From NCBI GenBank assembly GCA_024653775.1, contig JANLHZ010000106.1:1-60377 (forward strand): a stretch of 60,377 bases of DNA, in the 5' to 3' direction. The stretch's first letter is position 1, and each line of letters opens with the position of its first letter. This document shows positions 1 to 60,377 of this stretch, in pieces. The stretch comes from Planctomycetota bacterium. GTDB lineage: Bacteria > Planctomycetota > UBA8742 > JACQVU01 > JANLHZ01. Made by a program: the position numbers and the translations under genes. Under the pieces are notes generated by a model that did no database searches, was not told the DNA's origin, and saw nothing but the letters and a program-made list of their open reading frames with translations.

Positions 1-1
1 G

Positions 2-259
2 CCCGCGCTGCTTACAAGAACCGAGGTAGTGGAGAAGGGAATCAGGTACGTTCAGGAGAACGCGCTGATAGCTCTTGGTAACATGGGTAAGTACGCGGAG
101 TCAGCGTTGCCTATTCTAACGCAATACACGGAGTTCTCGGAATCCGCGAATTTCAAGGCCAAGGCGCATTCCGTTCAAAATTCCACACCAAGCGAAACAA
201 TCCGAAATGCCGCGCGGGAAGCGATAGCGAAGATCGAGGCGGACTTAGGTTCAGATTGA
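2..259 (+). CDS. HEAT-repeat-like protein, C-terminal fragment
   Basis: The reading frame is open from the left edge of the window and ends at a TGA at 257-259, so only the last 85 or so residues of a longer gene are present. The visible part contains helical repeat signatures (ENALIALGNMG, then SALPIL, then SETIRNAAREAIAKIE) typical of HEAT/PBS-lyase-like repeats, which usually act as protein-binding scaffolds. It converges on the next gene, whose stop lies about 60 bp away. The partner and function cannot be told from this fragment. Confidence 0.6.
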   Translation, partial: PALLTRTEVVEKGIRYVQENALIALGNMGKYAESALPILTQYTEFSESANFKAKAHSVQNSTPSETIRNAAREAIAKIEADLGSD

Positions 260-319
260 TTTTTTGACCGCCGACCTGTGGTTTCGTCTTTTCGGGCTTC
301 GCGTTTGCGATGTCTAATT

Positions 320-2935
320 TCAGAACTCGGAACTCGGATTCTGTCGGACGAGGCGTCTTACCGCGACGTAACTGAAAGTCGCCCAGAGAACCCCGAAGAC
401 GAACTGGAACATCTGGACCACCGTGTCCATCTTTTCCGAGCCGACGCTGCGGACGCCCTGGTAGAACTGCGTCAGCGCCCGAAGCGCGCCCGAGACTCCG
501 CTTGCGACGTAAGTTCCGGATTCCGAGGTCAGCAGCGCGCCTATGGAGCCGCCTTCCTCGATGGCGAAGAATCCGACTAGCAGCGCCGCGAGCGCGCCCG
601 TCACGATCGCGATCGTCAGAGCCACCCGTTTCAGGCTCGTGAAGTACCCGGTGGTAGTTTCGACTATCGACATGAAGAACAGCGTGCCGAAGGTTTTCAG
701 TTTCGCAGCGAAGCCGTAGCGGAACCCGCCTCGCGACTTTCGTCTTTCGCCCAGGTCCACCGCGACGTATTTGAAAGGATTGGACCTCCGAAGCGCGCGC
801 TTTTCGTTCCACGGCAAGTACAGCGGCGAAAACAGCACGACCGCGCTTATCAGAATTTCGATCATCAGAACGCCCTGATGCGCGGCTCCGAGCTTAAGCT
901 GGTAGACGGACGCTATGAACAGCAGAAGGAAGAACCAGTAAACGACCATCGGAAGCGACGTCCAGAGAAGTAGCAGCGCCTTTCCGGCGGAGGTCTTCTC
1001 GCTGAATCCCTCTCGCTCGTAACCGGACACGAGCCTTCCGAAGAGATTCTGACGTTTGAGTTTGTAGTTTTCGAAGATGGTCCAGTCCGCGTCCTCGTAA
1101 CGCTTGGCGCTTTCGAGGCTTTCGAACAGCGCGCAGAAGAACGCGCTCGACGCCTGGTAGTCTTCGCGGGTGACGCTAGCGACGCGAAGCCTTCCGTCGA
1201 AGGCGCGGTACACCTCGGCGCTCCTGTCGAGGCTTTTTCTGATGGTGTGCTCCCAGTTCGCGGTTTCCTGGCCTCCGGACTGCGCCCAGATGCCGACCGT
1301 CTCGTGACGCTCGTCCGCGAAGAACTCGGAGACGATCCGCGAATAGAGCGCGCCGTCCTTTACGACATCGACGACGAAATGATCCCGCGAGAAATCCTTC
1401 AGATGTCGATCGTCGACGTCGAGATCTCCGATGATCGCGCAGTCCTGCGGCGCGAGCTTCGACCACTCGCCCCAGCGCTTCACGACGAACGCCTCGCCCA
1501 GCGTCTCGCGCACTGCGTGGACGCTTCCCGCGAGCACGGAGCCGCGGACGTCCGCGCCGCGGTTCGCCGAAACGTCTTCGAGCCTGAGACCCTTCTGCGC
1601 GATGGAACTCCTGAAAACGAAAGCTCCGCGAAGAGTCGCGCGCGTCACGTAGAGTCCTTCAAGGAACGCGCACCTTACGAACTCGATCCCCGACGGCGTC
1701 TGCGCGTTTTCTAGCACGAACCTCCCGAGCGCGAAGCACGCCTTGAACTGCATGGGGACGTCCGGAAACAGATTCGCGAGTTCGAAGTCCCCGCCCGCGC
1801 GGATTCTCCCGAAAAGGATCGAGCGAGCGCCTGCGTCGGACTTGCCCTCGCTTGGCGCGGTCGAGACCTCCTCGAATTCGACCGACCGCGTTACTTCTCC
1901 GTCCCGTAGCAGGACTCCTCCGCTTACGTCGAGGGACGAAAGCGAGAGCCCTCCTAGAACGAAGAAACGTTCGAGGTGGAGGGAGCCATCGATGCTGAAC
2001 CCGTTCAGCGCGAGACTTCCGTTTATGAGCGTGTCGGAGATCGAGACTCCGCCGAACATCTGCCCGCGCCTGGCTCCTGGTTCTTCATCGTCGCTCCCCT
2101 CGCCGCCGGCGCACGCGCGCAAGACGAGGTCGCTTTCGATAACCGAATCGCGGATGGTCAGTCCCTTGACGAGTTCGCTTCCGCCCAGTTCCAGTTTTTC
2201 GATGTAGCAGCGATCGATGAGCGCGTGCGCGAATACTCCGCCTAGGTCGCCGCTTTCGATCCTGATCTCCTTGATGTACGCGCCGACGAGCGGCAGGCCT
2301 TTCTTGAGGCTTTCCGCCGCGACGTCGCTCGGAACGAAGGAGTACGCGCCGCGAAAGGCGTAGATCGCGGGGAAGTGCGGATCGTCCTGCGTGAACTCCG
2401 CGTCGATGCTCACCGTGTCCCCGGCTTCGAGAAGCACGCCGTCAACGAGGAACTTGCTCCGCTGCGCGCCTTCGAAGTTGAACCTCGCGCCGCCGGAGAC
2501 GTCGCCTATGACAGTCAGCCTCGCGCGCGGATTCTCGTGCTGGGTTCTGAATTCCGTCACGCCGCGGGTGAGCGTCTTCCGGACGTTGGTCGGCTTTCGC
2601 TTTCGATCGCTCTCGGCTCTTGAAAGCGGCGCGGACGGCGTAAGATCGGACGCTTTTGGCGCCTCGACCTCCAACTCCTCTTCTTCCGCGGCCACGGGGA
2701 TGTTCGCGAGATTGGCCATGCGATGCCGTGCCACGAATTTGTTTTTCTCGTGAGTTATGCCCGCGGAATTCGAAAACGAATGAATCTCTGTTTCGAATAT
2801 GATGGCGCCGTCGCCGCGGACGTTCGTCGGGATTCGCTGTTTGCAGTTCGGGCAGCGGATCCGTTCGCCCACGAGGTTCTGCGACAGCGGAATCTGCGCG
2901 TCGCAAACGGGGCAAATGCACTGTATAAGGCTCAC
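320..2935 (-). CDS. Zinc-ribbon, beta-solenoid and multi-TM membrane protein
   Basis: This is an 871-residue protein of unknown function. The N-terminus carries a zinc ribbon (CPVC, then CPNC about 15 residues later) followed by a disordered acidic linker. The middle is a long series of short beta-strand repeats resembling pentapeptide or polymer-forming solenoid sequence (GGVSISDTLINGSLALNG). The last third has about four hydrophobic segments (LPMVVYWFFLLLFIASVY; a second near LMIEILISAVVLFSPLYL; then LTIAIVTGALAALLVGFF and FVFGVLWATFSYVAVRRL). Solenoid plus C-terminal membrane pairs also occur in pentapeptide-repeat channel-like proteins, but I see no pore motif. The GTG at 2935 is chosen because AAGGAAG lies just upstream; an alternative GTG at 2974 has no clear ribosome site. 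Confidence 0.75.
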   Translation of the reverse strand: MSLIQCICPVCDAQIPLSQNLVGERIRCPNCKQRIPTNVRGDGAIIFETEIHSFSNSAGITHEKNKFVARHRMANLANIPVAAEEEELEVEAPKASDLTPSAPLSRAESDRKRKPTNVRKTLTRGVTEFRTQHENPRARLTVIGDVSGGARFNFEGAQRSKFLVDGVLLEAGDTVSIDAEFTQDDPHFPAIYAFRGAYSFVPSDVAAESLKKGLPLVGAYIKEIRIESGDLGGVFAHALIDRCYIEKLELGGSELVKGLTIRDSVIESDLVLRACAGGEGSDDEEPGARRGQMFGGVSISDTLINGSLALNGFSIDGSLHLERFFVLGGLSLSSLDVSGGVLLRDGEVTRSVEFEEVSTAPSEGKSDAGARSILFGRIRAGGDFELANLFPDVPMQFKACFALGRFVLENAQTPSGIEFVRCAFLEGLYVTRATLRGAFVFRSSIAQKGLRLEDVSANRGADVRGSVLAGSVHAVRETLGEAFVVKRWGEWSKLAPQDCAIIGDLDVDDRHLKDFSRDHFVVDVVKDGALYSRIVSEFFADERHETVGIWAQSGGQETANWEHTIRKSLDRSAEVYRAFDGRLRVASVTREDYQASSAFFCALFESLESAKRYEDADWTIFENYKLKRQNLFGRLVSGYEREGFSEKTSAGKALLLLWTSLPMVVYWFFLLLFIASVYQLKLGAAHQGVLMIEILISAVVLFSPLYLPWNEKRALRRSNPFKYVAVDLGERRKSRGGFRYGFAAKLKTFGTLFFMSIVETTTGYFTSLKRVALTIAIVTGALAALLVGFFAIEEGGSIGALLTSESGTYVASGVSGALRALTQFYQGVRSVGSEKMDTVVQMFQFVFGVLWATFSYVAVRRLVRQNPSSEF

Positions 2936-3030
2936 GGGCGCTTCCTTCAAGATTTGCGGTATCAGTCTCCCCACGAACTTGCGTTCGATTTCGATTGTAG
3001 CCCTATGACGGTTATTGTCAATGTCGGAGA

Positions 3031-3082
3031 AGAGAGTTAAGAGTTAAGAGTTAAGAGTTGAGAGTTGAGAGTTAAGAATTGA
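3031..3082. repeat. Short tandem heptad-like repeat
   Basis: Repeated GAGTTAA/GAGTTGA units run in tandem, with a CCACTCACCACT motif just downstream. Similar short repeats occur elsewhere in this window, including inside coding sequences. Confidence 0.8.
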
Positions 3083-3101
3083 ATTTCTGACCACTCACCA
3101 C

Positions 3102-3215
3102 TTAGAAACTATCTCAAGCAAGCGAACAGGACATTTCGGTGCCGTCAAATGAGACGTTAGACGACTTGTGCGGACATAGACGACCGCGGTCCCGGGGGCT
3201 TGAGATAGTTTCTTA
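3102..3215. repeat. R2 hairpin element, copy A
   Basis: The element has terminal inverted repeats GAAACTATCTCAAGC at the left and its complement at the right, each flanked by TTA, which suggests a 3-bp target duplication. The inside contains a degenerate GAGAC-loop hairpin and a CCGCGGTCCC block shared with the other R2 copies at 12.46, 15.3, 20.8, 24.0, 56.0, 57.8 and 60.3 kb. Confidence 0.8.
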
Positions 3216-3695
3216 TTCCTAACTCCTCAAGTTGACTGCCTTTTCAGCCTACCGAGCGAAAAAATATAAAAATCCGCGCTTAGTAAATGTCTCACCAAGT
3301 ATTCCTGCAGGAAGAAGAGACAGAGATCGGAGGTTCCTTTTCGCGCACAGACAGGTAAGTCCGGATGGCGTTTAACGAATGTCGGCGCTGCCTGTGCGAG
3401 TCACGAACTGGAACCACCCGGAGTCGTCAACATGCCGTCGAGTTTCTCCGGCATGGCGAAGGCTCCGGGTCCACCGAGGGTACCCTCGATCCTTTCTCGC
3501 CACGGGCGGGAAAGGATAAGAAATAGCGGGTGAAAGAATGGAAATGAAAGCCCGCTGAAAAAATAGCACTGTTCACAACCAAGCGAAGCCTGAACCAAAA
3601 ACTTCGGCGCGGAGACGCAGAGGCTCGCAGAGAATTCCCCCCTCTCCCCACGGGAAAGGGAAACCCCGTGAACATTTACCCTAAGGACGCGCGTC

Positions 3696-5270
3696 CTAAC
3701 TCCTGATTCCTTCGAGTATTTTGATCGCCGCGCCGACGCCATCGACGGCGCTGCTGACGATTCCGCCCGCGTAGCCCGCGCCTTCGCCGAGCGGGTACAG
3801 ATTCTCTGCCGATGGACTCTGGAACGTTTCGCGGTCCCGCAGAATCCTCACGGGAGAACTCGTCCTCGTCTCGACCCCGAAGATGCAGGCCTCCTCGCCG
3901 GTCTGGAATCCAGGTAGCTGACGTTCGAAAGCTTCTAGCGCACCCTTGATGCCGCCAAGCACGAAGCTCGGGAGTTTCCCGCTCAGTTCCGCTGGAAGCG
4001 CGCAGGGAACGCTCGAATTTCCCGGAAGCGACTTCGATGCCCTACCTTCGAGGAAGTCGCGAAGACGCTGACCCGGAATTACCCTCGCGCTGCCCTCCGC
4101 GTTCACAAGCCCGCGGAATTCCGATTCGAGATTCCGCTGAAGTTCAAGTCCTCCGAGAACTCCAGAGAATCCAAGCGCACTGACGTCCGCCTCGTCCACA
4201 CCGACCACGATGCCCGAGTTCGAATAGGGCGCACGGTAGCCGTAATTGCTCATTCCGTTCGTGACGACTCCGGAGGACTCCGTGGACGAATTGATTATGT
4301 ATCCGCCCGGACACATGCAAAACGAATAACAGCCCCTGCCGGAACTGTCCGTGTGCGCGAGTCTGTAATTCGCCGCCTCGATTCCCTCGTACTTCGCCGA
4401 ATAATCCGCGCCGTACTGAAGGCGGTTGATCGTCTCCTTCAAATGCTCGACCCGAAGTCCAACCGCAAACGGCTTGAATTCGAGCGCGACGTCGCGCTCA
4501 CTGAGCATCCGGAAAACATCCATCGCGGAGTGCCCCGCCGCGAGAAGCAGATAGTCCACGTCGTCGATGCGTCCCTTGGAGGTCAGCACGCTCCGGACCT
4601 TCCCGTTGTCGATTCCGACGTCGAGCAGCTTCTCGTCGAAGCGAATAGTCACGCCGCCTCCGCGGAGCCTTTCGAAGAGAACCCGCAGACAGTTTCGAAG
4701 CTTGTTCGAGCCGATGTGCGCGGTCGCGTCGAACGTCACCGTCTCGGGCGCTCCCGCCTTTCGAAGCTCGTTCAGCACGTATCCCGCAAGCGGCGACTTG
4801 ATCCTCGTGTAGAGTTTGCCATCGCTGAACGCGCCCGCGCCGCCGGCTCCGAATCCGATGTTCCCGAGCGGATCGAGCACGCCCCGCCTGTAGAACGCTG
4901 CGATCTTTTTGATACGGTCGACCAAGTCCGGCCCCTGCTCGACGATGGTCGAAGGAACGCCCGCGCTCGCGAGATGCTGCGCCGCGAACATTCCCGCGGG
5001 TCCGGAGCCGACGATCACGATCTTCGGCAGCCGTCTTCCTTCGTGCTTCCCGCGAACGTTCTCGATCTCTTTATAGAGGTCGTCCAGCGGATCGTGCATA
5101 TCCGTCGTGACGCGGTACACGACCCGGATCGAATCCTTCTTGCGCGCGTCGATGCTCCTTCTGAGAATCCGGAAGTTCGCATCGTCCCGCCATCCGAGCT
5201 TCCGCTTCACCGCGCGTTCGAGATCGAAGGCTGTGTGTTTGAATCTCATTCTGACGTCGAAAGTCTTCAT
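3696..5270 (-). CDS. COG2509-type FAD-dependent dehydrogenase
   Basis: This 524-residue protein matches the pattern of the uncharacterised FAD-dependent dehydrogenase family COG2509. It has an N-terminal alpha/beta extension (about residues 1-80), then a Rossmann dinucleotide-binding motif (VIVGSGPAGMFAA). The family-typical stretch GFGAGGAGAFSDGKLYTR follows, and later CMCPGGYIINSS with neighbouring cysteines. The C-terminus has the usual second FAD-contact region (PLGEGAGYAGGIVSSAVDG). Length is normal for the family. The physiological substrate is not known. It is transcribed on its own, with a gap of 83 bp to the glycosyltransferase upstream on the same strand. The start ATG at 5270 follows GGGATGA. 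Confidence 0.88.
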   Translation of the reverse strand: MKTFDVRMRFKHTAFDLERAVKRKLGWRDDANFRILRRSIDARKKDSIRVVYRVTTDMHDPLDDLYKEIENVRGKHEGRRLPKIVIVGSGPAGMFAAQHLASAGVPSTIVEQGPDLVDRIKKIAAFYRRGVLDPLGNIGFGAGGAGAFSDGKLYTRIKSPLAGYVLNELRKAGAPETVTFDATAHIGSNKLRNCLRVLFERLRGGGVTIRFDEKLLDVGIDNGKVRSVLTSKGRIDDVDYLLLAAGHSAMDVFRMLSERDVALEFKPFAVGLRVEHLKETINRLQYGADYSAKYEGIEAANYRLAHTDSSGRGCYSFCMCPGGYIINSSTESSGVVTNGMSNYGYRAPYSNSGIVVGVDEADVSALGFSGVLGGLELQRNLESEFRGLVNAEGSARVIPGQRLRDFLEGRASKSLPGNSSVPCALPAELSGKLPSFVLGGIKGALEAFERQLPGFQTGEEACIFGVETRTSSPVRILRDRETFQSPSAENLYPLGEGAGYAGGIVSSAVDGVGAAIKILEGIRS

Positions 5271-5353
5271 AAATCATCCCGCTGTTAAAAATATTACGTT
5301 AAATTCGTGTCTGACACGAATATTATGTCGTATTGACGCCGGGCGTCGAAAGC

Positions 5354-8300
5354 CTAGCGCTTCAGTTTCCCTTTGACCAGTTTCACGATCTTATACGGAA
5401 GCGAATTTCTGACACGAGCGTAGAGACCGCGCATCTTGTCGGCTTCGTTCCGAAAGACGTCGCGCTCCGCCCGGAGGTCGGACAGCTCCGAAAGAATCTT
5501 CCCGAGGTCGCCCCCCGGAGCGTCGTCCGCGGGCGCGAAGCCGCGACACAGCTTTCTACGGCCTTCGAGGATTCGCTTTGCAGTTTCCGGTTCCTTCGCG
5601 CTCGTAACGTGGTGGGCGTAGTCTAGAAACTTCATCAGAGGCCTTGTCGTGCGCTCCCAGGTGTAGTTCTGACGGAGCGCTGCCGCGCACATCGCCATGT
5701 GCTCACGCCTCTCTTCGTTTTCGTACAGTTCGAGGATTGCGTCCGCGAGATGGTCCGCGCGCCCCTCCGGAACTCTGATGAGTGCGCCCGCGTTCGCGAA
5801 TTCCTCGCTGATGGTGTCGCCGGCGGTTGCAATCATCGGAAGCCCGGCCCAGAGGTAGTCGAGCAGCCTCGTCCTGCTCGACATCCGCGTTTCGAGATGA
5901 TTGCGGTGGGTGCTGATTCCCGCGCTCGCGCTTGCAAACACCGGCCCGCGCTCCGCGTACGGAATCCACGACTCGCCAAAGAACACGGTCTCGTCCTGAA
6001 GGCCGTACTCCCACGCCCGTTGCGCGGTTTCGCGGACGATGTTGTGGGCCGGAAGGGACGGATTAGCGTGTTTCGACGCCATGAACCAGAGCTTGATTCT
6101 GTCCGTCTTTTCCCGCAGGAGTTTCATGGCGCCCAAAAGAGTGATCGGATCGAACCAGTTCGAAAGACTCCCACCCCAAAGAAGCACGAAGTCCCGCGCC
6201 TTGATCCTGCGCTCGATCTGCTGGATCGTCTTCCCCCGCCGCGCCGGCAGCTCTTCCTGAATTCCGTGCGGGACCACGCCGATGAAGTCTTCGAGGAGCG
6301 CGGAGGTTTCCAGTGTCGCGGGGTTCAGTCTGCCGACGCCTGCGAGGAGTCCGAGATAGAAGTCCCGCTGCCTTTCCGTCGCGCAGAAGAAATAATCTCC
6401 CGCGCGAAGCTGGTCGAGAAGCACCGCGAGGTCTTTTCCGTGCTGAAGCGTCCGCTTTTCGAGCGGGAGGCCGTTTTCCTTGAAAATGTGGATATTCTCG
6501 AGAACGCTCGGGACGAACAGATCGATCGCGAGCATCGACTTCGCATCCTTGATGCACGGATACTTCAGAAGCGTGTACCCCTGCGTCACGATGACGTCCC
6601 TGCCGGGGAGCATCGCGCGGACGGTCCCTTCGTCCAGCGGATCGTACCGCATGACCGGAAACGGAAGCGACGGGAGTTTCTGGCCAAAGTCGGGAGTTGC
6701 AAGCGTGACGTTGCAGGTCTTCGACGCGACGCGCGCGAGTTCCGACATTCGTATCCCCGGCCCGGCCATTTTCGTCCCGATCTGATCGTCGGAGATCATG
6801 AGCACGTTCAGCGCGCCTTGCTTCACAAGAGGCGTGACGTGCAGCGATTTGATCGCGTGGAACTTGGATTCGTCCATTATTTCGATGCCTAGTTTCGTGA
6901 TTTCGTTTTTCCTTAGTTCCACCGCGCCAAGAACGAGCCGCGATTCGATCTGCGATCTCTCTGCGCATAGCGCCGCGATCTTGTCGTTCTTCCAGAGTAC
7001 GATATCGCTCAGCGTCTGACAATCGAGAGTCGCGAGATGCCATCCGCCCAGCGCCGGCGTGAATTCGAATTCGAGCGCTCCGGCGCCGGGAGAAGCCTGC
7101 ACGCGGATATGGTGCAGCGGCCCGATTTCCCGCCAACCGGCGGAATGTATCGTCCGGAGATCGAGCACTCGCGAATCGAAATTGCCATCGCGATCGACTT
7201 TTCGAATCTGCCCGCGTGTGAGTTTTATCAGATCGCGTTCGAAGTTCCCGAGAGCGAGCACGTTCCCGGCGCGGAGGAAATATTTTTCAAGGGAGTAGGG
7301 AGCAGGGAGTAGGGGGCGGGAAAAGTCGCCCCCTGTTACCTGAGTCCAAAGCACTTTCGCCCACGCGTCTACGACCGCGCGCACGACGTCCTTTTCTCCG
7401 CTGCGCCACGCCCGCGCAAGCTCCCTGCGTTCCTCGCCGAAGAAGACGCGCGCGAGTCTTCTCCGGAGTTTTCGATCCGCGATGTTCTTCCTGACGAACC
7501 TGTGCCTTCCGTGGTAGACGTGTTCTAGCTTCGCGGCGCGATTCTTCCCCGCGCTGAACCCGAAATGATGATAGACCACCGACCGCGGCGCGACCGTCAC
7601 GCGGCGCCCCGACGCGAGCGCGCGGAAGCAGAAGTCGAGGTCCTCGACGTACATGAAGTAGCCGCCGTCGAGTCCGCGGAGTTCATCGAACACCGTCTTT
7701 CGCACGAGCGCGGCTCCGAAACAGACGCTCGGGACTGACACGATGCCGTCGTTCTGCCCGATATCGAATTCGCCAACGTGCGCGTCGGTTCCGAAGCCGA
7801 AGCAGCGCATCGCGTTTCCGAGGCTGTTGATCACTCCAGGCGCGTGCAGGAACCGGAGCTTGCTGCCTACGACGCAGGTCCGCGGATCGCGGCTCATTTC
7901 CGCCACGGCGTTCGCGATCGCGTTCTCGTCGAGCACGCAGTCCTGATTGACGATGAAAACGAACTCGCCATCGGCTTTGCTGACGCCGAGGTTCACGCCA
8001 CGGGCGAAGCCGACGTTCCCTGGCGAACGCACTAGCAGGACGTCGCCTATTTCCGCGAGCATTCTGCGGGAATCATCCATCGATGCGTTGTCGACGACGA
8101 TGATCTCGATCCGCGGATACGTCTGCGCGCGGACGCTCGCGAGCAAATCTTCGATCACCTCCGCGCCGTTAAAACAGAGCGTCACTACGCTGACGAGCGG
8201 CGAGTCCTCGGGCTGGTTCGCGCAGCGAAAATCTTCCCGCGGCATTTCCGTCCGCGGCTCGAGCACGCCGAGTCGGAGAAGGACGACCACGGTTCTGCGC

Positions 8301-8593
8301 AACTCTTCCGGTGAACAAGGGAGAAGGGAGTATCGAGGATCGAATTTTTGATTTCCGATTTTTGATTTTTGAATTTCTCCCTGCCCCCTGAGCGTTGCGA
8401 CCGACGTCCATTCCCTGCACGCATCTAGGATGCCGCGGATGAACGCATCGATGAAGTACACAGGCTTGCCCGCCAGCAGAAGGACGTCGGGATTTTCCGC
8501 ACTGACCTCGAACCCCGATGCGACGCGGAACTCGTCTTCCGAAGAGATTCTAGCAAGAGCCTGCATGTCGTAAAGCCGCGGGGGTCCTTCCAT
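5354..8593 (-). CDS. Two-domain glycosyltransferase (GT2 plus GT4-like)
   Basis: A 1079-residue protein. Around residues 130-350 it has a GT2 (rhamnosyltransferase-like) domain, seen as SVVTLCFNGAEVIEDLLASV, VDNASMDDS, NVGFARGVNLG and NQDCVLDE. From about residue 590 to 1000 it has a GT-B/GT4-like domain with DYLWAGLPMIATAGDTI as the donor-binding region, then a C-terminal basic tail ending YKIVKLVKGKLKR. Such fused transferases build surface polysaccharide chains, probably at the cytoplasmic face of the inner membrane; sugar specificity cannot be read. Two in-frame low-complexity insertions occur at 7291-7320 and 8317-8390. An internal ATG at 8566 is an alternative start. Confidence 0.85.
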   Translation of the reverse strand: MEGPPRLYDMQALARISSEDEFRVASGFEVSAENPDVLLLAGKPVYFIDAFIRGILDACREWTSVATLRGQGEIQKSKIGNQKFDPRYSLLPCSPEELRRTVVVLLRLGVLEPRTEMPREDFRCANQPEDSPLVSVVTLCFNGAEVIEDLLASVRAQTYPRIEIIVVDNASMDDSRRMLAEIGDVLLVRSPGNVGFARGVNLGVSKADGEFVFIVNQDCVLDENAIANAVAEMSRDPRTCVVGSKLRFLHAPGVINSLGNAMRCFGFGTDAHVGEFDIGQNDGIVSVPSVCFGAALVRKTVFDELRGLDGGYFMYVEDLDFCFRALASGRRVTVAPRSVVYHHFGFSAGKNRAAKLEHVYHGRHRFVRKNIADRKLRRRLARVFFGEERRELARAWRSGEKDVVRAVVDAWAKVLWTQVTGGDFSRPLLPAPYSLEKYFLRAGNVLALGNFERDLIKLTRGQIRKVDRDGNFDSRVLDLRTIHSAGWREIGPLHHIRVQASPGAGALEFEFTPALGGWHLATLDCQTLSDIVLWKNDKIAALCAERSQIESRLVLGAVELRKNEITKLGIEIMDESKFHAIKSLHVTPLVKQGALNVLMISDDQIGTKMAGPGIRMSELARVASKTCNVTLATPDFGQKLPSLPFPVMRYDPLDEGTVRAMLPGRDVIVTQGYTLLKYPCIKDAKSMLAIDLFVPSVLENIHIFKENGLPLEKRTLQHGKDLAVLLDQLRAGDYFFCATERQRDFYLGLLAGVGRLNPATLETSALLEDFIGVVPHGIQEELPARRGKTIQQIERRIKARDFVLLWGGSLSNWFDPITLLGAMKLLREKTDRIKLWFMASKHANPSLPAHNIVRETAQRAWEYGLQDETVFFGESWIPYAERGPVFASASAGISTHRNHLETRMSSRTRLLDYLWAGLPMIATAGDTISEEFANAGALIRVPEGRADHLADAILELYENEERREHMAMCAAALRQNYTWERTTRPLMKFLDYAHHVTSAKEPETAKRILEGRRKLCRGFAPADDAPGGDLGKILSELSDLRAERDVFRNEADKMRGLYARVRNSLPYKIVKLVKGKLKR
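7291..7320. repeat. Heptad-type repeat inside the glycosyltransferase gene
   Basis: GGGAGTA/GGGAGCA units are repeated in tandem. They are translated in frame as a short linker between the two transferase domains, so the insertion is tolerated. Confidence 0.7.
8317..8390. repeat. Heptad-type repeat inside the glycosyltransferase gene (second)
   Basis: A GGGAGAAGGGAGTA tract is followed by repeated TTTTTGATT units and a second GC-rich piece. It is read in frame before the GT2 domain as a lysine/glutamine-rich linker. The same TTTTTGATT type recurs at about 8826-8868 and at the mnmA start. Confidence 0.7.
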
Positions 8594-8912
8594 CTGCGTA
8601 GTATGCAGCGGCGTTTAACCGTTGTCCACCTTGCGCGCTTACGACTCCTAAGTTGCGGAGCAACTGTTCACGGGGTAGTTCGCGGTCTATAGCGGGATTC
8701 TGTTCGTAGTGTGCTCGTGAGAGCATATTTTCGCGGTGCGGTGGATCAAAGAAACGCCTTACGGCGCCACTACGAACGCGAACTACCCCGTGAACAGTTA
8801 CGTTGCGGAAACCTGAAACTTCCTTACAAATCTGAATTCTGAAATCTAAAATCTGAAATCAAAAATCTCGATAACCTTGGCGCCCTGACGGGCGCGTGGC
8901 TGAAATCCAGAT
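8594..8912. other. Divergent intergenic region carrying R1
   Basis: The region separates the leftward glycosyltransferase from the rightward histidine kinase. It holds R1 copy a (8662-8799) and a low-complexity TCTGAAATC-type tract (about 8826-8868). No open frame with a ribosome site is visible. Confidence 0.6.
8662..8799. mobile_element. R1 MITE-like element, copy a
   Basis: The 138 bp element begins AACTGTTCACGGGGTAGTT and ends with its inverse complement, giving terminal repeats of about 20 bp or more. The interior pairs further (CGTAGTG with CACTACG), so the element could fold as one long hairpin. GTTGCGGA flanks both sides (8652-8659 and 8802-8809), consistent with an 8-bp target duplication. 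It has no coding capacity, so it would need a transposase in trans. Its orientation is opposite to copies b and c. Confidence 0.85.
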
Positions 8913-9629
8913 ATGCCGGAAGAGAATCCAAAGATAAATCCAGACCAGGAACTCTCGCAGGTCGCGCGGGGTCTCGCGCACGAGATCAGGACGCCGCTGT
9001 CGACGGTGAAGATGAATATCGATCTGCTGAAGGAGGAGTGGAAGAATCCGAAGGACGAGCGGGAGCGCAGAACCCACAACCGATTGTCGCTGCTCGCGGA
9101 CGAGGTGCGCAGGATTCAGGACATCGTAAACCTGTTCCTCAATTTCGCGCGGGCGGGCGATCTGAAAATCGAGGAGTTCGATGTCAACGAACTCGTCGCG
9201 GAGGTGCTGTATTTCGTCGATCCGGACTTCCGCGAAAAGAAGCTCGCAATCTCCCGTCTGTTCGACCCCGCAGCCGGGATCATCCGCGCCGATCGCGACA
9301 AGCTGAAGCAGGTGCTACTGAACCTTATAACTAATTCGCTACAGGCGATGGACGACGGCGTCGGCGAGCTGTTCGTCCGCACGGGAGTGAAGGACAGCGA
9401 ACGAAGGGTGATTATCGAGATCACGGATACCGGGCCGGGGATGAGCGCGGACCTGCTCGGGAAAGCGTTCCAGGCGTACTTCAGCACGAAGAAGGGCGGT
9501 AGCGGCCTCGGGCTGAGCATCGTCCGCAGGATCGTGCACCAGCTTGGTGGCGACATCAAAATCGAAAGCGAGGAGGGCAAGGGCACTCAGGTGATAATCT
9601 CGCTCCGACGCGAAGGCCCCGCTGAATGA
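8913..9629 (+). CDS. Soluble sensor-less histidine kinase
   Basis: A 238-residue protein made only of the catalytic core of a two-component kinase. The phospho-acceptor box is LAHEIRTPLSTVK (His23), and the ATPase domain shows the N box (LNLITNSLQAMDDG), G1 (DTGPGMS) and G2 (GGSGLGLSIVRRIVHQLGG). There is no membrane segment, PAS or HAMP domain upstream of the His box, so it must be activated through a partner or be a NtrB-like intracellular kinase. No response-regulator gene is adjacent. R1 copies in inverted orientation lie on both sides. Confidence 0.9.
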   Translation: MPEENPKINPDQELSQVARGLAHEIRTPLSTVKMNIDLLKEEWKNPKDERERRTHNRLSLLADEVRRIQDIVNLFLNFARAGDLKIEEFDVNELVAEVLYFVDPDFREKKLAISRLFDPAAGIIRADRDKLKQVLLNLITNSLQAMDDGVGELFVRTGVKDSERRVIIEITDTGPGMSADLLGKAFQAYFSTKKGGSGLGLSIVRRIVHQLGGDIKIESEEGKGTQVIISLRREGPAE

Positions 9630-9736
9630 TTTTTGAATCGTGTGTATCGATAATCCGCATCCGCCGGTGACTTCACGCGGGGGCCCGCCAGAAAATATTC
9701 TGCGGAATCTTCGCGGCGCGTGGTTAGAATACTTGC

Positions 9737-9875
9737 AACTGTTCACGGAGTAGTTCGCGTTCGTAGTGGCGCCGTAAGGCGTTTCTTTGAACCACCGCTA
9801 TCTGGAAAATATGCTCTCACGAGCACACTACGAACAGATTCCCGCTATAGACTGCGAACTACCCCGTGAACAGTT
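9737..9875. mobile_element. R1 MITE-like element, copy b
   Basis: This copy is nearly the reverse complement of copy a. The ends are AACTGTTCACGGAGTAGTT and the inverse of AACTGTTCACGGGG. The sequence AGAATACT flanks it on both sides (9726-9733 and 9876-9883), again pointing to a 7-8 bp target duplication. It sits between the histidine kinase and comEC. Confidence 0.85.
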
Positions 9876-9919
9876 AGAATACTCCTTACAGCCTTTCGAA
9901 TAGACCTTCCGGAATTCCA

Positions 9920-12451
9920 ATGACACCGTCCGCGTCAATCGCGCTGGAATCGCAAAAACCGAGGGAACGACAACCCGTACGTAAAATGCCGTTTTTCGTG
10001 CTCGCGATGGCATGGATAATCGGTGTCGGTATGCAGGAGCTGCTCGCGCTCGAAAGCCGGACGCTGACGATGCTTTCGATCGTGGCGATCGTCTTTTCGT
10101 TCGCGATCATTTCACGGCTCATCATCGAAAGCAGGCGGGAGGACTTCGTGCGCAATCGAATGCGAGCGCCGTGGCACAGATCCGCGGAAGTCTGCATCGT
10201 CGTTTCCGCGGGGATAATCGCGGCGCTGACGTATCAGGTCAGCCGGGAGACGATCCCCGCGGACGACGTCCGACATTTAGACATTCATCCTGGAGACGAA
10301 GTCGAGTTCACTGGCTGGGTCGAAGACGCGCCGTTACCGAGGAACAGCGAATCCGGCTACGATTTCCGCTCGCGTCTGTTCGTGCTCGAGCTTGCCGGCG
10401 TGAACGCGAAAGACGGCCATCGCGAAGTCACAGGCATGGTCGAGGCGTACGCGGGAGACGAATTCAGAAATCCGCCTCTGCCGGGGGAATTCCTCAGAAT
10501 CCGAGGCGTCTGGAGCGAGTTCTCGGAAACGGAGGGCACGCGCGGAATGTCGGCGAGGGATTTCAAGTTCAGCAGGGGAATTTTCGGGAGAGTGCGCCTG
10601 CGCATTTTCGACGGCGTCCAGTCGATCGATCCGCCTTCCGGGCTGAACCTCGGCGCGACGATCAAAAGCGCGCGGATGAACGTCACCAGCCGACTGATGC
10701 GGGACTTCGACCGACGCGTCGGCGGACTGTACGCCGCGCTGCTCGTAGGCGAGCGAAGGTTCCTGACGGAGGACGTAACCCAGAAATTCGAAAGCAGCGG
10801 CACCGTCCACCTGCTCGCGGTAAGCGGACTCCACGTCATAGCGATCGGCTCGATCTTCGGGCTGTTCTTCCGCGGTATCGGAATGCGCGGCAGGACTCTG
10901 TTCGCGTTCACTTCCGCGGTGCTGATCGTGTACGCTTTCGCGGCGGGAGCGCGAATCAGCGTCATTCGCGCGGCGACGGGCGCCGTGATCTACGCCTTCG
11001 CGGCGCTGATAGGTCGCAGCGGGAACGGATTCAACGTACTCGGATTCATCGCGCTGATGTTCCTCGTGCCGCATCCGGAGTATCTTTTCGACATCGGCTT
11101 CCAGCTCAGCTTCGCGGCGGTGTTCTCTATCCTGCTGCTTTCGACAATGGTCCCGCTCGGGAATCTCCTTCCGGTGCCGGAGGGCGCGAAGTTCCACGAA
11201 CGGCTGTTTCTGAAGTTCACCGGTAGCGTGCTCGCGCTGATTCTAGTTTCGATTGCGGTGATGATCGGAACCACGCCGCTGACGCTTTATCATTTCAATT
11301 TCGTCACGCCCGGGATGCCGCTTTTCAACGTCGTCGCTATTCCCGCGCTGACGATCGTCCTGCTAGGCGGAGTTCTGTACGTGTTCCTGATTCCCGTGAT
11401 CGACGTCCTTCCGATGAGCGATTTCATAATAGACGCGCTATCGCTCCCCGCGAAGGCGCTGCTTGCGATTCTGGAACTCTTCGCAGGTATGCCCGGCAGT
11501 TCCACCTACGGCGTCGGGCTGAGGCTTCCGTTCGTGGTCGCGATGATGTTTCTGCTCCTGCTCGTTCTTTTCAGAACGCGCCGCGGATACCGCGCGGCTC
11601 ATGTGACGATGTTCGTTCTCGCGGCGCTGCTGCTGACCGTGGTCGACGACCTTTTTTCGCGTGCGCGGAACGACACTCTTCGCGTAACCGCCATTCCGGT
11701 GGACCACGGAAACTCATTGCTTATCGAGGCTCCGGGCGATCAGGTGCTTCTTTACGACGCAGGCTCCCTCGGAAACGACGAAGTCGGCGCGAACACCATC
11801 GCCCCAGCGCTGTTTCAGAAACGAATCGATCGGATCGACGTTCTTTTCTTCTCGCACATCGACGCTGACCACACGAACGGCTTCGAGCAGCTTCTGCGAA
11901 GATTCACTATCGGGGGTCTCGTCGTGCCGCAGAACTTCGCACGGTTCGATCGAGGAAACGAAATAATGGCGGAGTGCGACCAGCGCGGGATTCCGGTGAT
12001 GCTCGCATCCACCGGCTCGAAAATAACCGGAGTCCGTGACGTAGCGATCACCGCGCTCCATCCGCCAGGGTTCGACGTGCTCGGCACCGAGCTCGATTCG
12101 AACGACTCGAGCCTCGCGCTGCTGATCGAATCCGCGGGCCGCAAAATCGTACTCACCGGCGACCTCGAAGAGCGCGGCGCGTTCACCGTTCTGCGGTACG
12201 TTGACGAATATCTCGATCCGCCGGTGGACCTACTTGTAGTCCCGCACCACGGCCGCGATCCAATGGTGTGCGGGATGTTCCTCGAAGCGCTGAGGCCGAA
12301 GTCCGCGATCGTATCGACGTCCCGCGACACGTTCAGCGCGGAAATGGCCGCGGAATACAGGCGCGCAGGCGTCGATTTGAGGCTGACTTCGAGTTACGGA
12401 CTCATCGAGTACTCAGCGGCTGAAAACGGATTCGTTCAGTCAGAAGACTAA
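9920..12451 (+). CDS. comEC: ComEC/Rec2 competence DNA-uptake protein
   Basis: This 843-residue protein has the three-part ComEC layout. An N-terminal membrane and OB-like region (DUF4131) is followed by the competence domain with many membrane helices (VHLLAVSGLHVIAIGSIFGL is the diagnostic motif at about residues 294-313). A C-terminal metallo-beta-lactamase-like domain follows (FFSHIDADHTNGF, then LTGDLEERG and VPHHGR). The family forms the inner-membrane channel that takes up single-stranded DNA in natural transformation. Length is in the normal range. Alternative starts at internal ATG codons (for example before FFVLAMAW) exist. No other competence gene is nearby. Confidence 0.93.
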   Translation: MTPSASIALESQKPRERQPVRKMPFFVLAMAWIIGVGMQELLALESRTLTMLSIVAIVFSFAIISRLIIESRREDFVRNRMRAPWHRSAEVCIVVSAGIIAALTYQVSRETIPADDVRHLDIHPGDEVEFTGWVEDAPLPRNSESGYDFRSRLFVLELAGVNAKDGHREVTGMVEAYAGDEFRNPPLPGEFLRIRGVWSEFSETEGTRGMSARDFKFSRGIFGRVRLRIFDGVQSIDPPSGLNLGATIKSARMNVTSRLMRDFDRRVGGLYAALLVGERRFLTEDVTQKFESSGTVHLLAVSGLHVIAIGSIFGLFFRGIGMRGRTLFAFTSAVLIVYAFAAGARISVIRAATGAVIYAFAALIGRSGNGFNVLGFIALMFLVPHPEYLFDIGFQLSFAAVFSILLLSTMVPLGNLLPVPEGAKFHERLFLKFTGSVLALILVSIAVMIGTTPLTLYHFNFVTPGMPLFNVVAIPALTIVLLGGVLYVFLIPVIDVLPMSDFIIDALSLPAKALLAILELFAGMPGSSTYGVGLRLPFVVAMMFLLLLVLFRTRRGYRAAHVTMFVLAALLLTVVDDLFSRARNDTLRVTAIPVDHGNSLLIEAPGDQVLLYDAGSLGNDEVGANTIAPALFQKRIDRIDVLFFSHIDADHTNGFEQLLRRFTIGGLVVPQNFARFDRGNEIMAECDQRGIPVMLASTGSKITGVRDVAITALHPPGFDVLGTELDSNDSSLALLIESAGRKIVLTGDLEERGAFTVLRYVDEYLDPPVDLLVVPHHGRDPMVCGMFLEALRPKSAIVSTSRDTFSAEMAAEYRRAGVDLRLTSSYGLIEYSAAENGFVQSED

Positions 12452-12456
12452 GGACG

Positions 12457-12535
12457 CACCTGGGACCGCGGACGTCCTCGAAGAAAACGCTTACGCGTTT
12501 TGTTCCAAAGCATCACTTACGTGATGCGCTCCATT
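12457..12535. repeat. Compound repeat: partial R2 (inverted) joined to R3 hairpins
   Basis: Directly after the comEC stop, an inverted R2 piece (the complement of CGAGGACGTCCGCGGTCCC) runs to 12480. It is followed by two R3 hairpins: AAAACG stem at 12484-12501 and GCATCA stem at 12510-12527. Both R3 hairpins read CGTAAG in the loop on the opposite strand. Confidence 0.75.
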
Positions 12536-12738
12536 CGTAATTCGTAATTGGCAGTCCGTGCCACGCGTCTGCGCTACCAGAAATGTCCGGTGAATAGTCT
12601 CATAAACTTTCAAAGTCCATAATTACCGCGATGCAGAGTTTTATGGGTCGGCATGCAACTCCTTGAAAAACGTGGTAGACTTGAACCGGTGGAATTTACT
12701 TAGCGTTTAGAACTGCGCTGAGTTAGGTGGAGGATAGC

Positions 12739-15093
12739 ATGGTTGAGAAGCCGCAATCGGTTTCGGGCGCCGAGTCCACGTGGGCCGTGAATCCCGAAAC
12801 GTTCTACAGAGGTTTGATTCAGGGTTTGCATGACGACATTGTCGTCATAGACAGAAACTTCCAGGTGGTGGACATCAACGGCGCGTTCCTGCGAAGAATG
12901 AAATACGCACGGGAAGATGTGCTCGGTCGATCCTGCCACTTCATCTGTTCCGGGCTGGAAGAACCCTGCGAGCACGAAGGCGTGAGATGTAAACTTCTGA
13001 ACGTATTCCACTCTGGAAAATCGATGTCCTTTCGAAGGGTGCATCAAACGGGTGGCGGAACCAAAACTCACGTCGACATTCTGCTCTCGCCTATATGGGA
13101 AACGTCGGGCGAAGTGATGCTCGTCGTGGAGGCGATGCGCGACGTGACCGATCTTGTCCAGGCGCTGGACGAGAAGATGAACTTCGAAAGATTCGCAAGG
13201 GCGATACTCGACGGAGTCTCGGACGGTATAGCTGTCGCGGACCCGGAAACGATGGATATCCGCGCCGTGAACGACTCTTTTTGCAGAATGATCGGATACT
13301 CGAAGGAAGAGTTTTCCGGCTTGAAGCTGCGCGACATCCACCCGCTGGAAAATCTTTCTGAAGTGATGGCCGCGTTCAGGATGCTCGTCACCAAGGAAAC
13401 GAATCTGAACACGGGCATTCCCGTGATGCGCAAGGACGGGTCGGTGTTCTACGCGGACATCGTCGGGACTCCAGTAATCATCGACGGCAGGACTCAGATC
13501 GTAGGCGTTTTTCGGGACGTGACCGCGAATCTCAGAAGCAAGAAGATGGCGGAGGAACGAGAGAAGTTCATAACGCAGGTGATGCAGTCGTCGCTGAACG
13601 GAATTTTCATTTACGACGCGATCGCGAAATCGACGACATTCACGAACGAAAGGGCGTCGAGAATCACCGGCTGGTCGAGCGAAGAGCTGATTTCGATGAA
13701 CGGCCTCGATATCGCGTTGCTGTTCCACCCGGAATGCCGCGAGGAGTTCGTCACGCTGATGGAGCAGATGCTCGCGTCGAGCGAAGAAATCAATTCCGAG
13801 CACGAATACCGCGTTCGGCGCAAGGACGGCGGATACTTCTGGTGCATGGTCTGGCTGACGGCATTCGAGAGAAACGCAAGCGGCAGACCGACGAAGATTA
13901 TCGGAACCTTCGTCGACGTAACCGACAAAAAGGACCTCACGGAGCAGTTCCGTCAATCGCAGAAACTCGAGTCGTTCGGCAGGCTTGCAGGTGGCGTCGC
14001 GCACGATTTCAATAACATCCTGATGGTGATCCTTGGGAGCTGCGACCTCGCGAACCTGAAACTTCCGGAAAGTAACGAAATCCGAAGTCTGATCGACGAA
14101 ATCCGGACGTCGGCTGAAAAAGCCGCGTCGCTGACGAGGCAGCTCCTGGCTTTCAGCAGGAAGCAGCCGAGCTTTCCGTCGATAGTGAACGTCAACGACG
14201 TCATTCGCGGCGTCGAGAAAATGCTGCGCCGACTGATCGGCGAGGACATTATATTCCTCACCGACCTCGACAATAACCTGCGACCTGTGCTTGCGGACGC
14301 CGGGCAGTTCGAGCAGGTGATAATGAACCTCGTCGTAAACGCGCGGGACGCGATGCCTTCCGGCGGGAAGCTCTCGATTCGGACCGCAAACCGCGTGGTT
14401 CTCGAGGCGGAAGAAAAAAAACGTCCGCTGATTCCCGCTGGGAAATACGTCGTGATGTCGATCGAGGACACGGGCTGCGGGATCGACGAATCGATCGTTG
14501 GAAAGATATTCGAGCCGTTTTTCACGACGAAGGAAGTAGGCAAGGGCACCGGACTCGGGCTATCGACGGTCTACGGCATAGTGAAGCAGTCCGGCGGCAG
14601 CATAGTCGTAAAGAGCAAGGTGAAAGCGGGAACGACCTTCGAAGTCTATCTGCCGCAATCGAAAGAAGAGACGCAAACGGAAGAGCGGGAGAACGAAACC
14701 GTCAAAGGCGGTCCGGGCGACGCCCAGCACATTCTGGTGGTCGAGGATGAACCGCCGCTGCGGAATATACTGGAGCGCGCGCTCAGGAATCTCAACTACA
14801 ACGTGACGGTAGCCTCGAGCGGCGCCATGGCGCTCGATCTCGTCGAAAGGAACGTTATCCGTCCCGACCTCCTTATCTCGGACGTCGTTATGCCCGGAAT
14901 GAACGGAATCGTGCTCGCAAGCAAGCTCAGGGTCTCTATGCCGACGCTTAAAGTGATTTTGATGTCCGGATACCTCGACAGCGAGAAACTCGAAAGTTCG
15001 CCGGTCCCGCGGGATGTTCCGCTGCTGCATAAGCCTTTCAAGCTCGATGAACTCGCGACGAAGATCAGCCGGATCTTAGATGGCGAAAGGTAA
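12739..15093 (+). CDS. PAS-domain hybrid histidine kinase with receiver
   Basis: A soluble 784-residue hybrid kinase. Three PAS domains lie in order (about residues 15-130, 145-265, 275-400). A HisKA domain follows (GRLAGGVAHDFNNILMVI, His422) with the DFNN variant typical of this kinase class, then an HATPase domain (EDTGCGIDESI; GTGLGLSTVYGIVKQSGG). The C-terminal receiver domain has its phospho-acceptor Asp at about residue 715 (LLISDVVMPGMNG). The ATG at 12739 is preferred because GGTGGAGG lies 6 nt upstream; a GTG at 12727 would place the ribosome site inside the gene. The stop codon TAA is the first three bases of the adjoining R1 copy, so insertion seems to have shortened the protein by about seven residues. 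Confidence 0.92.
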   Translation: MVEKPQSVSGAESTWAVNPETFYRGLIQGLHDDIVVIDRNFQVVDINGAFLRRMKYAREDVLGRSCHFICSGLEEPCEHEGVRCKLLNVFHSGKSMSFRRVHQTGGGTKTHVDILLSPIWETSGEVMLVVEAMRDVTDLVQALDEKMNFERFARAILDGVSDGIAVADPETMDIRAVNDSFCRMIGYSKEEFSGLKLRDIHPLENLSEVMAAFRMLVTKETNLNTGIPVMRKDGSVFYADIVGTPVIIDGRTQIVGVFRDVTANLRSKKMAEEREKFITQVMQSSLNGIFIYDAIAKSTTFTNERASRITGWSSEELISMNGLDIALLFHPECREEFVTLMEQMLASSEEINSEHEYRVRRKDGGYFWCMVWLTAFERNASGRPTKIIGTFVDVTDKKDLTEQFRQSQKLESFGRLAGGVAHDFNNILMVILGSCDLANLKLPESNEIRSLIDEIRTSAEKAASLTRQLLAFSRKQPSFPSIVNVNDVIRGVEKMLRRLIGEDIIFLTDLDNNLRPVLADAGQFEQVIMNLVVNARDAMPSGGKLSIRTANRVVLEAEEKKRPLIPAGKYVVMSIEDTGCGIDESIVGKIFEPFFTTKEVGKGTGLGLSTVYGIVKQSGGSIVVKSKVKAGTTFEVYLPQSKEETQTEERENETVKGGPGDAQHILVVEDEPPLRNILERALRNLNYNVTVASSGAMALDLVERNVIRPDLLISDVVMPGMNGIVLASKLRVSMPTLKVILMSGYLDSEKLESSPVPRDVPLLHKPFKLDELATKISRILDGER

Positions 15094-15238
15094 CTGTTCA
15101 TGGGGTAGTTCGCGTTCGTAGTGGCGCCGTAAGGCGTTATGTACTTATGCCCTTACGGGCACACTACGAACTGTATGCTCTTACAAGTTACTACGAACAG
15201 ATTTCCTATAGACTGCGAACTACCCCGTGAACAGTTGC
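15091..15238. mobile_element. R1 MITE-like element, copy c
   Basis: The third R1 copy has terminal repeats AACTGTTCATGGGGTAGTT and the inverse of AACTGTTCACGGGG. CGAAAGG flanks it (15084-15090 and 15241-15247). Its interior differs from copies a and b, with a TTATGCCCTTACGGGC segment. Its first bases form the stop codon of the preceding gene. Confidence 0.85.
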
Positions 15239-15294
15239 GACGAAAGGGCGACGCCTAAAACGCGAGAATAATGCAGGTTTCGCGGGTGTTAAGT

Positions 15295-15379
15295 TAATTG
15301 TCTCAAGCACGCGGTTTCACTGATTCGGAGCCTCCGGACGAGGACGTCCGCGGTCCCAGGTGCCCACGATAGTTTCTTA
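15295..15379. repeat. R2 hairpin element, copy B (short)
   Basis: The left end is degenerate (GTCTCAAGC) and the right end is intact (CGATAGTTTC followed by TTA). The core holds GGACGAGGACGTCCGCGGTCC. It lies in the gap 15094-15417 between the hybrid kinase and the next gene; that gap otherwise contains only R1 copy c and about 50 bp without visible features. Confidence 0.7.
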
Positions 15380-15417
15380 GTTACATGACTCAACACTTTT
15401 CACGAAGGACGACTTCA

Positions 15418-17550
15418 ATGCGAGACCACAGCACGCTTCCATCGAAGGAAGAGATCGCCGCGCTTCCGAAGGACGGCGGCACCGAGTTCAACAGACTCGT
15501 TTTCGAGTCGAGTCCGTATCTGCTGCAGCACGCGAGGAATCCGGTGGACTGGTTCCCGTGGGGCGACGAAGCCTTCGAAAAGGCCCGCGCGGAAGACAAA
15601 CCCATATTCCTTTCCATCGGATACAGCACGTGCCACTGGTGCCACGTGATGGAACGGGAGAGCTTCGAAAACGAAAAGATCGCGAACTACCTGCGTGAGA
15701 ACTTCATCTCGATCAAGGTCGATCGCGAGGAACTTCCGGACGTGGATTCGTACTACATGACGACGGTCCAGATGCTGACTGGCCAGGGCGGCTGGCCTAT
15801 GACGGTGTTCCTTACCCACGAGTTGAAACCATTCTGGGGCGGTACGTATTTCCCTCCGGAGAGCAAGTACGGTCGCTACGGATTCATCGACGTGCTCGCC
15901 GGGATTTCGCAGACGTGGAAAACGAACCGCGACGGAGTTCTGAAGAACGCGGGCGAAATCCAGAAACATATCGAGGGCGCGACCCGCGCCGCAGCGAGAA
16001 TCGAACTGACGGACGAAACTCTCGCGAAGTTCGTCAGCACGTCCGACAAGATTTTCGACTCCGAACTTGGAGGCTTCGGCCATCGACCGAAATTTCCGCG
16101 GAGTCATTCGATGTCGCTGCTGCTAAGGCTCCATAAGGCCCGCAAGGACGAAAACGCGCTGAAGATGGTCCTTGTCACGCTGAAGAACATGGCGAAGGGC
16201 GGCATCCGCGACCACCTCGGCGGCGGATTCCATCGATATTCGACCGACCGCGAGTGGCTGGTCCCGCATTTCGAGAAGATGCTTTACGATCAGGCGCTTA
16301 TCTCGCGCACCTACGTCGAAGCGTTTCAGATCACCGGGGAAAGACTCTACGAAGGCGTCGCGCGGGAGGTTTTCGATTACGTCCTTCGAGATATGACGGA
16401 CGAACACGGCGGGTTCTATTCCGCGGAGGACGCGGATTCGGAAGGAGTCGAGGGAAAGTTCTACGTCTGGCATAGAAGCGAGATCGAATCGATCCTCGGC
16501 GCGGACGCGGAGCTATTCTGCGAGGTCTACCGCGTGCTCCAGGACGGAAACTTCACAGACGAAGCCACGGGAGTGCAGGCTGAAGAAAACATCCTTCACC
16601 TCGCAGCGACCATCGAGGAGACGGCGAAAAGGAAAGGCGTCGACGCGGGCGAGCTTGCCTGCAAACTCGCGGGGATGCGCATAAAGCTGTTCGAAGTCCG
16701 GAAGCAGCGAATCCATCCGTACAAGGACGATAAGATCCTCGCCGACTGGAACGGGCTTATGATCGGGGCGCTCGCGTTCGGCGGAAGAGCGCTTGCGGAG
16801 CCGCGGTACGTGGAAGCCGCGCGGAAGGCCGCGAAGTTCGTCCTCGAGTCAATGTCCCGCGAAGGACGGCTTCTTCATCGGTTCAGGGGCGGAAACGCCG
16901 CGATCGACGGCTACCTCGACGATTACGCGTTCCTTGCTAACGGTCTGATGGACCTCTACGAGGCGACTTTCGAAACCAGGTGGCTGATCGAAGCGCGAAG
17001 GCTGGTCGAAAGCGCGGATCTGCTGTTCAAGGACAATCGCGGCGGAGGCTATTTCACCCGCGGAACCGACGTCGAAACGACGCTTTTCAATCCGAAGGAC
17101 GTCTACGACGGCGCGATTCCGTCGGGAAACTCCGCGATCACGCTCGCGCTGATGAAACTTTCGCGAATCGCGGGAGAAGAAAAATTCGAGAAGGCCGCTA
17201 GGGATAACCTCGATCATTTTTCGGCGCAGGTCGCCCACCACCCGGAGAGCTATCCGCTGATGCTGACCGCGCTTAACGTCGCGCTGAACGCGGGCAGGGA
17301 AATCGTTCTTGCGGGGGACCTCGCCGACAAGGATTTCGACGCGCTACGCGTGGCGGTGAACCGCGCGTTCCTTCCCGACGTGGTACTCGTCGCGAATCCG
17401 TCCGTCGGCGAAACGCCAGTCGAGTCTATCGCGCCTTTCGTCTCCGGAAAGACCGCGCTCAGAGGTAAACCCGCGGCGTACGTCTGCACAAGCGGTTCGT
17501 GCCAGCTTCCAGCGACGGACGCGATCGCGCTGAGCAGTTTGCTGCTTTGA
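15418..17550 (+). CDS. DUF255 thioredoxin-fold protein (YyaL family)
   Basis: A 710-residue protein of the YyaL/SSP411 family. The N-terminal thioredoxin-like domain begins [21 protein letters not shown], and its redox-like motif is [14 protein letters not shown]. The large C-terminal part is an (alpha/alpha)6-barrel like those of glycoside-processing enzymes ([42 protein letters not shown]). The exact biochemical role in bacteria is unsettled. The ATG at 15418 is chosen because GAAGGA lies at good spacing; the upstream ATG at 15385 sits against the R2 end without a ribosome site. Length is normal for the family. Confidence 0.92.
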
Positions 17551-17636
17551 GTACAGATCGGCGCACGAAATTGAAAAACTTGTCGTCTTCCGACTCCTGC
17601 GTTGCGCGAAAGCCCGAATTTTTGTACTAAGAACTC

Positions 17637-18200
17637 ATGGCAAGAGATTACAACATCCAGAAAGGGAAACTCGCCTGCTGCGTAACCCACCGCGAATTCG
17701 CGAACGGCGAGGCCTATTACAGCGTCATCCGTCCAGTGGACGACGAGAACTTCGTTCGCGAGGACTACTCCGTCGAAGAGTTCAAAAAGCTCGACAAGGA
17801 CAAGCTGTTTTCCTACTGGAAAAGCCGGAGGGTGATCGAATCGTCGCCCGGAAAGCCGAAGTTCGATCTTGCGCGGACGGAAATGTTCCTCGATTCGCTT
17901 CTGAAAAGCGAAATTCAGGATCACTCGCTTCTGTTCGTGCTGTCACTCGTGCTGATGCGCAAGAAGCGCCTCAAGGTCGCGGGAAGTCGAATCGCCGATG
18001 GGAAGGAGTTCATGACCTTCGAAGTCAGCGGCACGAAGCGAAAGTTCGACGTCGAGAACCCGAACCTGACGGACGAAAAGATCGAGGAGATTAACAATCG
18101 GATCACAATGCTTCTGACGAGCTACGATCCAGCCGCGGAGGAGAGCGAGCGGAAAGCTCCGGCCAGTGCAGTAGCAGAGGAAGAATCCACCCCGGAATGA
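17637..18200 (+). CDS. Conserved hypothetical protein
   Basis: A 187-residue soluble protein. The first third (CCVTHREFANGEAYYSVI, then DDENFVREDYSVEEFKKL and SYWKSRRV) looks like the compact cysteine-bearing fold of a small family often seen in Planctomycetota-type genomes. The middle is helical (LLFVLSLVLMRKKRLKV) and the tail is acidic and low in complexity. There is no assigned reaction. It lies 86 bp after the YyaL-type gene and 58 bp before mvaD on the same strand, so co-transcription is possible. Confidence 0.75.
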   Translation: MARDYNIQKGKLACCVTHREFANGEAYYSVIRPVDDENFVREDYSVEEFKKLDKDKLFSYWKSRRVIESSPGKPKFDLARTEMFLDSLLKSEIQDHSLLFVLSLVLMRKKRLKVAGSRIADGKEFMTFEVSGTKRKFDVENPNLTDEKIEEINNRITMLLTSYDPAAEESERKAPASAVAEEESTPE

Positions 18201-18258
18201 CCCGCGAATCCGACTATTCGAGACGAACCATTAACAAGCCCTGCTCCCGCCGCGATCC

Positions 18259-19206
18259 GTGATCAACGAATTCACAGCTCATCCGAATATCGCGCTCGTC
18301 AAATACTGGGGCAAGCGCGACGACCGTCTGCGCCTTCCGTTCACGGGGAGTCTTTCGCTTACGCTCCGCGCGCTTCGGACAAGAACGAGGGTCCGCGCCA
18401 TCAGCCAGGGAACCCGCGATCGCTTCGTTCTTGGCGGCGTACCCCGGAAAGGCGAACCGCTCGCGCGCGTCTCTGCCTTCGTCGATCTGTTCCGCGAACT
18501 CGCGGGATCGAATAATGCGGTACTTGTCGAATCCTGGAACGATTTTCCTGAGTCCTCGGGACTCGCGTCGAGCGCGTCCGGATTCGCCGCGCTCGCAAGA
18601 GCTTGTAATCACGTTTTCGATCTGCGGCTTTCGGACCGGGAGCTTTCGATCCTTGCGCGCCGCGGGTCCGGAAGCGCATGCAGATCGATTTTCGACGGCC
18701 TCGTGCTTTGGAGCGCGGGCGAACGCGCGGACGGCCTCGACTCCTTCGCGCAGCGCATCGAGTTTCCGGAATCGCCAGGCCTCGCGCTTCTGATCGCGAT
18801 CGTCAGCGAGGAGCGCAAGGAGATTTCTTCCACGCAGGCGATGGAGCTTTCAGTGCGATCGCGTGGGTACGAACGCTGGATAAGGACCACCGAGGACTAT
18901 CTCGAACGGGCGCTCGAAGCCGCGAAGTCGGGGGACTTTACCGCGCTCGGCGAGGTCGCGGAATCGCATTCGAAGCTCCTGCACGAAATGCTCGAATCGC
19001 TCGATCCACCCGTGATCTACAGGACGAATGCGTCTCGCGCGGTGCTGTCGAGGGTGAAGGAACTTCGCGCGGCGGGCGTCGAAGCGTACTCGACGATGGA
19101 CGCAGGCGCGAATGTCTGCGTGCTTCTCCGCGGACGCGACCTCGAAACCGTGGAAGCGGAGATTTCGGGCGTCGAAGGCGTTCTGAGGGTCATTCCTTCG
19201 CGATGA
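18259..19206 (+). CDS. mvaD: Diphosphomevalonate decarboxylase
   Basis: A 315-residue GHMP-kinase-fold protein. It has the family motifs NIALVKYWGKRD near the start, SSGLASSASGFAALA for the ATP phosphate loop, RRGSGSACRSIFDG, and a C-terminal TMDAGANVCVLL. The enzyme decarboxylates mevalonate 5-diphosphate to isopentenyl diphosphate with ATP, the last step of the classical mevalonate pathway. The usual SIFGG is SIFDG here, a conservative loop change. The start is GTG. No other mevalonate gene is in the window. The 3' end overlaps the convergent redoxin gene by 17 bp. Confidence 0.88.
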   Translation: MINEFTAHPNIALVKYWGKRDDRLRLPFTGSLSLTLRALRTRTRVRAISQGTRDRFVLGGVPRKGEPLARVSAFVDLFRELAGSNNAVLVESWNDFPESSGLASSASGFAALARACNHVFDLRLSDRELSILARRGSGSACRSIFDGLVLWSAGERADGLDSFAQRIEFPESPGLALLIAIVSEERKEISSTQAMELSVRSRGYERWIRTTEDYLERALEAAKSGDFTALGEVAESHSKLLHEMLESLDPPVIYRTNASRAVLSRVKELRAAGVEAYSTMDAGANVCVLLRGRDLETVEAEISGVEGVLRVIPSR

Positions 19207-19723
19207 AAGCCTCGACCTCCGCGAACGGAATATGATCGGCGATCTTGGTCCCGAAAAACGCGGTCCGGATGACTCCGTCGGCGCCGATAAGGAAGTCCGC
19301 GGGCAGTCGGGTGATAGTGCCTTCCATCTTTCCGGGGAGAAACCCTTTGAAAGTCGCCTTCAGCGCGCTAAGGATGTTCGCGGGGTTCAGGAATCCCCAC
19401 GTCGAATGCTCGACGCCGAAGAGACTGTAGATTTCCTCCTTCGGGTCCGCGATAAGCGGAAACGGCGGCTGCTGCTTGCCGACGTATTTCGCGACGTTCC
19501 CGGCCTCGCTCTGGAAAACCGCGACGACCTTCAGCCCGCTCGCCGCGAGTTCGTCGTATCGATGGATGATCTGGTTCACGCGGAGGTTGCACAGCGGGCA
19601 GGAGGCGTATCTGAAAAACGCGAGCCACACTTTCGAGCCGGCAAGGTCCGCGAGGCTAATATTCTCGCCGTTCCAGTTGACGCCGATGAACGCGGGCGCT
19701 TTGTCTCCGGATGCAAGTCTCAT
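19190..19723 (-). CDS. AhpC/TSA-type redoxin
   Basis: A 177-residue thioredoxin-fold protein with a redox-active CPLC motif (FRYASCPLCNLRVNQI) at about residue 42 and the downstream VVAVFQSEAGNV and LPADFLIGADGVIRTAFFG segments of the AhpC/TSA-like family. It probably reduces peroxides or disulfides in the cytoplasm; no signal peptide is visible. The start ATG is preceded by GAGGAG at 6-7 nt. It converges on and overlaps mvaD by 17 bp, and lies 37 bp downstream of the metallo-hydrolase gene on the same strand, so those two are a likely operon. Confidence 0.85.
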   Translation of the reverse strand: MRLASGDKAPAFIGVNWNGENISLADLAGSKVWLAFFRYASCPLCNLRVNQIIHRYDELAASGLKVVAVFQSEAGNVAKYVGKQQPPFPLIADPKEEIYSLFGVEHSTWGFLNPANILSALKATFKGFLPGKMEGTITRLPADFLIGADGVIRTAFFGTKIADHIPFAEVEAFIAKE

Positions 19724-19760
19724 TCAATCTCCTCGGTTTTCCGGGTCGAACGATAGCCGG

Positions 19761-20693
19761 TCATAGTTCGTAAGTCATTCCCTCGCGAACCATCTCGACG
19801 TGCATATCGACGCCCTTCTCCTTCACGTAGTCGAGCGCCCACTTGTAGATTCCGTCGAGCTTATCGTCAGAATTGAGCGGCTCGTGATGGGTTAGACCGA
19901 TGGTCTTTACCCCGGCCTTGATTCCGAGTTCGAGCGCGTCCGGGACGGAGGTGTGACCCCAGCCGATCTTCGTTTTGTACTCCTCCTCAGTATACTGCGC
20001 GTCGCAAAGGAGGAAGTCGACGCCGCGGACGGTCTCGACAACCTGATTATTGCGCTCCTTGATAATGAGTTCCGCGTTGAGCCTCATCTCGAGTTCGTCC
20101 TCGTCGACATCTTCTTCATCGGCGCCCTGGGTCGATCCCCAGGGGTTCTGGTAAGGCTCGGTGTCTCCAGTGTAGAAGATGCTCTTTCCGCCATGCTCGA
20201 GTTTGTAGCCGAGGGCCTGTACCGGGTGGTTCATGAACCACGACGTGATTTTGACTCCGTCGATTTCGGTGTGTCCTTCCTTCATTTCGTAGTATTCGAT
20301 GTTCGTTGGTATATGCGTGAGCTTCTGCGGAAAGAACTGCTCGTGGAACTGGACGTGCATCGTCTTCTCGAAACTCGCTTCCGAATTAACGAGGTTGAAA
20401 GGGCCGTAAATTCGAATCCGGTTCTGCGGATTGTAAAGCGGCGCGAAAAACGGAAACCCGGCGATGTGGTCCCAATGGGTGTGGTTGAACAGAATAAGAA
20501 TATCCTTTGGATGTTCATCTGCTTCGCTGACGAGGTGCTCGCCGAGAACCCTGATTCCTGTTCCGCCGTCGAGTATGATGCTTCTTCCGTCGTCGAGGAT
20601 CACCTCGTAACAGGAAGTGTTCCCCCCGTACTTTACGGATGTTGGACCGGGCGTAGGAATGCTCCCCCGACAACCCCAGACTCTAAGTTTCAT
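19761..20693 (-). CDS. MBL-fold metallo-hydrolase
   Basis: A 310-residue metallo-beta-lactamase-fold protein. The start MKLRVWGCRGSIPTPGP and YGGNTSCYEV are typical of the PhnP/cyclic-nucleotide-phosphodiesterase-like branch. The metal site motif is NHTHWDHIAGF, followed by the later His/Asp ligands (FYTGDTEPY and LTHHEP). An acidic insert (DEEDVDEDELEMR) sits between. Function within the branch is uncertain: phosphodiesterase or hydrolase. It is followed by the redoxin gene on the same strand. Confidence 0.87.
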   Translation of the reverse strand: MKLRVWGCRGSIPTPGPTSVKYGGNTSCYEVILDDGRSIILDGGTGIRVLGEHLVSEADEHPKDILILFNHTHWDHIAGFPFFAPLYNPQNRIRIYGPFNLVNSEASFEKTMHVQFHEQFFPQKLTHIPTNIEYYEMKEGHTEIDGVKITSWFMNHPVQALGYKLEHGGKSIFYTGDTEPYQNPWGSTQGADEEDVDEDELEMRLNAELIIKERNNQVVETVRGVDFLLCDAQYTEEEYKTKIGWGHTSVPDALELGIKAGVKTIGLTHHEPLNSDDKLDGIYKWALDYVKEKGVDMHVEMVREGMTYEL

Positions 20694-20790
20694 CTCTTCG
20701 CTCCGAAATCGAGGAAAACCCTACGAGGAAAACCCTATGAGTAAAGCGCCGCTCGAAGAATACAACTTCAGGCAACTCTTTGACATAGAC

Positions 20791-20904
20791 TAAGAAACTA
20801 TCTCAAGCTGTGGGAGTGCAGGCGTCTCGCCTGCGCAAAAGGCTTCAGACGTCTCGTCTGAAGCCTCCGAATTACCAGAAATCGGAGCTTGAGATAGTTT
20901 CTAA
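20791..20904. repeat. R2 hairpin element, copy C (complete)
   Basis: Both terminal repeats are intact (GAAACTATCTCAAGCT and its complement), with TAA on each side as a putative 3-bp target duplication. Inside are two perfect hairpins: a GCAGGC stem and a GGCTTCAGAC stem, both with loop GAGAC on the opposite strand. An ATTACCAGAAATCGG block is shared with copy D. The core runs opposite to copy D. Confidence 0.88.
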
Positions 20905-21046
20905 ATCCTCGCGCTGGTTTCACATATTGATCGGCGAAAAACTTTTTATTCATCCAGAATTTCGGTATTCAGACCTCATACTCGCGAAAGATAACTATCT
21001 AAAATAATAAGGTACAATGATAAATAATTTTTAAGTCTATAGACAA

Positions 21047-21065
21047 GTGTTACGACTCGTGACAC
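21047..21065. promoter_or_regulatory. Operator-like palindrome upstream of HTH gene
   Basis: The arms GTGTTACGA and TCGTGACAC surround a single C, with one mismatch. It lies in AT-rich sequence about 100 bp upstream of the HTH gene, a plausible autoregulatory site. No binding partner is proven. Confidence 0.35.
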
Positions 21066-21167
21066 TATTGTATATGTCAGCTATTATTAATATTATGTAA
21101 TACTTACAGGGCAGATGGCAATAAAATCAGGTGAGCACCAACCAAGGCTTATTAATAAGGAGTACAG

Positions 21168-21551
21168 ATGAAACCTAATTTCAATTTTTCCGCACCACGG
21201 GACATTGTGAAGCATCTCTCCGAGGAACTTCCCAAAATCGGGCTTCCAGGATCGATCGTCTTCATCGCGAAGTTGCTCGGAGTCTATACCACGACCGTAT
21301 CAAACTGGCTGATCAACTTCCACACGCCGAACAAGCGGCACACAGAGCGAATCGGGATTCTGATCAGGCTGGTCGAGATGGCAAAGAACGAAAACGCTGA
21401 CGCGTATTACACAATCCAGAAAATGGCGGCCAAAGATGCGCCGCAGGTGCTCGTCCTCGGGAGAGTCGGATTCATGGCGGTCACCGGACTTTCCTGGGCG
21501 CTACCGTTCTTCGAGGACGAATCGAATTTCGGAACGCAAAATCAATCCTGA
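21168..21551 (+). CDS. Small helix-turn-helix protein
   Basis: A 127-residue protein. Residues about 25-60 (GSIVFIAKLLGVYTTTVSNWL followed by FHTPNKRHTERIGIL) resemble a DNA-binding helix-turn-helix of the Xre or CI type, with a SNW recognition-helix end. The rest is helical with a hydrophobic C-terminal stretch (VLVLGRVGFMAVTGLSWALPFF) and no obvious ligand domain. A clear AAGGAG site precedes the ATG. Its 3' end overlaps the convergent WYL regulator by 10 bp. Its target is unknown. Confidence 0.7.
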   Translation: MKPNFNFSAPRDIVKHLSEELPKIGLPGSIVFIAKLLGVYTTTVSNWLINFHTPNKRHTERIGILIRLVEMAKNENADAYYTIQKMAAKDAPQVLVLGRVGFMAVTGLSWALPFFEDESNFGTQNQS

Positions 21552-22588
21552 ACCTTGTTCGCGGGATCGCATTCGTATCGTGCAAGTGCTTTCTGGACGC
21601 TAGACTCGACCCCTTCCCGGAACCCCGAAGGTTCAACTACCTTGAATCGCGTTCCGAACCCGAGGAGGTACTGTTTCAGAGCCGCGGGGTTGTTGACTGC
21701 GAACGCCAATCTTTCGAATCCGTCGGAGGCGCCTTCGATGACCCGCACGTCGTCGAATTCCCGCCTGATCATCCAGCAGACGGTCTTATCGACATCGACG
21801 ATGACTTCGCCCTGCCCTCCTGTTCCGATCCGCCAGGGGGCGCGTCCAATGTGTTCGCGGATGTCGAAACTTGCCGGGATGTCGTAGCTTCCGGCATTTC
21901 CCTCCGGATCGAGCGCAACGTCGCCCTCGATTCGTTCGACGTTGAACATCCTGACGCCGTCCGCGACGTGGTCGTAGCCGACAACGTACCATGAGCCGCG
22001 AAAACCGCCGACGCCGTAGATGTCTAGCTTTCTTCGTTTCGCGTCCGAGTTCGAACCGCTCCGGTAATCGAAAGCGATCGTTGAACGATCGAAAAGCGCG
22101 TTCAGCACTGTTTCAAGCTCGGTCAGATGCTTTGGCTCGTAGACGTCCACTGTGCTCTCCGGCGAGATGGCGCCCTGCGTCGGTCCGATCTCTTCCGCCA
22201 TCGGATGATCGTGGCAGAGTTTCGTCACCGCGGAGCCGACGAGTTCCGAAAGAGTCCGCGGCAGAGTGGATGAGGTCGAGCGAACGAGTTCGAGCAGCGC
22301 GAATTCTTCGGACGTGAGATTCAGCTTCGGCATCACCGCCGAGTCCTTTCGCAGTCTGTATCCCGATTGTCCCCAGCCGTCTTCTTCAACGTATTCGAAG
22401 ACGAATCCGAGTTCTTCCAAATCCTTGCGGTCCCGCTGCCAGCGCTTTTCGATGTTCGCGGGAGAGAGGCTTTCGTCGTATCCCTCGATCTTGCCGACAA
22501 GATTCGATAGCGGCTCGACCACCCGCGAATTAAGGAAGTACGCGACGAGGTTCATCAGTCTTTCGATTTTCGACACTTCCTTAGACAT
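21542..22588 (-). CDS. WYL-domain transcriptional regulator
   Basis: A 348-residue regulator of the YafY/PafC type. The N-terminal winged helix (KIERLMNLVAYFLNSR; WQRDRKDLEELGF) is followed by the WYL domain (FDYRSGSNSDAKRRKLDIYGVGGFRGSWYVVGYDHV, in which GSWYV carries the signature) and a C-terminal extension. Proteins of this class bind DNA and often sense nucleic-acid ligands during stress or phage defence. It faces the HTH gene and overlaps it by 10 bp. No adjacent defence gene is recognisable. Confidence 0.88.
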   Translation of the reverse strand: MSKEVSKIERLMNLVAYFLNSRVVEPLSNLVGKIEGYDESLSPANIEKRWQRDRKDLEELGFVFEYVEEDGWGQSGYRLRKDSAVMPKLNLTSEEFALLELVRSTSSTLPRTLSELVGSAVTKLCHDHPMAEEIGPTQGAISPESTVDVYEPKHLTELETVLNALFDRSTIAFDYRSGSNSDAKRRKLDIYGVGGFRGSWYVVGYDHVADGVRMFNVERIEGDVALDPEGNAGSYDIPASFDIREHIGRAPWRIGTGGQGEVIVDVDKTVCWMIRREFDDVRVIEGASDGFERLAFAVNNPAALKQYLLGFGTRFKVVEPSGFREGVESSVQKALARYECDPANKVQD

Positions 22589-22818
22589 TCGCGCGACTTC
22601 CTCGTGACATAATTCCTCTGCCTCGGCAATCTTTCCGATCGAGGCTCTAGCTCCATGTTTCGATTAGCAGGATTCAAGTTCAAGACAAATCTCGCGCTTT
22701 GGTCCGCGGAGGCGTGGAACAGTTATTCTGTCCAAAAAGAGTTTTCCAAAGACCGACGTTTTCGGGTACATTGCTGTCATCCTTGATAGCGGCAACTCGC
22801 CTTCCAAAGGGAACGTCC

Positions 22819-23985
22819 ATGATGAATGTTCGAAAGAGCGGCTCGAAAATCTCGCTGTTTTTTTTCATCGGCGTCATTTTGCTCCTTGTTTATTCGTCCA
22901 CCGCGAAACTCGAGGAAACCGAGGAAAACCTCGATCCACGACGTCAGACCGCGATCCAGGACTGGGTCGCGGACGTGACGCATCCCGAGCTCGGGCATTT
23001 CGTGATTTCGGAAGCCGACTTCCACAGGCACCTCCTTCGCAACTACGGCGTGTATTATCGAAGCAGCGTCGTCACGCCGCGAATGCTGATCCCGGAAATC
23101 ATCAACAAGCTGCCGCTTTCGCTTTTGAAGGTCGAACTTGATGTTCTTGTAAACGCGGAGCTGCTCCGCAGGGCGATGAGGAACGCTCCCGTAAACCCGG
23201 AGTTGACGGAGGAAGTCGATGAACGGATCGAAGATGACCGCAAACGGGTCGAAGAAAATTACAAGGGTCAGTTCACGCTCGAGGAAATTCTCGAACGTCA
23301 GGACGACACGCTCGAAAGCTACCGGGAGAAGCTTACAGCGACGCTTTGGCTGGAGGATATCGCTAAGAGTCAGGTGAATCCGCGCGCCCTCACCGACTTC
23401 TACAATCGTTACAAGGACTATTACCTCGGTAAGCAGGTCTACGCGGCGCAGATCTACATTCGCGCGATCGACAGATCGAAGTTTCTCGAAGAACTGCGCG
23501 ATTGGGAAAAGACACACACTATGACTCCGGAGCAGCGCACAAGGTGGTGGGAGCAGAGGGTCACGCGGGCCTGGAGAGAAGCTCAGGAGCGAATGGAAAA
23601 GGCGATTCAGGACGCCCGCAGGCTCGACTTCGCACAGGCCGCGACGCTCCATTCCGACGACGCAGCGACCGCGTCCGGCGGTGGAGTCATCGGCTACATC
23701 CGTCCGAAAGGTCAGTTCGACGACAGAATCCTTCTCGAAGCATTCAACACCGCGGAAGGCAAAATGAGCAACGTCGTCCGCACGGAATCGGGATTCCACG
23801 TTCTTTATATCTACCAGAAATACGATCCGGGCGTGAATGTGGACTTCGAACAGATCGCGGAATACGTCAGGCAGGATTTCAAAGCGGAAAAGCAGAAAGA
23901 ACACCTCGATAAGCTAAGGGATGAATCGGAAATCATCGTAAAGATTGGGCAGGTGACGCTGCCGCCCGGGGTCCCGCCGGAATAG
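22819..23985 (+). CDS. SurA/PpiC-like periplasmic peptidyl-prolyl isomerase
   Basis: A 388-residue protein with an N-terminal membrane anchor or signal (KISLFFFIGVILLLVYSS). A helical SurA-N-like region follows (about residues 60-230), then a parvulin domain at the C-terminus (AATLHSDDAATASGGGVIGY; LLEAFNTAEGKMSNVVRTES; GFHVLYIYQKYDPG). It would help fold or chaperone outer-membrane proteins in the periplasm. The second of several in-frame starts is chosen: ATG at 22819 has AAAGGGA upstream, while an ATG-like start at 22699 would add 40 residues without signal character. It is followed by a partial R2 copy. Confidence 0.82.
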   Translation: MMNVRKSGSKISLFFFIGVILLLVYSSTAKLEETEENLDPRRQTAIQDWVADVTHPELGHFVISEADFHRHLLRNYGVYYRSSVVTPRMLIPEIINKLPLSLLKVELDVLVNAELLRRAMRNAPVNPELTEEVDERIEDDRKRVEENYKGQFTLEEILERQDDTLESYREKLTATLWLEDIAKSQVNPRALTDFYNRYKDYYLGKQVYAAQIYIRAIDRSKFLEELRDWEKTHTMTPEQRTRWWEQRVTRAWREAQERMEKAIQDARRLDFAQAATLHSDDAATASGGGVIGYIRPKGQFDDRILLEAFNTAEGKMSNVVRTESGFHVLYIYQKYDPGVNVDFEQIAEYVRQDFKAEKQKEHLDKLRDESEIIVKIGQVTLPPGVPPE

Positions 23986-24008
23986 GCGATCAGGCCCCTC
24001 GCGCCGTG

Positions 24009-24052
24009 CCCTTCGGACGCGTATGCGGACGAGGACGTCCGCGGTCCCAGGT
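24009..24052. repeat. Partial R2 repeat, copy G
   Basis: Only the right part of R2 is present: the perfect GCGGAC stem with loop GAGGAC (24025-24042), then CGGTCCCAGG. It lies between the convergent isomerase and propeller genes. Confidence 0.75.
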
Positions 24053-24067
24053 CCGACTCGCCCCTGG

Positions 24068-25498
24068 TCACCGAATCACGATATGCTGCGGACCTGAGGT
24101 CTGCGGGAGGCTGACGGAACCGAGGTAGGTCATCGGGTCGTCGGAGATGCGGTACGCGATGAACTTCGATTCCGGGAGCGTAGTGATATAAAGATATTGC
24201 CCGGAGCTGGTTTCGTGCGCGAGAAGGTATCGCGGCGCGTCCTCGATCGTCATCGGTGAGAGCGTTTCGTCTTCGATTCCAGCGACGGGATCCGACGCGG
24301 TGTAGCGGAAAATCTGGATTTTCTTGTCCGACTGGATGCCGACAAAAGCCATTGTGGTGCCGATGTTGCCGCGGAAATCGTTCACCGCCGCGAGGGACGA
24401 CGGCGCGGGTTCCGTCACGAGGGGCGTATCGAGCACGTTCAGGAAGCTCGCGGAGCTTTCGTAATTGATCGAGACGTTGTCCGAACCGATGTTCGGGACG
24501 AACACGTAATCTCCCCAGGGCGTCCCGGTCAGCGCCACCGGCTCCTGCGGCGTATCTCCCACGCTGCGATTGCTCACGACCTTGTTGTTTCCGTTATCGA
24601 GATCGAGGATGTGCATGGAGTCGCCGCGCTCGTTCGTAACGGCGTAATAATGAACGCCGCCGCTTACGAAGGCCGCGCCGCCTACAGGTCCGTCGCCGAC
24701 GCTTACGTCGCCAAGGTTCGTGATGACGTTCCCTGTGTCGATTCTGAACACGCGAACGTCGTCGTCGTTATAGTTCGGGACGACGAGTAGATCGCCCTGC
24801 GTGGAGCCGTCGACGAAATCGACGTCGGTCGGGACGTTTCCTGTGCTGACGAACTGCTCTACGTCGTGGTTCGAGAGATTGATTATCGCGATCTTTTTCG
24901 AGCCTTGCACCGCGACCGCGAGGTATTCGATCCCGCCCGCGGTGTAGCCCGCCATCCCGCGTGGGCTGAGTCCGACGTCGATGTAGTCCACCACGATCAT
25001 CGAGTTCACGTCGATGACTGCGATCAGCGTTGTCGTCCCGAGGGAGACGAACGCGCGCTCGTCCTGCTCGAAGCGATTGTCGAGCAGGAACGGTCCCATA
25101 AAAACGCTGCCGAGTTCGTTCCCCACCGGCAGAATCCGGAAGAACACGTTCACTACGCCTATGAGACCGAGGTCAGCGATACTGTCCCACACGAAGACGT
25201 GGTTCGCGCCCGCGAGGGAGGTCGCGATTCCCTGGGCGCCCTCGCTTTCGAAATGATTCTCCTCGGTCGCGGTGTTCCAGGTGACGCCGTCGAGGGAGTA
25301 CTGCGCGACGATGTGGGTGCGCTCGTCGTCCTTGTAACGGATGCGATAGACGAACCGCACGTTCCCTCGCTGGGCGGACTGTGGCTGCGTCACGACGCTT
25401 ATGAACGGCGCGATCGGATCGAGGTAGCTCTGCTCCTTCGCGCAATTCGTCGCAAGCAGAAAAAGCAGCGCGGGTAACGATAAGAGTATCTTTTTCAC
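24068..25498 (-). CDS. Beta-propeller surface lipoprotein (YncE-like)
   Basis: A 476-residue exported protein. The start GTG at 25498 gives a signal sequence (KKILLSLPALLFLLATNC) with a lipobox-like Cys; the Asn before the Cys is atypical. The body shows a series of blades with repeated VD-G-ST-DLLVVPNYNDDDV-like and GTPWGDYVFVPNIGSDNVS-like units, as in seven-bladed YncE or NHL-type propellers. The ligand is unknown. A longer frame starting at 25618 lacks signal character and ribosome site, whereas AAGGAA precedes the GTG. Confidence 0.75.
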   Translation of the reverse strand: MKKILLSLPALLFLLATNCAKEQSYLDPIAPFISVVTQPQSAQRGNVRFVYRIRYKDDERTHIVAQYSLDGVTWNTATEENHFESEGAQGIATSLAGANHVFVWDSIADLGLIGVVNVFFRILPVGNELGSVFMGPFLLDNRFEQDERAFVSLGTTTLIAVIDVNSMIVVDYIDVGLSPRGMAGYTAGGIEYLAVAVQGSKKIAIINLSNHDVEQFVSTGNVPTDVDFVDGSTQGDLLVVPNYNDDDVRVFRIDTGNVITNLGDVSVGDGPVGGAAFVSGGVHYYAVTNERGDSMHILDLDNGNNKVVSNRSVGDTPQEPVALTGTPWGDYVFVPNIGSDNVSINYESSASFLNVLDTPLVTEPAPSSLAAVNDFRGNIGTTMAFVGIQSDKKIQIFRYTASDPVAGIEDETLSPMTIEDAPRYLLAHETSSGQYLYITTLPESKFIAYRISDDPMTYLGSVSLPQTSGPQHIVIR

Positions 25499-25801
25499 GG
25501 CGGCGGTTCCTTGAAAGCCTTCGCGAGTATGAACCAAAAGAACCCGCCGCGCAAGGCTTCCGTTTCGCCGCGTTCGTCCACATAGGACTCGCGAAGCAAG
25601 AAGTCGTGCATCTCGCATCTCATATTCACACCATCTTCACATCGCTCTCGGTCGCCGAATCCTCACCGGAGCTACAGCTACGACTCCGGTTTGGCTTCCT
25701 CGATCAATGCGAACCTGACGCAACTCTGAGCGCGATTTTACAAGACTTATTGCTTCGCGAGTCCTTAGTTCGATCCGCGGGTTTGGACTTTCCCCCGCGG
25801 A
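25499..25801. other. Intergenic region holding R4 copy a
   Basis: This gap lies between two leftward genes. Most of it is the inverted copy of the R4 repeat (25621-25752). No promoter is clear. Confidence 0.5.
25621..25752 (-). repeat. R4 dispersed repeat, copy a (inverted)
   Basis: The reverse complement of this stretch closely matches 28811-28950. Conserved blocks include AAAATCGCGCTC, GCGTCAGGTTCG, GAGGAAGCC and TCCGGTGAGGATT, with scattered substitutions between. The middle can pair as CCGGAG with CTCCGG. It has no coding frame and no terminal inverted repeats. Confidence 0.8.
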
Positions 25802-27601
25802 TCAGCCGTTAAAATCGAAGTAGTTGTCCCATTCGTAGTCTAGAAGACTCTTCGCCACCGGAAGCGGCGCGACCGCGCATTTCCTCGTGCTCTTCCTGCC
25901 AGTGGCTTCGTCTTCTTCCTCGCGTAAGAACACGGTCCAGGTCTTCATGTCTTTCATATCCGGAGTGAGTTTTGTCTGCTCGCTGAGCGCCTCCTCGACA
26001 AGAGCGATCTTCTCCATATCTTCGAGATCGACCATGATATTCAACTCTTCGAGTTTGCGTAGCGCGTCGTCCACCTCGAAATCGACCTTCAGCCCGGTTT
26101 CCTTCTCGACGTACCCCTCGATGTAGTCGTCGAGATCGCTTTCGGTCCATTCCTTGTGGTCCCGAAGCGTCCACATAAAGAAGTACGCAAGGAACGCCTC
26201 CTTGCACTCCTCTTCCTCCGCGCTGTCGATCACCTGCCCGAACACGCCAGCGTTGTTGTCGAGATTCAGGTAGAAAAGGTTCGAGACGAGCACGCCATGG
26301 TACTTCGTTTTCATGTTCAGGTAGTTCTTCACGCTTTTGAAAAGATAGCCGCCGAGAGCCGCGAGAATGCCGATCAGGACGCCAAGATGCAGCGATTCGT
26401 CGTCCTTCGGGATTCTAAGTCCGGGGAAGGAAGCGCCGATCTCCTGCTTCTTCTTGTCCGAAGAAGGAGTGGAAATCCGGAACACGCCGCTCTGGTCCTG
26501 GTAGTAGCCGACGACGGGGTCCGTCTCCTGCCTACGGGGTCTGTAGTATTTCCCGTCCGCATCGAGCGCGAGTCCCGTGAGAGGATCGACGAAGTAGTCG
26601 TTAATGTCGCGATCGAGGTGGTCGGGATAGATTTCTTCGCGGGCTTTCAGCTCACGGACGTCTGTCTCGCTTCCCCCGACTTTCTCGACCGACACCGATA
26701 TCGGCTCCGTGAGTTCTGGAAGGTTGTCCTTCTCGGTGAGAAGGTCTCCGGTGCTGATCGAATAGTACACCGCGTCCCCCGAAGGATGCTCCATCACGAA
26801 GTACGGCACCTCGGGAGGCGAACTCCGGAACTGAAGGAGGACGAGCGTGAGCACGACCAGCGCGGCGCCGAATTTCGCGGCGAGCGTCACGAGTCCGATA
26901 AGCATCGGCACGCTGATCTTCAGCTTGTCGATGCTTTTCATGCGGATCGTGGTGTTCGGGAAAAGCATCTCGAGGTCCGCCTTCGGGATGTTCTTGAAGA
27001 GTTTGATGTAGATGCGCTCGTGGTCCTTGCCTTCGGTCTTTGTCTTCTTCTTTCCTTCGTTTTCTCCGTGATCCTTGAATTTGATGATCATCGCGAGCCG
27101 TCCGAAGACCTCGTTCTTCGTGGCCTTTTTCCTGAAGAGACTCTTCCACGAACGGACGGTGACCTCGATCTCCTTGTTGTCCCGCGCGTAAAGCCGGAGA
27201 ACTTCGAATTCGTCGAAGTCGACCTCAAGATTGATCCCCCAACCCGCGCTCTCGTCGTCCAGCGCGACTTCGATGTCTTTCTCGGTAAGCTGCTGATAGT
27301 TGGCGCCGCTTAGAACCCTCTCGAAAGTTTCAAGAAGATCCGCCATCGCGGCTTTTCGCTCCTCCGCGGATAGCTCGTGAATGTCGATCGTGTCCGCGTC
27401 TGGATTGAAGGGATGATACTTGTTCTTGAGCGTTTCGAGGTCGTCGTGGAACTTGAAGTGGAACATACTCTGCACAAGAGTGCAAAACGCCTCGAATGAC
27501 TCGCGATCGTCTTCCTTCAGATGAGGATCGCTAAGCAGCTTTTTAACCAGATCCCCTTTTCGAATTGGAATAAAAGCTTCCCGGTCTTCGTAAACGGCCA
27601 C
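25802..27601 (-). CDS. DUF3754 (TMEM143-like) membrane protein with large insert
   Basis: A 599-residue protein of the DUF3754 family. The domain signature is ERIYIKLFKNIPKADLEMLF, then TTIRMKSIDKLKISVPM just before the first membrane segment (PMLIGLVTLAAKFGAALVVL). A second membrane segment (GVLIGILAALGGYLFKSV) lies about 150 residues later. The intervening region is soluble, proline- and aspartate-rich and probably periplasmic; family members usually have the two helices close together. The family's role is unknown. The GTG at 27601 has GGAGG at 6 nt; a frame reaching 27736 does not. Confidence 0.8.
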   Translation of the reverse strand: MAVYEDREAFIPIRKGDLVKKLLSDPHLKEDDRESFEAFCTLVQSMFHFKFHDDLETLKNKYHPFNPDADTIDIHELSAEERKAAMADLLETFERVLSGANYQQLTEKDIEVALDDESAGWGINLEVDFDEFEVLRLYARDNKEIEVTVRSWKSLFRKKATKNEVFGRLAMIIKFKDHGENEGKKKTKTEGKDHERIYIKLFKNIPKADLEMLFPNTTIRMKSIDKLKISVPMLIGLVTLAAKFGAALVVLTLVLLQFRSSPPEVPYFVMEHPSGDAVYYSISTGDLLTEKDNLPELTEPISVSVEKVGGSETDVRELKAREEIYPDHLDRDINDYFVDPLTGLALDADGKYYRPRRQETDPVVGYYQDQSGVFRISTPSSDKKKQEIGASFPGLRIPKDDESLHLGVLIGILAALGGYLFKSVKNYLNMKTKYHGVLVSNLFYLNLDNNAGVFGQVIDSAEEEECKEAFLAYFFMWTLRDHKEWTESDLDDYIEGYVEKETGLKVDFEVDDALRKLEELNIMVDLEDMEKIALVEEALSEQTKLTPDMKDMKTWTVFLREEEDEATGRKSTRKCAVAPLPVAKSLLDYEWDNYFDFNG

Positions 27602-27960
27602 CTTGTACCTCCGTCGATGAATTATCCCCAAACGCCCATTATGAGCATGATTCTCTTTCGGGACGGCGGAAATCTCAAGGACGAGCGAGAATGTTTTGGT
27701 GGAAAGTTCGGCGAACCGCTTCCCCGGCACGTTCACAAAAGCAGTTTTCGCCGAGAAATCTGTCCATACATTTTTATAAAAAACGTATGATACGTAAAGC
27801 TATATTTTCTGTGCCGATTCACAGCACTCACACTGTTTTTGAGTCAGGAGACGCTGACGCAACGGCCCGGAATTTTATCTTTGACAATTGAACAGGCCAT
27901 CGAGTCGACGTCTATTGTTCAGGTTCGTCTCCCTGAAATGTTTTTGCCTCCGGGGGTAAG
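27602..27960. other. Divergent promoter region
   Basis: The gap separates the leftward DUF3754 gene from the rightward hisI-like gene. It is AT-rich from about 27770 to 27890, includes a TTGACA (27882-27887), and has TGAACA and TGTTCA arms at about 27889 and 27917. Exact promoters cannot be assigned; no small gene is supported. Confidence 0.45.
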
Positions 27961-28353
27961 ATGCCGAAACCTGTCCTTGAATCGCTTCTGTCGCATCTGA
28001 AACTTTCCGCGGACGGCCTGGTTCCGTCGATAATCGTCGATGACGAGTCCGGGCGAGTGCTGACGCTGTCGTACCAGAATCGCGAATCGCTCGCGCTGAC
28101 GATCGAAACGGGATACGTGCACGTCTTCCGCAGATCGAAGGGCAAGGTGATGAAGAAGGGAGTCACGTCGGGGCACACGCAGCTTGTGGTCCGGACGGAG
28201 ATCGACTGCGAAGGGAAGTCGATCGTGTTCCGCGTGAAACAACACGTCGCCGCGTGCCACAAGGGGTACTATTCGTGCTACCACACCGAGTTCGATATCC
28301 AGACAGGCGACGCGCGGATCGCCACGACGAAGGTGTTCGATGGCGAAAGCTGA
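27961..28353 (+). CDS. hisI: HisI-like phosphoribosyl-AMP cyclohydrolase
   Basis: A 130-residue protein matching the HisI fold. Motifs are GRVLTLSYQNRESLALTIETG, KGVTSGHTQLVV, the metal-ligand segment RTEIDC, and VAACHKGYYSCY with the catalytic cysteines. HisI opens the adenine ring of phosphoribosyl-AMP in histidine synthesis. The normal WSRSRxxLWxKG segment is FRRSKGKVMKKG here, so substrate or metal binding may be altered. There is no other his gene in the window. GGGGGTAAG precedes the ATG. The stop overlaps the next gene by 14 bp, so the two are translated together. Confidence 0.75.
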   Translation: MPKPVLESLLSHLKLSADGLVPSIIVDDESGRVLTLSYQNRESLALTIETGYVHVFRRSKGKVMKKGVTSGHTQLVVRTEIDCEGKSIVFRVKQHVAACHKGYYSCYHTEFDIQTGDARIATTKVFDGES

Positions 28354-28798
28354 AATCATCGTCATAGGCGTCGGAAACCCGTTTCGCGGCGACGACGCGG
28401 CTGGCCTCGCGGTAATTGACGAACTCGAACGCATCGGCGCGCCCGCGGGTGTGTCGCTACTAAAAATCACGGAGCCGACGAAGATGGTGGATGCGTTCGA
28501 AGGTGTCCGGCGAGTGATAATCGTGGATGCGTGCGTTTCGGAAAGTGGGGAAGAGCCTTTGTGGATGACGTATGATGAAATCCAGGAGGAAAATCCAGCG
28601 CTCGTATCGAGTCATACTATAGGTGCGCTACAGGCCGTCGAATTGTTCCTCGCACTTGGCAATGAGACTACGCCACAGTTCACGTTCGTCCTGATTCCGA
28701 TAGCCGGGGAACAAGGATACGGCGAAGAAATGTCCGCGCGAGCACAGCAAGCGAAAGCCTCCGCAGTCTCTCAGTTGCTACAGGAGCTGGGTGTTTAG
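28340..28798 (+). CDS. Hydrogenase maturation-type protease
   Basis: A 152-residue protein of the HycI/HyaD protease fold. The metal ligand motif VIGVGNPFRGDDAAGLAV near the N-terminus is followed by VRRVIIVDACV with the second acidic ligand, and SSHTIGALQAVELFLALG with the third. Such proteases clip the C-terminus of the large subunit of [NiFe] hydrogenases. No hydrogenase gene is in the window, so the substrate may be encoded elsewhere or this may be a related peptidase. The start overlaps the HisI-like gene by 14 bp. Confidence 0.82.
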   Translation: MAKAEIIVIGVGNPFRGDDAAGLAVIDELERIGAPAGVSLLKITEPTKMVDAFEGVRRVIIVDACVSESGEEPLWMTYDEIQEENPALVSSHTIGALQAVELFLALGNETTPQFTFVLIPIAGEQGYGEEMSARAQQAKASAVSQLLQELGV

Positions 28799-28810
28799 GA
28801 GTCGTAAAAT

Positions 28811-28950
28811 AATAAGTTATTCAAAATCGCGCTCGGATTTGCGTCAGGTTCGTTTTGCGAGAGGAAGCCCAACCGGAGGCGTAGCTATAGTTCCGGTGAG
28901 GATTGGGCGACTGAACGCGGAGTGAATGTGGCGTGAAGATGTGATGGAGA
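28811..28950 (+). repeat. R4 dispersed repeat, copy b
   Basis: This is the direct-strand partner of 25621-25752. Together the two copies form an inverted pair bracketing three genes. The conserved core is GCGTCAGGTTCG, then GAGGAAGCC, then TCCGGTGAGGATTGG. Confidence 0.8.
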
Positions 28951-28982
28951 AACGGTAGTTTATTTTGTTACGAGGAGCAACG

Positions 28983-29948
28983 TCAGAACTCCGCCCTTTC
29001 GAGAATTTCGTCGATGTGGCGTTCGAGAAGCTTTTCCTGGTCGGACAGCATCGTGAACTCGAAAAGATAGATCGTACCGCCTTTCAGAGAATAGCATCTG
29101 ACGCGAGTGAATTCGTACAGACTCGCGTACACGGGCTGGTTCAGGGCTGCTCCCCCGCTTAGCTTCCGCGGATACAGAAGTCTGAATTTAAGAAAATAGT
29201 CGTCCTCGATTCTTCTCTCCGAGTGAGACGTACTCGCGAATTCCTCCTCACGCTCGAAACCCGTCTCGATCAGCCGGGCGCATTCGCGGAGCAGCTCGAT
29301 TTCGTCTTCAAAACCCGTGATCTCCTCAGCGCTCATTATATCCGTCAGCTTATATCCGCGGAAAGTCATCTCGCCGCCGGAGGGGTGGAGAGCGGTCAGC
29401 GTCCGGGATTCGCGCGTGTCGATGAAACGGTACGGGCTCCCGCCGAGGTCGATTGCAGGTCCATCCGGGAGCGACTTCTTCGTTTCCGCGCTAGCGAACT
29501 TCTCGAGACGCCATTCGTAGCTCCAGTTTTCGGTGCCTGCGAAGTTCAGGACGTCCGTTCCCATAAGAAACAGCGGGACGAGAGCCATCACATAAAATCG
29601 AATCACGAGCCGCGGACTGTAAAAGTATGAGAAGAATATCGTCAGGATCGTAAACACGATCGCGCCGCTGAAATAAATATTATGAGCGTATACCCTCGAA
29701 AAGGCGATCAGCACTGCGGTTGCGAGCACGCCGCGGGTCATTATAAGCGTTTTACGGTCCTTCGTCGTGCCGAGAAACAAAAACAGGAACACGGCGTCGA
29801 CGAGTGCAGCCACGCCGGGGAAAATCGGATTCGCGACCTTCACGGGAGGAACGCCTTCAAGGTTACAGACCGCCCAAAACGCGCAAAGAAGGCACGAGAT
29901 CCCGAGAAGGACCGCGACGGGAATCTGTTTTCTGAATTCTGGATGCAC
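28983..29948 (-). CDS. Hypothetical four-helix membrane protein with cytosolic or periplasmic tail
   Basis: A 321-residue protein not assigned to a family. The first 140 residues contain about four membrane helices (VAVLLGISCLLCAFWAV; VAALVDAVFLFLFL; VLATAVLIAFSRVYA; VFTILTIFFSYFY; VMALVPLFLMGTDVL). A soluble C-terminal domain of about 180 residues follows, with many charged helices. The start is near the end of the MshEN-like gene, about 12 bp downstream, so the two genes are likely an operon. GTG at 29948 has GGGA upstream; TTG at 29951 is the alternative. Confidence 0.7.
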   Translation of the reverse strand: MHPEFRKQIPVAVLLGISCLLCAFWAVCNLEGVPPVKVANPIFPGVAALVDAVFLFLFLGTTKDRKTLIMTRGVLATAVLIAFSRVYAHNIYFSGAIVFTILTIFFSYFYSPRLVIRFYVMALVPLFLMGTDVLNFAGTENWSYEWRLEKFASAETKKSLPDGPAIDLGGSPYRFIDTRESRTLTALHPSGGEMTFRGYKLTDIMSAEEITGFEDEIELLRECARLIETGFEREEEFASTSHSERRIEDDYFLKFRLLYPRKLSGGAALNQPVYASLYEFTRVRCYSLKGGTIYLFEFTMLSDQEKLLERHIDEILERAEF

Positions 29949-29960
29949 CAATTCCCGGGA

Positions 29961-30455
29961 TCACTTTTCCTGACTCTGGCGGAACTCCTTGACGTTTATG
30001 GATCTGGTGTCGGTGTGCCCGGTTTTGAGTCTTCCCTGGGTCTTAAGGATGGCATTCACTTCCTGAGGCGTCATCTTGCCGTCGCGAATGAGTATTTCGC
30101 CGATCCTTGCGCCTACACTTTCCTTGTCGATCTGCTCCGCCAGGGCGTCGTTCAGATCGTGCTCGTTTATGAAGCCGTTTATCATGCTTATCGCGCCGAA
30201 GCGAATATCGTATAGCCCGCTGCCGTTGCCTTCGCGCTGTGCTTTGACGAGTTCCCGGACCTGATCGGAAGAAAGATGCCCGAGATGCACGAGTATCTCC
30301 CCGAAGTTCATTTCGTCCGTAACTTCGAGGTGACACTGCTGGTACTCGACGGCTTCGTCCACCTGCTCCTCGTTAACAAGGCCGTCCGAAAGCGCGAGCT
30401 TACCAATGATAATATCGGTTCGCCTGCGAGTATAAGGAACCCTCTGATTCGACAT
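29961..30455 (-). CDS. MshEN/GspE-N-like repeat protein
   Basis: A 164-residue protein with three to four short repeats of the form G-x-I-L-(V/I)-x-x-G-x-(L/M)-x-x-x-(Q/E)-V (IIIGKLALSDGLVNEEQV; FGEILVHLGHLSSDQV; IGEILIRDGKMTPQEV). This pattern occurs at the N-terminus of type II/IV secretion ATPases and as stand-alone proteins, where it can bind c-di-GMP or partners. I cannot confirm the ligand residues. It precedes the membrane protein gene by 12 bp, and a GGAG site lies before the ATG. Confidence 0.65.
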   Translation of the reverse strand: MSNQRVPYTRRRTDIIIGKLALSDGLVNEEQVDEAVEYQQCHLEVTDEMNFGEILVHLGHLSSDQVRELVKAQREGNGSGLYDIRFGAISMINGFINEHDLNDALAEQIDKESVGARIGEILIRDGKMTPQEVNAILKTQGRLKTGHTDTRSINVKEFRQSQEK

Positions 30456-30512
30456 AATTTCTCTCCGTTCACTACCTCATACGCAGATAGCTACTGATTA
30501 GTGAGGCGGCAG

Positions 30513-30536
30513 CGCCGATAATGCGGCGTTTTTTTT
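30513..30536 (+). terminator. Intrinsic-terminator-like hairpin
   Basis: Stem CGCCG with loop ATAATG pairs with CGGCG and is followed by eight T on the + strand. Neighbouring genes read leftward, so it would stop antisense transcription entering from the right-hand strand pair rather than end a visible gene. Confidence 0.45.
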
Positions 30537-30613
30537 CATTCCCGCCAATTGCATTATACACCAAGAAAACTCTCTGACAACGCCATTCCCCGCGGGGAGG
30601 CCTTCGACCTTTT

Positions 30614-31804
30614 CTATTTTCGCTGATTTTCTTCACACATCAAAGTCGATTTTCTTCTGGACGTCATCTTCAAAAGCTGCTCGGCGTGCAACTCCCAAGT
30701 AAGCGGTTCTATCTTCGCCCGACCCGCTTCGCCAACGCGCGCCGAGAACTTCCGATCGCTTGCAATGGACAGAACGAGTTCCGCGATGTCTTCCGGAGTC
30801 CAGTTATCCGGAAGAGTAAGACCGCTTTCGCGATCGACGTAGTATTCGCTCGCGCCGTTCGTCTTCGTGGTGATCACCGGGACCGATGACGCGAGCGCTT
30901 CGAGAGTCGCGTTCGAACAGGGATCGTAGTGGGACGGAAGACAAAACGCATCCGCAGCGGAAAACCAGACCTGCGGTTTGTCGGTCTGCTCGAGAAACAC
31001 CAGGTTCTTCTGCCAGCCGCCGCGCTTGGCTTCGCCTGCAACTATCGACTTGTCCTTTGCCCTGCCGTGGCCGAGGACGAGAAGTTTCACGCTCCCGGCT
31101 CCCTTCGCGCTTACGATCGAGAACGCGCGGGCAAGCTCGATCAGCCCCTTGCGCCTGAAATTGTGCCCGACGAACAGCACAGCAAAAGTATCGTCCGCGA
31201 ACTTCATCGACGCGCGAAGCTTATCGCGGAACCGTTTACGCGTCTTCGGCCCGAACGCATCTGAGTCGACACCCTTGCGCACCAGTTTAATGCGTTTATC
31301 GTCGATCTTGTAGTATCGCTGTACGTGCGACTTCACAAGCTCGGACTCGACGATGAGCTGGCGAAACTCTCCCCTCAGGTATATCTCGCGCTCGAGATCG
31401 AGCATCGTCTTGTAGCGCGGAAGCGTGGTCCAGAGAAGTTTTTTGAGAAATCCGGTCGCGTCGATGTTCTGCCAGTGCGCGAAAACGCCGTCGCCGACGC
31501 GGTAGACGTCCTGCGGAACGAACGGCGAGAGTCCGATCACGAGATCGAACTTCCAGCCCGCGAGCGCCTTCGAGACTTCGCGGGCGAAGCCGACGTTCTT
31601 CCTCGCCGAAGGCCAGCCCGGAGTCTTCAGCGGGTGATAGATTACCGGGTCTCCAGAACGTCCGGGGACCATCATTTCATGCTCGCGCGCGAAGACGTGA
31701 ATCTCGTCGCCCTGCTTGGCGAGCGCGCGTGAAAGTCCGGACACGTATCGTTCCGCGCCTCCGAGGGAAGGATCGTAGTCCTTTCTTACAAGTGCGATTT
31801 TCAT
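30614..31804 (-). CDS. GT4-family glycosyltransferase
   Basis: A 396-residue GT-B glycosyltransferase. The start MKIALVRKDYDPSLGGAERY is typical of WaaG-type lipopolysaccharide transferases, and the C-terminal half has VLFVGHNFRRKGLIELARA, LPSHYDPCSNATLEALASSVPVI and NGASEYYV, the nucleotide-sugar binding region. It would add a hexose to a lipid-linked or core oligosaccharide in the cytoplasm. The start at 31804 is chosen over 31858 by alignment to the family, since the ribosome site is weak. The AT-rich region upstream is a likely promoter. Confidence 0.88.
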   Translation of the reverse strand: MKIALVRKDYDPSLGGAERYVSGLSRALAKQGDEIHVFAREHEMMVPGRSGDPVIYHPLKTPGWPSARKNVGFAREVSKALAGWKFDLVIGLSPFVPQDVYRVGDGVFAHWQNIDATGFLKKLLWTTLPRYKTMLDLEREIYLRGEFRQLIVESELVKSHVQRYYKIDDKRIKLVRKGVDSDAFGPKTRKRFRDKLRASMKFADDTFAVLFVGHNFRRKGLIELARAFSIVSAKGAGSVKLLVLGHGRAKDKSIVAGEAKRGGWQKNLVFLEQTDKPQVWFSAADAFCLPSHYDPCSNATLEALASSVPVITTKTNGASEYYVDRESGLTLPDNWTPEDIAELVLSIASDRKFSARVGEAGRAKIEPLTWELHAEQLLKMTSRRKSTLMCEENQRK

Positions 31805-31904
31805 CGTTAAGCCGGGATCGTTCTTAGGGAGGCCTGCGAGGAGCAGACATTCAACCATCCGCGGCGTTCGCTGTCAACTACGGCTACTCCGCAATACGCG
31901 ATCT

Positions 31905-32048
31905 CAGACAGTCATATAACACAACATAAAATTAAATATTCTCAATTATAAATTACAATATACATGTTTATATAGCTAACTATGATTCAATTTTGAAATT
32001 AATTTGATAGATATAGTCTAAATAAATAAACTATAAGTAATGCGTCCG
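31905..32048. promoter_or_regulatory. AT-rich region upstream of the glycosyltransferase
   Basis: A sharply AT-rich 140 bp tract lies between the end of the caspase-like gene and the start of the glycosyltransferase. It is consistent with promoter DNA, but I cannot choose a -10/-35 pair. Confidence 0.35.
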
Positions 32049-32066
32049 AAGTTCGAGAATGCGGAA

Positions 32067-35000
32067 TCAGCGCACTCTTGCGATGACGACTGACCCTGAC
32101 GGCTTGAGTTCGATCGACGGCAGCATCGATCCGCCGAGGGCCTGCGCGCGGGTCTGGACGTTCCGTTCGAGGTACAGACTCAGTTCCGAAAGCGTGACCA
32201 CGTTGTTCCCGTCGCCGGAAAGCCGGTCGGCGTTTCCGCTTAGACCGTCGAGGAGGATTTTCGTGAACACGCCGTTTTCGGCCTCCGGATCCTCGTGGGA
32301 GAACTGCCCTGGCTGGCAGGCGCCGAAGGTGGCTGTGACCTCGGTCGCCTCGTTGACGACGGTTCCGAGTACGCCGCGCATGCTCTGGTTGACCTGGTTT
32401 TCGCCTCGGAACATTCCGATGCCGCCCGCGTGGCAGGCGTCAATGAACTGAATCCTTCGCTTCGCGCGGAGTCTGTTCCAGAGTCCGGTAAGCGTTTCAG
32501 CCATCACGCCTGTCGCGGGGAGTCCCGCCGCTTGCGAGTCCCACGCGACGAGCGAGGTCGATCTTTCGTCCGCGATGCCGTGACCTGCGAAGAAGAAAAC
32601 CACCGTATCCTCTTCCGCCGACGCGCCGCGGACGAGGTGCTGCTCGAACGCCGCGCTGATAGCGCCCTGGGTCGCGCTCGAACCCGTCAGCGTCCGAACC
32701 GCGCCGTTCAGACTCCCGTCCTCGCGCAGAAGCGGTGAGTTCGGGTTCGTCTCGAACCAGGATGCGACGTCGATTGCGTCGTTTTCGGCGTACTGAAGAT
32801 CGCGAATAGCGTCGTCGCGATAATCGTTTATCCCAACGCAGAGAACCTGCCAGCGCCCGCGTGGAGTTTCGCGGGAGATGGTGCGGGTTTCCGAATATTC
32901 CTTGCCGTTCCCTGTGCGAAGGAAAACCCGAATCTGGTGCGTCCCGACGGAAAGCGAAAGCGTGCGTTCGAAGAACTCCTCGCGGAAGTTTCTTGCCGGT
33001 TCGGACGCGGGCGTCGTCAAGCCGGAGTCCGCGGTCGCGATCGCGCCCGGATCGCGGCTGATCGCGCTTACGACAACGCCGTCCACGAGAATATCGAACT
33101 GCGAAAACCCGCCGTACGCCTTTGCGTAGCCGCTGACCTTGACGTGCTCCTCGGTGGTGACGAAACTATCCGCCGGCGAATTGAGGCGTAGCACGTCCTC
33201 TCCGCGGAACACCTGCGTGATCGTCGGCGCGACTGCCTGCGATCCCCAGGAAGAAACCGTCTGGGAGCCGTGCTCGGTGAGGTCGTTCGAGGCGATCCAG
33301 GCCCGCTTGCCTTCCGCGGACTCGAACTCGTACCAGCTTCCGAGCTGCCTCGTGATCCGAAGCGCGCTTCCCGCGCCCGTCGCGATCGACATCAACTCCG
33401 TTTCCGCGCTCGCGCCGCTGTAGACGTTCGCGCTTTCACCCGCAAGATACATCGTCCGCGGCGGCGTGAACACGATCTCTCGATCGCTCGTGCGCGCGCC
33501 CACCTTGATCTCGATGTCGTCCTCGAAATTCAACCCGAATACCCGATCCTGCGCAAAAACGTGAATCCAGACGCTCGAGAATCCAAGCCCGGGCTTCGAG
33601 CCGAGTCTCACGCGGAACTCGTGGGTCTCGTTCGGTCCGAGCGCAGGGATCGTCTCTTCCGTGTCTCCAATCAGAAACGCGTTTCCATCGTAATTGCTCA
33701 TCGCGCCGAATGAAGTCTGAATCAGAAGGTCCCGCGCGGTCCCGGCCCCGGCGTTCGTGATGCCTAACACCACGTCGCCCGACTCGCCGGGAGAAAGAAT
33801 CCCGTCCTTGTTTCCGACGCTTTCGATAAACCGCGCGCTGTATCTTATCTCCGGCTTAGGCACCGGCTGAACCGCCTGCGAGACGTTAATATCCGAAGGA
33901 TCGAATCCGCGACCCTCTTTGAAACGCAGCCTGAACTGAATCCGGTCCGCGTCGAACGACATCGGAAGCGTGAACGAAACCCTCCGCGTGACGCTTCCAT
34001 GGCGCGGTACGAACCCAACGAACACGCGGTACGGGAGTGTCACATCGTCAGACGTGCCTTCGAAATCGACTTCCGGAAACGCCGCGACCTGATAGAGGTC
34101 TTCATCGCCGCTATTCTCGACCGTCAGCGCTAGTTTGTAGTCGCTGCCGGGCGACAACGCGCCCGAGAAAGCCCCCTCGAATCCGACCCGCGCGACTCCG
34201 TAAGGCTGGCCTGCGATCTCAGCCGGCGGGCTGATCCAGTTCACGGCGTCGCCTCCGACGGTAAAGTTTTCCCAGATCGGCGGAATCGTCCAAGGCGGCT
34301 CGAAACTCCAGAGATCCTTCTTGACGATGCCGTCGTGCCCGCCGAAAACGAGCATCTTATTCCCGGTCCACACTGCGCTGTGGCCTGTCCGCTTCGGCGG
34401 CTTCGTGTACCCCACGTCGATCTGCCTCCAGGACCTCGATTCGTTATTGTACACCCAGGTGTCGTCCAGATAGTTCGTTCCGTCGTAGCCCCCGAACATC
34501 ACGGTTTCGTTTCCGGTGAAAATCGCTGTGGTCCCGCCCCGCGCAGGCGGCGTCGATCTCAGCCCCGGCCAGAGCCACATCCTGGATTCGCGATCGAAGA
34601 CCGCACCGGTAGTCAGATACCCTCCTCCGTAGCCGCCCCAGACGAACATCTGGCTTCCCATCCATACCGCTATGTGTCTGTACCGCCCCGCCGGGACGTT
34701 CAGGACGTTCAGCGACGACCAGGAATCGCTGGAAGGATTGTATATTCCGCCGTCGTACTTGACGAAGCCGTCGTCGCCACCGCCGCCGAAAACGATCATC
34801 TCCGTCCCAGTCCACACCGCGGAATGATTGTCTCTTGGGGAAGGCGCGCCGACCGCGGTAATCCTTCGCCAGACGTCCGTGGAAGGATTGTAGGCCCAGC
34901 CGTCCGGGACCATGGTCGAATCCTCGATCCCGGTCTTTCCCGAAAAGACGATCATCTCGGTTCCGGTCCAGACAGCGCTGTGGTCCTTTCGCGCGATCGG

Positions 35001-35354
35001 CTCCGAATAAGGAGCGCTCATCGACGTCCAGGTGTCGGTCTCCGGATCGTAGACGCCGCCGTCCGCGACGGTCTGTTCGCCGTTCCAGCCGCCCCAGACG
35101 ATCATTTTGCTTCCGGTCCAGACAGCAGCGTGGACGCTCCTCTCGGTCGGAGCGCCGACGGTACTCAGTTCCTTCCATACGTTCCGGATAAGCGAAACCG
35201 CGGAGTCGTTTTCGAACGTGCTCGCCTCGACGTAATACGCGTCGTAGTCGAAGTCGTCGTCGGACGAGAACAGCGAACAGCACGGAATCGCCGCGGAAAC
35301 GAAAAGCAGCGAAAGAAATATCGAAGGACGAATGCGGGAATCAGCGGAGAACAT
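32067..35354 (-). CDS. Kelch/SH3/caspase-fold lipoprotein
   Basis: A 1095-residue exported protein. A signal peptide with CC at residues about 25-26 (AAIPCC) suggests a lipoprotein. About residues 60-340 hold six Kelch-like blades (AVWTGSKMIVWGG, AVWTGTEMIVFGG and close variants). Two beta-sandwich CARDB-like domains follow (LALTVENSGDEDLYQ; DVVLGITNAGAGTARD), then a bacterial SH3 segment (NVYSGASAETELM). A C14 caspase/orthocaspase domain ends the protein. The catalytic pair is His925 (FFFAGHG) and Cys974 (FIDACHAGG). The catalytic part is intact; targets are unknown. It could be a peptidase triggered by an outside ligand. Confidence 0.88.
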   Translation of the reverse strand: MFSADSRIRPSIFLSLLFVSAAIPCCSLFSSDDDFDYDAYYVEASTFENDSAVSLIRNVWKELSTVGAPTERSVHAAVWTGSKMIVWGGWNGEQTVADGGVYDPETDTWTSMSAPYSEPIARKDHSAVWTGTEMIVFSGKTGIEDSTMVPDGWAYNPSTDVWRRITAVGAPSPRDNHSAVWTGTEMIVFGGGGDDGFVKYDGGIYNPSSDSWSSLNVLNVPAGRYRHIAVWMGSQMFVWGGYGGGYLTTGAVFDRESRMWLWPGLRSTPPARGGTTAIFTGNETVMFGGYDGTNYLDDTWVYNNESRSWRQIDVGYTKPPKRTGHSAVWTGNKMLVFGGHDGIVKKDLWSFEPPWTIPPIWENFTVGGDAVNWISPPAEIAGQPYGVARVGFEGAFSGALSPGSDYKLALTVENSGDEDLYQVAAFPEVDFEGTSDDVTLPYRVFVGFVPRHGSVTRRVSFTLPMSFDADRIQFRLRFKEGRGFDPSDINVSQAVQPVPKPEIRYSARFIESVGNKDGILSPGESGDVVLGITNAGAGTARDLLIQTSFGAMSNYDGNAFLIGDTEETIPALGPNETHEFRVRLGSKPGLGFSSVWIHVFAQDRVFGLNFEDDIEIKVGARTSDREIVFTPPRTMYLAGESANVYSGASAETELMSIATGAGSALRITRQLGSWYEFESAEGKRAWIASNDLTEHGSQTVSSWGSQAVAPTITQVFRGEDVLRLNSPADSFVTTEEHVKVSGYAKAYGGFSQFDILVDGVVVSAISRDPGAIATADSGLTTPASEPARNFREEFFERTLSLSVGTHQIRVFLRTGNGKEYSETRTISRETPRGRWQVLCVGINDYRDDAIRDLQYAENDAIDVASWFETNPNSPLLREDGSLNGAVRTLTGSSATQGAISAAFEQHLVRGASAEEDTVVFFFAGHGIADERSTSLVAWDSQAAGLPATGVMAETLTGLWNRLRAKRRIQFIDACHAGGIGMFRGENQVNQSMRGVLGTVVNEATEVTATFGACQPGQFSHEDPEAENGVFTKILLDGLSGNADRLSGDGNNVVTLSELSLYLERNVQTRAQALGGSMLPSIELKPSGSVVIARVR

Positions 35355-35548
35355 TGCCGGCTCCTACAACTTTTTATAAATCGAATCTAGAATAATCTTA
35401 TTACGCAAAACTATGAAAATCAGGGGAAGCGATCTTTTTTGTGCCGCCTGACTGTTTCCGGTATTATACCAGAGTACAGATGCCAACCTCGAAGTTCACG
35501 GCGATCTTGGTTCGGCGGCCGCTCAATTTACAAGTTTGCGCTCCACGA

Positions 35549-36706
35549 ATGACGACAATTCAAAAATCAAAAATGGAAAATCGAAAATTGGACAACTTCG
35601 TTCCGCCGAAGGGCGCGAAGATCGCCGTCGCGATGTCAGGCGGCGTGGATTCCTCCGTGACCTGCGCGCTTCTGAAAGAAGCCGGGTATGAAGTAGCGGG
35701 TTTTTTCATGAATATGGGGATTCCGTCAAGCGTGACGAAGAATTCGAAAAGCTGCTGCTCCGCGGTCGACGCGCGGGACGCGGCCCGCGTCGCGTCGAAG
35801 TTCGAGGTCCCCTACTACTCCCTCGATTTCAGCGAAGGCGGGAAAACGCTCATCGATTATTTCGTCGCCGAGTACGATCGCGGCAGGACGCCGAATCCGT
35901 GCGTGATGTGCAACCAGAAGGTCAAGTTCTCGAAGCTCCTGAACTTCATCGACGAACTCGGATTCGACTATCTCGCCACCGGACACTACGCCCGGGTCGT
36001 AAATCATCGCGGCGCGAAGCACATAGCCCGCGGCGTATGCGCTGAAAAGGACCAGAGCTACTTCCTCTTCGGCGTAGATTCGGGACTGATCGAGCGCATC
36101 GTATTCCCGCTCGGGACGATGACGAAGGACGAAGTCCGCGATGAGGCGCGAAGATTCGGACTAGGCGTCGCGGAAAAAGCCGAGAGCCAGGAAATCTGCT
36201 TCGTCCCGGACGACGACTATCGCACGCTTTTGAAGGACCGGATTCCCGAGCGCATCCGCCCCGGCAAAGTCATTGGTCCGGAAGGCGATGAAGTCGGAGA
36301 ACACGACGGATTCCAGATGTACACCGTCGGCCAGCGCAAGGGTCTTCGGATCGCGGTCGGAAAGCCGGTGTACGTGAAAAACATCGACCGCGAGTCTAAC
36401 ACGGTAAGCCTCGGAGAGCGCGACGATCTGATGGCGAAGGAGTTCATCGCGAGGGACGCAAAGTTCACGAACATGCCTCTCGCGGAGCACGAATGGGCGA
36501 AGGGCGGGCGCGTGTCGATGTTCGACGCGGCGGTGCAAATTCGTTACCACCACGAAGCGCAGCCCGCAAGCGTCGAGATTTTCAGCGGCGGGACGTTCCT
36601 CGTCCGGTTCCACGAACCCGTGTGGGCGATAACCCCCGGCCAGGCCGCGGTCGTATACGACGAAGACGTCGTCCTCGGCGGCGGGTTCATCGACAGGGTG
36701 TACTGA
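35549..36706 (+). CDS. mnmA: tRNA 2-thiouridylase MnmA
   Basis: A 385-residue tRNA-specific thiolase. The PP-loop is AVAMSGGVDSSVTCAL (about residues 26-41). The catalytic cysteines are in NPCVMCNQKVKF and SQEICFVPDDD. QRKGLRIAVGKPVYV and the ending GGGFIDRVY are typical of the C-terminal domains. MnmA thiolates U34 of tRNAs for Lys, Glu and Gln with sulfur relayed from cysteine desulfurase. The start is uncertain: the first 40 bases are a heptad-type repeat tract (CAAAAATCAAAAATGG), and ATG at 35573 or 35480 are alternatives. Its last 116 bp recur at 40606-40721 and bound the virus-like element. Confidence 0.92.
   Translation: MTTIQKSKMENRKLDNFVPPKGAKIAVAMSGGVDSSVTCALLKEAGYEVAGFFMNMGIPSSVTKNSKSCCSAVDARDAARVASKFEVPYYSLDFSEGGKTLIDYFVAEYDRGRTPNPCVMCNQKVKFSKLLNFIDELGFDYLATGHYARVVNHRGAKHIARGVCAEKDQSYFLFGVDSGLIERIVFPLGTMTKDEVRDEARRFGLGVAEKAESQEICFVPDDDYRTLLKDRIPERIRPGKVIGPEGDEVGEHDGFQMYTVGQRKGLRIAVGKPVYVKNIDRESNTVSLGERDDLMAKEFIARDAKFTNMPLAEHEWAKGGRVSMFDAAVQIRYHHEAQPASVEIFSGGTFLVRFHEPVWAITPGQAAVVYDEDVVLGGGFIDRVY
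35560..35590. repeat. Short repeat tract at the mnmA start
   Basis: AAAAATCAAAAATGGAAAATCGAAAATT is an AT-rich heptad-like run covering candidate start codons of mnmA. It is related to tracts at 8.3 and 8.8 kb. Confidence 0.5.
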
Positions 36707-36765
36707 GCGTGAAAGCGCGGACACCTCCCGCCTCACGATTCATCTTAAAATCTTGGTGCTTCCAA

Positions 36766-37056
36766 TCATGCCACCACCACCTTCGCAGCGGTACTGACGG
36801 TTACGACAACTGAAAATCCGGGCGCGATTGGAAAGCGAATGTGAAGTCGTCTCAGCTCCTGCACGAATCCGAGGTTAAGCGTGAACGCGTCGAATATTGG
36901 AATCTGCGCATTGTTGTCCGGCTGTAACCAACCCGGTGAGGGTAGTGGCCCTGGACCATCGACCTCAATCTGAATGGTATTCGCCTGCACATAGATCACC
37001 GAATCCACCGGGCCCTGGCTGAGATCGAAAAAGAAAAATCTCACGTTTTCGGACAT
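36766..37056 (-). CDS. Small beta-rich virion-like protein
   Basis: A 96-residue protein, the last gene of the element's leftward operon. It reads as alternating beta-strands (VRFFFFDLSQ; VIYVQANTIQIEVDGPG; TLNLGFVQELRRLHIRF; SVVVTVSTAAKVVVA), the layout of a small jelly-roll or decoration protein. No family can be named. GGAG lies 6 nt before the ATG at 37056. It stops 60 bp from the end of mnmA, which it faces. Confidence 0.65.
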   Translation of the reverse strand: MSENVRFFFFDLSQGPVDSVIYVQANTIQIEVDGPGPLPSPGWLQPDNNAQIPIFDAFTLNLGFVQELRRLHIRFPIAPGFSVVVTVSTAAKVVVA

Positions 37057-37119
37057 TGAATCTCCGCGCTATATAAGTCGAAATACATCAAAAATATCAA
37101 AATTTCGCACTCACTTGCA

Positions 37120-37932
37120 TTACTGATTACCCTTAGATCGCCAGAAAGAATCGTATCCTGAGTTATTCCAACTCCGCAAATAAGCTCTTCTATCTGTTAT
37201 CCAGTCGCCAACAGTCTCCGGGAATTCCTTGCGGAACACGGCGAACAGTCTGCCAATTGCTTCATTCCAGTGATCCATATTATTAGTAGCGACTGCTTCC
37301 AACCGCGCCTCCTCGATTTTCTCAGATGGAAACAATGCGAATAATTCTTTAACGGCTGTTGCAAAATCGAAAATCCTCGCCTTTCGCAATCTACCATGAC
37401 AAAAACGGCAATTACAAATGTCGTCGGATTGGCAATCGTCCAATATATACGGTCGATGCCAAGTTTCGCGATAGTCATATCGGCTCAAATAATCTATAAA
37501 TTGTGAATGAACGCTCGGATTTCCGCCAATTGCTATAACCTGAACCATCCTAAAAAACAAAGGCATATATGAGTCGCCCATCAACGAATACCAGTCAATT
37601 GCAGAAAACCTATCCGACAAAATGATGTCGGCGAGGGGGCCGTGTACAATTGTGTCGATTTCATCATCGCGGTACTCACTATGCCTTTCGGAGGTCAACC
37701 TGTAAATGTTGGCGCTAACGTATTCAACATCAGTCCACTTTTGAAACGACGAGGATTTGTTCGATTTCGATATGTTATCGAAATGTATAAAAGTGTGGTT
37801 ATTGCGTTTTGCCCTATAAATATCTGATTTTTTAGATTTAATAGTCGAAGCGAACCATACAGCCGTCAAAGCCATGAATAAAAAGCATAAGGTAAATATT
37901 TTAAATTTATATTTTGGGCGTTTTTTTTTCAT
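37120..37932 (-). CDS. AT-rich membrane-anchored protein
   Basis: A 270-residue protein without a recognised family. A basic N-terminus and one membrane helix (FKIFTLCFLFMALTAVWFAS) lead into a soluble, probably exported part. A cysteine group, DDCQSDDICNCRFCHGRLRK, could bind metal; CRFCH fits a CxxCH pattern but nothing else supports a cytochrome. The start overlaps the transglycosylase stop as ATGA (37929-37932), so the two are translationally coupled. The gene is clearly more AT-rich than its neighbours, a sign of different origin. A GTG-type start at 37971 would lie inside the upstream gene. Confidence 0.75.
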   Translation of the reverse strand: MKKKRPKYKFKIFTLCFLFMALTAVWFASTIKSKKSDIYRAKRNNHTFIHFDNISKSNKSSSFQKWTDVEYVSANIYRLTSERHSEYRDDEIDTIVHGPLADIILSDRFSAIDWYSLMGDSYMPLFFRMVQVIAIGGNPSVHSQFIDYLSRYDYRETWHRPYILDDCQSDDICNCRFCHGRLRKARIFDFATAVKELFALFPSEKIEEARLEAVATNNMDHWNEAIGRLFAVFRKEFPETVGDWITDRRAYLRSWNNSGYDSFWRSKGNQ

Positions 37933-39008
37933 GACTTCGGCAAATTTGACCAAATAGTAGACGGCTCCCACTTGGGTTGTTTTCTTCCAGCCGGTGTTGT
38001 AAATGCCACGCTGCCCTCACCTTGCTCCAACGCTTTCCTAACTTTATTCGTATAACGAGGGTCTCCCCCTCCGTTATACGCTGCGGCTGTCTCCATCAAC
38101 ATCTCTTGCGTCAGGGTTCCCCCGCAACGCCATCCGCCGCCGCGACCTGTGAATAAATGGAGAAACCATCTCGCACCCCAAAAAATTGATTCTTGCCCGT
38201 CTATGTTCCAATTCGTTAACGCGAGATCGTTTGGCGCCGGGGCAGACCCTGCAGTTTCGCCCGGTACAGGAACGATCAAGTCAAAATCATGTTCAAAAGG
38301 TCGCGATGCGCCAGAACCTGTACGCCATCTTTCTTCCGTTTCACCTCTCATTGCACCCATGGACGGATCCTGAGGATCTGCAACTTGCATCACGTCTTCA
38401 GAATCGACCCAATTCCTGGAGCCTCGCGGCACTATAGCTCCTGCCCCATAACCAATTGAGCTTTCAACCATTGCAATGTGTTTGATGAAATCGGCAATAA
38501 CCCGCATTTGTTCGTTGTCAAGACAAAGCCCCATCTCCTCATTCCAATATGCGACCGCGTTGATAAATGCGCTGTCGTACTTGTCGAATCTTCTTTCGTA
38601 TTTATCATCTTTGTCGAGAACGCCCATGCTTGTCAGAGGACCGATGTTAGCCATATTCTGGGAACTTCGAAGCGTAGCGGGGAATAAAATCGTTTCTCCA
38701 TTGGGCATTACTTCAGTTCGTGGCGGAGACACTGACTCATCTTCATAATCGACGAATTTGAAATACTCTTTTGTAAAGACATCCCGATATTGTCCTCCTT
38801 CGGGGGTATTATCGGGCAAATCCTCTTTTGGTACTTTCGGTTTCTTGTTAAAGTTGCAATTGATACAATCAACCTCTGGACTTGGAGACTTTTCTACATC
38901 GACTTGCGCATCGGTAATGCCGAAAAACCGTTTGTAATCCTGGAGTAGGAAATACTCATTTCTCTCCATCACGGACATGTTATATATTCTTTCCATGTCT
39001 TCCGGCAT
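37929..39008 (-). CDS. Lytic transglycosylase (virion-lysin-like)
   Basis: A 359-residue protein with a soluble-lytic-transglycosylase (SLT) domain in its C-terminal half. The catalytic Glu is 182 (HIAMVESSIGYG). DVMQVAD (about 205-211) and AAAYNGGGDPRY (about 308-319) match the ESxxxxxA...LMQ...AYNxG pattern. Residues 1-120 are unrelated, with CINCNF that could hold a metal. There is no signal peptide, which fits a capsid-borne lysin that opens peptidoglycan during entry, as PRD1 P7 does. The start has AGAGGTAG upstream and lies 2 bp after the preceding stop. Confidence 0.85.
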   Translation of the reverse strand: MPEDMERIYNMSVMERNEYFLLQDYKRFFGITDAQVDVEKSPSPEVDCINCNFNKKPKVPKEDLPDNTPEGGQYRDVFTKEYFKFVDYEDESVSPPRTEVMPNGETILFPATLRSSQNMANIGPLTSMGVLDKDDKYERRFDKYDSAFINAVAYWNEEMGLCLDNEQMRVIADFIKHIAMVESSIGYGAGAIVPRGSRNWVDSEDVMQVADPQDPSMGAMRGETEERWRTGSGASRPFEHDFDLIVPVPGETAGSAPAPNDLALTNWNIDGQESIFWGARWFLHLFTGRGGGWRCGGTLTQEMLMETAAAYNGGGDPRYTNKVRKALEQGEGSVAFTTPAGRKQPKWEPSTIWSNLPKS

Positions 39009-39010
39009 TT

Positions 39011-39982
39011 CTACCTCTGGATACTAGTCGTAAGAACTGTCAGCAGCGAATTCACCGGAGGCGTAGCGACGATATTAAGAATAGTATTCAAAACCAGGCT
39101 GTTTTCCACGCGAATCGCGCCCCTGACTCCGTTCCATGTGAAATCGTACATGAAAAATCCAGCCGGTATTCCTTCGGCCGTCGGCATTACGAGTCTCGAT
39201 CCCATCCTTGCAAGCATCAGGTCAAGCGCGGTTTCGACATCAGCCCGCACGAGTGAATTATTATTGTACTCTAGAATTTCGAAGGTGTCAGCAATATTTT
39301 GGCGCTCCCCGGTCGCGTCGTCCCTTATGAAGTAGGCGAGCGAAATGATGTCCCGTCTGCCGTTCGCGTTCTGCGACTGATGACGACCGGACTGGGTAAT
39401 GCCGAAAAACGAGGAAAGATTCGAGACGCGCATCAATGGACCGTTCGGACGCATCGACGTTTCCACCGCGAAAACGTCCGCGCTGACGTTCTGCAGCGTC
39501 CAGCCTGCCGGGGGACCGACCAGAATGTCGGCTATCGTTCCAAAGCGAAGGTCCAGTTGAACGCTCTGCGCGCCATAGACTCCGGCGAGTCCGGACGCGA
39601 ACTGTCCGGGCAGATCAAGGTTGATTTCGATATACCAACTGAAGGGGAACGTGGTCGCGCCGCTTATGACGTCGTTTATGTCCGCCTCTGTCCACCTTGA
39701 ACTTTGCATCTGAGTGAACGCGGCGTACCAGAAATAATCCCTCGGCGCCCACTGCTGAAGCACGACGTTATCGACGAGAAGCGAGGCGCTTTGAATCGCG
39801 TTCAGCGAACCGTCGCCCCGAAACGTTGCTGTGTCCGTGGAAAGCGGCTTCGTGATTTCGCCCCGGATCCTGAGCAGAATCCGGACAATGTTCTTCGAAG
39901 GATTTGTGAGCGTCCCCGACGGATTGCCCGTGTTCGCCCTGAATCTGAAATTGGTGGTGACTGCGTCCATCCCGTTTGCCAT
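39011..39982 (-). CDS. Candidate double-jelly-roll major capsid protein
   Basis: A 323-residue, almost wholly beta-rich protein. Two similar-sized halves are suggested: the first spans about residues 10-165 (NIVRILLRIRGEIT; SLLVDNVVLQQWAP; PFSWYIEINLDLPGQF; QSVQLDLRFGTIADI), the second about 190-323 (DIISLAYFIRD; NTILNIVATPPVNSLLTVLT). Length, the Leu-Pro-Gly strand near the middle of the first half, and the ending resemble double-jelly-roll capsids (PM2, PRD1, FLiP groups). This is my reading, not a search result. AAAGGA precedes the ATG. It lies between the 151-aa gene and the transglycosylase, in one transcript. Confidence 0.55.
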   Translation of the reverse strand: MANGMDAVTTNFRFRANTGNPSGTLTNPSKNIVRILLRIRGEITKPLSTDTATFRGDGSLNAIQSASLLVDNVVLQQWAPRDYFWYAAFTQMQSSRWTEADINDVISGATTFPFSWYIEINLDLPGQFASGLAGVYGAQSVQLDLRFGTIADILVGPPAGWTLQNVSADVFAVETSMRPNGPLMRVSNLSSFFGITQSGRHQSQNANGRRDIISLAYFIRDDATGERQNIADTFEILEYNNNSLVRADVETALDLMLARMGSRLVMPTAEGIPAGFFMYDFTWNGVRGAIRVENSLVLNTILNIVATPPVNSLLTVLTTSIQR

Positions 39983-40038
39983 ATCGGTCCTTTGTGGTTG
40001 CTTCTGTTTTGTTCAAGTCGAAAATCTTTGGAAAAACG

Positions 40039-40494
40039 TCAGGAAAGCACAACTGCGACGACATACGCGGTGGCGTCACCCGTGGTAAGTTCATCCACAT
40101 TCTGATCGGAGGCAATTTCGAACATAAGCGTCCCGCCGCCAAAGTCTATGGGAGTTTGCGATCCGTCGAATTGCGGTCCCGGCGAGGTATTTTTCAGTCC
40201 AGTCGAAACGCCTAACAGCGGCTCGCCGTTTACGAACTGCTTTCCAGCGACGCCGACGGCTCCCACGACGAAAGTTGCCGTGGTTCCGGTGAATGCCTCG
40301 TCGAGCTGAATCCACGCCGCGATTACGAAACTGAGCGGAGGCAGAGTCCCGAAGTTGAACGACTGGTTAGGCAAGCTTGCGGTAAGATCAGAAGTTGTGA
40401 CGCGTCTGCTGTATATCTGTCCTATGCGCAGATCCCGCATTACTTCAGGTCCGCCGCTGGTTCCGAATACGGGAATGTTTCCGACAAAAGTCAT
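40039..40494 (-). CDS. Beta-rich minor virion protein
   Basis: A 151-residue protein, first gene of the element's operon. Strands such as LPPLSFVIAAWIQLDEAF, TATFVVGAVGVAGKQF, GGTLMFEI and ATAYVVAVVLS resemble the small jelly-roll or fibre-base proteins often encoded beside phage capsid genes (the pattern Q-x-x-x-x-AF-x-G-x-A-T-F-V-G). GGAG lies 6-7 nt before the ATG at 40494. A gap of 56 bp separates it from the capsid candidate. The 110 bp upstream (40495-40605) hold an inverted repeat AATCGCGT/ACGCGATT and the presumed promoter. Confidence 0.7.
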   Translation of the reverse strand: MTFVGNIPVFGTSGGPEVMRDLRIGQIYSRRVTTSDLTASLPNQSFNFGTLPPLSFVIAAWIQLDEAFTGTTATFVVGAVGVAGKQFVNGEPLLGVSTGLKNTSPGPQFDGSQTPIDFGGGTLMFEIASDQNVDELTTGDATAYVVAVVLS

Positions 40495-40605
40495 ACTGGC
40501 TCCGTGAAATCGCGTTCGTTAATACGGAGTAGTTTGCCTATCTGAAAAAATCAGCGCCAGTATTTTCGGTCTTATCTTCGATTTGTGATAAAGTTCACGC
40601 GATTA

Positions 40606-40721
40606 GGACGTTCCTCGTCCGGTTCCACGAACCCGTGTGGGCGATAACCCCCGGCCAGGCCGCGGTCGTCTACGACGAAGACGTCGTCCTCGGCGGCGGG
40701 TTCATCGACCGCGTGTACTGA
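40606..40721 (+). pseudogene. mnmA: Duplicated 3' end of mnmA (candidate attachment site)
   Basis: These 116 bp repeat the last 38 codons and stop of mnmA in the same orientation. The three differences (GTA to GTC, AGG to CGC counted as two) are synonymous, so the same C-terminus is encoded. There is no start or upstream mnmA sequence. It ends the virus-like element on the right. Confidence 0.9.
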
Positions 40722-40783
40722 CCCGCGCGCGACATTTTCGTTAACCGTTTATCTCGCTCTGCAAAAATTCTAATCTTCGAGAG

Positions 40784-42013
40784 ATGAAAGCAACCGGACT
40801 ACTCTGGATCGGACCTCTATACGACCGCGGCGGCTACGGAAACGTCGCGCGGAACTTCATTCTCGGACTCTACGCCCTCGGCTATCCGGTGCGAACATTC
40901 AACCACGGTCCCATGCACGCCGAGATCCCCGCTGATCTCTTCGCGCTGATGAAGAAGCTCGAAACCGCCGACATCGGCGACTTCCCGGTCGTATGCATAC
41001 ACGCCCTCCCCGACTGCGTGGAGCTGTTCTCGATCAAAGGCGCGGCGATGGTCGCAAACTGCACCATCTTCGAAACTGATCGCGTTCCCTCCGTCTGGCC
41101 TGAGTTTTTGAATCTATACGACGAAATCTGGGTGCCTTCGCAGTTCAACGTCGAAACCTTCTCTTCGAGCGGCGTCGAAAAACGTCTGCTCGTAAAAGTG
41201 CCGTACGGAATGGACACGCACTTCTTCAGTCCGGAGCACCGCAAAGCCGGGTCGAAAAGATTTCCGGGGTTCACGTTTCTGTACTGCTTCGCGTTCGGAT
41301 GGCGCAAGGGCTTCGACCTGCTGCTACAGGCCTACCGCGAGGAATTCACAGCCGCGGACGACGTGACTCTTGTGCTCAAGGTCTACGCCTCGACCGAGGA
41401 ACAGAAAACGAAAATGCGTGCCCTGATGACGGACGAGTTCACCCGCGGTTTCAAAGGCAATCCCGCGATGCTCCCGCGGCTCGAGATTCTCGATCACGCG
41501 GTGAGTCAGGAGGAGCTGCGCGACCTCTACTCAGCGTGCGACGTGTACATTTCAACCGACCGCGCGAACGGCTGGGGGATGCCCTGCATGGAATGTATGT
41601 CGATGGGGATTCCTTCCGCGACGATCGACTGGAGCGGCAGCACCGAGTTCATGCTCGATGACAACTCGATCCTGATCCCTCCGGAGAGCGAACTCGAGCC
41701 GGTGGACCAAAGGCTCCAGGATTCGGACCCGCGACTCTACGAAGGGCACAAGTGGCGTAAGGTGAAGGTCAAAAGCGTCAGGTCCGCCATGCGACGCGCC
41801 TTCGAGATGGACCCCGCGGAACTCGACGAACTCGGCATGCGCGGCTGCGCGCACATTCAGACGGAATTCTCTCTCACCGCCGCGGCGGAGAAGCTCGTGA
41901 AGCATATCGAATCTCTCGACTTCCCGGACTCGAAACGCTCGGGTTTCAGGCTCAGGACGCGAAACCGCGTCGAACGCAAGCTACGAAAAATCTTCGGCGC
42001 GAAACCGCTGTGA
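40784..42013 (+). CDS. GT4-family glycosyltransferase
   Basis: A 409-residue GT-B glycosyltransferase. The N-terminal acceptor domain has GGYGNVARNFILGLYALG and IFETDRVPSVWPEFLNLYDEIWVPSQFN. The C-terminal donor domain has TFLYCFAFGWRKGFDLLLQAY and DRANGWGMPCMECMSMGIPSATIDWSGSTEFM, with the usual E-x7-E-like signature. A basic tail ends the protein. It would make surface polysaccharide. The gene begins 62 bp after the duplicated mnmA tail; before insertion, mnmA would probably have been its direct upstream neighbour. It is followed by a bidirectional terminator. Confidence 0.87.
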   Translation: MKATGLLWIGPLYDRGGYGNVARNFILGLYALGYPVRTFNHGPMHAEIPADLFALMKKLETADIGDFPVVCIHALPDCVELFSIKGAAMVANCTIFETDRVPSVWPEFLNLYDEIWVPSQFNVETFSSSGVEKRLLVKVPYGMDTHFFSPEHRKAGSKRFPGFTFLYCFAFGWRKGFDLLLQAYREEFTAADDVTLVLKVYASTEEQKTKMRALMTDEFTRGFKGNPAMLPRLEILDHAVSQEELRDLYSACDVYISTDRANGWGMPCMECMSMGIPSATIDWSGSTEFMLDDNSILIPPESELEPVDQRLQDSDPRLYEGHKWRKVKVKSVRSAMRRAFEMDPAELDELGMRGCAHIQTEFSLTAAAEKLVKHIESLDFPDSKRSGFRLRTRNRVERKLRKIFGAKPL

Positions 42014-42075
42014 AGTCAGCGGTCGGTTAATAGTGTTCGGCACGATTGGCGCTGAACACTATTGGTTCGTTCCAG

Positions 42076-42095
42076 AAAACCCGGCTGCGGGTTTT
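42076..42095. terminator. Bidirectional intrinsic terminator
   Basis: AAAACCCG pairs perfectly with CGGGTTTT around the loop GCTG, giving a T-tail in both directions. It lies 62 bp after the glycosyltransferase stop. Confidence 0.65.
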
Positions 42096-42164
42096 ACTCG
42101 ACGCTCACGCCAAAATTGGAGCGCAAGCATTCATGCCCGCAAAACTATGTGTTTTATACTCTAG

Positions 42165-42231
42165 TAACTACTAATGTAATTCATAATGAATTGTATTAGT
42201 AGTTACGATATAAATTTACAATTATATCGTT
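42165..42231. repeat. Large AT-rich hairpins
   Basis: GTAACTACTAATGTAATTCA pairs with 42187-42207 (2 mismatches in 21), and CGATATAA pairs with TTATATCG at 42207-42231. The loops are very short, so cruciform or RNA hairpin formation is expected. Confidence 0.7.
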
Positions 42232-42494
42232 AATCAATACTAATTCCTATTATTTTCATCGAATACAGAATAACAAGAATATCGTCCGAACGCAAACATC
42301 TTTTCATCAACTTTCTATCGTGCTGGTCACTGTGAACTTCCTGCATGTCGGGTATCATTATCTTCGAGACATGATGGCACTTTGATGTAATCACGTCAGA
42401 ATTGGCAGGCAATCCCGAACAAAACGCTGGCGACAAAATTCACCGCAGGAGGCGTGCCGAACACTATTGGGCGGTCGGTAGTCAATAGTCGGAT

Positions 42495-42581
42495 TTGGAG
42501 TGCAACGCGTAAGCGTTGCTTTCGATTTCCGCTCCGCTTACGCGAAGCGATCCAAAGCTGAACTTACGTTCAGCACTCCAA
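42495..42581. repeat. R3 hairpin element
   Basis: Terminal repeats TTGGAGTGC and GCACTCCAA enclose three hairpins with the same CGTAAG loop (read on one or other strand): stem GCAACG (42502-42519), stem CGCTTCG with one wobble pair (42530-42549) and stem GCTGAA (42557-42574). Confidence 0.8.
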
Positions 42582-42598
42582 GGGAATTCCTAATTTTC

Positions 42599-44857
42599 CT
42601 AAAGGGCATCCTCGTAAACGCGGTCGATCTTCTCGCGTTTGTATGCCTGTATGCGATCGCGTGGACGGAGCTGATCGAAGCCGTGGATTTTGATGCCGCA
42701 TTCGAGGCCTTCGCGGACTTCGCGGACGTCGTCCTTGAAGCGCTTGAGGCTGTCGATGCCGCGATCGTCCACGACGACGATGCCCTCGCGCACGACGCGG
42801 ATCAGACTCGAGCGCTCGATGATTCCGGAGACGACTTTCGACCCGGCGACGTTTCCCGCCTTCGGAATCTTGATGACCTGAAGCACCTCGGCTTCGCCCG
42901 TGACTTTCTCGACCTCCCGCGGCTTAAGCTTACCCGCGATTGCGAGTTTTATGTCGCTGATCATCTCGTAGATGATCTTGTAGGTGCGGATTTCGACGCT
43001 GTGCTCCCTCGCGAGCTGTCTTGCCCGCTGGCCGGCAACGGTGTGGAACCCGAAGATCACCGCGCCAGACGCGTCCGCGAGGTTGACGTCCGCCTCGGTG
43101 ATCCCGCCAACCGCGGCGTAGATGATCTTCACCGCGACCTCGCGCACCTCAAGCTCCTCGATCGCGCCGCGGAGGGTTTCGATGTTGCCCTGCACGTCGG
43201 CCTTTATGATGATCTTCAGTTCCTCCTTCCCGAGCGCGGCGAAACTTTCAAGCATCGACCGCTTCTCGCTCGCGAGAAGTTCCTTCTTTTTTCTGTCGGA
43301 GCGCTTCGACGCGAGCGTCGCGGCGCGCTCGAGGCTGTCGAGCACGAAGAACTTGTCTCCCGCGAAGGGAACGTTGCCGAGGCCGAGAACCTCGACCGGC
43401 GACGACGGCGGCGCGGACTCGACGCTTTCTCCAAGATCGTTTATGAGCGCGCGTACCCTTCCGGAGGTCGTACCGGCGAGGATGATGTCGCCTTTATGGA
43501 TGGTTCCGTTCGTAACGAGTATTCGCGCGACGATGCCGCGTTCGACGTCGCGCTCAGCCTCCAGAACGAAGCCCTGCGCCGGACGATTCGGATTCGCGCG
43601 GAAGTTGTGAAGCTCCGCTTCGGTGAGAATCGTGTCGAGGAGGAGGTCGAGACCTTCCTTCGTGTGAGCGCTAACCGGAATGCACTCGATGTCGCCACCC
43701 CAGTCCGCGGGGACGAGGCCGTTCTGGGAAAGCTCGCTCTTGGCGCGGTCGAGGTTCGCTTCGGGTTTGTCGATTTTGTTCAGCGCAACGACGATCGGGA
43801 CTCCTGCCTCCTTCGCGTGGGCGATGGCTTCCTTCGTCTGCGGCTTGACGCCGTCGTCTGCGGCGACGACGAGGATGACGATGTCCGTCGTCCGCGCCCC
43901 GCGGGCGCGCATCGATGTGAACGCCTCGTGACCCGGAGTATCGAGGATGACCACGGATCCCTTCGTCGTGTTGACCCAGTACGCGCTGAAATGCTGCGTG
44001 ATTCCGCCCGCCTCGCCCGACGCGACGTTCGCGTGGCGGATCGCATCGATGAGGCTGGTCTTTCCGTGGTCGACGTGGCCCAGGAACGCGATCACCGGAG
44101 GCCTCGTAACGAGCTGCGATTCGTCCTCTTCCGCGTCGAGTTCGTCCGCAAGCTCCTCCTCGAGGTCTTTCGGCCTTTTGAATTTGACCTCCTTGCCGAA
44201 GTCCATCGCTATCAGCCCGACTTCGTCCTCGTCGAGGACGTCGTTGATCCGCGCGGCTTTCCCGTGGGAGAAAAGCTTGCGGATGATGTCTGGCACCTTG
44301 ATTCCGACAAGCTGCGAAAACTCCTTCACGGTTACGGGAAGCTCCACTTCGTACGCCTTCTCGCGCTCGATCGGAATGGCGGGCAGCGTGCGCGTCCCGG
44401 CTTTCAGTTCCTTCACCTGCTTCTGCTTCGGACCCTTCGCCTTCTCCTCGGCCCGGGGGGTCGACTGGACCTGCTTCTGCATCGCGGCCTGTCGCTGCTC
44501 CTGCAGAGTCATAGGCGAGCCGCGGGACTTGAGGAGCTTCTCCTTGAAGCTCTTCGTGGCTTTGCGGGTCTCCTCTTCACGCGGGGAGACCTGCTCTTTC
44601 TTGTCCGTTTTCTGCCCGTGCCTCTCTTCCTTCTTCTTTTCTTTCTGCGCGCCGTCCTTGCCGACCTGAGGCTTCGGCGCGGCGGGCTTTATCAGTCCCT
44701 GTTTAACTCGATACGCCGTCCGTATGTGAAGAACGTGCATATCGGAAACCTGACTTAAATGATCTTCCGCCTTCAGTCCGAGTCCTCGGGCGATCTTTAT
44801 AATGTCTACGCTCTTGGCTCCAAGTTCGTAGGCGAGTTCGAAAATCCGGTTTTGCAC
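42599..44857 (-). CDS. infB: Translation initiation factor IF-2
   Basis: A 752-residue IF-2. The N-terminal IF2-N helix domain (RIFELAYELGAKS) is followed by a lysine/glutamate-rich linker, then the GTPase: G1 GHVDHGKTSLIDAI, G3 DTPGHEAF, G4 NKID. Domains II-IV end with the C2 fMet-tRNA-binding region (GYIERSSLI-like segment SGIIERSSLIRVVREG). It places initiator tRNA on the 30S subunit. The GTG at 44857 has GGGAG at 5-6 nt, whereas TTG at 44875 has none. It follows nusA by 94 bp in the classic nusA-infB order; rimP and rbfA are not adjacent here. Confidence 0.96.
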   Translation of the reverse strand: MQNRIFELAYELGAKSVDIIKIARGLGLKAEDHLSQVSDMHVLHIRTAYRVKQGLIKPAAPKPQVGKDGAQKEKKKEERHGQKTDKKEQVSPREEETRKATKSFKEKLLKSRGSPMTLQEQRQAAMQKQVQSTPRAEEKAKGPKQKQVKELKAGTRTLPAIPIEREKAYEVELPVTVKEFSQLVGIKVPDIIRKLFSHGKAARINDVLDEDEVGLIAMDFGKEVKFKRPKDLEEELADELDAEEDESQLVTRPPVIAFLGHVDHGKTSLIDAIRHANVASGEAGGITQHFSAYWVNTTKGSVVILDTPGHEAFTSMRARGARTTDIVILVVAADDGVKPQTKEAIAHAKEAGVPIVVALNKIDKPEANLDRAKSELSQNGLVPADWGGDIECIPVSAHTKEGLDLLLDTILTEAELHNFRANPNRPAQGFVLEAERDVERGIVARILVTNGTIHKGDIILAGTTSGRVRALINDLGESVESAPPSSPVEVLGLGNVPFAGDKFFVLDSLERAATLASKRSDRKKKELLASEKRSMLESFAALGKEELKIIIKADVQGNIETLRGAIEELEVREVAVKIIYAAVGGITEADVNLADASGAVIFGFHTVAGQRARQLAREHSVEIRTYKIIYEMISDIKLAIAGKLKPREVEKVTGEAEVLQVIKIPKAGNVAGSKVVSGIIERSSLIRVVREGIVVVDDRGIDSLKRFKDDVREVREGLECGIKIHGFDQLRPRDRIQAYKREKIDRVYEDAL

Positions 44858-44951
44858 CAGTTCTCCCGTTTTCAAAAGTATTGTTTCAAACCATATTACA
44901 TACCGCGTATACCCCTGGTTTCAGGTGACTTAGAAAAATTACCCACCGAAG

Positions 44952-46385
44952 TCAGCTCTCCTCCCTCCCGTCAGGTGATTCTTCAACCGCGTCGGGAACC
45001 TGCTCCGCGGAATCCTGTGATTCCTGGACTGGCGCGGGTTCTTCCGCCGGGGGATTTTCGCCGAAAATTCTCGCTCGCATGGCTTTTTCGTCGTCTGTGA
45101 GCTGGATTTCCCTCTTATCCTTGTCCTTCATTCCGGAGGTCAGAGAAGCCTTGAGCGAACTCTCTTCCTTCTCCGCGTCGGTCTGAAGCTCGTCGATAGC
45201 GATCTTTTCGAACTCCTCCTTGCCCTTCGCCTTAAGCTGGGCGAGATCGGTCTGCGAAAGGAATTCATAGATCGCCTGCGCGGATTCGTCCGTGAGTCCG
45301 GGAACCTTCGCGAGAGTTTCCACATGGCCCGCCAGAATGTCCTCGAAGGTTTCGTAACCGAACGCGATAAGCGCCTTGGCGAGTTCCTCGCCGCAGCCGG
45401 GAATCTGCATCATGTTGACGCGCATTCTTACGGCGTTTTCCTTCTCCTGGCGTTCCGTCAGTACTTCGATCTCCCACTTCGCAAGCTTCGACGCGAGGCG
45501 GACGTTCTGCCCCCGCTTCCCGATCGCGAGGCTGAACTGATCCTCGGGAACGATCGCCATCGCGCGGCGTTCCTCGGTGTAATAGATGATTCGCGTGATC
45601 TGCGCGGGCTTGAGCGCGTTCGAAATGAAGCTGTCGGGAGATTCGCTCCAGCGGATGATGTCGATCTTCTCGCCGCCAAGCTCGTCGATTATGCTCTTGA
45701 TGCGCGCGCCGCGGACTCCGACGCAGGCGCCTACGCAATCGACCTTCGGATCGTAGCTCGAAACCGCGACCTTCGTCCTCGACCCCGGCTCCCGCTCGAT
45801 TCCCTTGATTTCGATGATTCCCTCGTGAATCTCGGGAACCTCCATCTCGAACAGCTTCCGGACAAGGTCCGGCGAAGTGCGGCTCAGTTCGATGGTCACT
45901 TTCGAGTTATCGAGTCTTACCTCTTTAATAAGGCAGCGAATGCGCTCATTCGTTTTGTAGTATTCTCCGGGGATCTGCTCGCGCTTCGGTAGCTGCGCCT
46001 CCACGTTGTTCGATCCGATGACCACGATGATTTTTCCCGGCTCGATGCGTTCGACCATGCCGGAGATAACCTCGCCCTGGTGTCCGATGTATTCGGCGTA
46101 GACTACGTTGCTCTCCGCCTCCTTGAGTTTCTGTGCAACGATGTGCTTGAAATTCTGCGCCGCGATTCTGCCGAACTCGTCGAGGGACATCGGTTCGCCG
46201 TCGATGAGGGCTTCGATGGCGCCGGTTTCTCGATCGACGCTGACGGAAACCTCTTTTTTCAGGCCGACCTTCTTCTTCGCCGCCGCTTCGAGCGCCTTTG
46301 CGATGGAGTCGAAAATTGACTCGCGGTCGATCTTTTTTTCCCGATGCATGGAATCGACCAATTGTATGATTTGTTCTGGTTTCAC
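44952..46385 (-). CDS. nusA: Transcription factor NusA
   Basis: A 477-residue NusA. The N-terminal RNA-polymerase-binding domain (MHREKKIDRESIFDSIAKALEAA), the S1 domain (YIGHQGEVISGMVERIEPGKIIV), and the two KH domains (VDCVGACVGVRGARIKSI; FSLAIGKRGQNVRLASKL) are complete. A helix-hairpin-helix-like segment (IPGCGEELAKALIAFGYETFEDIL) and an acidic tail follow. It controls pausing, termination and antitermination. The start is GTG with GGGAAG upstream. The gene precedes infB on the same strand. Confidence 0.96.
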   Translation of the reverse strand: MKPEQIIQLVDSMHREKKIDRESIFDSIAKALEAAAKKKVGLKKEVSVSVDRETGAIEALIDGEPMSLDEFGRIAAQNFKHIVAQKLKEAESNVVYAEYIGHQGEVISGMVERIEPGKIIVVIGSNNVEAQLPKREQIPGEYYKTNERIRCLIKEVRLDNSKVTIELSRTSPDLVRKLFEMEVPEIHEGIIEIKGIEREPGSRTKVAVSSYDPKVDCVGACVGVRGARIKSIIDELGGEKIDIIRWSESPDSFISNALKPAQITRIIYYTEERRAMAIVPEDQFSLAIGKRGQNVRLASKLAKWEIEVLTERQEKENAVRMRVNMMQIPGCGEELAKALIAFGYETFEDILAGHVETLAKVPGLTDESAQAIYEFLSQTDLAQLKAKGKEEFEKIAIDELQTDAEKEESSLKASLTSGMKDKDKREIQLTDDEKAMRARIFGENPPAEEPAPVQESQDSAEQVPDAVEESPDGREES

Positions 46386-46591
46386 TTTTCTTCCCGCTTC
46401 ATCTGGATTTTATTTACAGGCGCAGATTTTGTTACTCAAAAACCAACATGTCAACCTAATTGTGTTTCTATCAGAAAACAGGGCAAATAGGCGATTTCAG
46501 GGCATTTAGCCGCTGGAAGGAAATTTGCACCTTGTAATTTCCGGACCTTCGGGTATTAGTATTGGAAATAGAGTTTCCGCCACCCTCCCGT

Positions 46592-46612
46592 CGTGGCTAC
46601 AATATAGCCACG
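46592..46612. promoter_or_regulatory. Hairpin upstream of the kinase operon
   Basis: CGTGGCTA pairs perfectly with TAGCCACG around the loop CAATA, 47 bp before the kinase start, in the divergent region shared with nusA. It may be an operator or leader structure. Confidence 0.4.
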
Positions 46613-46623
46613 CCCGGGGGTTC

Positions 46624-46651
46624 AGAGTCTATTCACCCAGACTCTTATAAC
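46624..46651 (+). promoter_or_regulatory. Candidate promoter with inverted repeat
   Basis: AGAGTCT and AGACTCT are inverted around 8 bp, followed at once by TATAAC, which could be a -10 box. Transcription would then begin at about the ATG at 46659, giving a leaderless message; no ribosome site is seen there. Confidence 0.35.
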
Positions 46652-46658
46652 ACCTGCC

Positions 46659-49600
46659 ATGAAACACAGCTTCATAATTGAAGAAAAGGGAAAGAAAAGG
46701 AAATGGAAGTTTCCCGAAGGCAGCCGAAGCGCAACCATCGGCCGGGATCCGTCCAACGACCTTCAGATCCTGGAAATCAAGGCCAGCCGGAAACACTGCG
46801 AGATTTCCACGGACGATGGCGACTCGCTCGTACTGATGGACCTGAAAAGCTCTAACGGGACGAAGCTGAACAATCAGGAGGTCGACCGCGAGGTTCTGAA
46901 GCCAGGCGACGTGATCAAAATAGGGAAGACGAAGATAACGTTCCAGGGTAGGGCGAAGGCGCCAACTTCGGACAACGGCAAAGAGGCTCCGGAAGAAGCC
47001 GACGAGGACATCCCCGAGGCGGTTCCGGCGATGGACGAGGAGGACGAAGAGATTGCGGCGATGCCGACGTTCGCCTTGTCCGATGACGGAGATCAGGGAG
47101 CAGGGAACAGGGAACAGGGGACAGAGGACAGAATTACGATTGAAAGAACCGGCAACGAGCCACTCGCCACTAACCACTCGCCACTGGAGACGCCGGAGAA
47201 AAAGAAAAAGAAGAAGACGAAAGTCGTTCGAGATGAGGACGAGGAATCCGCGAAGGAAAATGAGTCCGGGGAGCCGGAGAATGACGACAAAACGTCGGCG
47301 GACGATTCGCTCGACTCAGTCGGCAAGATCAAACTCCAGGGTGACAATGGCGACAAGAAGAAGGCGGTCGTCGCAAGCCAGCAGAGCAAGAAATATGAAC
47401 TTGTGGGTCGAATCGGCGCGGGCGGAATGTCGAGCATAGTAAAAGTGGAAGACCGCGACCTTATGCGTGTTCTCGCGATGAAGCTTCTGATAGAAGGCAA
47501 CAAGGCGAGCGTGAACCGTGTTTCGAGATTCCAGGCGGAGGCGCAGGTCACGGCTCAGCTCGACCACCCGAATATAGTCCCGATCCACGATCTCGGGATC
47601 GACAGCAAGGGAAGGCCGTTTTTCACGATGAAGCTAGTCTCCGGACTGAGCCTGCTCGACGTGGTCGAACGAATGCAGGATGGCGACGAAGAACTCGCGA
47701 AACGGTTCTCCCAGCGCAGGTTCCTCGGAGTGCTGCTCCAGGTGTGCAACGCGATCAGTTTCTCCCACGCGCGGGGAGTCATCCACCGCGACCTCAAGAA
47801 CTCGAACGTGATGGTCGGCGACTACGGCGAGGTCTACGTGATGGACTGGGGACTCGCGAAAGTTCTTGGCCGGGCGGGAGAGGGCACCGCCACCACCGAG
47901 GATTCGAATTACGTTCTCACGAACCGTCAGACGAAGGACGCGCGTAAATCGAAGGACGGCATCATCGCGGGGACTCCGTCGTATATGTCTCCGGAGCAGG
48001 CTCTCGGTAAGAACGACGAAGTCGACGAACGCACCGACGTCTACTCCCTCGGCGGAATGCTATACGAGTATCTGACGGGCACGCCGCCTTTTCTCGGCGA
48101 CGATCCGAAGAAGGTGATGCTCGACGTGGTGGAGAAAGAGATCGAGCCGCCCGGGGTCCGAAATCCGAAGGCGAAGGTTCCCGCGGAACTGAGCGCGATA
48201 ACGATGAAAGCTCTTTCGAAGGACCGCGAGCTACGGTACGCGTCGGTGAAGGATTTCGCGGAGGACATCTCGAGCTTCCTCGAAGGCAAAAGCGTCAGCG
48301 CGAAGAAGGACAACTTCTTCATGCAGGCGGTCAAGTGGACCCGCAGACACTGGATCATTCCGACGATAGTCGGAGCGGTCGTCGTCACCGCGCTGACGGT
48401 GGTCTTCGTCCTGCTCGGCGCGTTCGAATCGATGTACGATCAGACTCCGGTGGCGAAGGCGCTCTACGAAGAAGGCAAATTTTTCGAGACCCGCGCGGAG
48501 ACGGTGCGCAAGACCGCGCTCGATCTGATCGACCAGACGAAGTTCGAGGAGGCGTTCAAGAAACGCGAGGAGGCGGAAATGCTCTTCGCGCAGGCGATCG
48601 AAAAGTTCGCCGCGACGGCTGCGATAGACTCGCTTTTCAAACGTCAGGCGGAGGAGCGTCTCGATGGACTCCGGGCACAGAAGTCGCAGCTCATCTTCGA
48701 GCAAGCAGAGAAACTCGTCCTTCAGGGAAACGAGTTCAAGAACCTCTACGCGAACATAAGGAACCGCGCCCTGGGCGATCTTCAGAAGCAGGTGTTCCTC
48801 GCCGAGCGCAACGTCCAGGGTTACGAGGATTTTGGCGACGCAGTCAAGCAGGAGGCGATCGAGTTCCGGAGGCAGCTCGCGGACCTCGAAGCCAGGATGG
48901 ACCAGGCGTTCCTGCAAGCGCAGGATCGCTACCTTCGCGCGCTGACCCTCGTTCCCTACGACGAGGAGAACCCGAAGACCGCGGACTTCAGCTCGGCCCT
49001 GGCGAGGCTGTACCTGCTTCGGTTCCGGACCTCGGAGGACAGCGGAAACGATCGCGACGCGCGATACTTCATGGACCTCGTCTCCCACTACGACGTCAAA
49101 GAAGAATTTCAGGCCATCATCGTCGGCGACGCGGAACTCGTCCTGAACGTAGACTCCCGAGGCGAAAACGTCAGCGTCACCATCGGAAAGCTGAACACGA
49201 GCGCGTTCCGCTTCGACTTTTCGGAACATCAGGTCGAGAACCATCCCGATGGTTTCGTCATCGCGGACGCTTCGAAGCTCGAAAGCGGAATGTATTCGCT
49301 CGCGCCGCCTTACGCGGGGAAGAGGGTTTCGCTTCCGATGGGAAGCTACATGCTCTACGTTACGCCGGAGGATGGAAGCACGCTGATGCCTCTGCAGACG
49401 AATTTCATAATCGGACGAGGCAGACCGGCGACACTGGACCTGAAAATGTATTCGCGCTCAGAGACGCCGCCTGGGTGCGCGCTCGTATCTTCGGGGAAGA
49501 TGCTCCGCGAAAACGAGGCGACTAACGTGCTTCAGGAAACGAATTCCATAGACAGCTTCTTCATTGGCATAAACGAGGTGAGCCTCGCGGAGTATCTCGA

Positions 49601-50279
49601 ATACTGCACGTCGCTTCCATACGTGGAGATCGACGAGAATAACCCGGTTGAGCCGCCCGCGGAGAGTCAAAACAACCGTCTGCCTTCGAACATGACTGTG
49701 AACGTTCTCTGGAGCGACGGCAACGTCTACGCGAGGCCTTTCTACGATTACGATCAGGCGACGGGCGCGCTGAAACCCGTGTTTCCGGACGGAAGAGACG
49801 TGGGCATCCCAAACTTCGGAAATCAGGTTCCGGTGCTGACGGTCAGACCTTCGGACGCGGAAGGCTACTGCCACTACCTTACGCGCAAATACGGAAATCA
49901 GTGGGAGTTCCGGCTTCCGACGGAAGAGGAGTGGGAGCGCGCGTACCGCGGCGCGGACGGTCGGCTCTATCCCTGGGGGAACAAGATGGACTTCACCTTC
50001 TGCGCGTCGTCAAGGGCGCGTCAGAGCGAGCCGACGTTCTATTCATTCGACGAGTTCCCGCTCGACGTCAGTCCTTTCGGGATAAAATATATGGCGGGCA
50101 ACGCCGCGGAGTGGACCAGCACCAAGCGGACGTTCCAGGGCTTCACGCAGTACCGTCTGAAGGGCGGCGGGTGGAGTTTCAGCGTGGCGGAGGAGTTCGC
50201 CGCGTGGAACGGACTCTGGGTGAACGATTTCTTCCCCCACGAAGCCGCGGGATTCCGGGTGGTTGCGACTGCGAGGTAA
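46659..50279 (+). CDS. FHA domain, Ser/Thr kinase and SUMF1-like fusion
   Basis: A 1206-residue membrane signalling protein. The FHA domain (about 20-95) shows RDPSNDLQILEIKASRKHC and SSNGTKLNN. A disordered linker (100-240) contains in-frame heptad repeats. The kinase domain (246-545) has GAGGMSSIVKV, the catalytic Lys275 (VLAMKLL), HRDLKNSN (Asp378), DWG instead of DFG, and TPSYMSPEQA. A membrane helix at about 565-590 is followed by a coiled region (610-760). The C-terminal formylglycine-type (SUMF1) domain shows RLPTEEEWERAYRGADGRLY, AGNAAEWT and GGGWSFS. The kinase looks active; it senses FHA phosphopeptides inside and something outside through the SUMF1 fold. The next gene starts 2 bp after the stop. 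Confidence 0.93.
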   Translation: MKHSFIIEEKGKKRKWKFPEGSRSATIGRDPSNDLQILEIKASRKHCEISTDDGDSLVLMDLKSSNGTKLNNQEVDREVLKPGDVIKIGKTKITFQGRAKAPTSDNGKEAPEEADEDIPEAVPAMDEEDEEIAAMPTFALSDDGDQGAGNREQGTEDRITIERTGNEPLATNHSPLETPEKKKKKKTKVVRDEDEESAKENESGEPENDDKTSADDSLDSVGKIKLQGDNGDKKKAVVASQQSKKYELVGRIGAGGMSSIVKVEDRDLMRVLAMKLLIEGNKASVNRVSRFQAEAQVTAQLDHPNIVPIHDLGIDSKGRPFFTMKLVSGLSLLDVVERMQDGDEELAKRFSQRRFLGVLLQVCNAISFSHARGVIHRDLKNSNVMVGDYGEVYVMDWGLAKVLGRAGEGTATTEDSNYVLTNRQTKDARKSKDGIIAGTPSYMSPEQALGKNDEVDERTDVYSLGGMLYEYLTGTPPFLGDDPKKVMLDVVEKEIEPPGVRNPKAKVPAELSAITMKALSKDRELRYASVKDFAEDISSFLEGKSVSAKKDNFFMQAVKWTRRHWIIPTIVGAVVVTALTVVFVLLGAFESMYDQTPVAKALYEEGKFFETRAETVRKTALDLIDQTKFEEAFKKREEAEMLFAQAIEKFAATAAIDSLFKRQAEERLDGLRAQKSQLIFEQAEKLVLQGNEFKNLYANIRNRALGDLQKQVFLAERNVQGYEDFGDAVKQEAIEFRRQLADLEARMDQAFLQAQDRYLRALTLVPYDEENPKTADFSSALARLYLLRFRTSEDSGNDRDARYFMDLVSHYDVKEEFQAIIVGDAELVLNVDSRGENVSVTIGKLNTSAFRFDFSEHQVENHPDGFVIADASKLESGMYSLAPPYAGKRVSLPMGSYMLYVTPEDGSTLMPLQTNFIIGRGRPATLDLKMYSRSETPPGCALVSSGKMLRENEATNVLQETNSIDSFFIGINEVSLAEYLEYCTSLPYVEIDENNPVEPPAESQNNRLPSNMTVNVLWSDGNVYARPFYDYDQATGALKPVFPDGRDVGIPNFGNQVPVLTVRPSDAEGYCHYLTRKYGNQWEFRLPTEEEWERAYRGADGRLYPWGNKMDFTFCASSRARQSEPTFYSFDEFPLDVSPFGIKYMAGNAAEWTSTKRTFQGFTQYRLKGGGWSFSVAEEFAAWNGLWVNDFFPHEAAGFRVVATAR
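47091..47198. repeat. Heptad-type repeats inside the kinase gene
   Basis: GGGAACAGGGAACAGGGGACA units at the left and CCACTCGCCACTAACCACT units at the right are read in frame as the linker between the FHA and kinase domains (residues about 145-180). They resemble the tracts at 3.0 kb. Confidence 0.75.
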
Positions 50280-50281
50280 AA

Positions 50282-50578
50282 ATGGAATTTCCGACGGATG
50301 GACCTGTGAAAATGCGCGTTACAAGGGGCGGAATCAAAGACACCGATCCTGAGATCGAAATGCTCCAGATCGAAATGATGCGAAAAGCCAGTTCCGTTCG
50401 CAAATTCGAAATGATGTGCCAGATGTATGACTTCGTACGGAATCTCGGATTATCTGGAATTCGAAAGAGACATCCGGACGCGAGCGAAGCCGAACTGCGG
50501 AGGAGGCTTGCCGATTTGCTTCTCGGAAAAGATTTGGCGAGAACCGTCTACGGTCCACCTGAATCTAAGGGCGAATAG
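50282..50578 (+). CDS. Small helical protein preceding the nucleotidyltransferase
   Basis: A 98-residue, mostly helical protein (IEMLQIEMMRKASSVRKFEMM, then FVRNLGLSGIRKRHPDASEAEL and LLGKDLARTVYG). This pattern, a helical partner with HPDAS and LARxVYG near its end, is often met directly upstream of nucleotidyltransferase genes. It may form a complex with the product of the next gene; an antitoxin role is only a guess. It starts 2 bp after the kinase stop and ends 1 bp before the next ATG. Confidence 0.8.
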   Translation: MEFPTDGPVKMRVTRGGIKDTDPEIEMLQIEMMRKASSVRKFEMMCQMYDFVRNLGLSGIRKRHPDASEAELRRRLADLLLGKDLARTVYGPPESKGE

Positions 50579-50579
50579 A

Positions 50580-51200
50580 ATGCTCAGCGAACCTTTTCTT
50601 GCCTTGAAGGGCATCGTCGATGCGTTCCACAAACTTGGAATCGAATATTACATCGGGGGTTCCGTGGCTAGTTCGATTCACGGGGTATTACGCTCTACGC
50701 TTGACGCGGACTTGGTTGCGGACATCGGGCTTCAGCAAGTCGATAAACTTGTCGGGCTTCTCGAAAAGGATTACTATATCAGTGCTTCCGCGGTGAGACA
50801 GGCGATCGTCCGAAAGAGCAGTTTCAACGCGATTCACTTGAAAATGATGTTCAAAGTCGATGTGTTCGTTCTGAGCAACCGTCAGTTCGATCGAGAGCAA
50901 TTTAAAAGGCGTAGGCTCGAACCGACTTCAGAGAACGTCAGCTTTGTTTTCGCTGCCCCCGAGGACATCATTCTCGCGAAACTCGAATGGTACAAACTTG
51001 GCGAAGGGGTTTCCGACAGACAGTGGAACGACCTCATCGGAGTTCTGGAGGTCAAGTGGAACGACGTCGATTTCGATTACCTCCGGAAGTGGGCCAGCGA
51101 AATCGACGTGTCGGATCTTCTGGAAGAAGCGATCGAAGAAGTCCGCACGACGTTTGAAGCCGCGAGGAAGTCGCACGAAAGCGGCGAGTCGGACGAATAA
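50580..51200 (+). CDS. Nucleotidyltransferase of the AbiEii-like type
   Basis: A 206-residue protein of the nucleotidyltransferase superfamily. The GGS motif followed by HG and the DxD pair is clear: EYYIGGSVASSIHGVLRSTLDADLVA (the two metal-binding acids are in LDADLV). The C-terminal region has APEDIILAKLEWYKLGEG and RQWNDLIGVL. Families of this kind add nucleotides or phosphates to RNA or protein targets and include toxins. The start ATG overlaps the region of the previous stop (1 bp apart), so it is translated with the helical protein and the kinase. Confidence 0.85.
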   Translation: MLSEPFLALKGIVDAFHKLGIEYYIGGSVASSIHGVLRSTLDADLVADIGLQQVDKLVGLLEKDYYISASAVRQAIVRKSSFNAIHLKMMFKVDVFVLSNRQFDREQFKRRRLEPTSENVSFVFAAPEDIILAKLEWYKLGEGVSDRQWNDLIGVLEVKWNDVDFDYLRKWASEIDVSDLLEEAIEEVRTTFEAARKSHESGESDE

Positions 51201-51247
51201 TATCATCCGGTGTTGCAAGGTCTTGCAGACGCTGGGAAGATTCAGCG

Positions 51248-54178
51248 ATGCTAAGGCTCTACTGGCTTCTAACCGGACGATCGCTCGCGCGCGCGCTCGT
51301 TCACGGCGCGGCGGTGACGTTCACCTTCTGGCTTCGGGCGTGGCGCTGGTTCCTGCTGAAGCTTCGTATGAAAAAGGCCGGGGCGGACCCGGGCGAGCTG
51401 ATCCGGAAGATGCCGGCGTCGTTTTTCAATTACCCGCTCCGGTGCTTCCTCAGCATTCTCGCGATCGCGCTCGGCGTGGCGCTGTTCGTATCGGGAGACC
51501 TTGCGGGAAAAACGCTCATCGACAGCTTCGCGAAGAGCGTCCAGAGCATTTCGTCAAAGGCGGATTTCAGCGTCAGTTACAACGCCGCGGGGATCGAACT
51601 TGCGGAATATTTCAAACTCGTGGACGCGAAGGACAAGCTCGGAATCGAAGCGCTCGCGCCGTTTATGGAACGTAACGCGCGGGTGATAATCAGGGGACAG
51701 GGGGAAGGATCGCATGCGGAGAACGTGCATCTGATCCACATCATGGGAATCGATCCGTCCCGCGACGCTTCCGTGCGCAATTACGGGTCGGACCCGGAAA
51801 AGTCTCTCGTCCTCGATTACCCGGAAGGCGTCGACGAGAGCTGGCGGAACTTCGTAAGCGACGAAAACATGCTGAGGCAGATGACGGAGGAAAACCTCGC
51901 GCTCCTTAAACTCGGGCTTTCGATGGGCGGAAGTATGATTCCAGCGGGCGCGCCTCTGCGAAGGTTCATCGAAGGCGATGTCGGAGCGCTGCCCGCGATG
52001 TTCCGTCCGCTGATAGTGACGGACGATTTTCTCGCGCAGCACGACCTCCAACTCGGCGACGAAATCGAAATCAACACGGGCAAAGGCAGGATGAACTTCC
52101 GCATCTCCGGGAAGGTTACGCTCGAAGGCGCATCCCGCGCCGTCTCGAAGGACATCGCGTTCATGCCGATAATGTTCGCGCAGTTCGCGTTCAACTCCCT
52201 TGGACGGATCGACCGCGTGGACGTCGTTTTGAAGGAAGACTCGAAGCGCGAGGAAGTACAGAAAAGCATCCGCGAGCTGCTGTCACCCGGAGTCAGCTTC
52301 GCCACCAACGATGAGGCGATCGACGACTTCCAGAAAGCCGTGGCGGGATTCCGGAACATTCTCGTCGTGTCGAGCCTCGTGACGCTGCTCGTCGGCATGT
52401 TCTTCATCGCGAACACCATCTCGATGAGCGTCGTCGAGCGCACCAGGGAAACCGGAATCCTCCGCAGCCTCGGCGCGACGCGCTCCCAGATCGTGTGGAT
52501 GTTCGTGGGGGAAGGCACCACCATCGGAATCATCGGCTCGATCTTAGGCGTTCCCGCCGGAATCCTGATGGCCCGCGGGACAGGGTGGTTCCTTATGCAG
52601 TCAGTCGAGATGCTGTTCGTCACCTACGAGACGGAATCGACGACTCTCGATCCGACGACTCTCACGCTCGGACTCGTCCTTGGCGTCGCGATGGCGTTCC
52701 TCGCGTCGCTACTTCCTGCGCTTCAGGCGGCAAGGACGAATCCGCTGGACGTACTGCGCGCAAGCTCGTACAAGGCCGCGATGAGGGGGACGTACTACCC
52801 GGCATTCATTCTCGGACTGGCGCTAATCGCGGGTAGCCTTTACCTCTGGCATAGTCCGATCTTCGGCTATTACTCCGGACACGCGTTCATATTCGCCAGC
52901 ACGATCGCGTTCGCGATGATCGCGCCGCAGCTCACAAGCTGGTTCTGCGAGATCGCGAAGAAACTTTCGAGCTGGTTCTTTTTCCTGACACCAAGGCTCG
53001 CTGCGGAAAACCTGATGCACCATCCGCTGCGCACCGCGATGACCGTGGTCGTGATGGCGCTTTCGTTCAACCTCGTGATCGCGGTCGGAGTGATGTCCGA
53101 CAGCCTGAAACAGTCGATGAGCGACTGGATGACCGTCACATTCCCAGGCGACATCGCAATCACGACAAGCGACAAGGTCACCAATATCGGCAGGTTCAAT
53201 CCCATCGACGAGAGTTTCAAGGATGAGCTGCTTTCCGTCGAAGGCGTCGACCACGTCGTTGGACTCCGGTTCCCGAAGACCACATACAAAGGGCAGACGC
53301 TCCTGCTCGGCTGCTTCGATATGGACGAGTATGTCAAAACAGCGTTCGCGAACGTCACCGAGTCGGACTTCGTCGATCTCCCGGTGAAGTCGCGCGATGA
53401 CTTCCGGCCACTGATAGAAAGACTGAAGGACGTCAACAGGCCGTCGCTGATCGCGTCCGAAAACTTCGAGGTGCTACACGAAAAGGGCCTCGGCGATTTC
53501 GTAACTCTCGACACGCTGAGCGGCCCGGTTGATTTCGAGATCGTCGCGATGCAGCTAGACTATTCGTGGCCGAAGGGATTTCTCGAATTCGAACGCGCAG
53601 TATACAAACACTACTTCAAGGACAACTTGTGCGACGTCTTCGATGTTGGTGTGAAGAAAGGCGAAAATATCGACGCGGTGACCGCGAGAATCTTCGATAA
53701 GGTAGCGGACAAGTATTCGCTGACGATAATGCCGCAGTCGAGGTATCAGTTGACCTTACTCGCCGCAATTGACGAAATGTATAGAATGAGCTACGTGCAG
53801 GCGGTGCTTGCGCTATTCATCGGACTTTTCGGAATCGTTGTAACGATCACCATCAGCGTAATCACGCGCACCCGCGAACTTGGACTCCTCCGGGCCGTCG
53901 GGATGCAGCGAAAACAACTGATGAAAATGGTGTTCTTCGAGTCGCTGTTCCTTAGTATCACCGGGGGGATCATCGGTATCGTTTCGGGACAACTCTCGAT
54001 AATTCCGATCAACATGCTTTTCATGTCTGAAGTCGGCTTTACGATCGCGTACACTTTCCCTGGGCCGACAGTGGCGGTGGTTGCGGTCCTGAGCGTCCTG
54101 TGCGGAGTAGGCGCGGCGCTGATCCCGGCCTGGCGGGCATCGCAACTAAAAATCACCGAAGCCATCAGCTACGAGTGA
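51248..54178 (+). CDS. FtsX-type ABC transporter permease
   Basis: A 976-residue membrane protein with two FtsX/MacB-type permease modules. Each has a large soluble domain and four-helix bundle: first SILAIALGVALFVSGDLAG and VSSLVTLLVGMFFIANTISM with RTRETGILRSLGATRSQI; second TAMTVVVMALSFNLVIAVG, and ALFIGLFGIVVTITISVITRTRELGLLRAVGMQRKQL. Such LolC/MacB-like permeases move lipoproteins, peptides or lipids when joined by an ATPase; no ATP-binding gene is next to it. It follows the nucleotidyltransferase by 47 bp, so it may belong to the same transcript. Confidence 0.9.
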   Translation: MLRLYWLLTGRSLARALVHGAAVTFTFWLRAWRWFLLKLRMKKAGADPGELIRKMPASFFNYPLRCFLSILAIALGVALFVSGDLAGKTLIDSFAKSVQSISSKADFSVSYNAAGIELAEYFKLVDAKDKLGIEALAPFMERNARVIIRGQGEGSHAENVHLIHIMGIDPSRDASVRNYGSDPEKSLVLDYPEGVDESWRNFVSDENMLRQMTEENLALLKLGLSMGGSMIPAGAPLRRFIEGDVGALPAMFRPLIVTDDFLAQHDLQLGDEIEINTGKGRMNFRISGKVTLEGASRAVSKDIAFMPIMFAQFAFNSLGRIDRVDVVLKEDSKREEVQKSIRELLSPGVSFATNDEAIDDFQKAVAGFRNILVVSSLVTLLVGMFFIANTISMSVVERTRETGILRSLGATRSQIVWMFVGEGTTIGIIGSILGVPAGILMARGTGWFLMQSVEMLFVTYETESTTLDPTTLTLGLVLGVAMAFLASLLPALQAARTNPLDVLRASSYKAAMRGTYYPAFILGLALIAGSLYLWHSPIFGYYSGHAFIFASTIAFAMIAPQLTSWFCEIAKKLSSWFFFLTPRLAAENLMHHPLRTAMTVVVMALSFNLVIAVGVMSDSLKQSMSDWMTVTFPGDIAITTSDKVTNIGRFNPIDESFKDELLSVEGVDHVVGLRFPKTTYKGQTLLLGCFDMDEYVKTAFANVTESDFVDLPVKSRDDFRPLIERLKDVNRPSLIASENFEVLHEKGLGDFVTLDTLSGPVDFEIVAMQLDYSWPKGFLEFERAVYKHYFKDNLCDVFDVGVKKGENIDAVTARIFDKVADKYSLTIMPQSRYQLTLLAAIDEMYRMSYVQAVLALFIGLFGIVVTITISVITRTRELGLLRAVGMQRKQLMKMVFFESLFLSITGGIIGIVSGQLSIIPINMLFMSEVGFTIAYTFPGPTVAVVAVLSVLCGVGAALIPAWRASQLKITEAISYE

Positions 54179-54601
54179 TTAGCGATGTGCACATAGTGCG
54201 ATTTTTCGTGCGCAGATTTGTCTGAAAAAAATTACAAGCTGAAGATGTGGGAATATGAGGACGAATAGACAAGTAGCGGAGAGCATTAAAGGAACAAAGT
54301 GTAACTTTAATCTTTTTTGAGAAAACTCGAAAAAAATTGAAGAATTGGTTTAGCTTTTTGAAGTTGGACGTTAGCATGCCCGCTTGTATTTTAAACCATC
54401 ACAAGTTGTTTCTTTATTGTTTTCTGATTGAGTGTGGCACAGGTTTTGTGTACAAACGTTTGTCACGTACAGGCTTTTCAAGAGACTTAACGTTCGCTAC
54501 GGTCGTCCTCGGATGAATCCGAAGTTGCCATGCGGATGTGACTCTTTCTCGCTTGATCGAATTTGTATCAGAATAAAGCGAACATAGACCCCAAGCGGTA
54601 G
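54179..54601. other. Intergenic region, AT-rich
   Basis: About 420 bp without a supported gene. It contains a palindrome ACAAACGTTTGT (54452-54463), which could be an operator, and AT-rich stretches (54230-54430). No terminator or promoter can be named with confidence. Confidence 0.45.
54452..54463. promoter_or_regulatory. Operator-like palindrome
   Basis: ACAAACGTTTGT is a perfect 12-bp palindrome, about 140 bp upstream of the lysine-repeat gene. Its role is unproven. Confidence 0.25.
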
Positions 54602-56005
54602 ATGAACCTCCTCAAAGACGAGAAATTTAAAGAGCTTTTGAACTTCGAATACACCTTCGAAGAGAAGTTGATCGAGCTTGCGAAGATTCTTTCGAGGTAT
54701 TCCGACGGCTCCGGCGTGCGCGAGAAAATGAGCAAGGCGCTCGAATTTCTCGTGGCGATTCGAAACTACCACAATTCCCGGCGGGAGTTCAATTCCCAGA
54801 AAGTCGCGCTCGATCAGATGTCGAGGGTTCGCGATCAGGGACTTTTTACAGGCGACAGCAGGTTCCAGGATCTGTACGAGAAATGCGAGTCCGATTACCT
54901 CCAGCGCTCCGAGAACTTTCTGCAGAAGAACTATGTGCTGAAGAGCACCATCGACGAGGTGCTTTCGATCCTTAGCAGCCCCGCGGGAGACTCCGAAGTT
55001 TCCATAACGGAGCTTCGCGAGGCTTTCGACGAGCTGCGCCATTCCGACTGGGCGGACAAGTACCCTAGCTTCTCGAACGGCGTTTACGCCGCGCACGGGG
55101 GACAAGGGGAGGAGTCGCACGAAGGCGACCTGCTTTCCGCCGGCGGCGAGTTGGAAGAAACGAAATCCGCGCTCAGCGAAGCGAGGTCGAGGATCGAGGA
55201 ACTTGAGACCCAGCACGAGGAACTGACCCAGGAAATCGAGCAGCTTCGGGATCAGGCCGGGGAGGCGATCATCGCGCGGGAAGAGGCGGAGAGCCTCAGC
55301 CAGGAAGTCGCAAGTCTCCACAAACAGCTCGAGGACGCGGAAAACGCGCTCGAAGAAGCTCGTAAGTCTGGTGCCGGCGATGCGGGCGGAGAAGAAGTCG
55401 AATCTCTTCGCAGGGAAAACTATGATCTTTCATCCCGGATATCTAACCTCGAGGCGGAGATAAATCACATCAGGGCGGAGGCCGAATCGGCGAAATCGCC
55501 CATCCCGTCGATTTCGGAAGAGAGGCCCGTGCGCGAGGCAAAGGTAGTATCCATTTCGGATTCGCTGAAGGCCGCGCCGGATCATCAAGGAGATTCGGGC
55601 GGAATAAAGAAGAAAAAGAAGAAAAAGCACGTCAAAGACGCTACCGCGGACGCCCCGGTGAAAAAGAAAAAGAAGAAAAAGCACGTCAAAGACGCTTCCG
55701 CGGACGGCGCGGTGAAAAAGAAAAAGAAGAAAAAGCACGCTGAAGACGCTTCCGCTGACGGTGCGGTGAAAAAGAAGAAGAAAAAGCACGCTGAAGACGC
55801 TTCTGCTGACGCCCCGGTGAAAAAGAAAAAGAAGAAAAAGCACGCCGAAGACGCTTCTGCAGGCGCCCCGGCGAAAAAGAAAAAGAAGAAGAAGCACGCT
55901 GAAGCTGGTGCCGGCGCAGGTGAGGTGAAGAAAAAGAAGAAAGTCGTTGCAGCGGTGGAAGGTGGAACCGAAGCGAAGAAGAAGAAAAAGAAGATCAAGG
56001 CCTGA
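54602..56005 (+). CDS. Coiled-coil protein with lysine-rich tandem repeats
   Basis: A 467-residue protein. Residues 1-170 are helical, without a family I recognise. About 180-300 form a long coiled coil (LEETKSALSEARSRIEELE; SLSQEVASLHKQLEDAENAL). From residue 335 to the end lie seven to eight units of about 18 residues: five to seven lysines, a His, then (V/A)(K/E)DA(S/T)AD and a short linker. The charge is like that of histone-H1-type bacterial nucleoid proteins, suggesting DNA or polyanion binding. There is no signal peptide. Function is not known. Confidence 0.8.
   Translation: MNLLKDEKFKELLNFEYTFEEKLIELAKILSRYSDGSGVREKMSKALEFLVAIRNYHNSRREFNSQKVALDQMSRVRDQGLFTGDSRFQDLYEKCESDYLQRSENFLQKNYVLKSTIDEVLSILSSPAGDSEVSITELREAFDELRHSDWADKYPSFSNGVYAAHGGQGEESHEGDLLSAGGELEETKSALSEARSRIEELETQHEELTQEIEQLRDQAGEAIIAREEAESLSQEVASLHKQLEDAENALEEARKSGAGDAGGEEVESLRRENYDLSSRISNLEAEINHIRAEAESAKSPIPSISEERPVREAKVVSISDSLKAAPDHQGDSGGIKKKKKKKHVKDATADAPVKKKKKKKHVKDASADGAVKKKKKKKHAEDASADGAVKKKKKKHAEDASADAPVKKKKKKKHAEDASAGAPAKKKKKKKHAEAGAGAGEVKKKKKVVAAVEGGTEAKKKKKKIKA
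55606..55999 (+). repeat. Tandem repeat encoding lysine-rich units
   Basis: Units of 51-54 bp (AAAAAGAAAAAGAAGAAAAAGC followed by GACGCTTCCGC) are repeated about seven times within the coding region, with drift in the last units. Confidence 0.85.
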
Positions 56006-56023
56006 TCTTCCGGCGCCGACGAC

Positions 56024-56134
56024 TTAGAAACTATCTCAAGCTCCGATTTCTGGTAATTCGGAGCCGTCAAACGAGACGTTTGACGGCTTTTGCGGACGAG
56101 GACGTCCGCGGTCCCAGGCGCCTACGATAGTTTG
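56024..56134. repeat. R2 hairpin element, copy D
   Basis: The left terminal repeat is complete and the right end is altered (CTACGATAGTTTG). The core holds the perfect hairpin GCCGTCAAAC, loop GAGAC, with its complement, and then GCGGAC, loop GAGGAC. It lies between the lysine-repeat gene and the convergent plsC-like gene. Confidence 0.85.
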
Positions 56135-56144
56135 CTTCGACTAT

Positions 56145-56903
56145 CTACTCCTGCCCGAGAGCTTTGGCGAGCCGTCCTCGCAGGTCTTTGATGAAGCTGT
56201 CTCGCTTTTCGTCGGCCTGTTGCTCCGTCGCGTCTCCGGGAACCGCGTAATCGGTAATGTTTATCGGATCGAGAATGTTAAGCGTCACCTGCCCTGGAAA
56301 CATCTTGAAGCTGCCCTTCGGCTGAATCTTGTGCGCCCCCTCCACCGCAACGGGAACGACCGGAAGCATGGTCTCGGTAGCGAAGTAGTAAAGCCCTTTC
56401 TTGAGCTGCGCGAGCTTTCCGTCCATAGAACGCGTACCCTCCGGAAACCAGAACACGCTGACGTTCCCCCACCTGATCTTCTCGAGAAGCTTTGCGAGGG
56501 AGCGTTTGTCCTTTTCGGAGTTGCCGCGGGTAAGCGGCACCTGCCAGAGCCGCCACATGGCCCAGCCGAACCAGGGGATCCAGAACAGCGATTTCTTCGC
56601 GACGAACGCGCCCGGACGTCTGATTTCGCCGAAGAGCGAGAACACATCCATCCAGCTCGAGTGATTCGCAGCGATGATCAGAGGCCCGTCGGGAAGCTTC
56701 TCGCGTCCTTTCATAACGATTTTCGACCCGCTCAGGAACACCGCCCCGCGCGCCCAGAACGAAACGATCGCTTTCAGCGCAAAACCTTTAAGTCTCATGC
56801 AGAACGCAGGCAGCATCGCAAACGGCGTCACGATGACGAGCCAGAAAATCGTCCACACAAGAAACACCACCCACCAGTAAACGGCGCGTAATCTCGCAAG
56901 CAT
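56145..56903 (-). CDS. plsC: 1-acyl-glycerol-3-phosphate acyltransferase (PlsC-like)
   Basis: A 252-residue membrane acyltransferase. An N-terminal hydrophobic segment (WWVVFLVWTIFWLVIVTPF) precedes the catalytic NHSSWMD (motif I, HxxxxD), the acceptor-binding FPEGTRSMDG (motif III) and VPVAVEGAHKI (motif IV). It would acylate lysophosphatidic acid in the inner membrane to make phosphatidic acid. It lies 44 bp downstream of a second family member on the same strand, so they form a likely operon from gene duplication. Confidence 0.92.
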   Translation of the reverse strand: MLARLRAVYWWVVFLVWTIFWLVIVTPFAMLPAFCMRLKGFALKAIVSFWARGAVFLSGSKIVMKGREKLPDGPLIIAANHSSWMDVFSLFGEIRRPGAFVAKKSLFWIPWFGWAMWRLWQVPLTRGNSEKDKRSLAKLLEKIRWGNVSVFWFPEGTRSMDGKLAQLKKGLYYFATETMLPVVPVAVEGAHKIQPKGSFKMFPGQVTLNILDPINITDYAVPGDATEQQADEKRDSFIKDLRGRLAKALGQE

Positions 56904-56947
56904 TCGATCACCTCAGTTCGGGCGAAAACCTTCGAACCTTTCCGCGA

Positions 56948-57733
56948 CTATACAGGTTTCGAAAGCGGAATGGAACCCCCCTCGGAACATGAACCCGCAG
57001 ATTCGAAAAGTCCACGTTCCAGCCTTTCGCGAAGTTCCGCCAGGAATTTTTCGCTCGACTCACGTATCCGCTCATCCTTTGCCGCGTTATTATCCGCGTA
57101 TACGAAATCGAGCACGCATAGCCGGATTTCGCCCGGGGTGACGCGGATCGCGCCTTTGGGCAGGACGTCAAACGCGCCCTTTATCGCGATCGGAACGACG
57201 GGCAGCCCGGTCTGACGCGCGAAGTGGTAGATTCCCTTTTTCAGATGGCATAGCTTTCCGTCCTTCGAACGGGTGCCCTCCGGAAACCAGAACACGCTCA
57301 GTCTGTCGCGGTTCATCCGCGCGAGCAGTCTTTCGATCTGCCTTTTGTCCTTGCCTCTATCCTGCCTGGTGAGCGGGATGTGACCCCAACTCCACATTAT
57401 CCAGCCGAAGAGGGGAATCCAGAACAGCGATTTCTTCGCGCCGAACACGCCTCTGCGGGGGATCGTGGCGAATAGCGCGAACACGTCCATCCAACTCGTA
57501 TGGTTCGCGGCGACGATGAACGGGCCGTCCGGCAGCTTTTCTAGTCCCGAGATTTCGAATCGCGAACCCGTGAGACGTATCGCGCCGCGGCCCCAGATTC
57601 TCGGGTTGTGAAACGCGCCGAACGCCTTGATCCGCCCCGGAGCGATCGAGAACGGGAGCGAAAGCGCGATCCAGATCAATGACCAGCCGAAGAACGCGAT
57701 CCACCAGAAAATTCCGCGAAGATATGACGCCAT
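56948..57733 (-). CDS. 1-acyl-glycerol-3-phosphate acyltransferase paralogue
   Basis: A 261-residue PlsC-family protein with the same layout: membrane segment (FWWIAFFGWSLIWIALSLPF), NHTSWMD motif I, FPEGTRSKDG motif III, VPIAIKGAFDVLPKG motif IV. It is the first gene of the tandem pair. The two copies have diverged well beyond the motifs, so acyl or headgroup specificity may differ. An R2 copy lies just upstream of its start. Confidence 0.92.
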   Translation of the reverse strand: MASYLRGIFWWIAFFGWSLIWIALSLPFSIAPGRIKAFGAFHNPRIWGRGAIRLTGSRFEISGLEKLPDGPFIVAANHTSWMDVFALFATIPRRGVFGAKKSLFWIPLFGWIMWSWGHIPLTRQDRGKDKRQIERLLARMNRDRLSVFWFPEGTRSKDGKLCHLKKGIYHFARQTGLPVVPIAIKGAFDVLPKGAIRVTPGEIRLCVLDFVYADNNAAKDERIRESSEKFLAELRERLERGLFESAGSCSEGGSIPLSKPV

Positions 57734-57762
57734 AGGGGAAATATATCGGACGAAAGAGCGAT

Positions 57763-57870
57763 TTAGAAACTATCTCGATCAAAGGTTTTCGCGTTTTCCG
57801 GGCCTTCGGAAGAGACATCCGAAGGCTTTTGCGCGACAAGACGTCTGCACTCCCACGCGCCACTCCCAGG
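57763..57870. repeat. R2 hairpin element, copy E
   Basis: The left end TTAGAAACTATCTCG is kept. The hairpin has stem GCCTTCGGA with one A:A mismatch around the loop GAGAC, and the right end is lost. It ends 3 bp before the stop of the next gene. Confidence 0.75.
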
Positions 57871-57873
57871 AAA

Positions 57874-60096
57874 TCAAAACAGCGCGGTGAAACTGAGCAG
57901 CACGCCGGTGTCCTGATCGATGTTCTGGATGCGGTTGCGGTCGATGTCGAACCTGTATTCGAACTTGAAAATGAAATTCGCGGAAAGGTCGAGCCGGACG
58001 CCGGCGCTCGCGGCTTTGCGATCGCCCGAGGTTTCGTTCCAGTAGTCGGTGTCGATGTAATCGTAGCGGAGCACAAGCCTCATCGCACTCTCCTCCTCGT
58101 GCGCGAGCAGACCGAGGAAATCGCTCACGAATCCGAACGTCGGCTTCCACGCGGTCTCGAAATACATTCCCTGCATCCTCTCCGGGATCGGACGGCCCCC
58201 GGTGTTTTCGTCGATGTGGATGTAGACCCCTTCGCCGCGGAACTCGAGTTCGGAGACGCTCCAGTAGCCGTCGAGGCACGCGATAAAAATGCCGTTCGCG
58301 CTGCGATCGTCGTATTTGCCGTAGAACGAGGACAGGCCGACCTCGAAGTCGCGGATGAACCCCGGTTTGTATCCGAAGCGTCCGACGAAGCTCTTTGTGG
58401 AATTGAAGTCGCTCGAAATGCCGTCGCGGGAGACCGCGCCGCGAAGGCCGCGGCCATCGAATATTTCGCCATTGACGCCGTTCACCGCGAACGCCTCGAA
58501 GCTGAACCGCTCCTTGCGGTACGTCGGCTCGCCGCTGATTCCGATCGCGACGTCCCGCCAAAGCGCGGGCACGAGCGCCCTCGAAGACAGCGGCAGCGAA
58601 ACCAGATTCCGCTGGAACGAGAAATGCTGCGCGTTCAGCCTCCCTATCGGAAGCGGCACGACCCCGCCGGACAGCCGGAGGGAGTTCGCGATGACGCCGA
58701 AGTCGAACCGCGCCCGCGAAACGCGAACGCTTTCGAAGTCAGAATCGGTTTCGCTTCCAAGTGTGTAGACGTTTCCGGGATCATCGATCTTCCCCGCGTT
58801 TTTGAATTCGACGTCCGCCCCGACGTCGAGAAGCGGGAGGTTCGCTTCGATCGAAAGCCCGAGTCCCGAAGCCTCGAGAGACGGATGCTCGTTTGCGACG
58901 TCGATGAACGCCACGTCAAGGTAGCCGCTGAACTTCGGTTCGTATTCGCCCGATTCGCTTGCAGCGGAAGAAATGGAGGAATCGAGTTTCTGCTCGAGTT
59001 CGTTCGTTCGCGCTTCGAGGCGCGAAATAGCCTCCTGCTGGCGCAGGGCGATTTCAGCGAGTTCGCTTTGCGCGGATGAAGAATCCTCGACTATCTCGAC
59101 GCCGTCCGCGCCGATGATCGTTCCCGGATTCTCGCGCGCCAGTGGTATCGTCTGTACCTCGCGCTCGGGCGCGATAGTCTCCGCGGGAAGTTCAGCGGCC
59201 GCGGGTTCCTGAGTTTCATCCGCGGGAGTTTCCTCCACCGCGATTTCCGCGTCTTCCGCGTCTTCCGCGGGCGCGCCAGTTTCCGGAGCCGCATCCGCCG
59301 CGGGTTGCGCTACAGGTTTCGCACGGTTTTCACTGGTCCACTCGATTATGCGCTCGAAAACCCCGTCCGTAATCATCGCAGCTTCCTCCATATTCATCGC
59401 AGACCCGGCTTCGACTTCGATAAACTCCGCCTTGTCCCCGAGCGCTTCCCGGAAGGCGTTTTTCTCGGCGACTTCGACCTCCTCGCCGGCCTCGTTCGTA
59501 ATGGTGCGCACCCGCGGCTTTCGGATCACGATCAGCATCGGGATTTCGAGCGCCATGCAGGTTTCGAGCGTTTTCAGACCCTTGAACTCCACGCGAGGAT
59601 TCACGAGTACGAGTCCTTGCCAGGCCCCATTCGCGCGGACGAACTCTACCGCCACGCTTGCGCCGAGTCCGGTGCCGAGCGCGAAACAGAACGCATTCTC
59701 CGGCTGCGCGATATTCCGGGAGAACGCAATCAGGTCATCGTCCATCATTGCAAAGTCGTCCACGGTGAGATTTTCCGGATGCAGTGTCGCTTCGCCGCGA
59801 GCGATCGACTGTCCGTGCCCGCGAAGGTCCGGAATTGCAACGTCGCAGCCTTCGATGGCGAACCGCGGCGCAAGAATTCGAAACGAGCTTCGATCAGCGA
59901 AAAGCGAGTGAACGAGAATGACGCTCGCGCGCGCGTCTCCCGACGCGTGGTAGACGTCGCCGCGAAGCGTGAAGCCATCCGCGGTTTCGAATTCCACCGC
60001 CTCGACCGTCGCAACTCCATCGGGAACGCTTGCGCAACCCGCGAAGAGAGCCGACGCGACGACGATGAATAATGCTGCTGATCGTGTTCTGTTCAC
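57874..60096 (-). CDS. Pseudo alpha/beta-hydrolase fused to outer-membrane barrel, lipoprotein
   Basis: A 740-residue exported protein. The signal peptide ends in a lipobox (ALFAGC, Cys21). Residues 25-255 form an alpha/beta-hydrolase domain, but the nucleophile elbow reads FALGTGLGAS, with Gly143 where Ser should be, and the oxyanion His-Gly is His-Ser (VILVHSLFAD). A proline/acid-rich linker (258-330), a coiled coil (about 340-375, LRQQEAISRLEARTNELEQ) and a porin-like beta-barrel (388-740) follow. The barrel ends with Phe, as outer-membrane proteins do. The enzyme is probably inactive and may bind a ligand at the surface of the channel. Start is GTG. Confidence 0.85.
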   Translation of the reverse strand: MNRTRSAALFIVVASALFAGCASVPDGVATVEAVEFETADGFTLRGDVYHASGDARASVILVHSLFADRSSFRILAPRFAIEGCDVAIPDLRGHGQSIARGEATLHPENLTVDDFAMMDDDLIAFSRNIAQPENAFCFALGTGLGASVAVEFVRANGAWQGLVLVNPRVEFKGLKTLETCMALEIPMLIVIRKPRVRTITNEAGEEVEVAEKNAFREALGDKAEFIEVEAGSAMNMEEAAMITDGVFERIIEWTSENRAKPVAQPAADAAPETGAPAEDAEDAEIAVEETPADETQEPAAAELPAETIAPEREVQTIPLARENPGTIIGADGVEIVEDSSSAQSELAEIALRQQEAISRLEARTNELEQKLDSSISSAASESGEYEPKFSGYLDVAFIDVANEHPSLEASGLGLSIEANLPLLDVGADVEFKNAGKIDDPGNVYTLGSETDSDFESVRVSRARFDFGVIANSLRLSGGVVPLPIGRLNAQHFSFQRNLVSLPLSSRALVPALWRDVAIGISGEPTYRKERFSFEAFAVNGVNGEIFDGRGLRGAVSRDGISSDFNSTKSFVGRFGYKPGFIRDFEVGLSSFYGKYDDRSANGIFIACLDGYWSVSELEFRGEGVYIHIDENTGGRPIPERMQGMYFETAWKPTFGFVSDFLGLLAHEEESAMRLVLRYDYIDTDYWNETSGDRKAASAGVRLDLSANFIFKFEYRFDIDRNRIQNIDQDTGVLLSFTALF

Positions 60097-60279
60097 CTGG
60101 AGGGAATATCAGAGTGCGAATATGGATAATCGTGATTGTTTAACGTCCGGCGCGGGGAATCGTTTGCGCCGAAGGGAGGAATGATATTCGATCGTGGCGC
60201 TATGGTGAATAGTCCTTCCAAACTATCTGTGAAGACGGGGGGACAGCACGCATCCGTTCGCCGTGATTCCGCCTTGCGC

Positions 60280-60377
60280 TTAGAAACTATCGTAGGCAAG
60301 CGACATCGATAATTCGGAGCCGTCAAACGAGACGTTTGACGGCTTTTGCGGACGAGGACGTCCGCGGTCCCAGGTGC
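60280..60377. repeat. R2 hairpin element, copy F (cut by window edge)
   Basis: The left end TTAGAAACTATCG and both hairpins (GCCGTCAAAC with loop GAGAC at 60319-60343; GCGGAC with loop GAGGAC) are present. The right terminus lies outside the window. The 180 bp before it (60097-60279) hold only the upstream region of the barrel gene. Confidence 0.8.

What the first reader, a model, noticed from the sequence alone, without database searches (positions are those of the whole stretch)
39011..39982. Possible new double-jelly-roll capsid protein
The 323-residue protein is beta-rich, divides into two halves, and has the size and strand pattern of capsid proteins of the PM2/PRD1/FLiP type, but I cannot match it to a named family by eye. 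Its neighbours (lysin, small beta proteins) suit this class.
Basis: inference. Interest (0 to 1): 0.7.

Follow-up and report, generated by a model that had tools for sequence, protein, structure and literature searches.

The report
Capsid-fold protein inside toxin cassettes
A bacterium carries at least 13 inserted copies of a small mobile gene cluster; it pairs a protein that looks like the shell protein of PRD1-type viruses with swappable toxin-like genes and their likely antidotes, which suggests a viral shell part reused to deliver toxins to rival cells.

Summary
The ORF at 39011-39982 is real, but on the minus strand. Two AlphaFold2 models (this protein and a homologue of about 32% identity) have low confidence (pLDDT 41-42). 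Even so, both return PRD1/PR772/STIV double-jelly-roll (DJR) capsid proteins as their top PDB matches (best E 4e-5). The first jelly roll is modelled; the second is not resolved. No sequence relative was found outside this genome.

It is not an ordinary phage gene. The window holds one complete element of 3.9 kb (36707-40605), flanked by a 116-bp direct repeat of the mnmA 3' end. It has five genes: p151, DJR, effector, membrane protein, p96. The genome has at least 8 left ends and 13 right-end contexts of such elements. In three locus pairs, p151/DJR/effector 5' end and p96 are conserved under purifying selection. The effector body and its partner are replaced completely. Short remnants of the DJR 3' end precede extra cassettes. 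Some effectors carry peptidoglycan-binding, Ntox44 or DUF3238 domains; none of nine tested has a membrane segment, whereas all thirteen partner proteins have one.

Best reading: a mobile polymorphic effector-immunity system whose carrier module is a DJR capsid-like protein. Assembly, cargo loading and delivery are inferred.

The parts
36591..36706 (+). right direct repeat: last 116 bp of mnmA, ending at its stop codon
   Evidence: blastn self-match 97.4% to 40606-40721
36766..37056 (-). p96: small beta-looking protein that closes each cassette; 22 places in the genome including fragments
   Evidence: dN/dS about 0.08 against L010
37120..37971 (-). putative immunity protein (283-aa ORF; probable ATG at about 37932 overlapping the effector stop); N-terminal TM segment
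   Evidence: unrelated to the gene at the same position in L010
37929..39008 (-). putative effector, 359 aa; conserved N-terminus (18 of first 25 residues identical to L010), variable body, lysozyme-like motifs by eye
39011..39982 (-). DJR capsid-like protein, 323 aa (the finding)
40039..40494 (-). p151: small beta-looking protein, first gene of the element; 8 places in the genome
   Evidence: dN/dS about 0.18 and 0.05 in two pairs
40606..40721 (+). left direct repeat: second copy of the mnmA 3' end
36707..40605 (-). complete mobile element between the direct repeats (3.9 kb, five genes)

Best explanation
The 323-aa protein is a DJR capsid-like protein that serves as the carrier or scaffold of a mobile, polymorphic antibacterial effector-immunity system. 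Proposed steps. (1) p151, DJR and probably p96 form a capsomer, shell or surface particle (inferred). (2) The effector is translated immediately after DJR. Its first ~25 residues are conserved within each DJR type and dock it on the DJR assembly as cargo (conservation shown, docking inferred). (3) The particle brings the effector to the envelope of related rival cells, where the variable C-terminal part attacks peptidoglycan or another envelope target (domain hits shown for some effectors, activity inferred). (4) The gene after each effector encodes a membrane-anchored or lipoprotein immunity factor that protects the producer (membrane segments shown, immunity inferred). (5) New effector-immunity cassettes are exchanged by recombination between two conserved arms, the DJR 3' end plus effector 5' end, and p96; old cassettes remain downstream as orphans with a short DJR remnant (anatomy shown). 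(6) The whole element moves and inserts at the stop codon of host genes, duplicating 47-129 bp of the gene end (repeats shown, mechanism unknown).
For: DJR fold: two models of homologues with about 32% identity both give PRD1/PR772/STIV MCPs as top PDB matches, probability 0.97-1.00; BFVD gives STIV, Wip1, GC1, virophage and NCLDV capsid proteins. Purifying selection on p151, DJR and p96, with effector and partner replaced in three pairs. DJR remnants before secondary cassettes, with a 137-bp repeat at 93% inside L010. Effector domains: PG_binding_3 E=2e-4 and phage endolysin PHROG E=2e-4 in L010; Ntox44 E=0.0014 (below the Pfam cut-off) in L012; DUF3238 E=2.4e-9 in L013. No membrane segment in 9 of 9 effectors tested; segment or signal/lipobox in 13 of 13 partner genes. 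DJR stop to effector start is only a few bases or overlapping in window, L010, L011, L012 and L013. Five direct-repeat pairs at element ends, all 3' ends of host ORFs.
Against: Both models have mean pLDDT of only 41-42 and the second jelly roll is unresolved. HH comparison with known DJR MCPs was no better than shuffled controls. No particle, toxicity or immunity is shown. No release route or packaging ATPase is seen. Most effectors have no known toxin domain. The family is known from one metagenome-like draft genome only.
Confidence: 0.5

Rival explanations
1. Provirus remnants or capsid-encoding satellites: reduced DJR phage elements whose lysin-plus-membrane-protein cassette varies, mobilised by a helper virus.
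For: DJR fold; insertion with direct repeats at gene 3' ends, as integrated elements do; endolysin-like effector in L010; FLiP shows no annotated ATPase, so its absence is not decisive.
Against: The complete element is 3.9 kb, under half of Jorvik's 8,762 bp, described as the smallest known membrane-containing dsDNA phage. No ATPase, replication or integrase gene. At least 13 loci with arrays of effector-partner cassettes, including an Ntox44 effector and LRR lipoproteins, which a lysis cassette does not explain. No relatives in viral collections.
Confidence: 0.25
2. Polymorphic effector-immunity system exported by another route (for example outer-membrane exchange, vesicles or lysis), in which the DJR protein is a surface lattice, adhesin or chaperone and not a capsid-like shell.
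For: The effector-immunity anatomy does not require a closed particle; myxobacterial SitBAI toxins travel on mobile elements by outer-membrane exchange (PMC5562445). No Phage_sheath_1 protein in this genome, which argues against a contractile-injection carrier of that family.
Against: Effectors lack signal peptides and lipoboxes, unlike SitA. The DJR gene is tightly coupled to the effector, and effector N-termini track DJR type, which suggests direct physical partnership.
Confidence: 0.17
3. The 323-aa protein is another beta-sandwich protein; DJR matches from low-confidence models are misleading.
For: pLDDT 41-42; no sequence-level match.
Against: Two independent models both rank only DJR capsid proteins at the top of 350,542 PDB chains.
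Confidence: 0.1

Closest known systems
PRD1/PR772 P3, STIV MCP, Wip1 and GC1 MCP (DJR capsid proteins, Bamfordvirae)
   Same: Predicted fold; similar size; beta-rich neighbours; lytic transglycosylase encoded nearby in PRD1, GC1 and Jorvik
   Different: No detectable sequence similarity; no ATPase, replication, spike or membrane-protein set; embedded in variable effector cassettes; multi-copy in one chromosome
Rhs/CDI-type polymorphic toxins with orphan cassettes
   Same: Conserved 5' part, variable toxin end, adjacent immunity gene, displaced downstream cassettes that keep a remnant of the carrier's 3' end (general features from my own knowledge and PMC3482391)
   Different: Carrier is a separate DJR capsid-like protein, not an Rhs or filamentous haemagglutinin repeat protein; the effector is its own gene; p96 closes each cassette
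MuF phage-capsid-like toxin systems proposed in PMC3482391
   Same: Idea of toxins loaded in a phage-capsid-derived structure
   Different: MuF systems come from tailed-phage genes (portal, terminase, capsid); here the shell candidate is of the unrelated DJR lineage
SitBAI of myxobacteria (PMC5562445)
   Same: Polymorphic toxin-immunity cassettes on multi-copy mobile/prophage elements with an accessory upstream gene
   Different: SitA is a lipoprotein moved by outer-membrane exchange; the effectors here carry no signal; no DJR protein there
DUF2961 cellular DJR proteins (PMC8812541)
   Same: DJR fold in bacterial genomes outside viruses
   Different: Carbohydrate-metabolism family; no Pfam hit to it here

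Membership tests
DJR major capsid proteins (Bamfordvirae) | two jelly rolls, PRD1-like | tested here: inconclusive
   Top structural matches are DJR MCPs for both models, but only the first jelly roll is modelled with any confidence
DJR major capsid proteins (Bamfordvirae) | sequence/profile similarity to a known group | tested here: not met
   Pfam, PHROGs, NCBIfam, PDB sequences and hhalign to seven MCPs: nothing; P2_N absent from 294 phylum genomes including this one, though the control genomes did not ring either
DJR major capsid proteins (Bamfordvirae) | forms trimeric capsomers/virions | not testable with these tools
   needs expression and microscopy
PM2/PRD1/FLiP-type provirus | packaging ATPase and/or replication genes in the element | tested here: not met
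   All ORFs between the direct repeats were read; five genes, none of these
Polymorphic toxin systems | conserved N-terminal part with unrelated C-terminal parts among paralogues | tested here: met
   Three pairs: 18, 19 and 23 of the first 25 effector residues identical, 27-29% identity in forced alignment over the whole
Polymorphic toxin systems | known toxin domains at the variable end | tested here: inconclusive
   PG_binding/endolysin, Ntox44 (sub-threshold) and DUF3238 hits; others none
Polymorphic toxin systems | cognate immunity gene downstream that co-varies with the toxin | tested here: inconclusive
   A co-varying membrane or lipoprotein gene is present after every effector read in full; protection not tested
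Polymorphic toxin systems | orphan cassettes with remnant of the carrier | tested here: met
   DJR C-terminal remnants of 32 and 28 aa before second effectors in L010 and L011
T6SS/eCIS/tailocin carrier | contractile sheath in the genome | tested here: not met
   PF04984 absent from the 96%-complete genome, control genomes ring; other sheath families not searched

The most novel reading that the evidence does not exclude
A DJR (PRD1-lineage) capsid module has been domesticated by a bacterium into a particle that carries interchangeable antibacterial effectors. It would be a toxin-delivery class parallel to tail-derived T6SS/eCIS/tailocins, spread by a mobile element that inserts at gene stop codons.
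Probability: 0.35. Interest if true: 0.92.

Novelty: new variant of a known kind. Interest (0 to 1): 0.76.

Why it matters
Known virus-derived toxin carriers come from tailed-phage parts (tails, or the proposed MuF capsid-like systems). A DJR capsid fold tied to polymorphic effector-immunity cassettes would show that the other great capsid lineage can also be reused for conflict between bacteria. It would also give a small, self-contained five-gene set (window 36766-40494) to test for particle assembly, cargo docking and killing.

Tried and rejected
Plus-strand reading (stops). Known families: Pfam, PHROGs, NCBIfam, PADLOC and PDB sequences gave nothing significant for p151, DJR or p96. Relatives elsewhere: IMG/VR with DJR (single and alignment), p151, p96 and type II DJR; genome contigs with DJR and p96; phages and plasmids by tblastn; 392 genomes of the phylum; all found none outside the own genome. 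HH comparison to PM2, fNo16, Jorvik, YY, FLiP, PRD1 and GC1 MCPs was indistinguishable from shuffled columns, so no group is claimed. The P2_N search rang nowhere, controls included, so it is uninformative about other genomes. Contractile-system carrier: no Phage_sheath_1. A simple provirus was considered and ranked second because of the 3.9-kb size, missing genes and effector arrays. Contig C180 ends are a perfect inverted repeat over at least 9.7 kb, taken as a probable assembly artefact and not counted twice.

Full report
What was checked. The finding points to 39011-39982. The ORF exists with these exact ends but on the minus strand, ATG at 39982; the plus frame has stop codons. It has no match in Pfam, PHROGs, NCBIfam or PADLOC, and no significant match among PDB sequences.

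Copies in the genome. A protein search of the window's own genome (5.4 Mb, 331 contigs, 96% complete) found four full-length homologues: window, C9 at 83%, C288 at 33% and C249 at 31% identity. It also found C-terminal pieces on C180, C251 and C9. No homologue was found in 59 relatives, 391 other genomes of the phylum, the class, IMG/VR, GTDB contigs, phage or plasmid collections. dN/dS is 0.12/1.94 for window against C9 and 0.05/0.47 for C288 against C249, so the protein is under purifying selection.

Fold. AlphaFold2 with a four-row alignment gave mean pLDDT 42, pTM 0.43; residues 20-172 are the better part. Foldseek against PDB returned 22 matches with E below 0.001, all PRD1 or PR772 P3 (best 4.2e-5, probability 1.00), then vaccinia D13, mavirus, STIV and ASFV capsid proteins. 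BFVD gave virophage, NCLDV, GC1, STIV and Wip1 capsid proteins, mixed with some unrelated entries. A second model, of the C249 homologue (32% identity), was equally poor in confidence. It again ranked PRD1/PR772/STIV MCPs in all of its first 17 places, best E 1.3e-3. I take a PRD1-lineage fold as likely (about 0.85-0.9). The second jelly roll is not resolved and the TM-scores are low (about 0.3). Profile comparison with seven known MCPs was negative, so no virus group is named.

Gene order. On each full locus the order is p151, DJR, effector, one or more membrane/lipoprotein genes, p96. The DJR stop and the effector start are a few bases apart or overlap in window, L010, L011, L012 and L013. 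Loci L010 and L011 continue after p96 with a remnant of the DJR C-terminus (32 and 28 codons) and a second, different effector. p151 occurs in 8 places and p96 in 22, often at contig ends, as expected when a repeated element breaks an assembly. I count 13 different right-end host contexts from the loci read.

Polymorphism. Three pairs (window/C9, C288/C249, C180/C251) were compared. For the first two, p151 is 66 and 96% and DJR 83 and 92% identical; C180/C251 share 96% over 342 bp of the DJR 3' end and effector start. p96 is 84-91% identical in all three. The first 25 effector residues keep 18, 19 and 23 identities, while whole effectors and their partners fall to background in forced alignments. 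This is replacement of an effector-plus-partner cassette between two conserved arms.

Effectors and partners. L010 effector: PG_binding_3 (E 1.9e-4) and endolysin PHROG (1.6e-4). L012: Ntox44 (0.0014, below the Pfam cut-off). L013: DUF3238 (2.4e-9, above cut-off). L015: weak cell-wall hydrolase (0.097). Window effector: lysozyme-like motifs by eye only. None of nine effectors has a predicted TM segment or lipobox; all thirteen partner genes have a TM, signal or lipobox. This pattern fits effectors that act outside the cytoplasm and antidotes that sit in the envelope; it is inference, not a test.

Mobility. The element in the window lies between two copies (97.4%) of the last 116 bp of mnmA. 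Four further left ends match right ends on other contigs through direct repeats of 122, 129, 57 and 47 bp (90-97%), each the 3' end of a different host ORF. No integrase is in the complete element. Repeats that rebuild a gene's 3' end are typical of integrated elements (established knowledge). Five different targets without an integrase are unusual and unexplained.

Reading. The anatomy matches a polymorphic effector-immunity system on a mobile element; the new part is the carrier. A toxin carrier of capsid type was proposed before for MuF, tailed-phage-derived, neighbourhoods (PMC3482391); I found no paper that joins DJR proteins and immunity proteins. Assembly into a shell, cargo docking and delivery are inferred. 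The main rival is a reduced DJR satellite or provirus, which would explain the fold and the integration repeats but not the arrays of replaced effector-partner pairs.

Noticed in passing
window 36591-36706 / 40606-40721; L010/L036, L012/L042, L072/L037, L074/L039: Direct repeats of 47-129 bp, each the 3' end of a different host gene, flank these elements; insertion is at or near the stop codon and no integrase is present in the complete element.
   Followed up: partly
L037 (C300) 6842-8751: Array end with an LRR lipoprotein gene without its effector, two p96 types in tandem and a 94-aa ORF whose start is p96-like but whose rest is not: looks like a recombination scar and extra immunity gene.
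   Followed up: no
L037 (C300) 9725-11707: 660-aa putative effector with a long glycine-rich GGNGG repeat region and a duplicated N-terminal NLEDSYNWLME motif.
   Followed up: no
L011 10801-12795: The partner gene (262 aa) resembles part of its own effector (30% over 138 aa, E 2.6e-9), perhaps an immunity protein derived from the effector.
   Followed up: no
window 3102-3215, 20791-20904, 56024-56133, 60280-60377: Dispersed repeat of about 114 bp also found on other contigs of the genome (C288, C136, C300, C191); one copy lies at the very end of the window contig.
   Followed up: no
window 8662-8799, 9737-9875, 15090-15240, 25611-25765, 28797-28950: Two further families of dispersed 140-155-bp repeats (77-94% identity).
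   Followed up: no
window 32067-35354 (-): 1095-aa protein that by eye combines kelch-like repeats with a caspase-like C-terminus (FFAGHG, DACHAGG).
   Followed up: no
C180 (L013/L014): Contig of 64.7 kb with perfect inverted ends of at least 9.7 kb, a probable assembly artefact at the element.
   Followed up: partly
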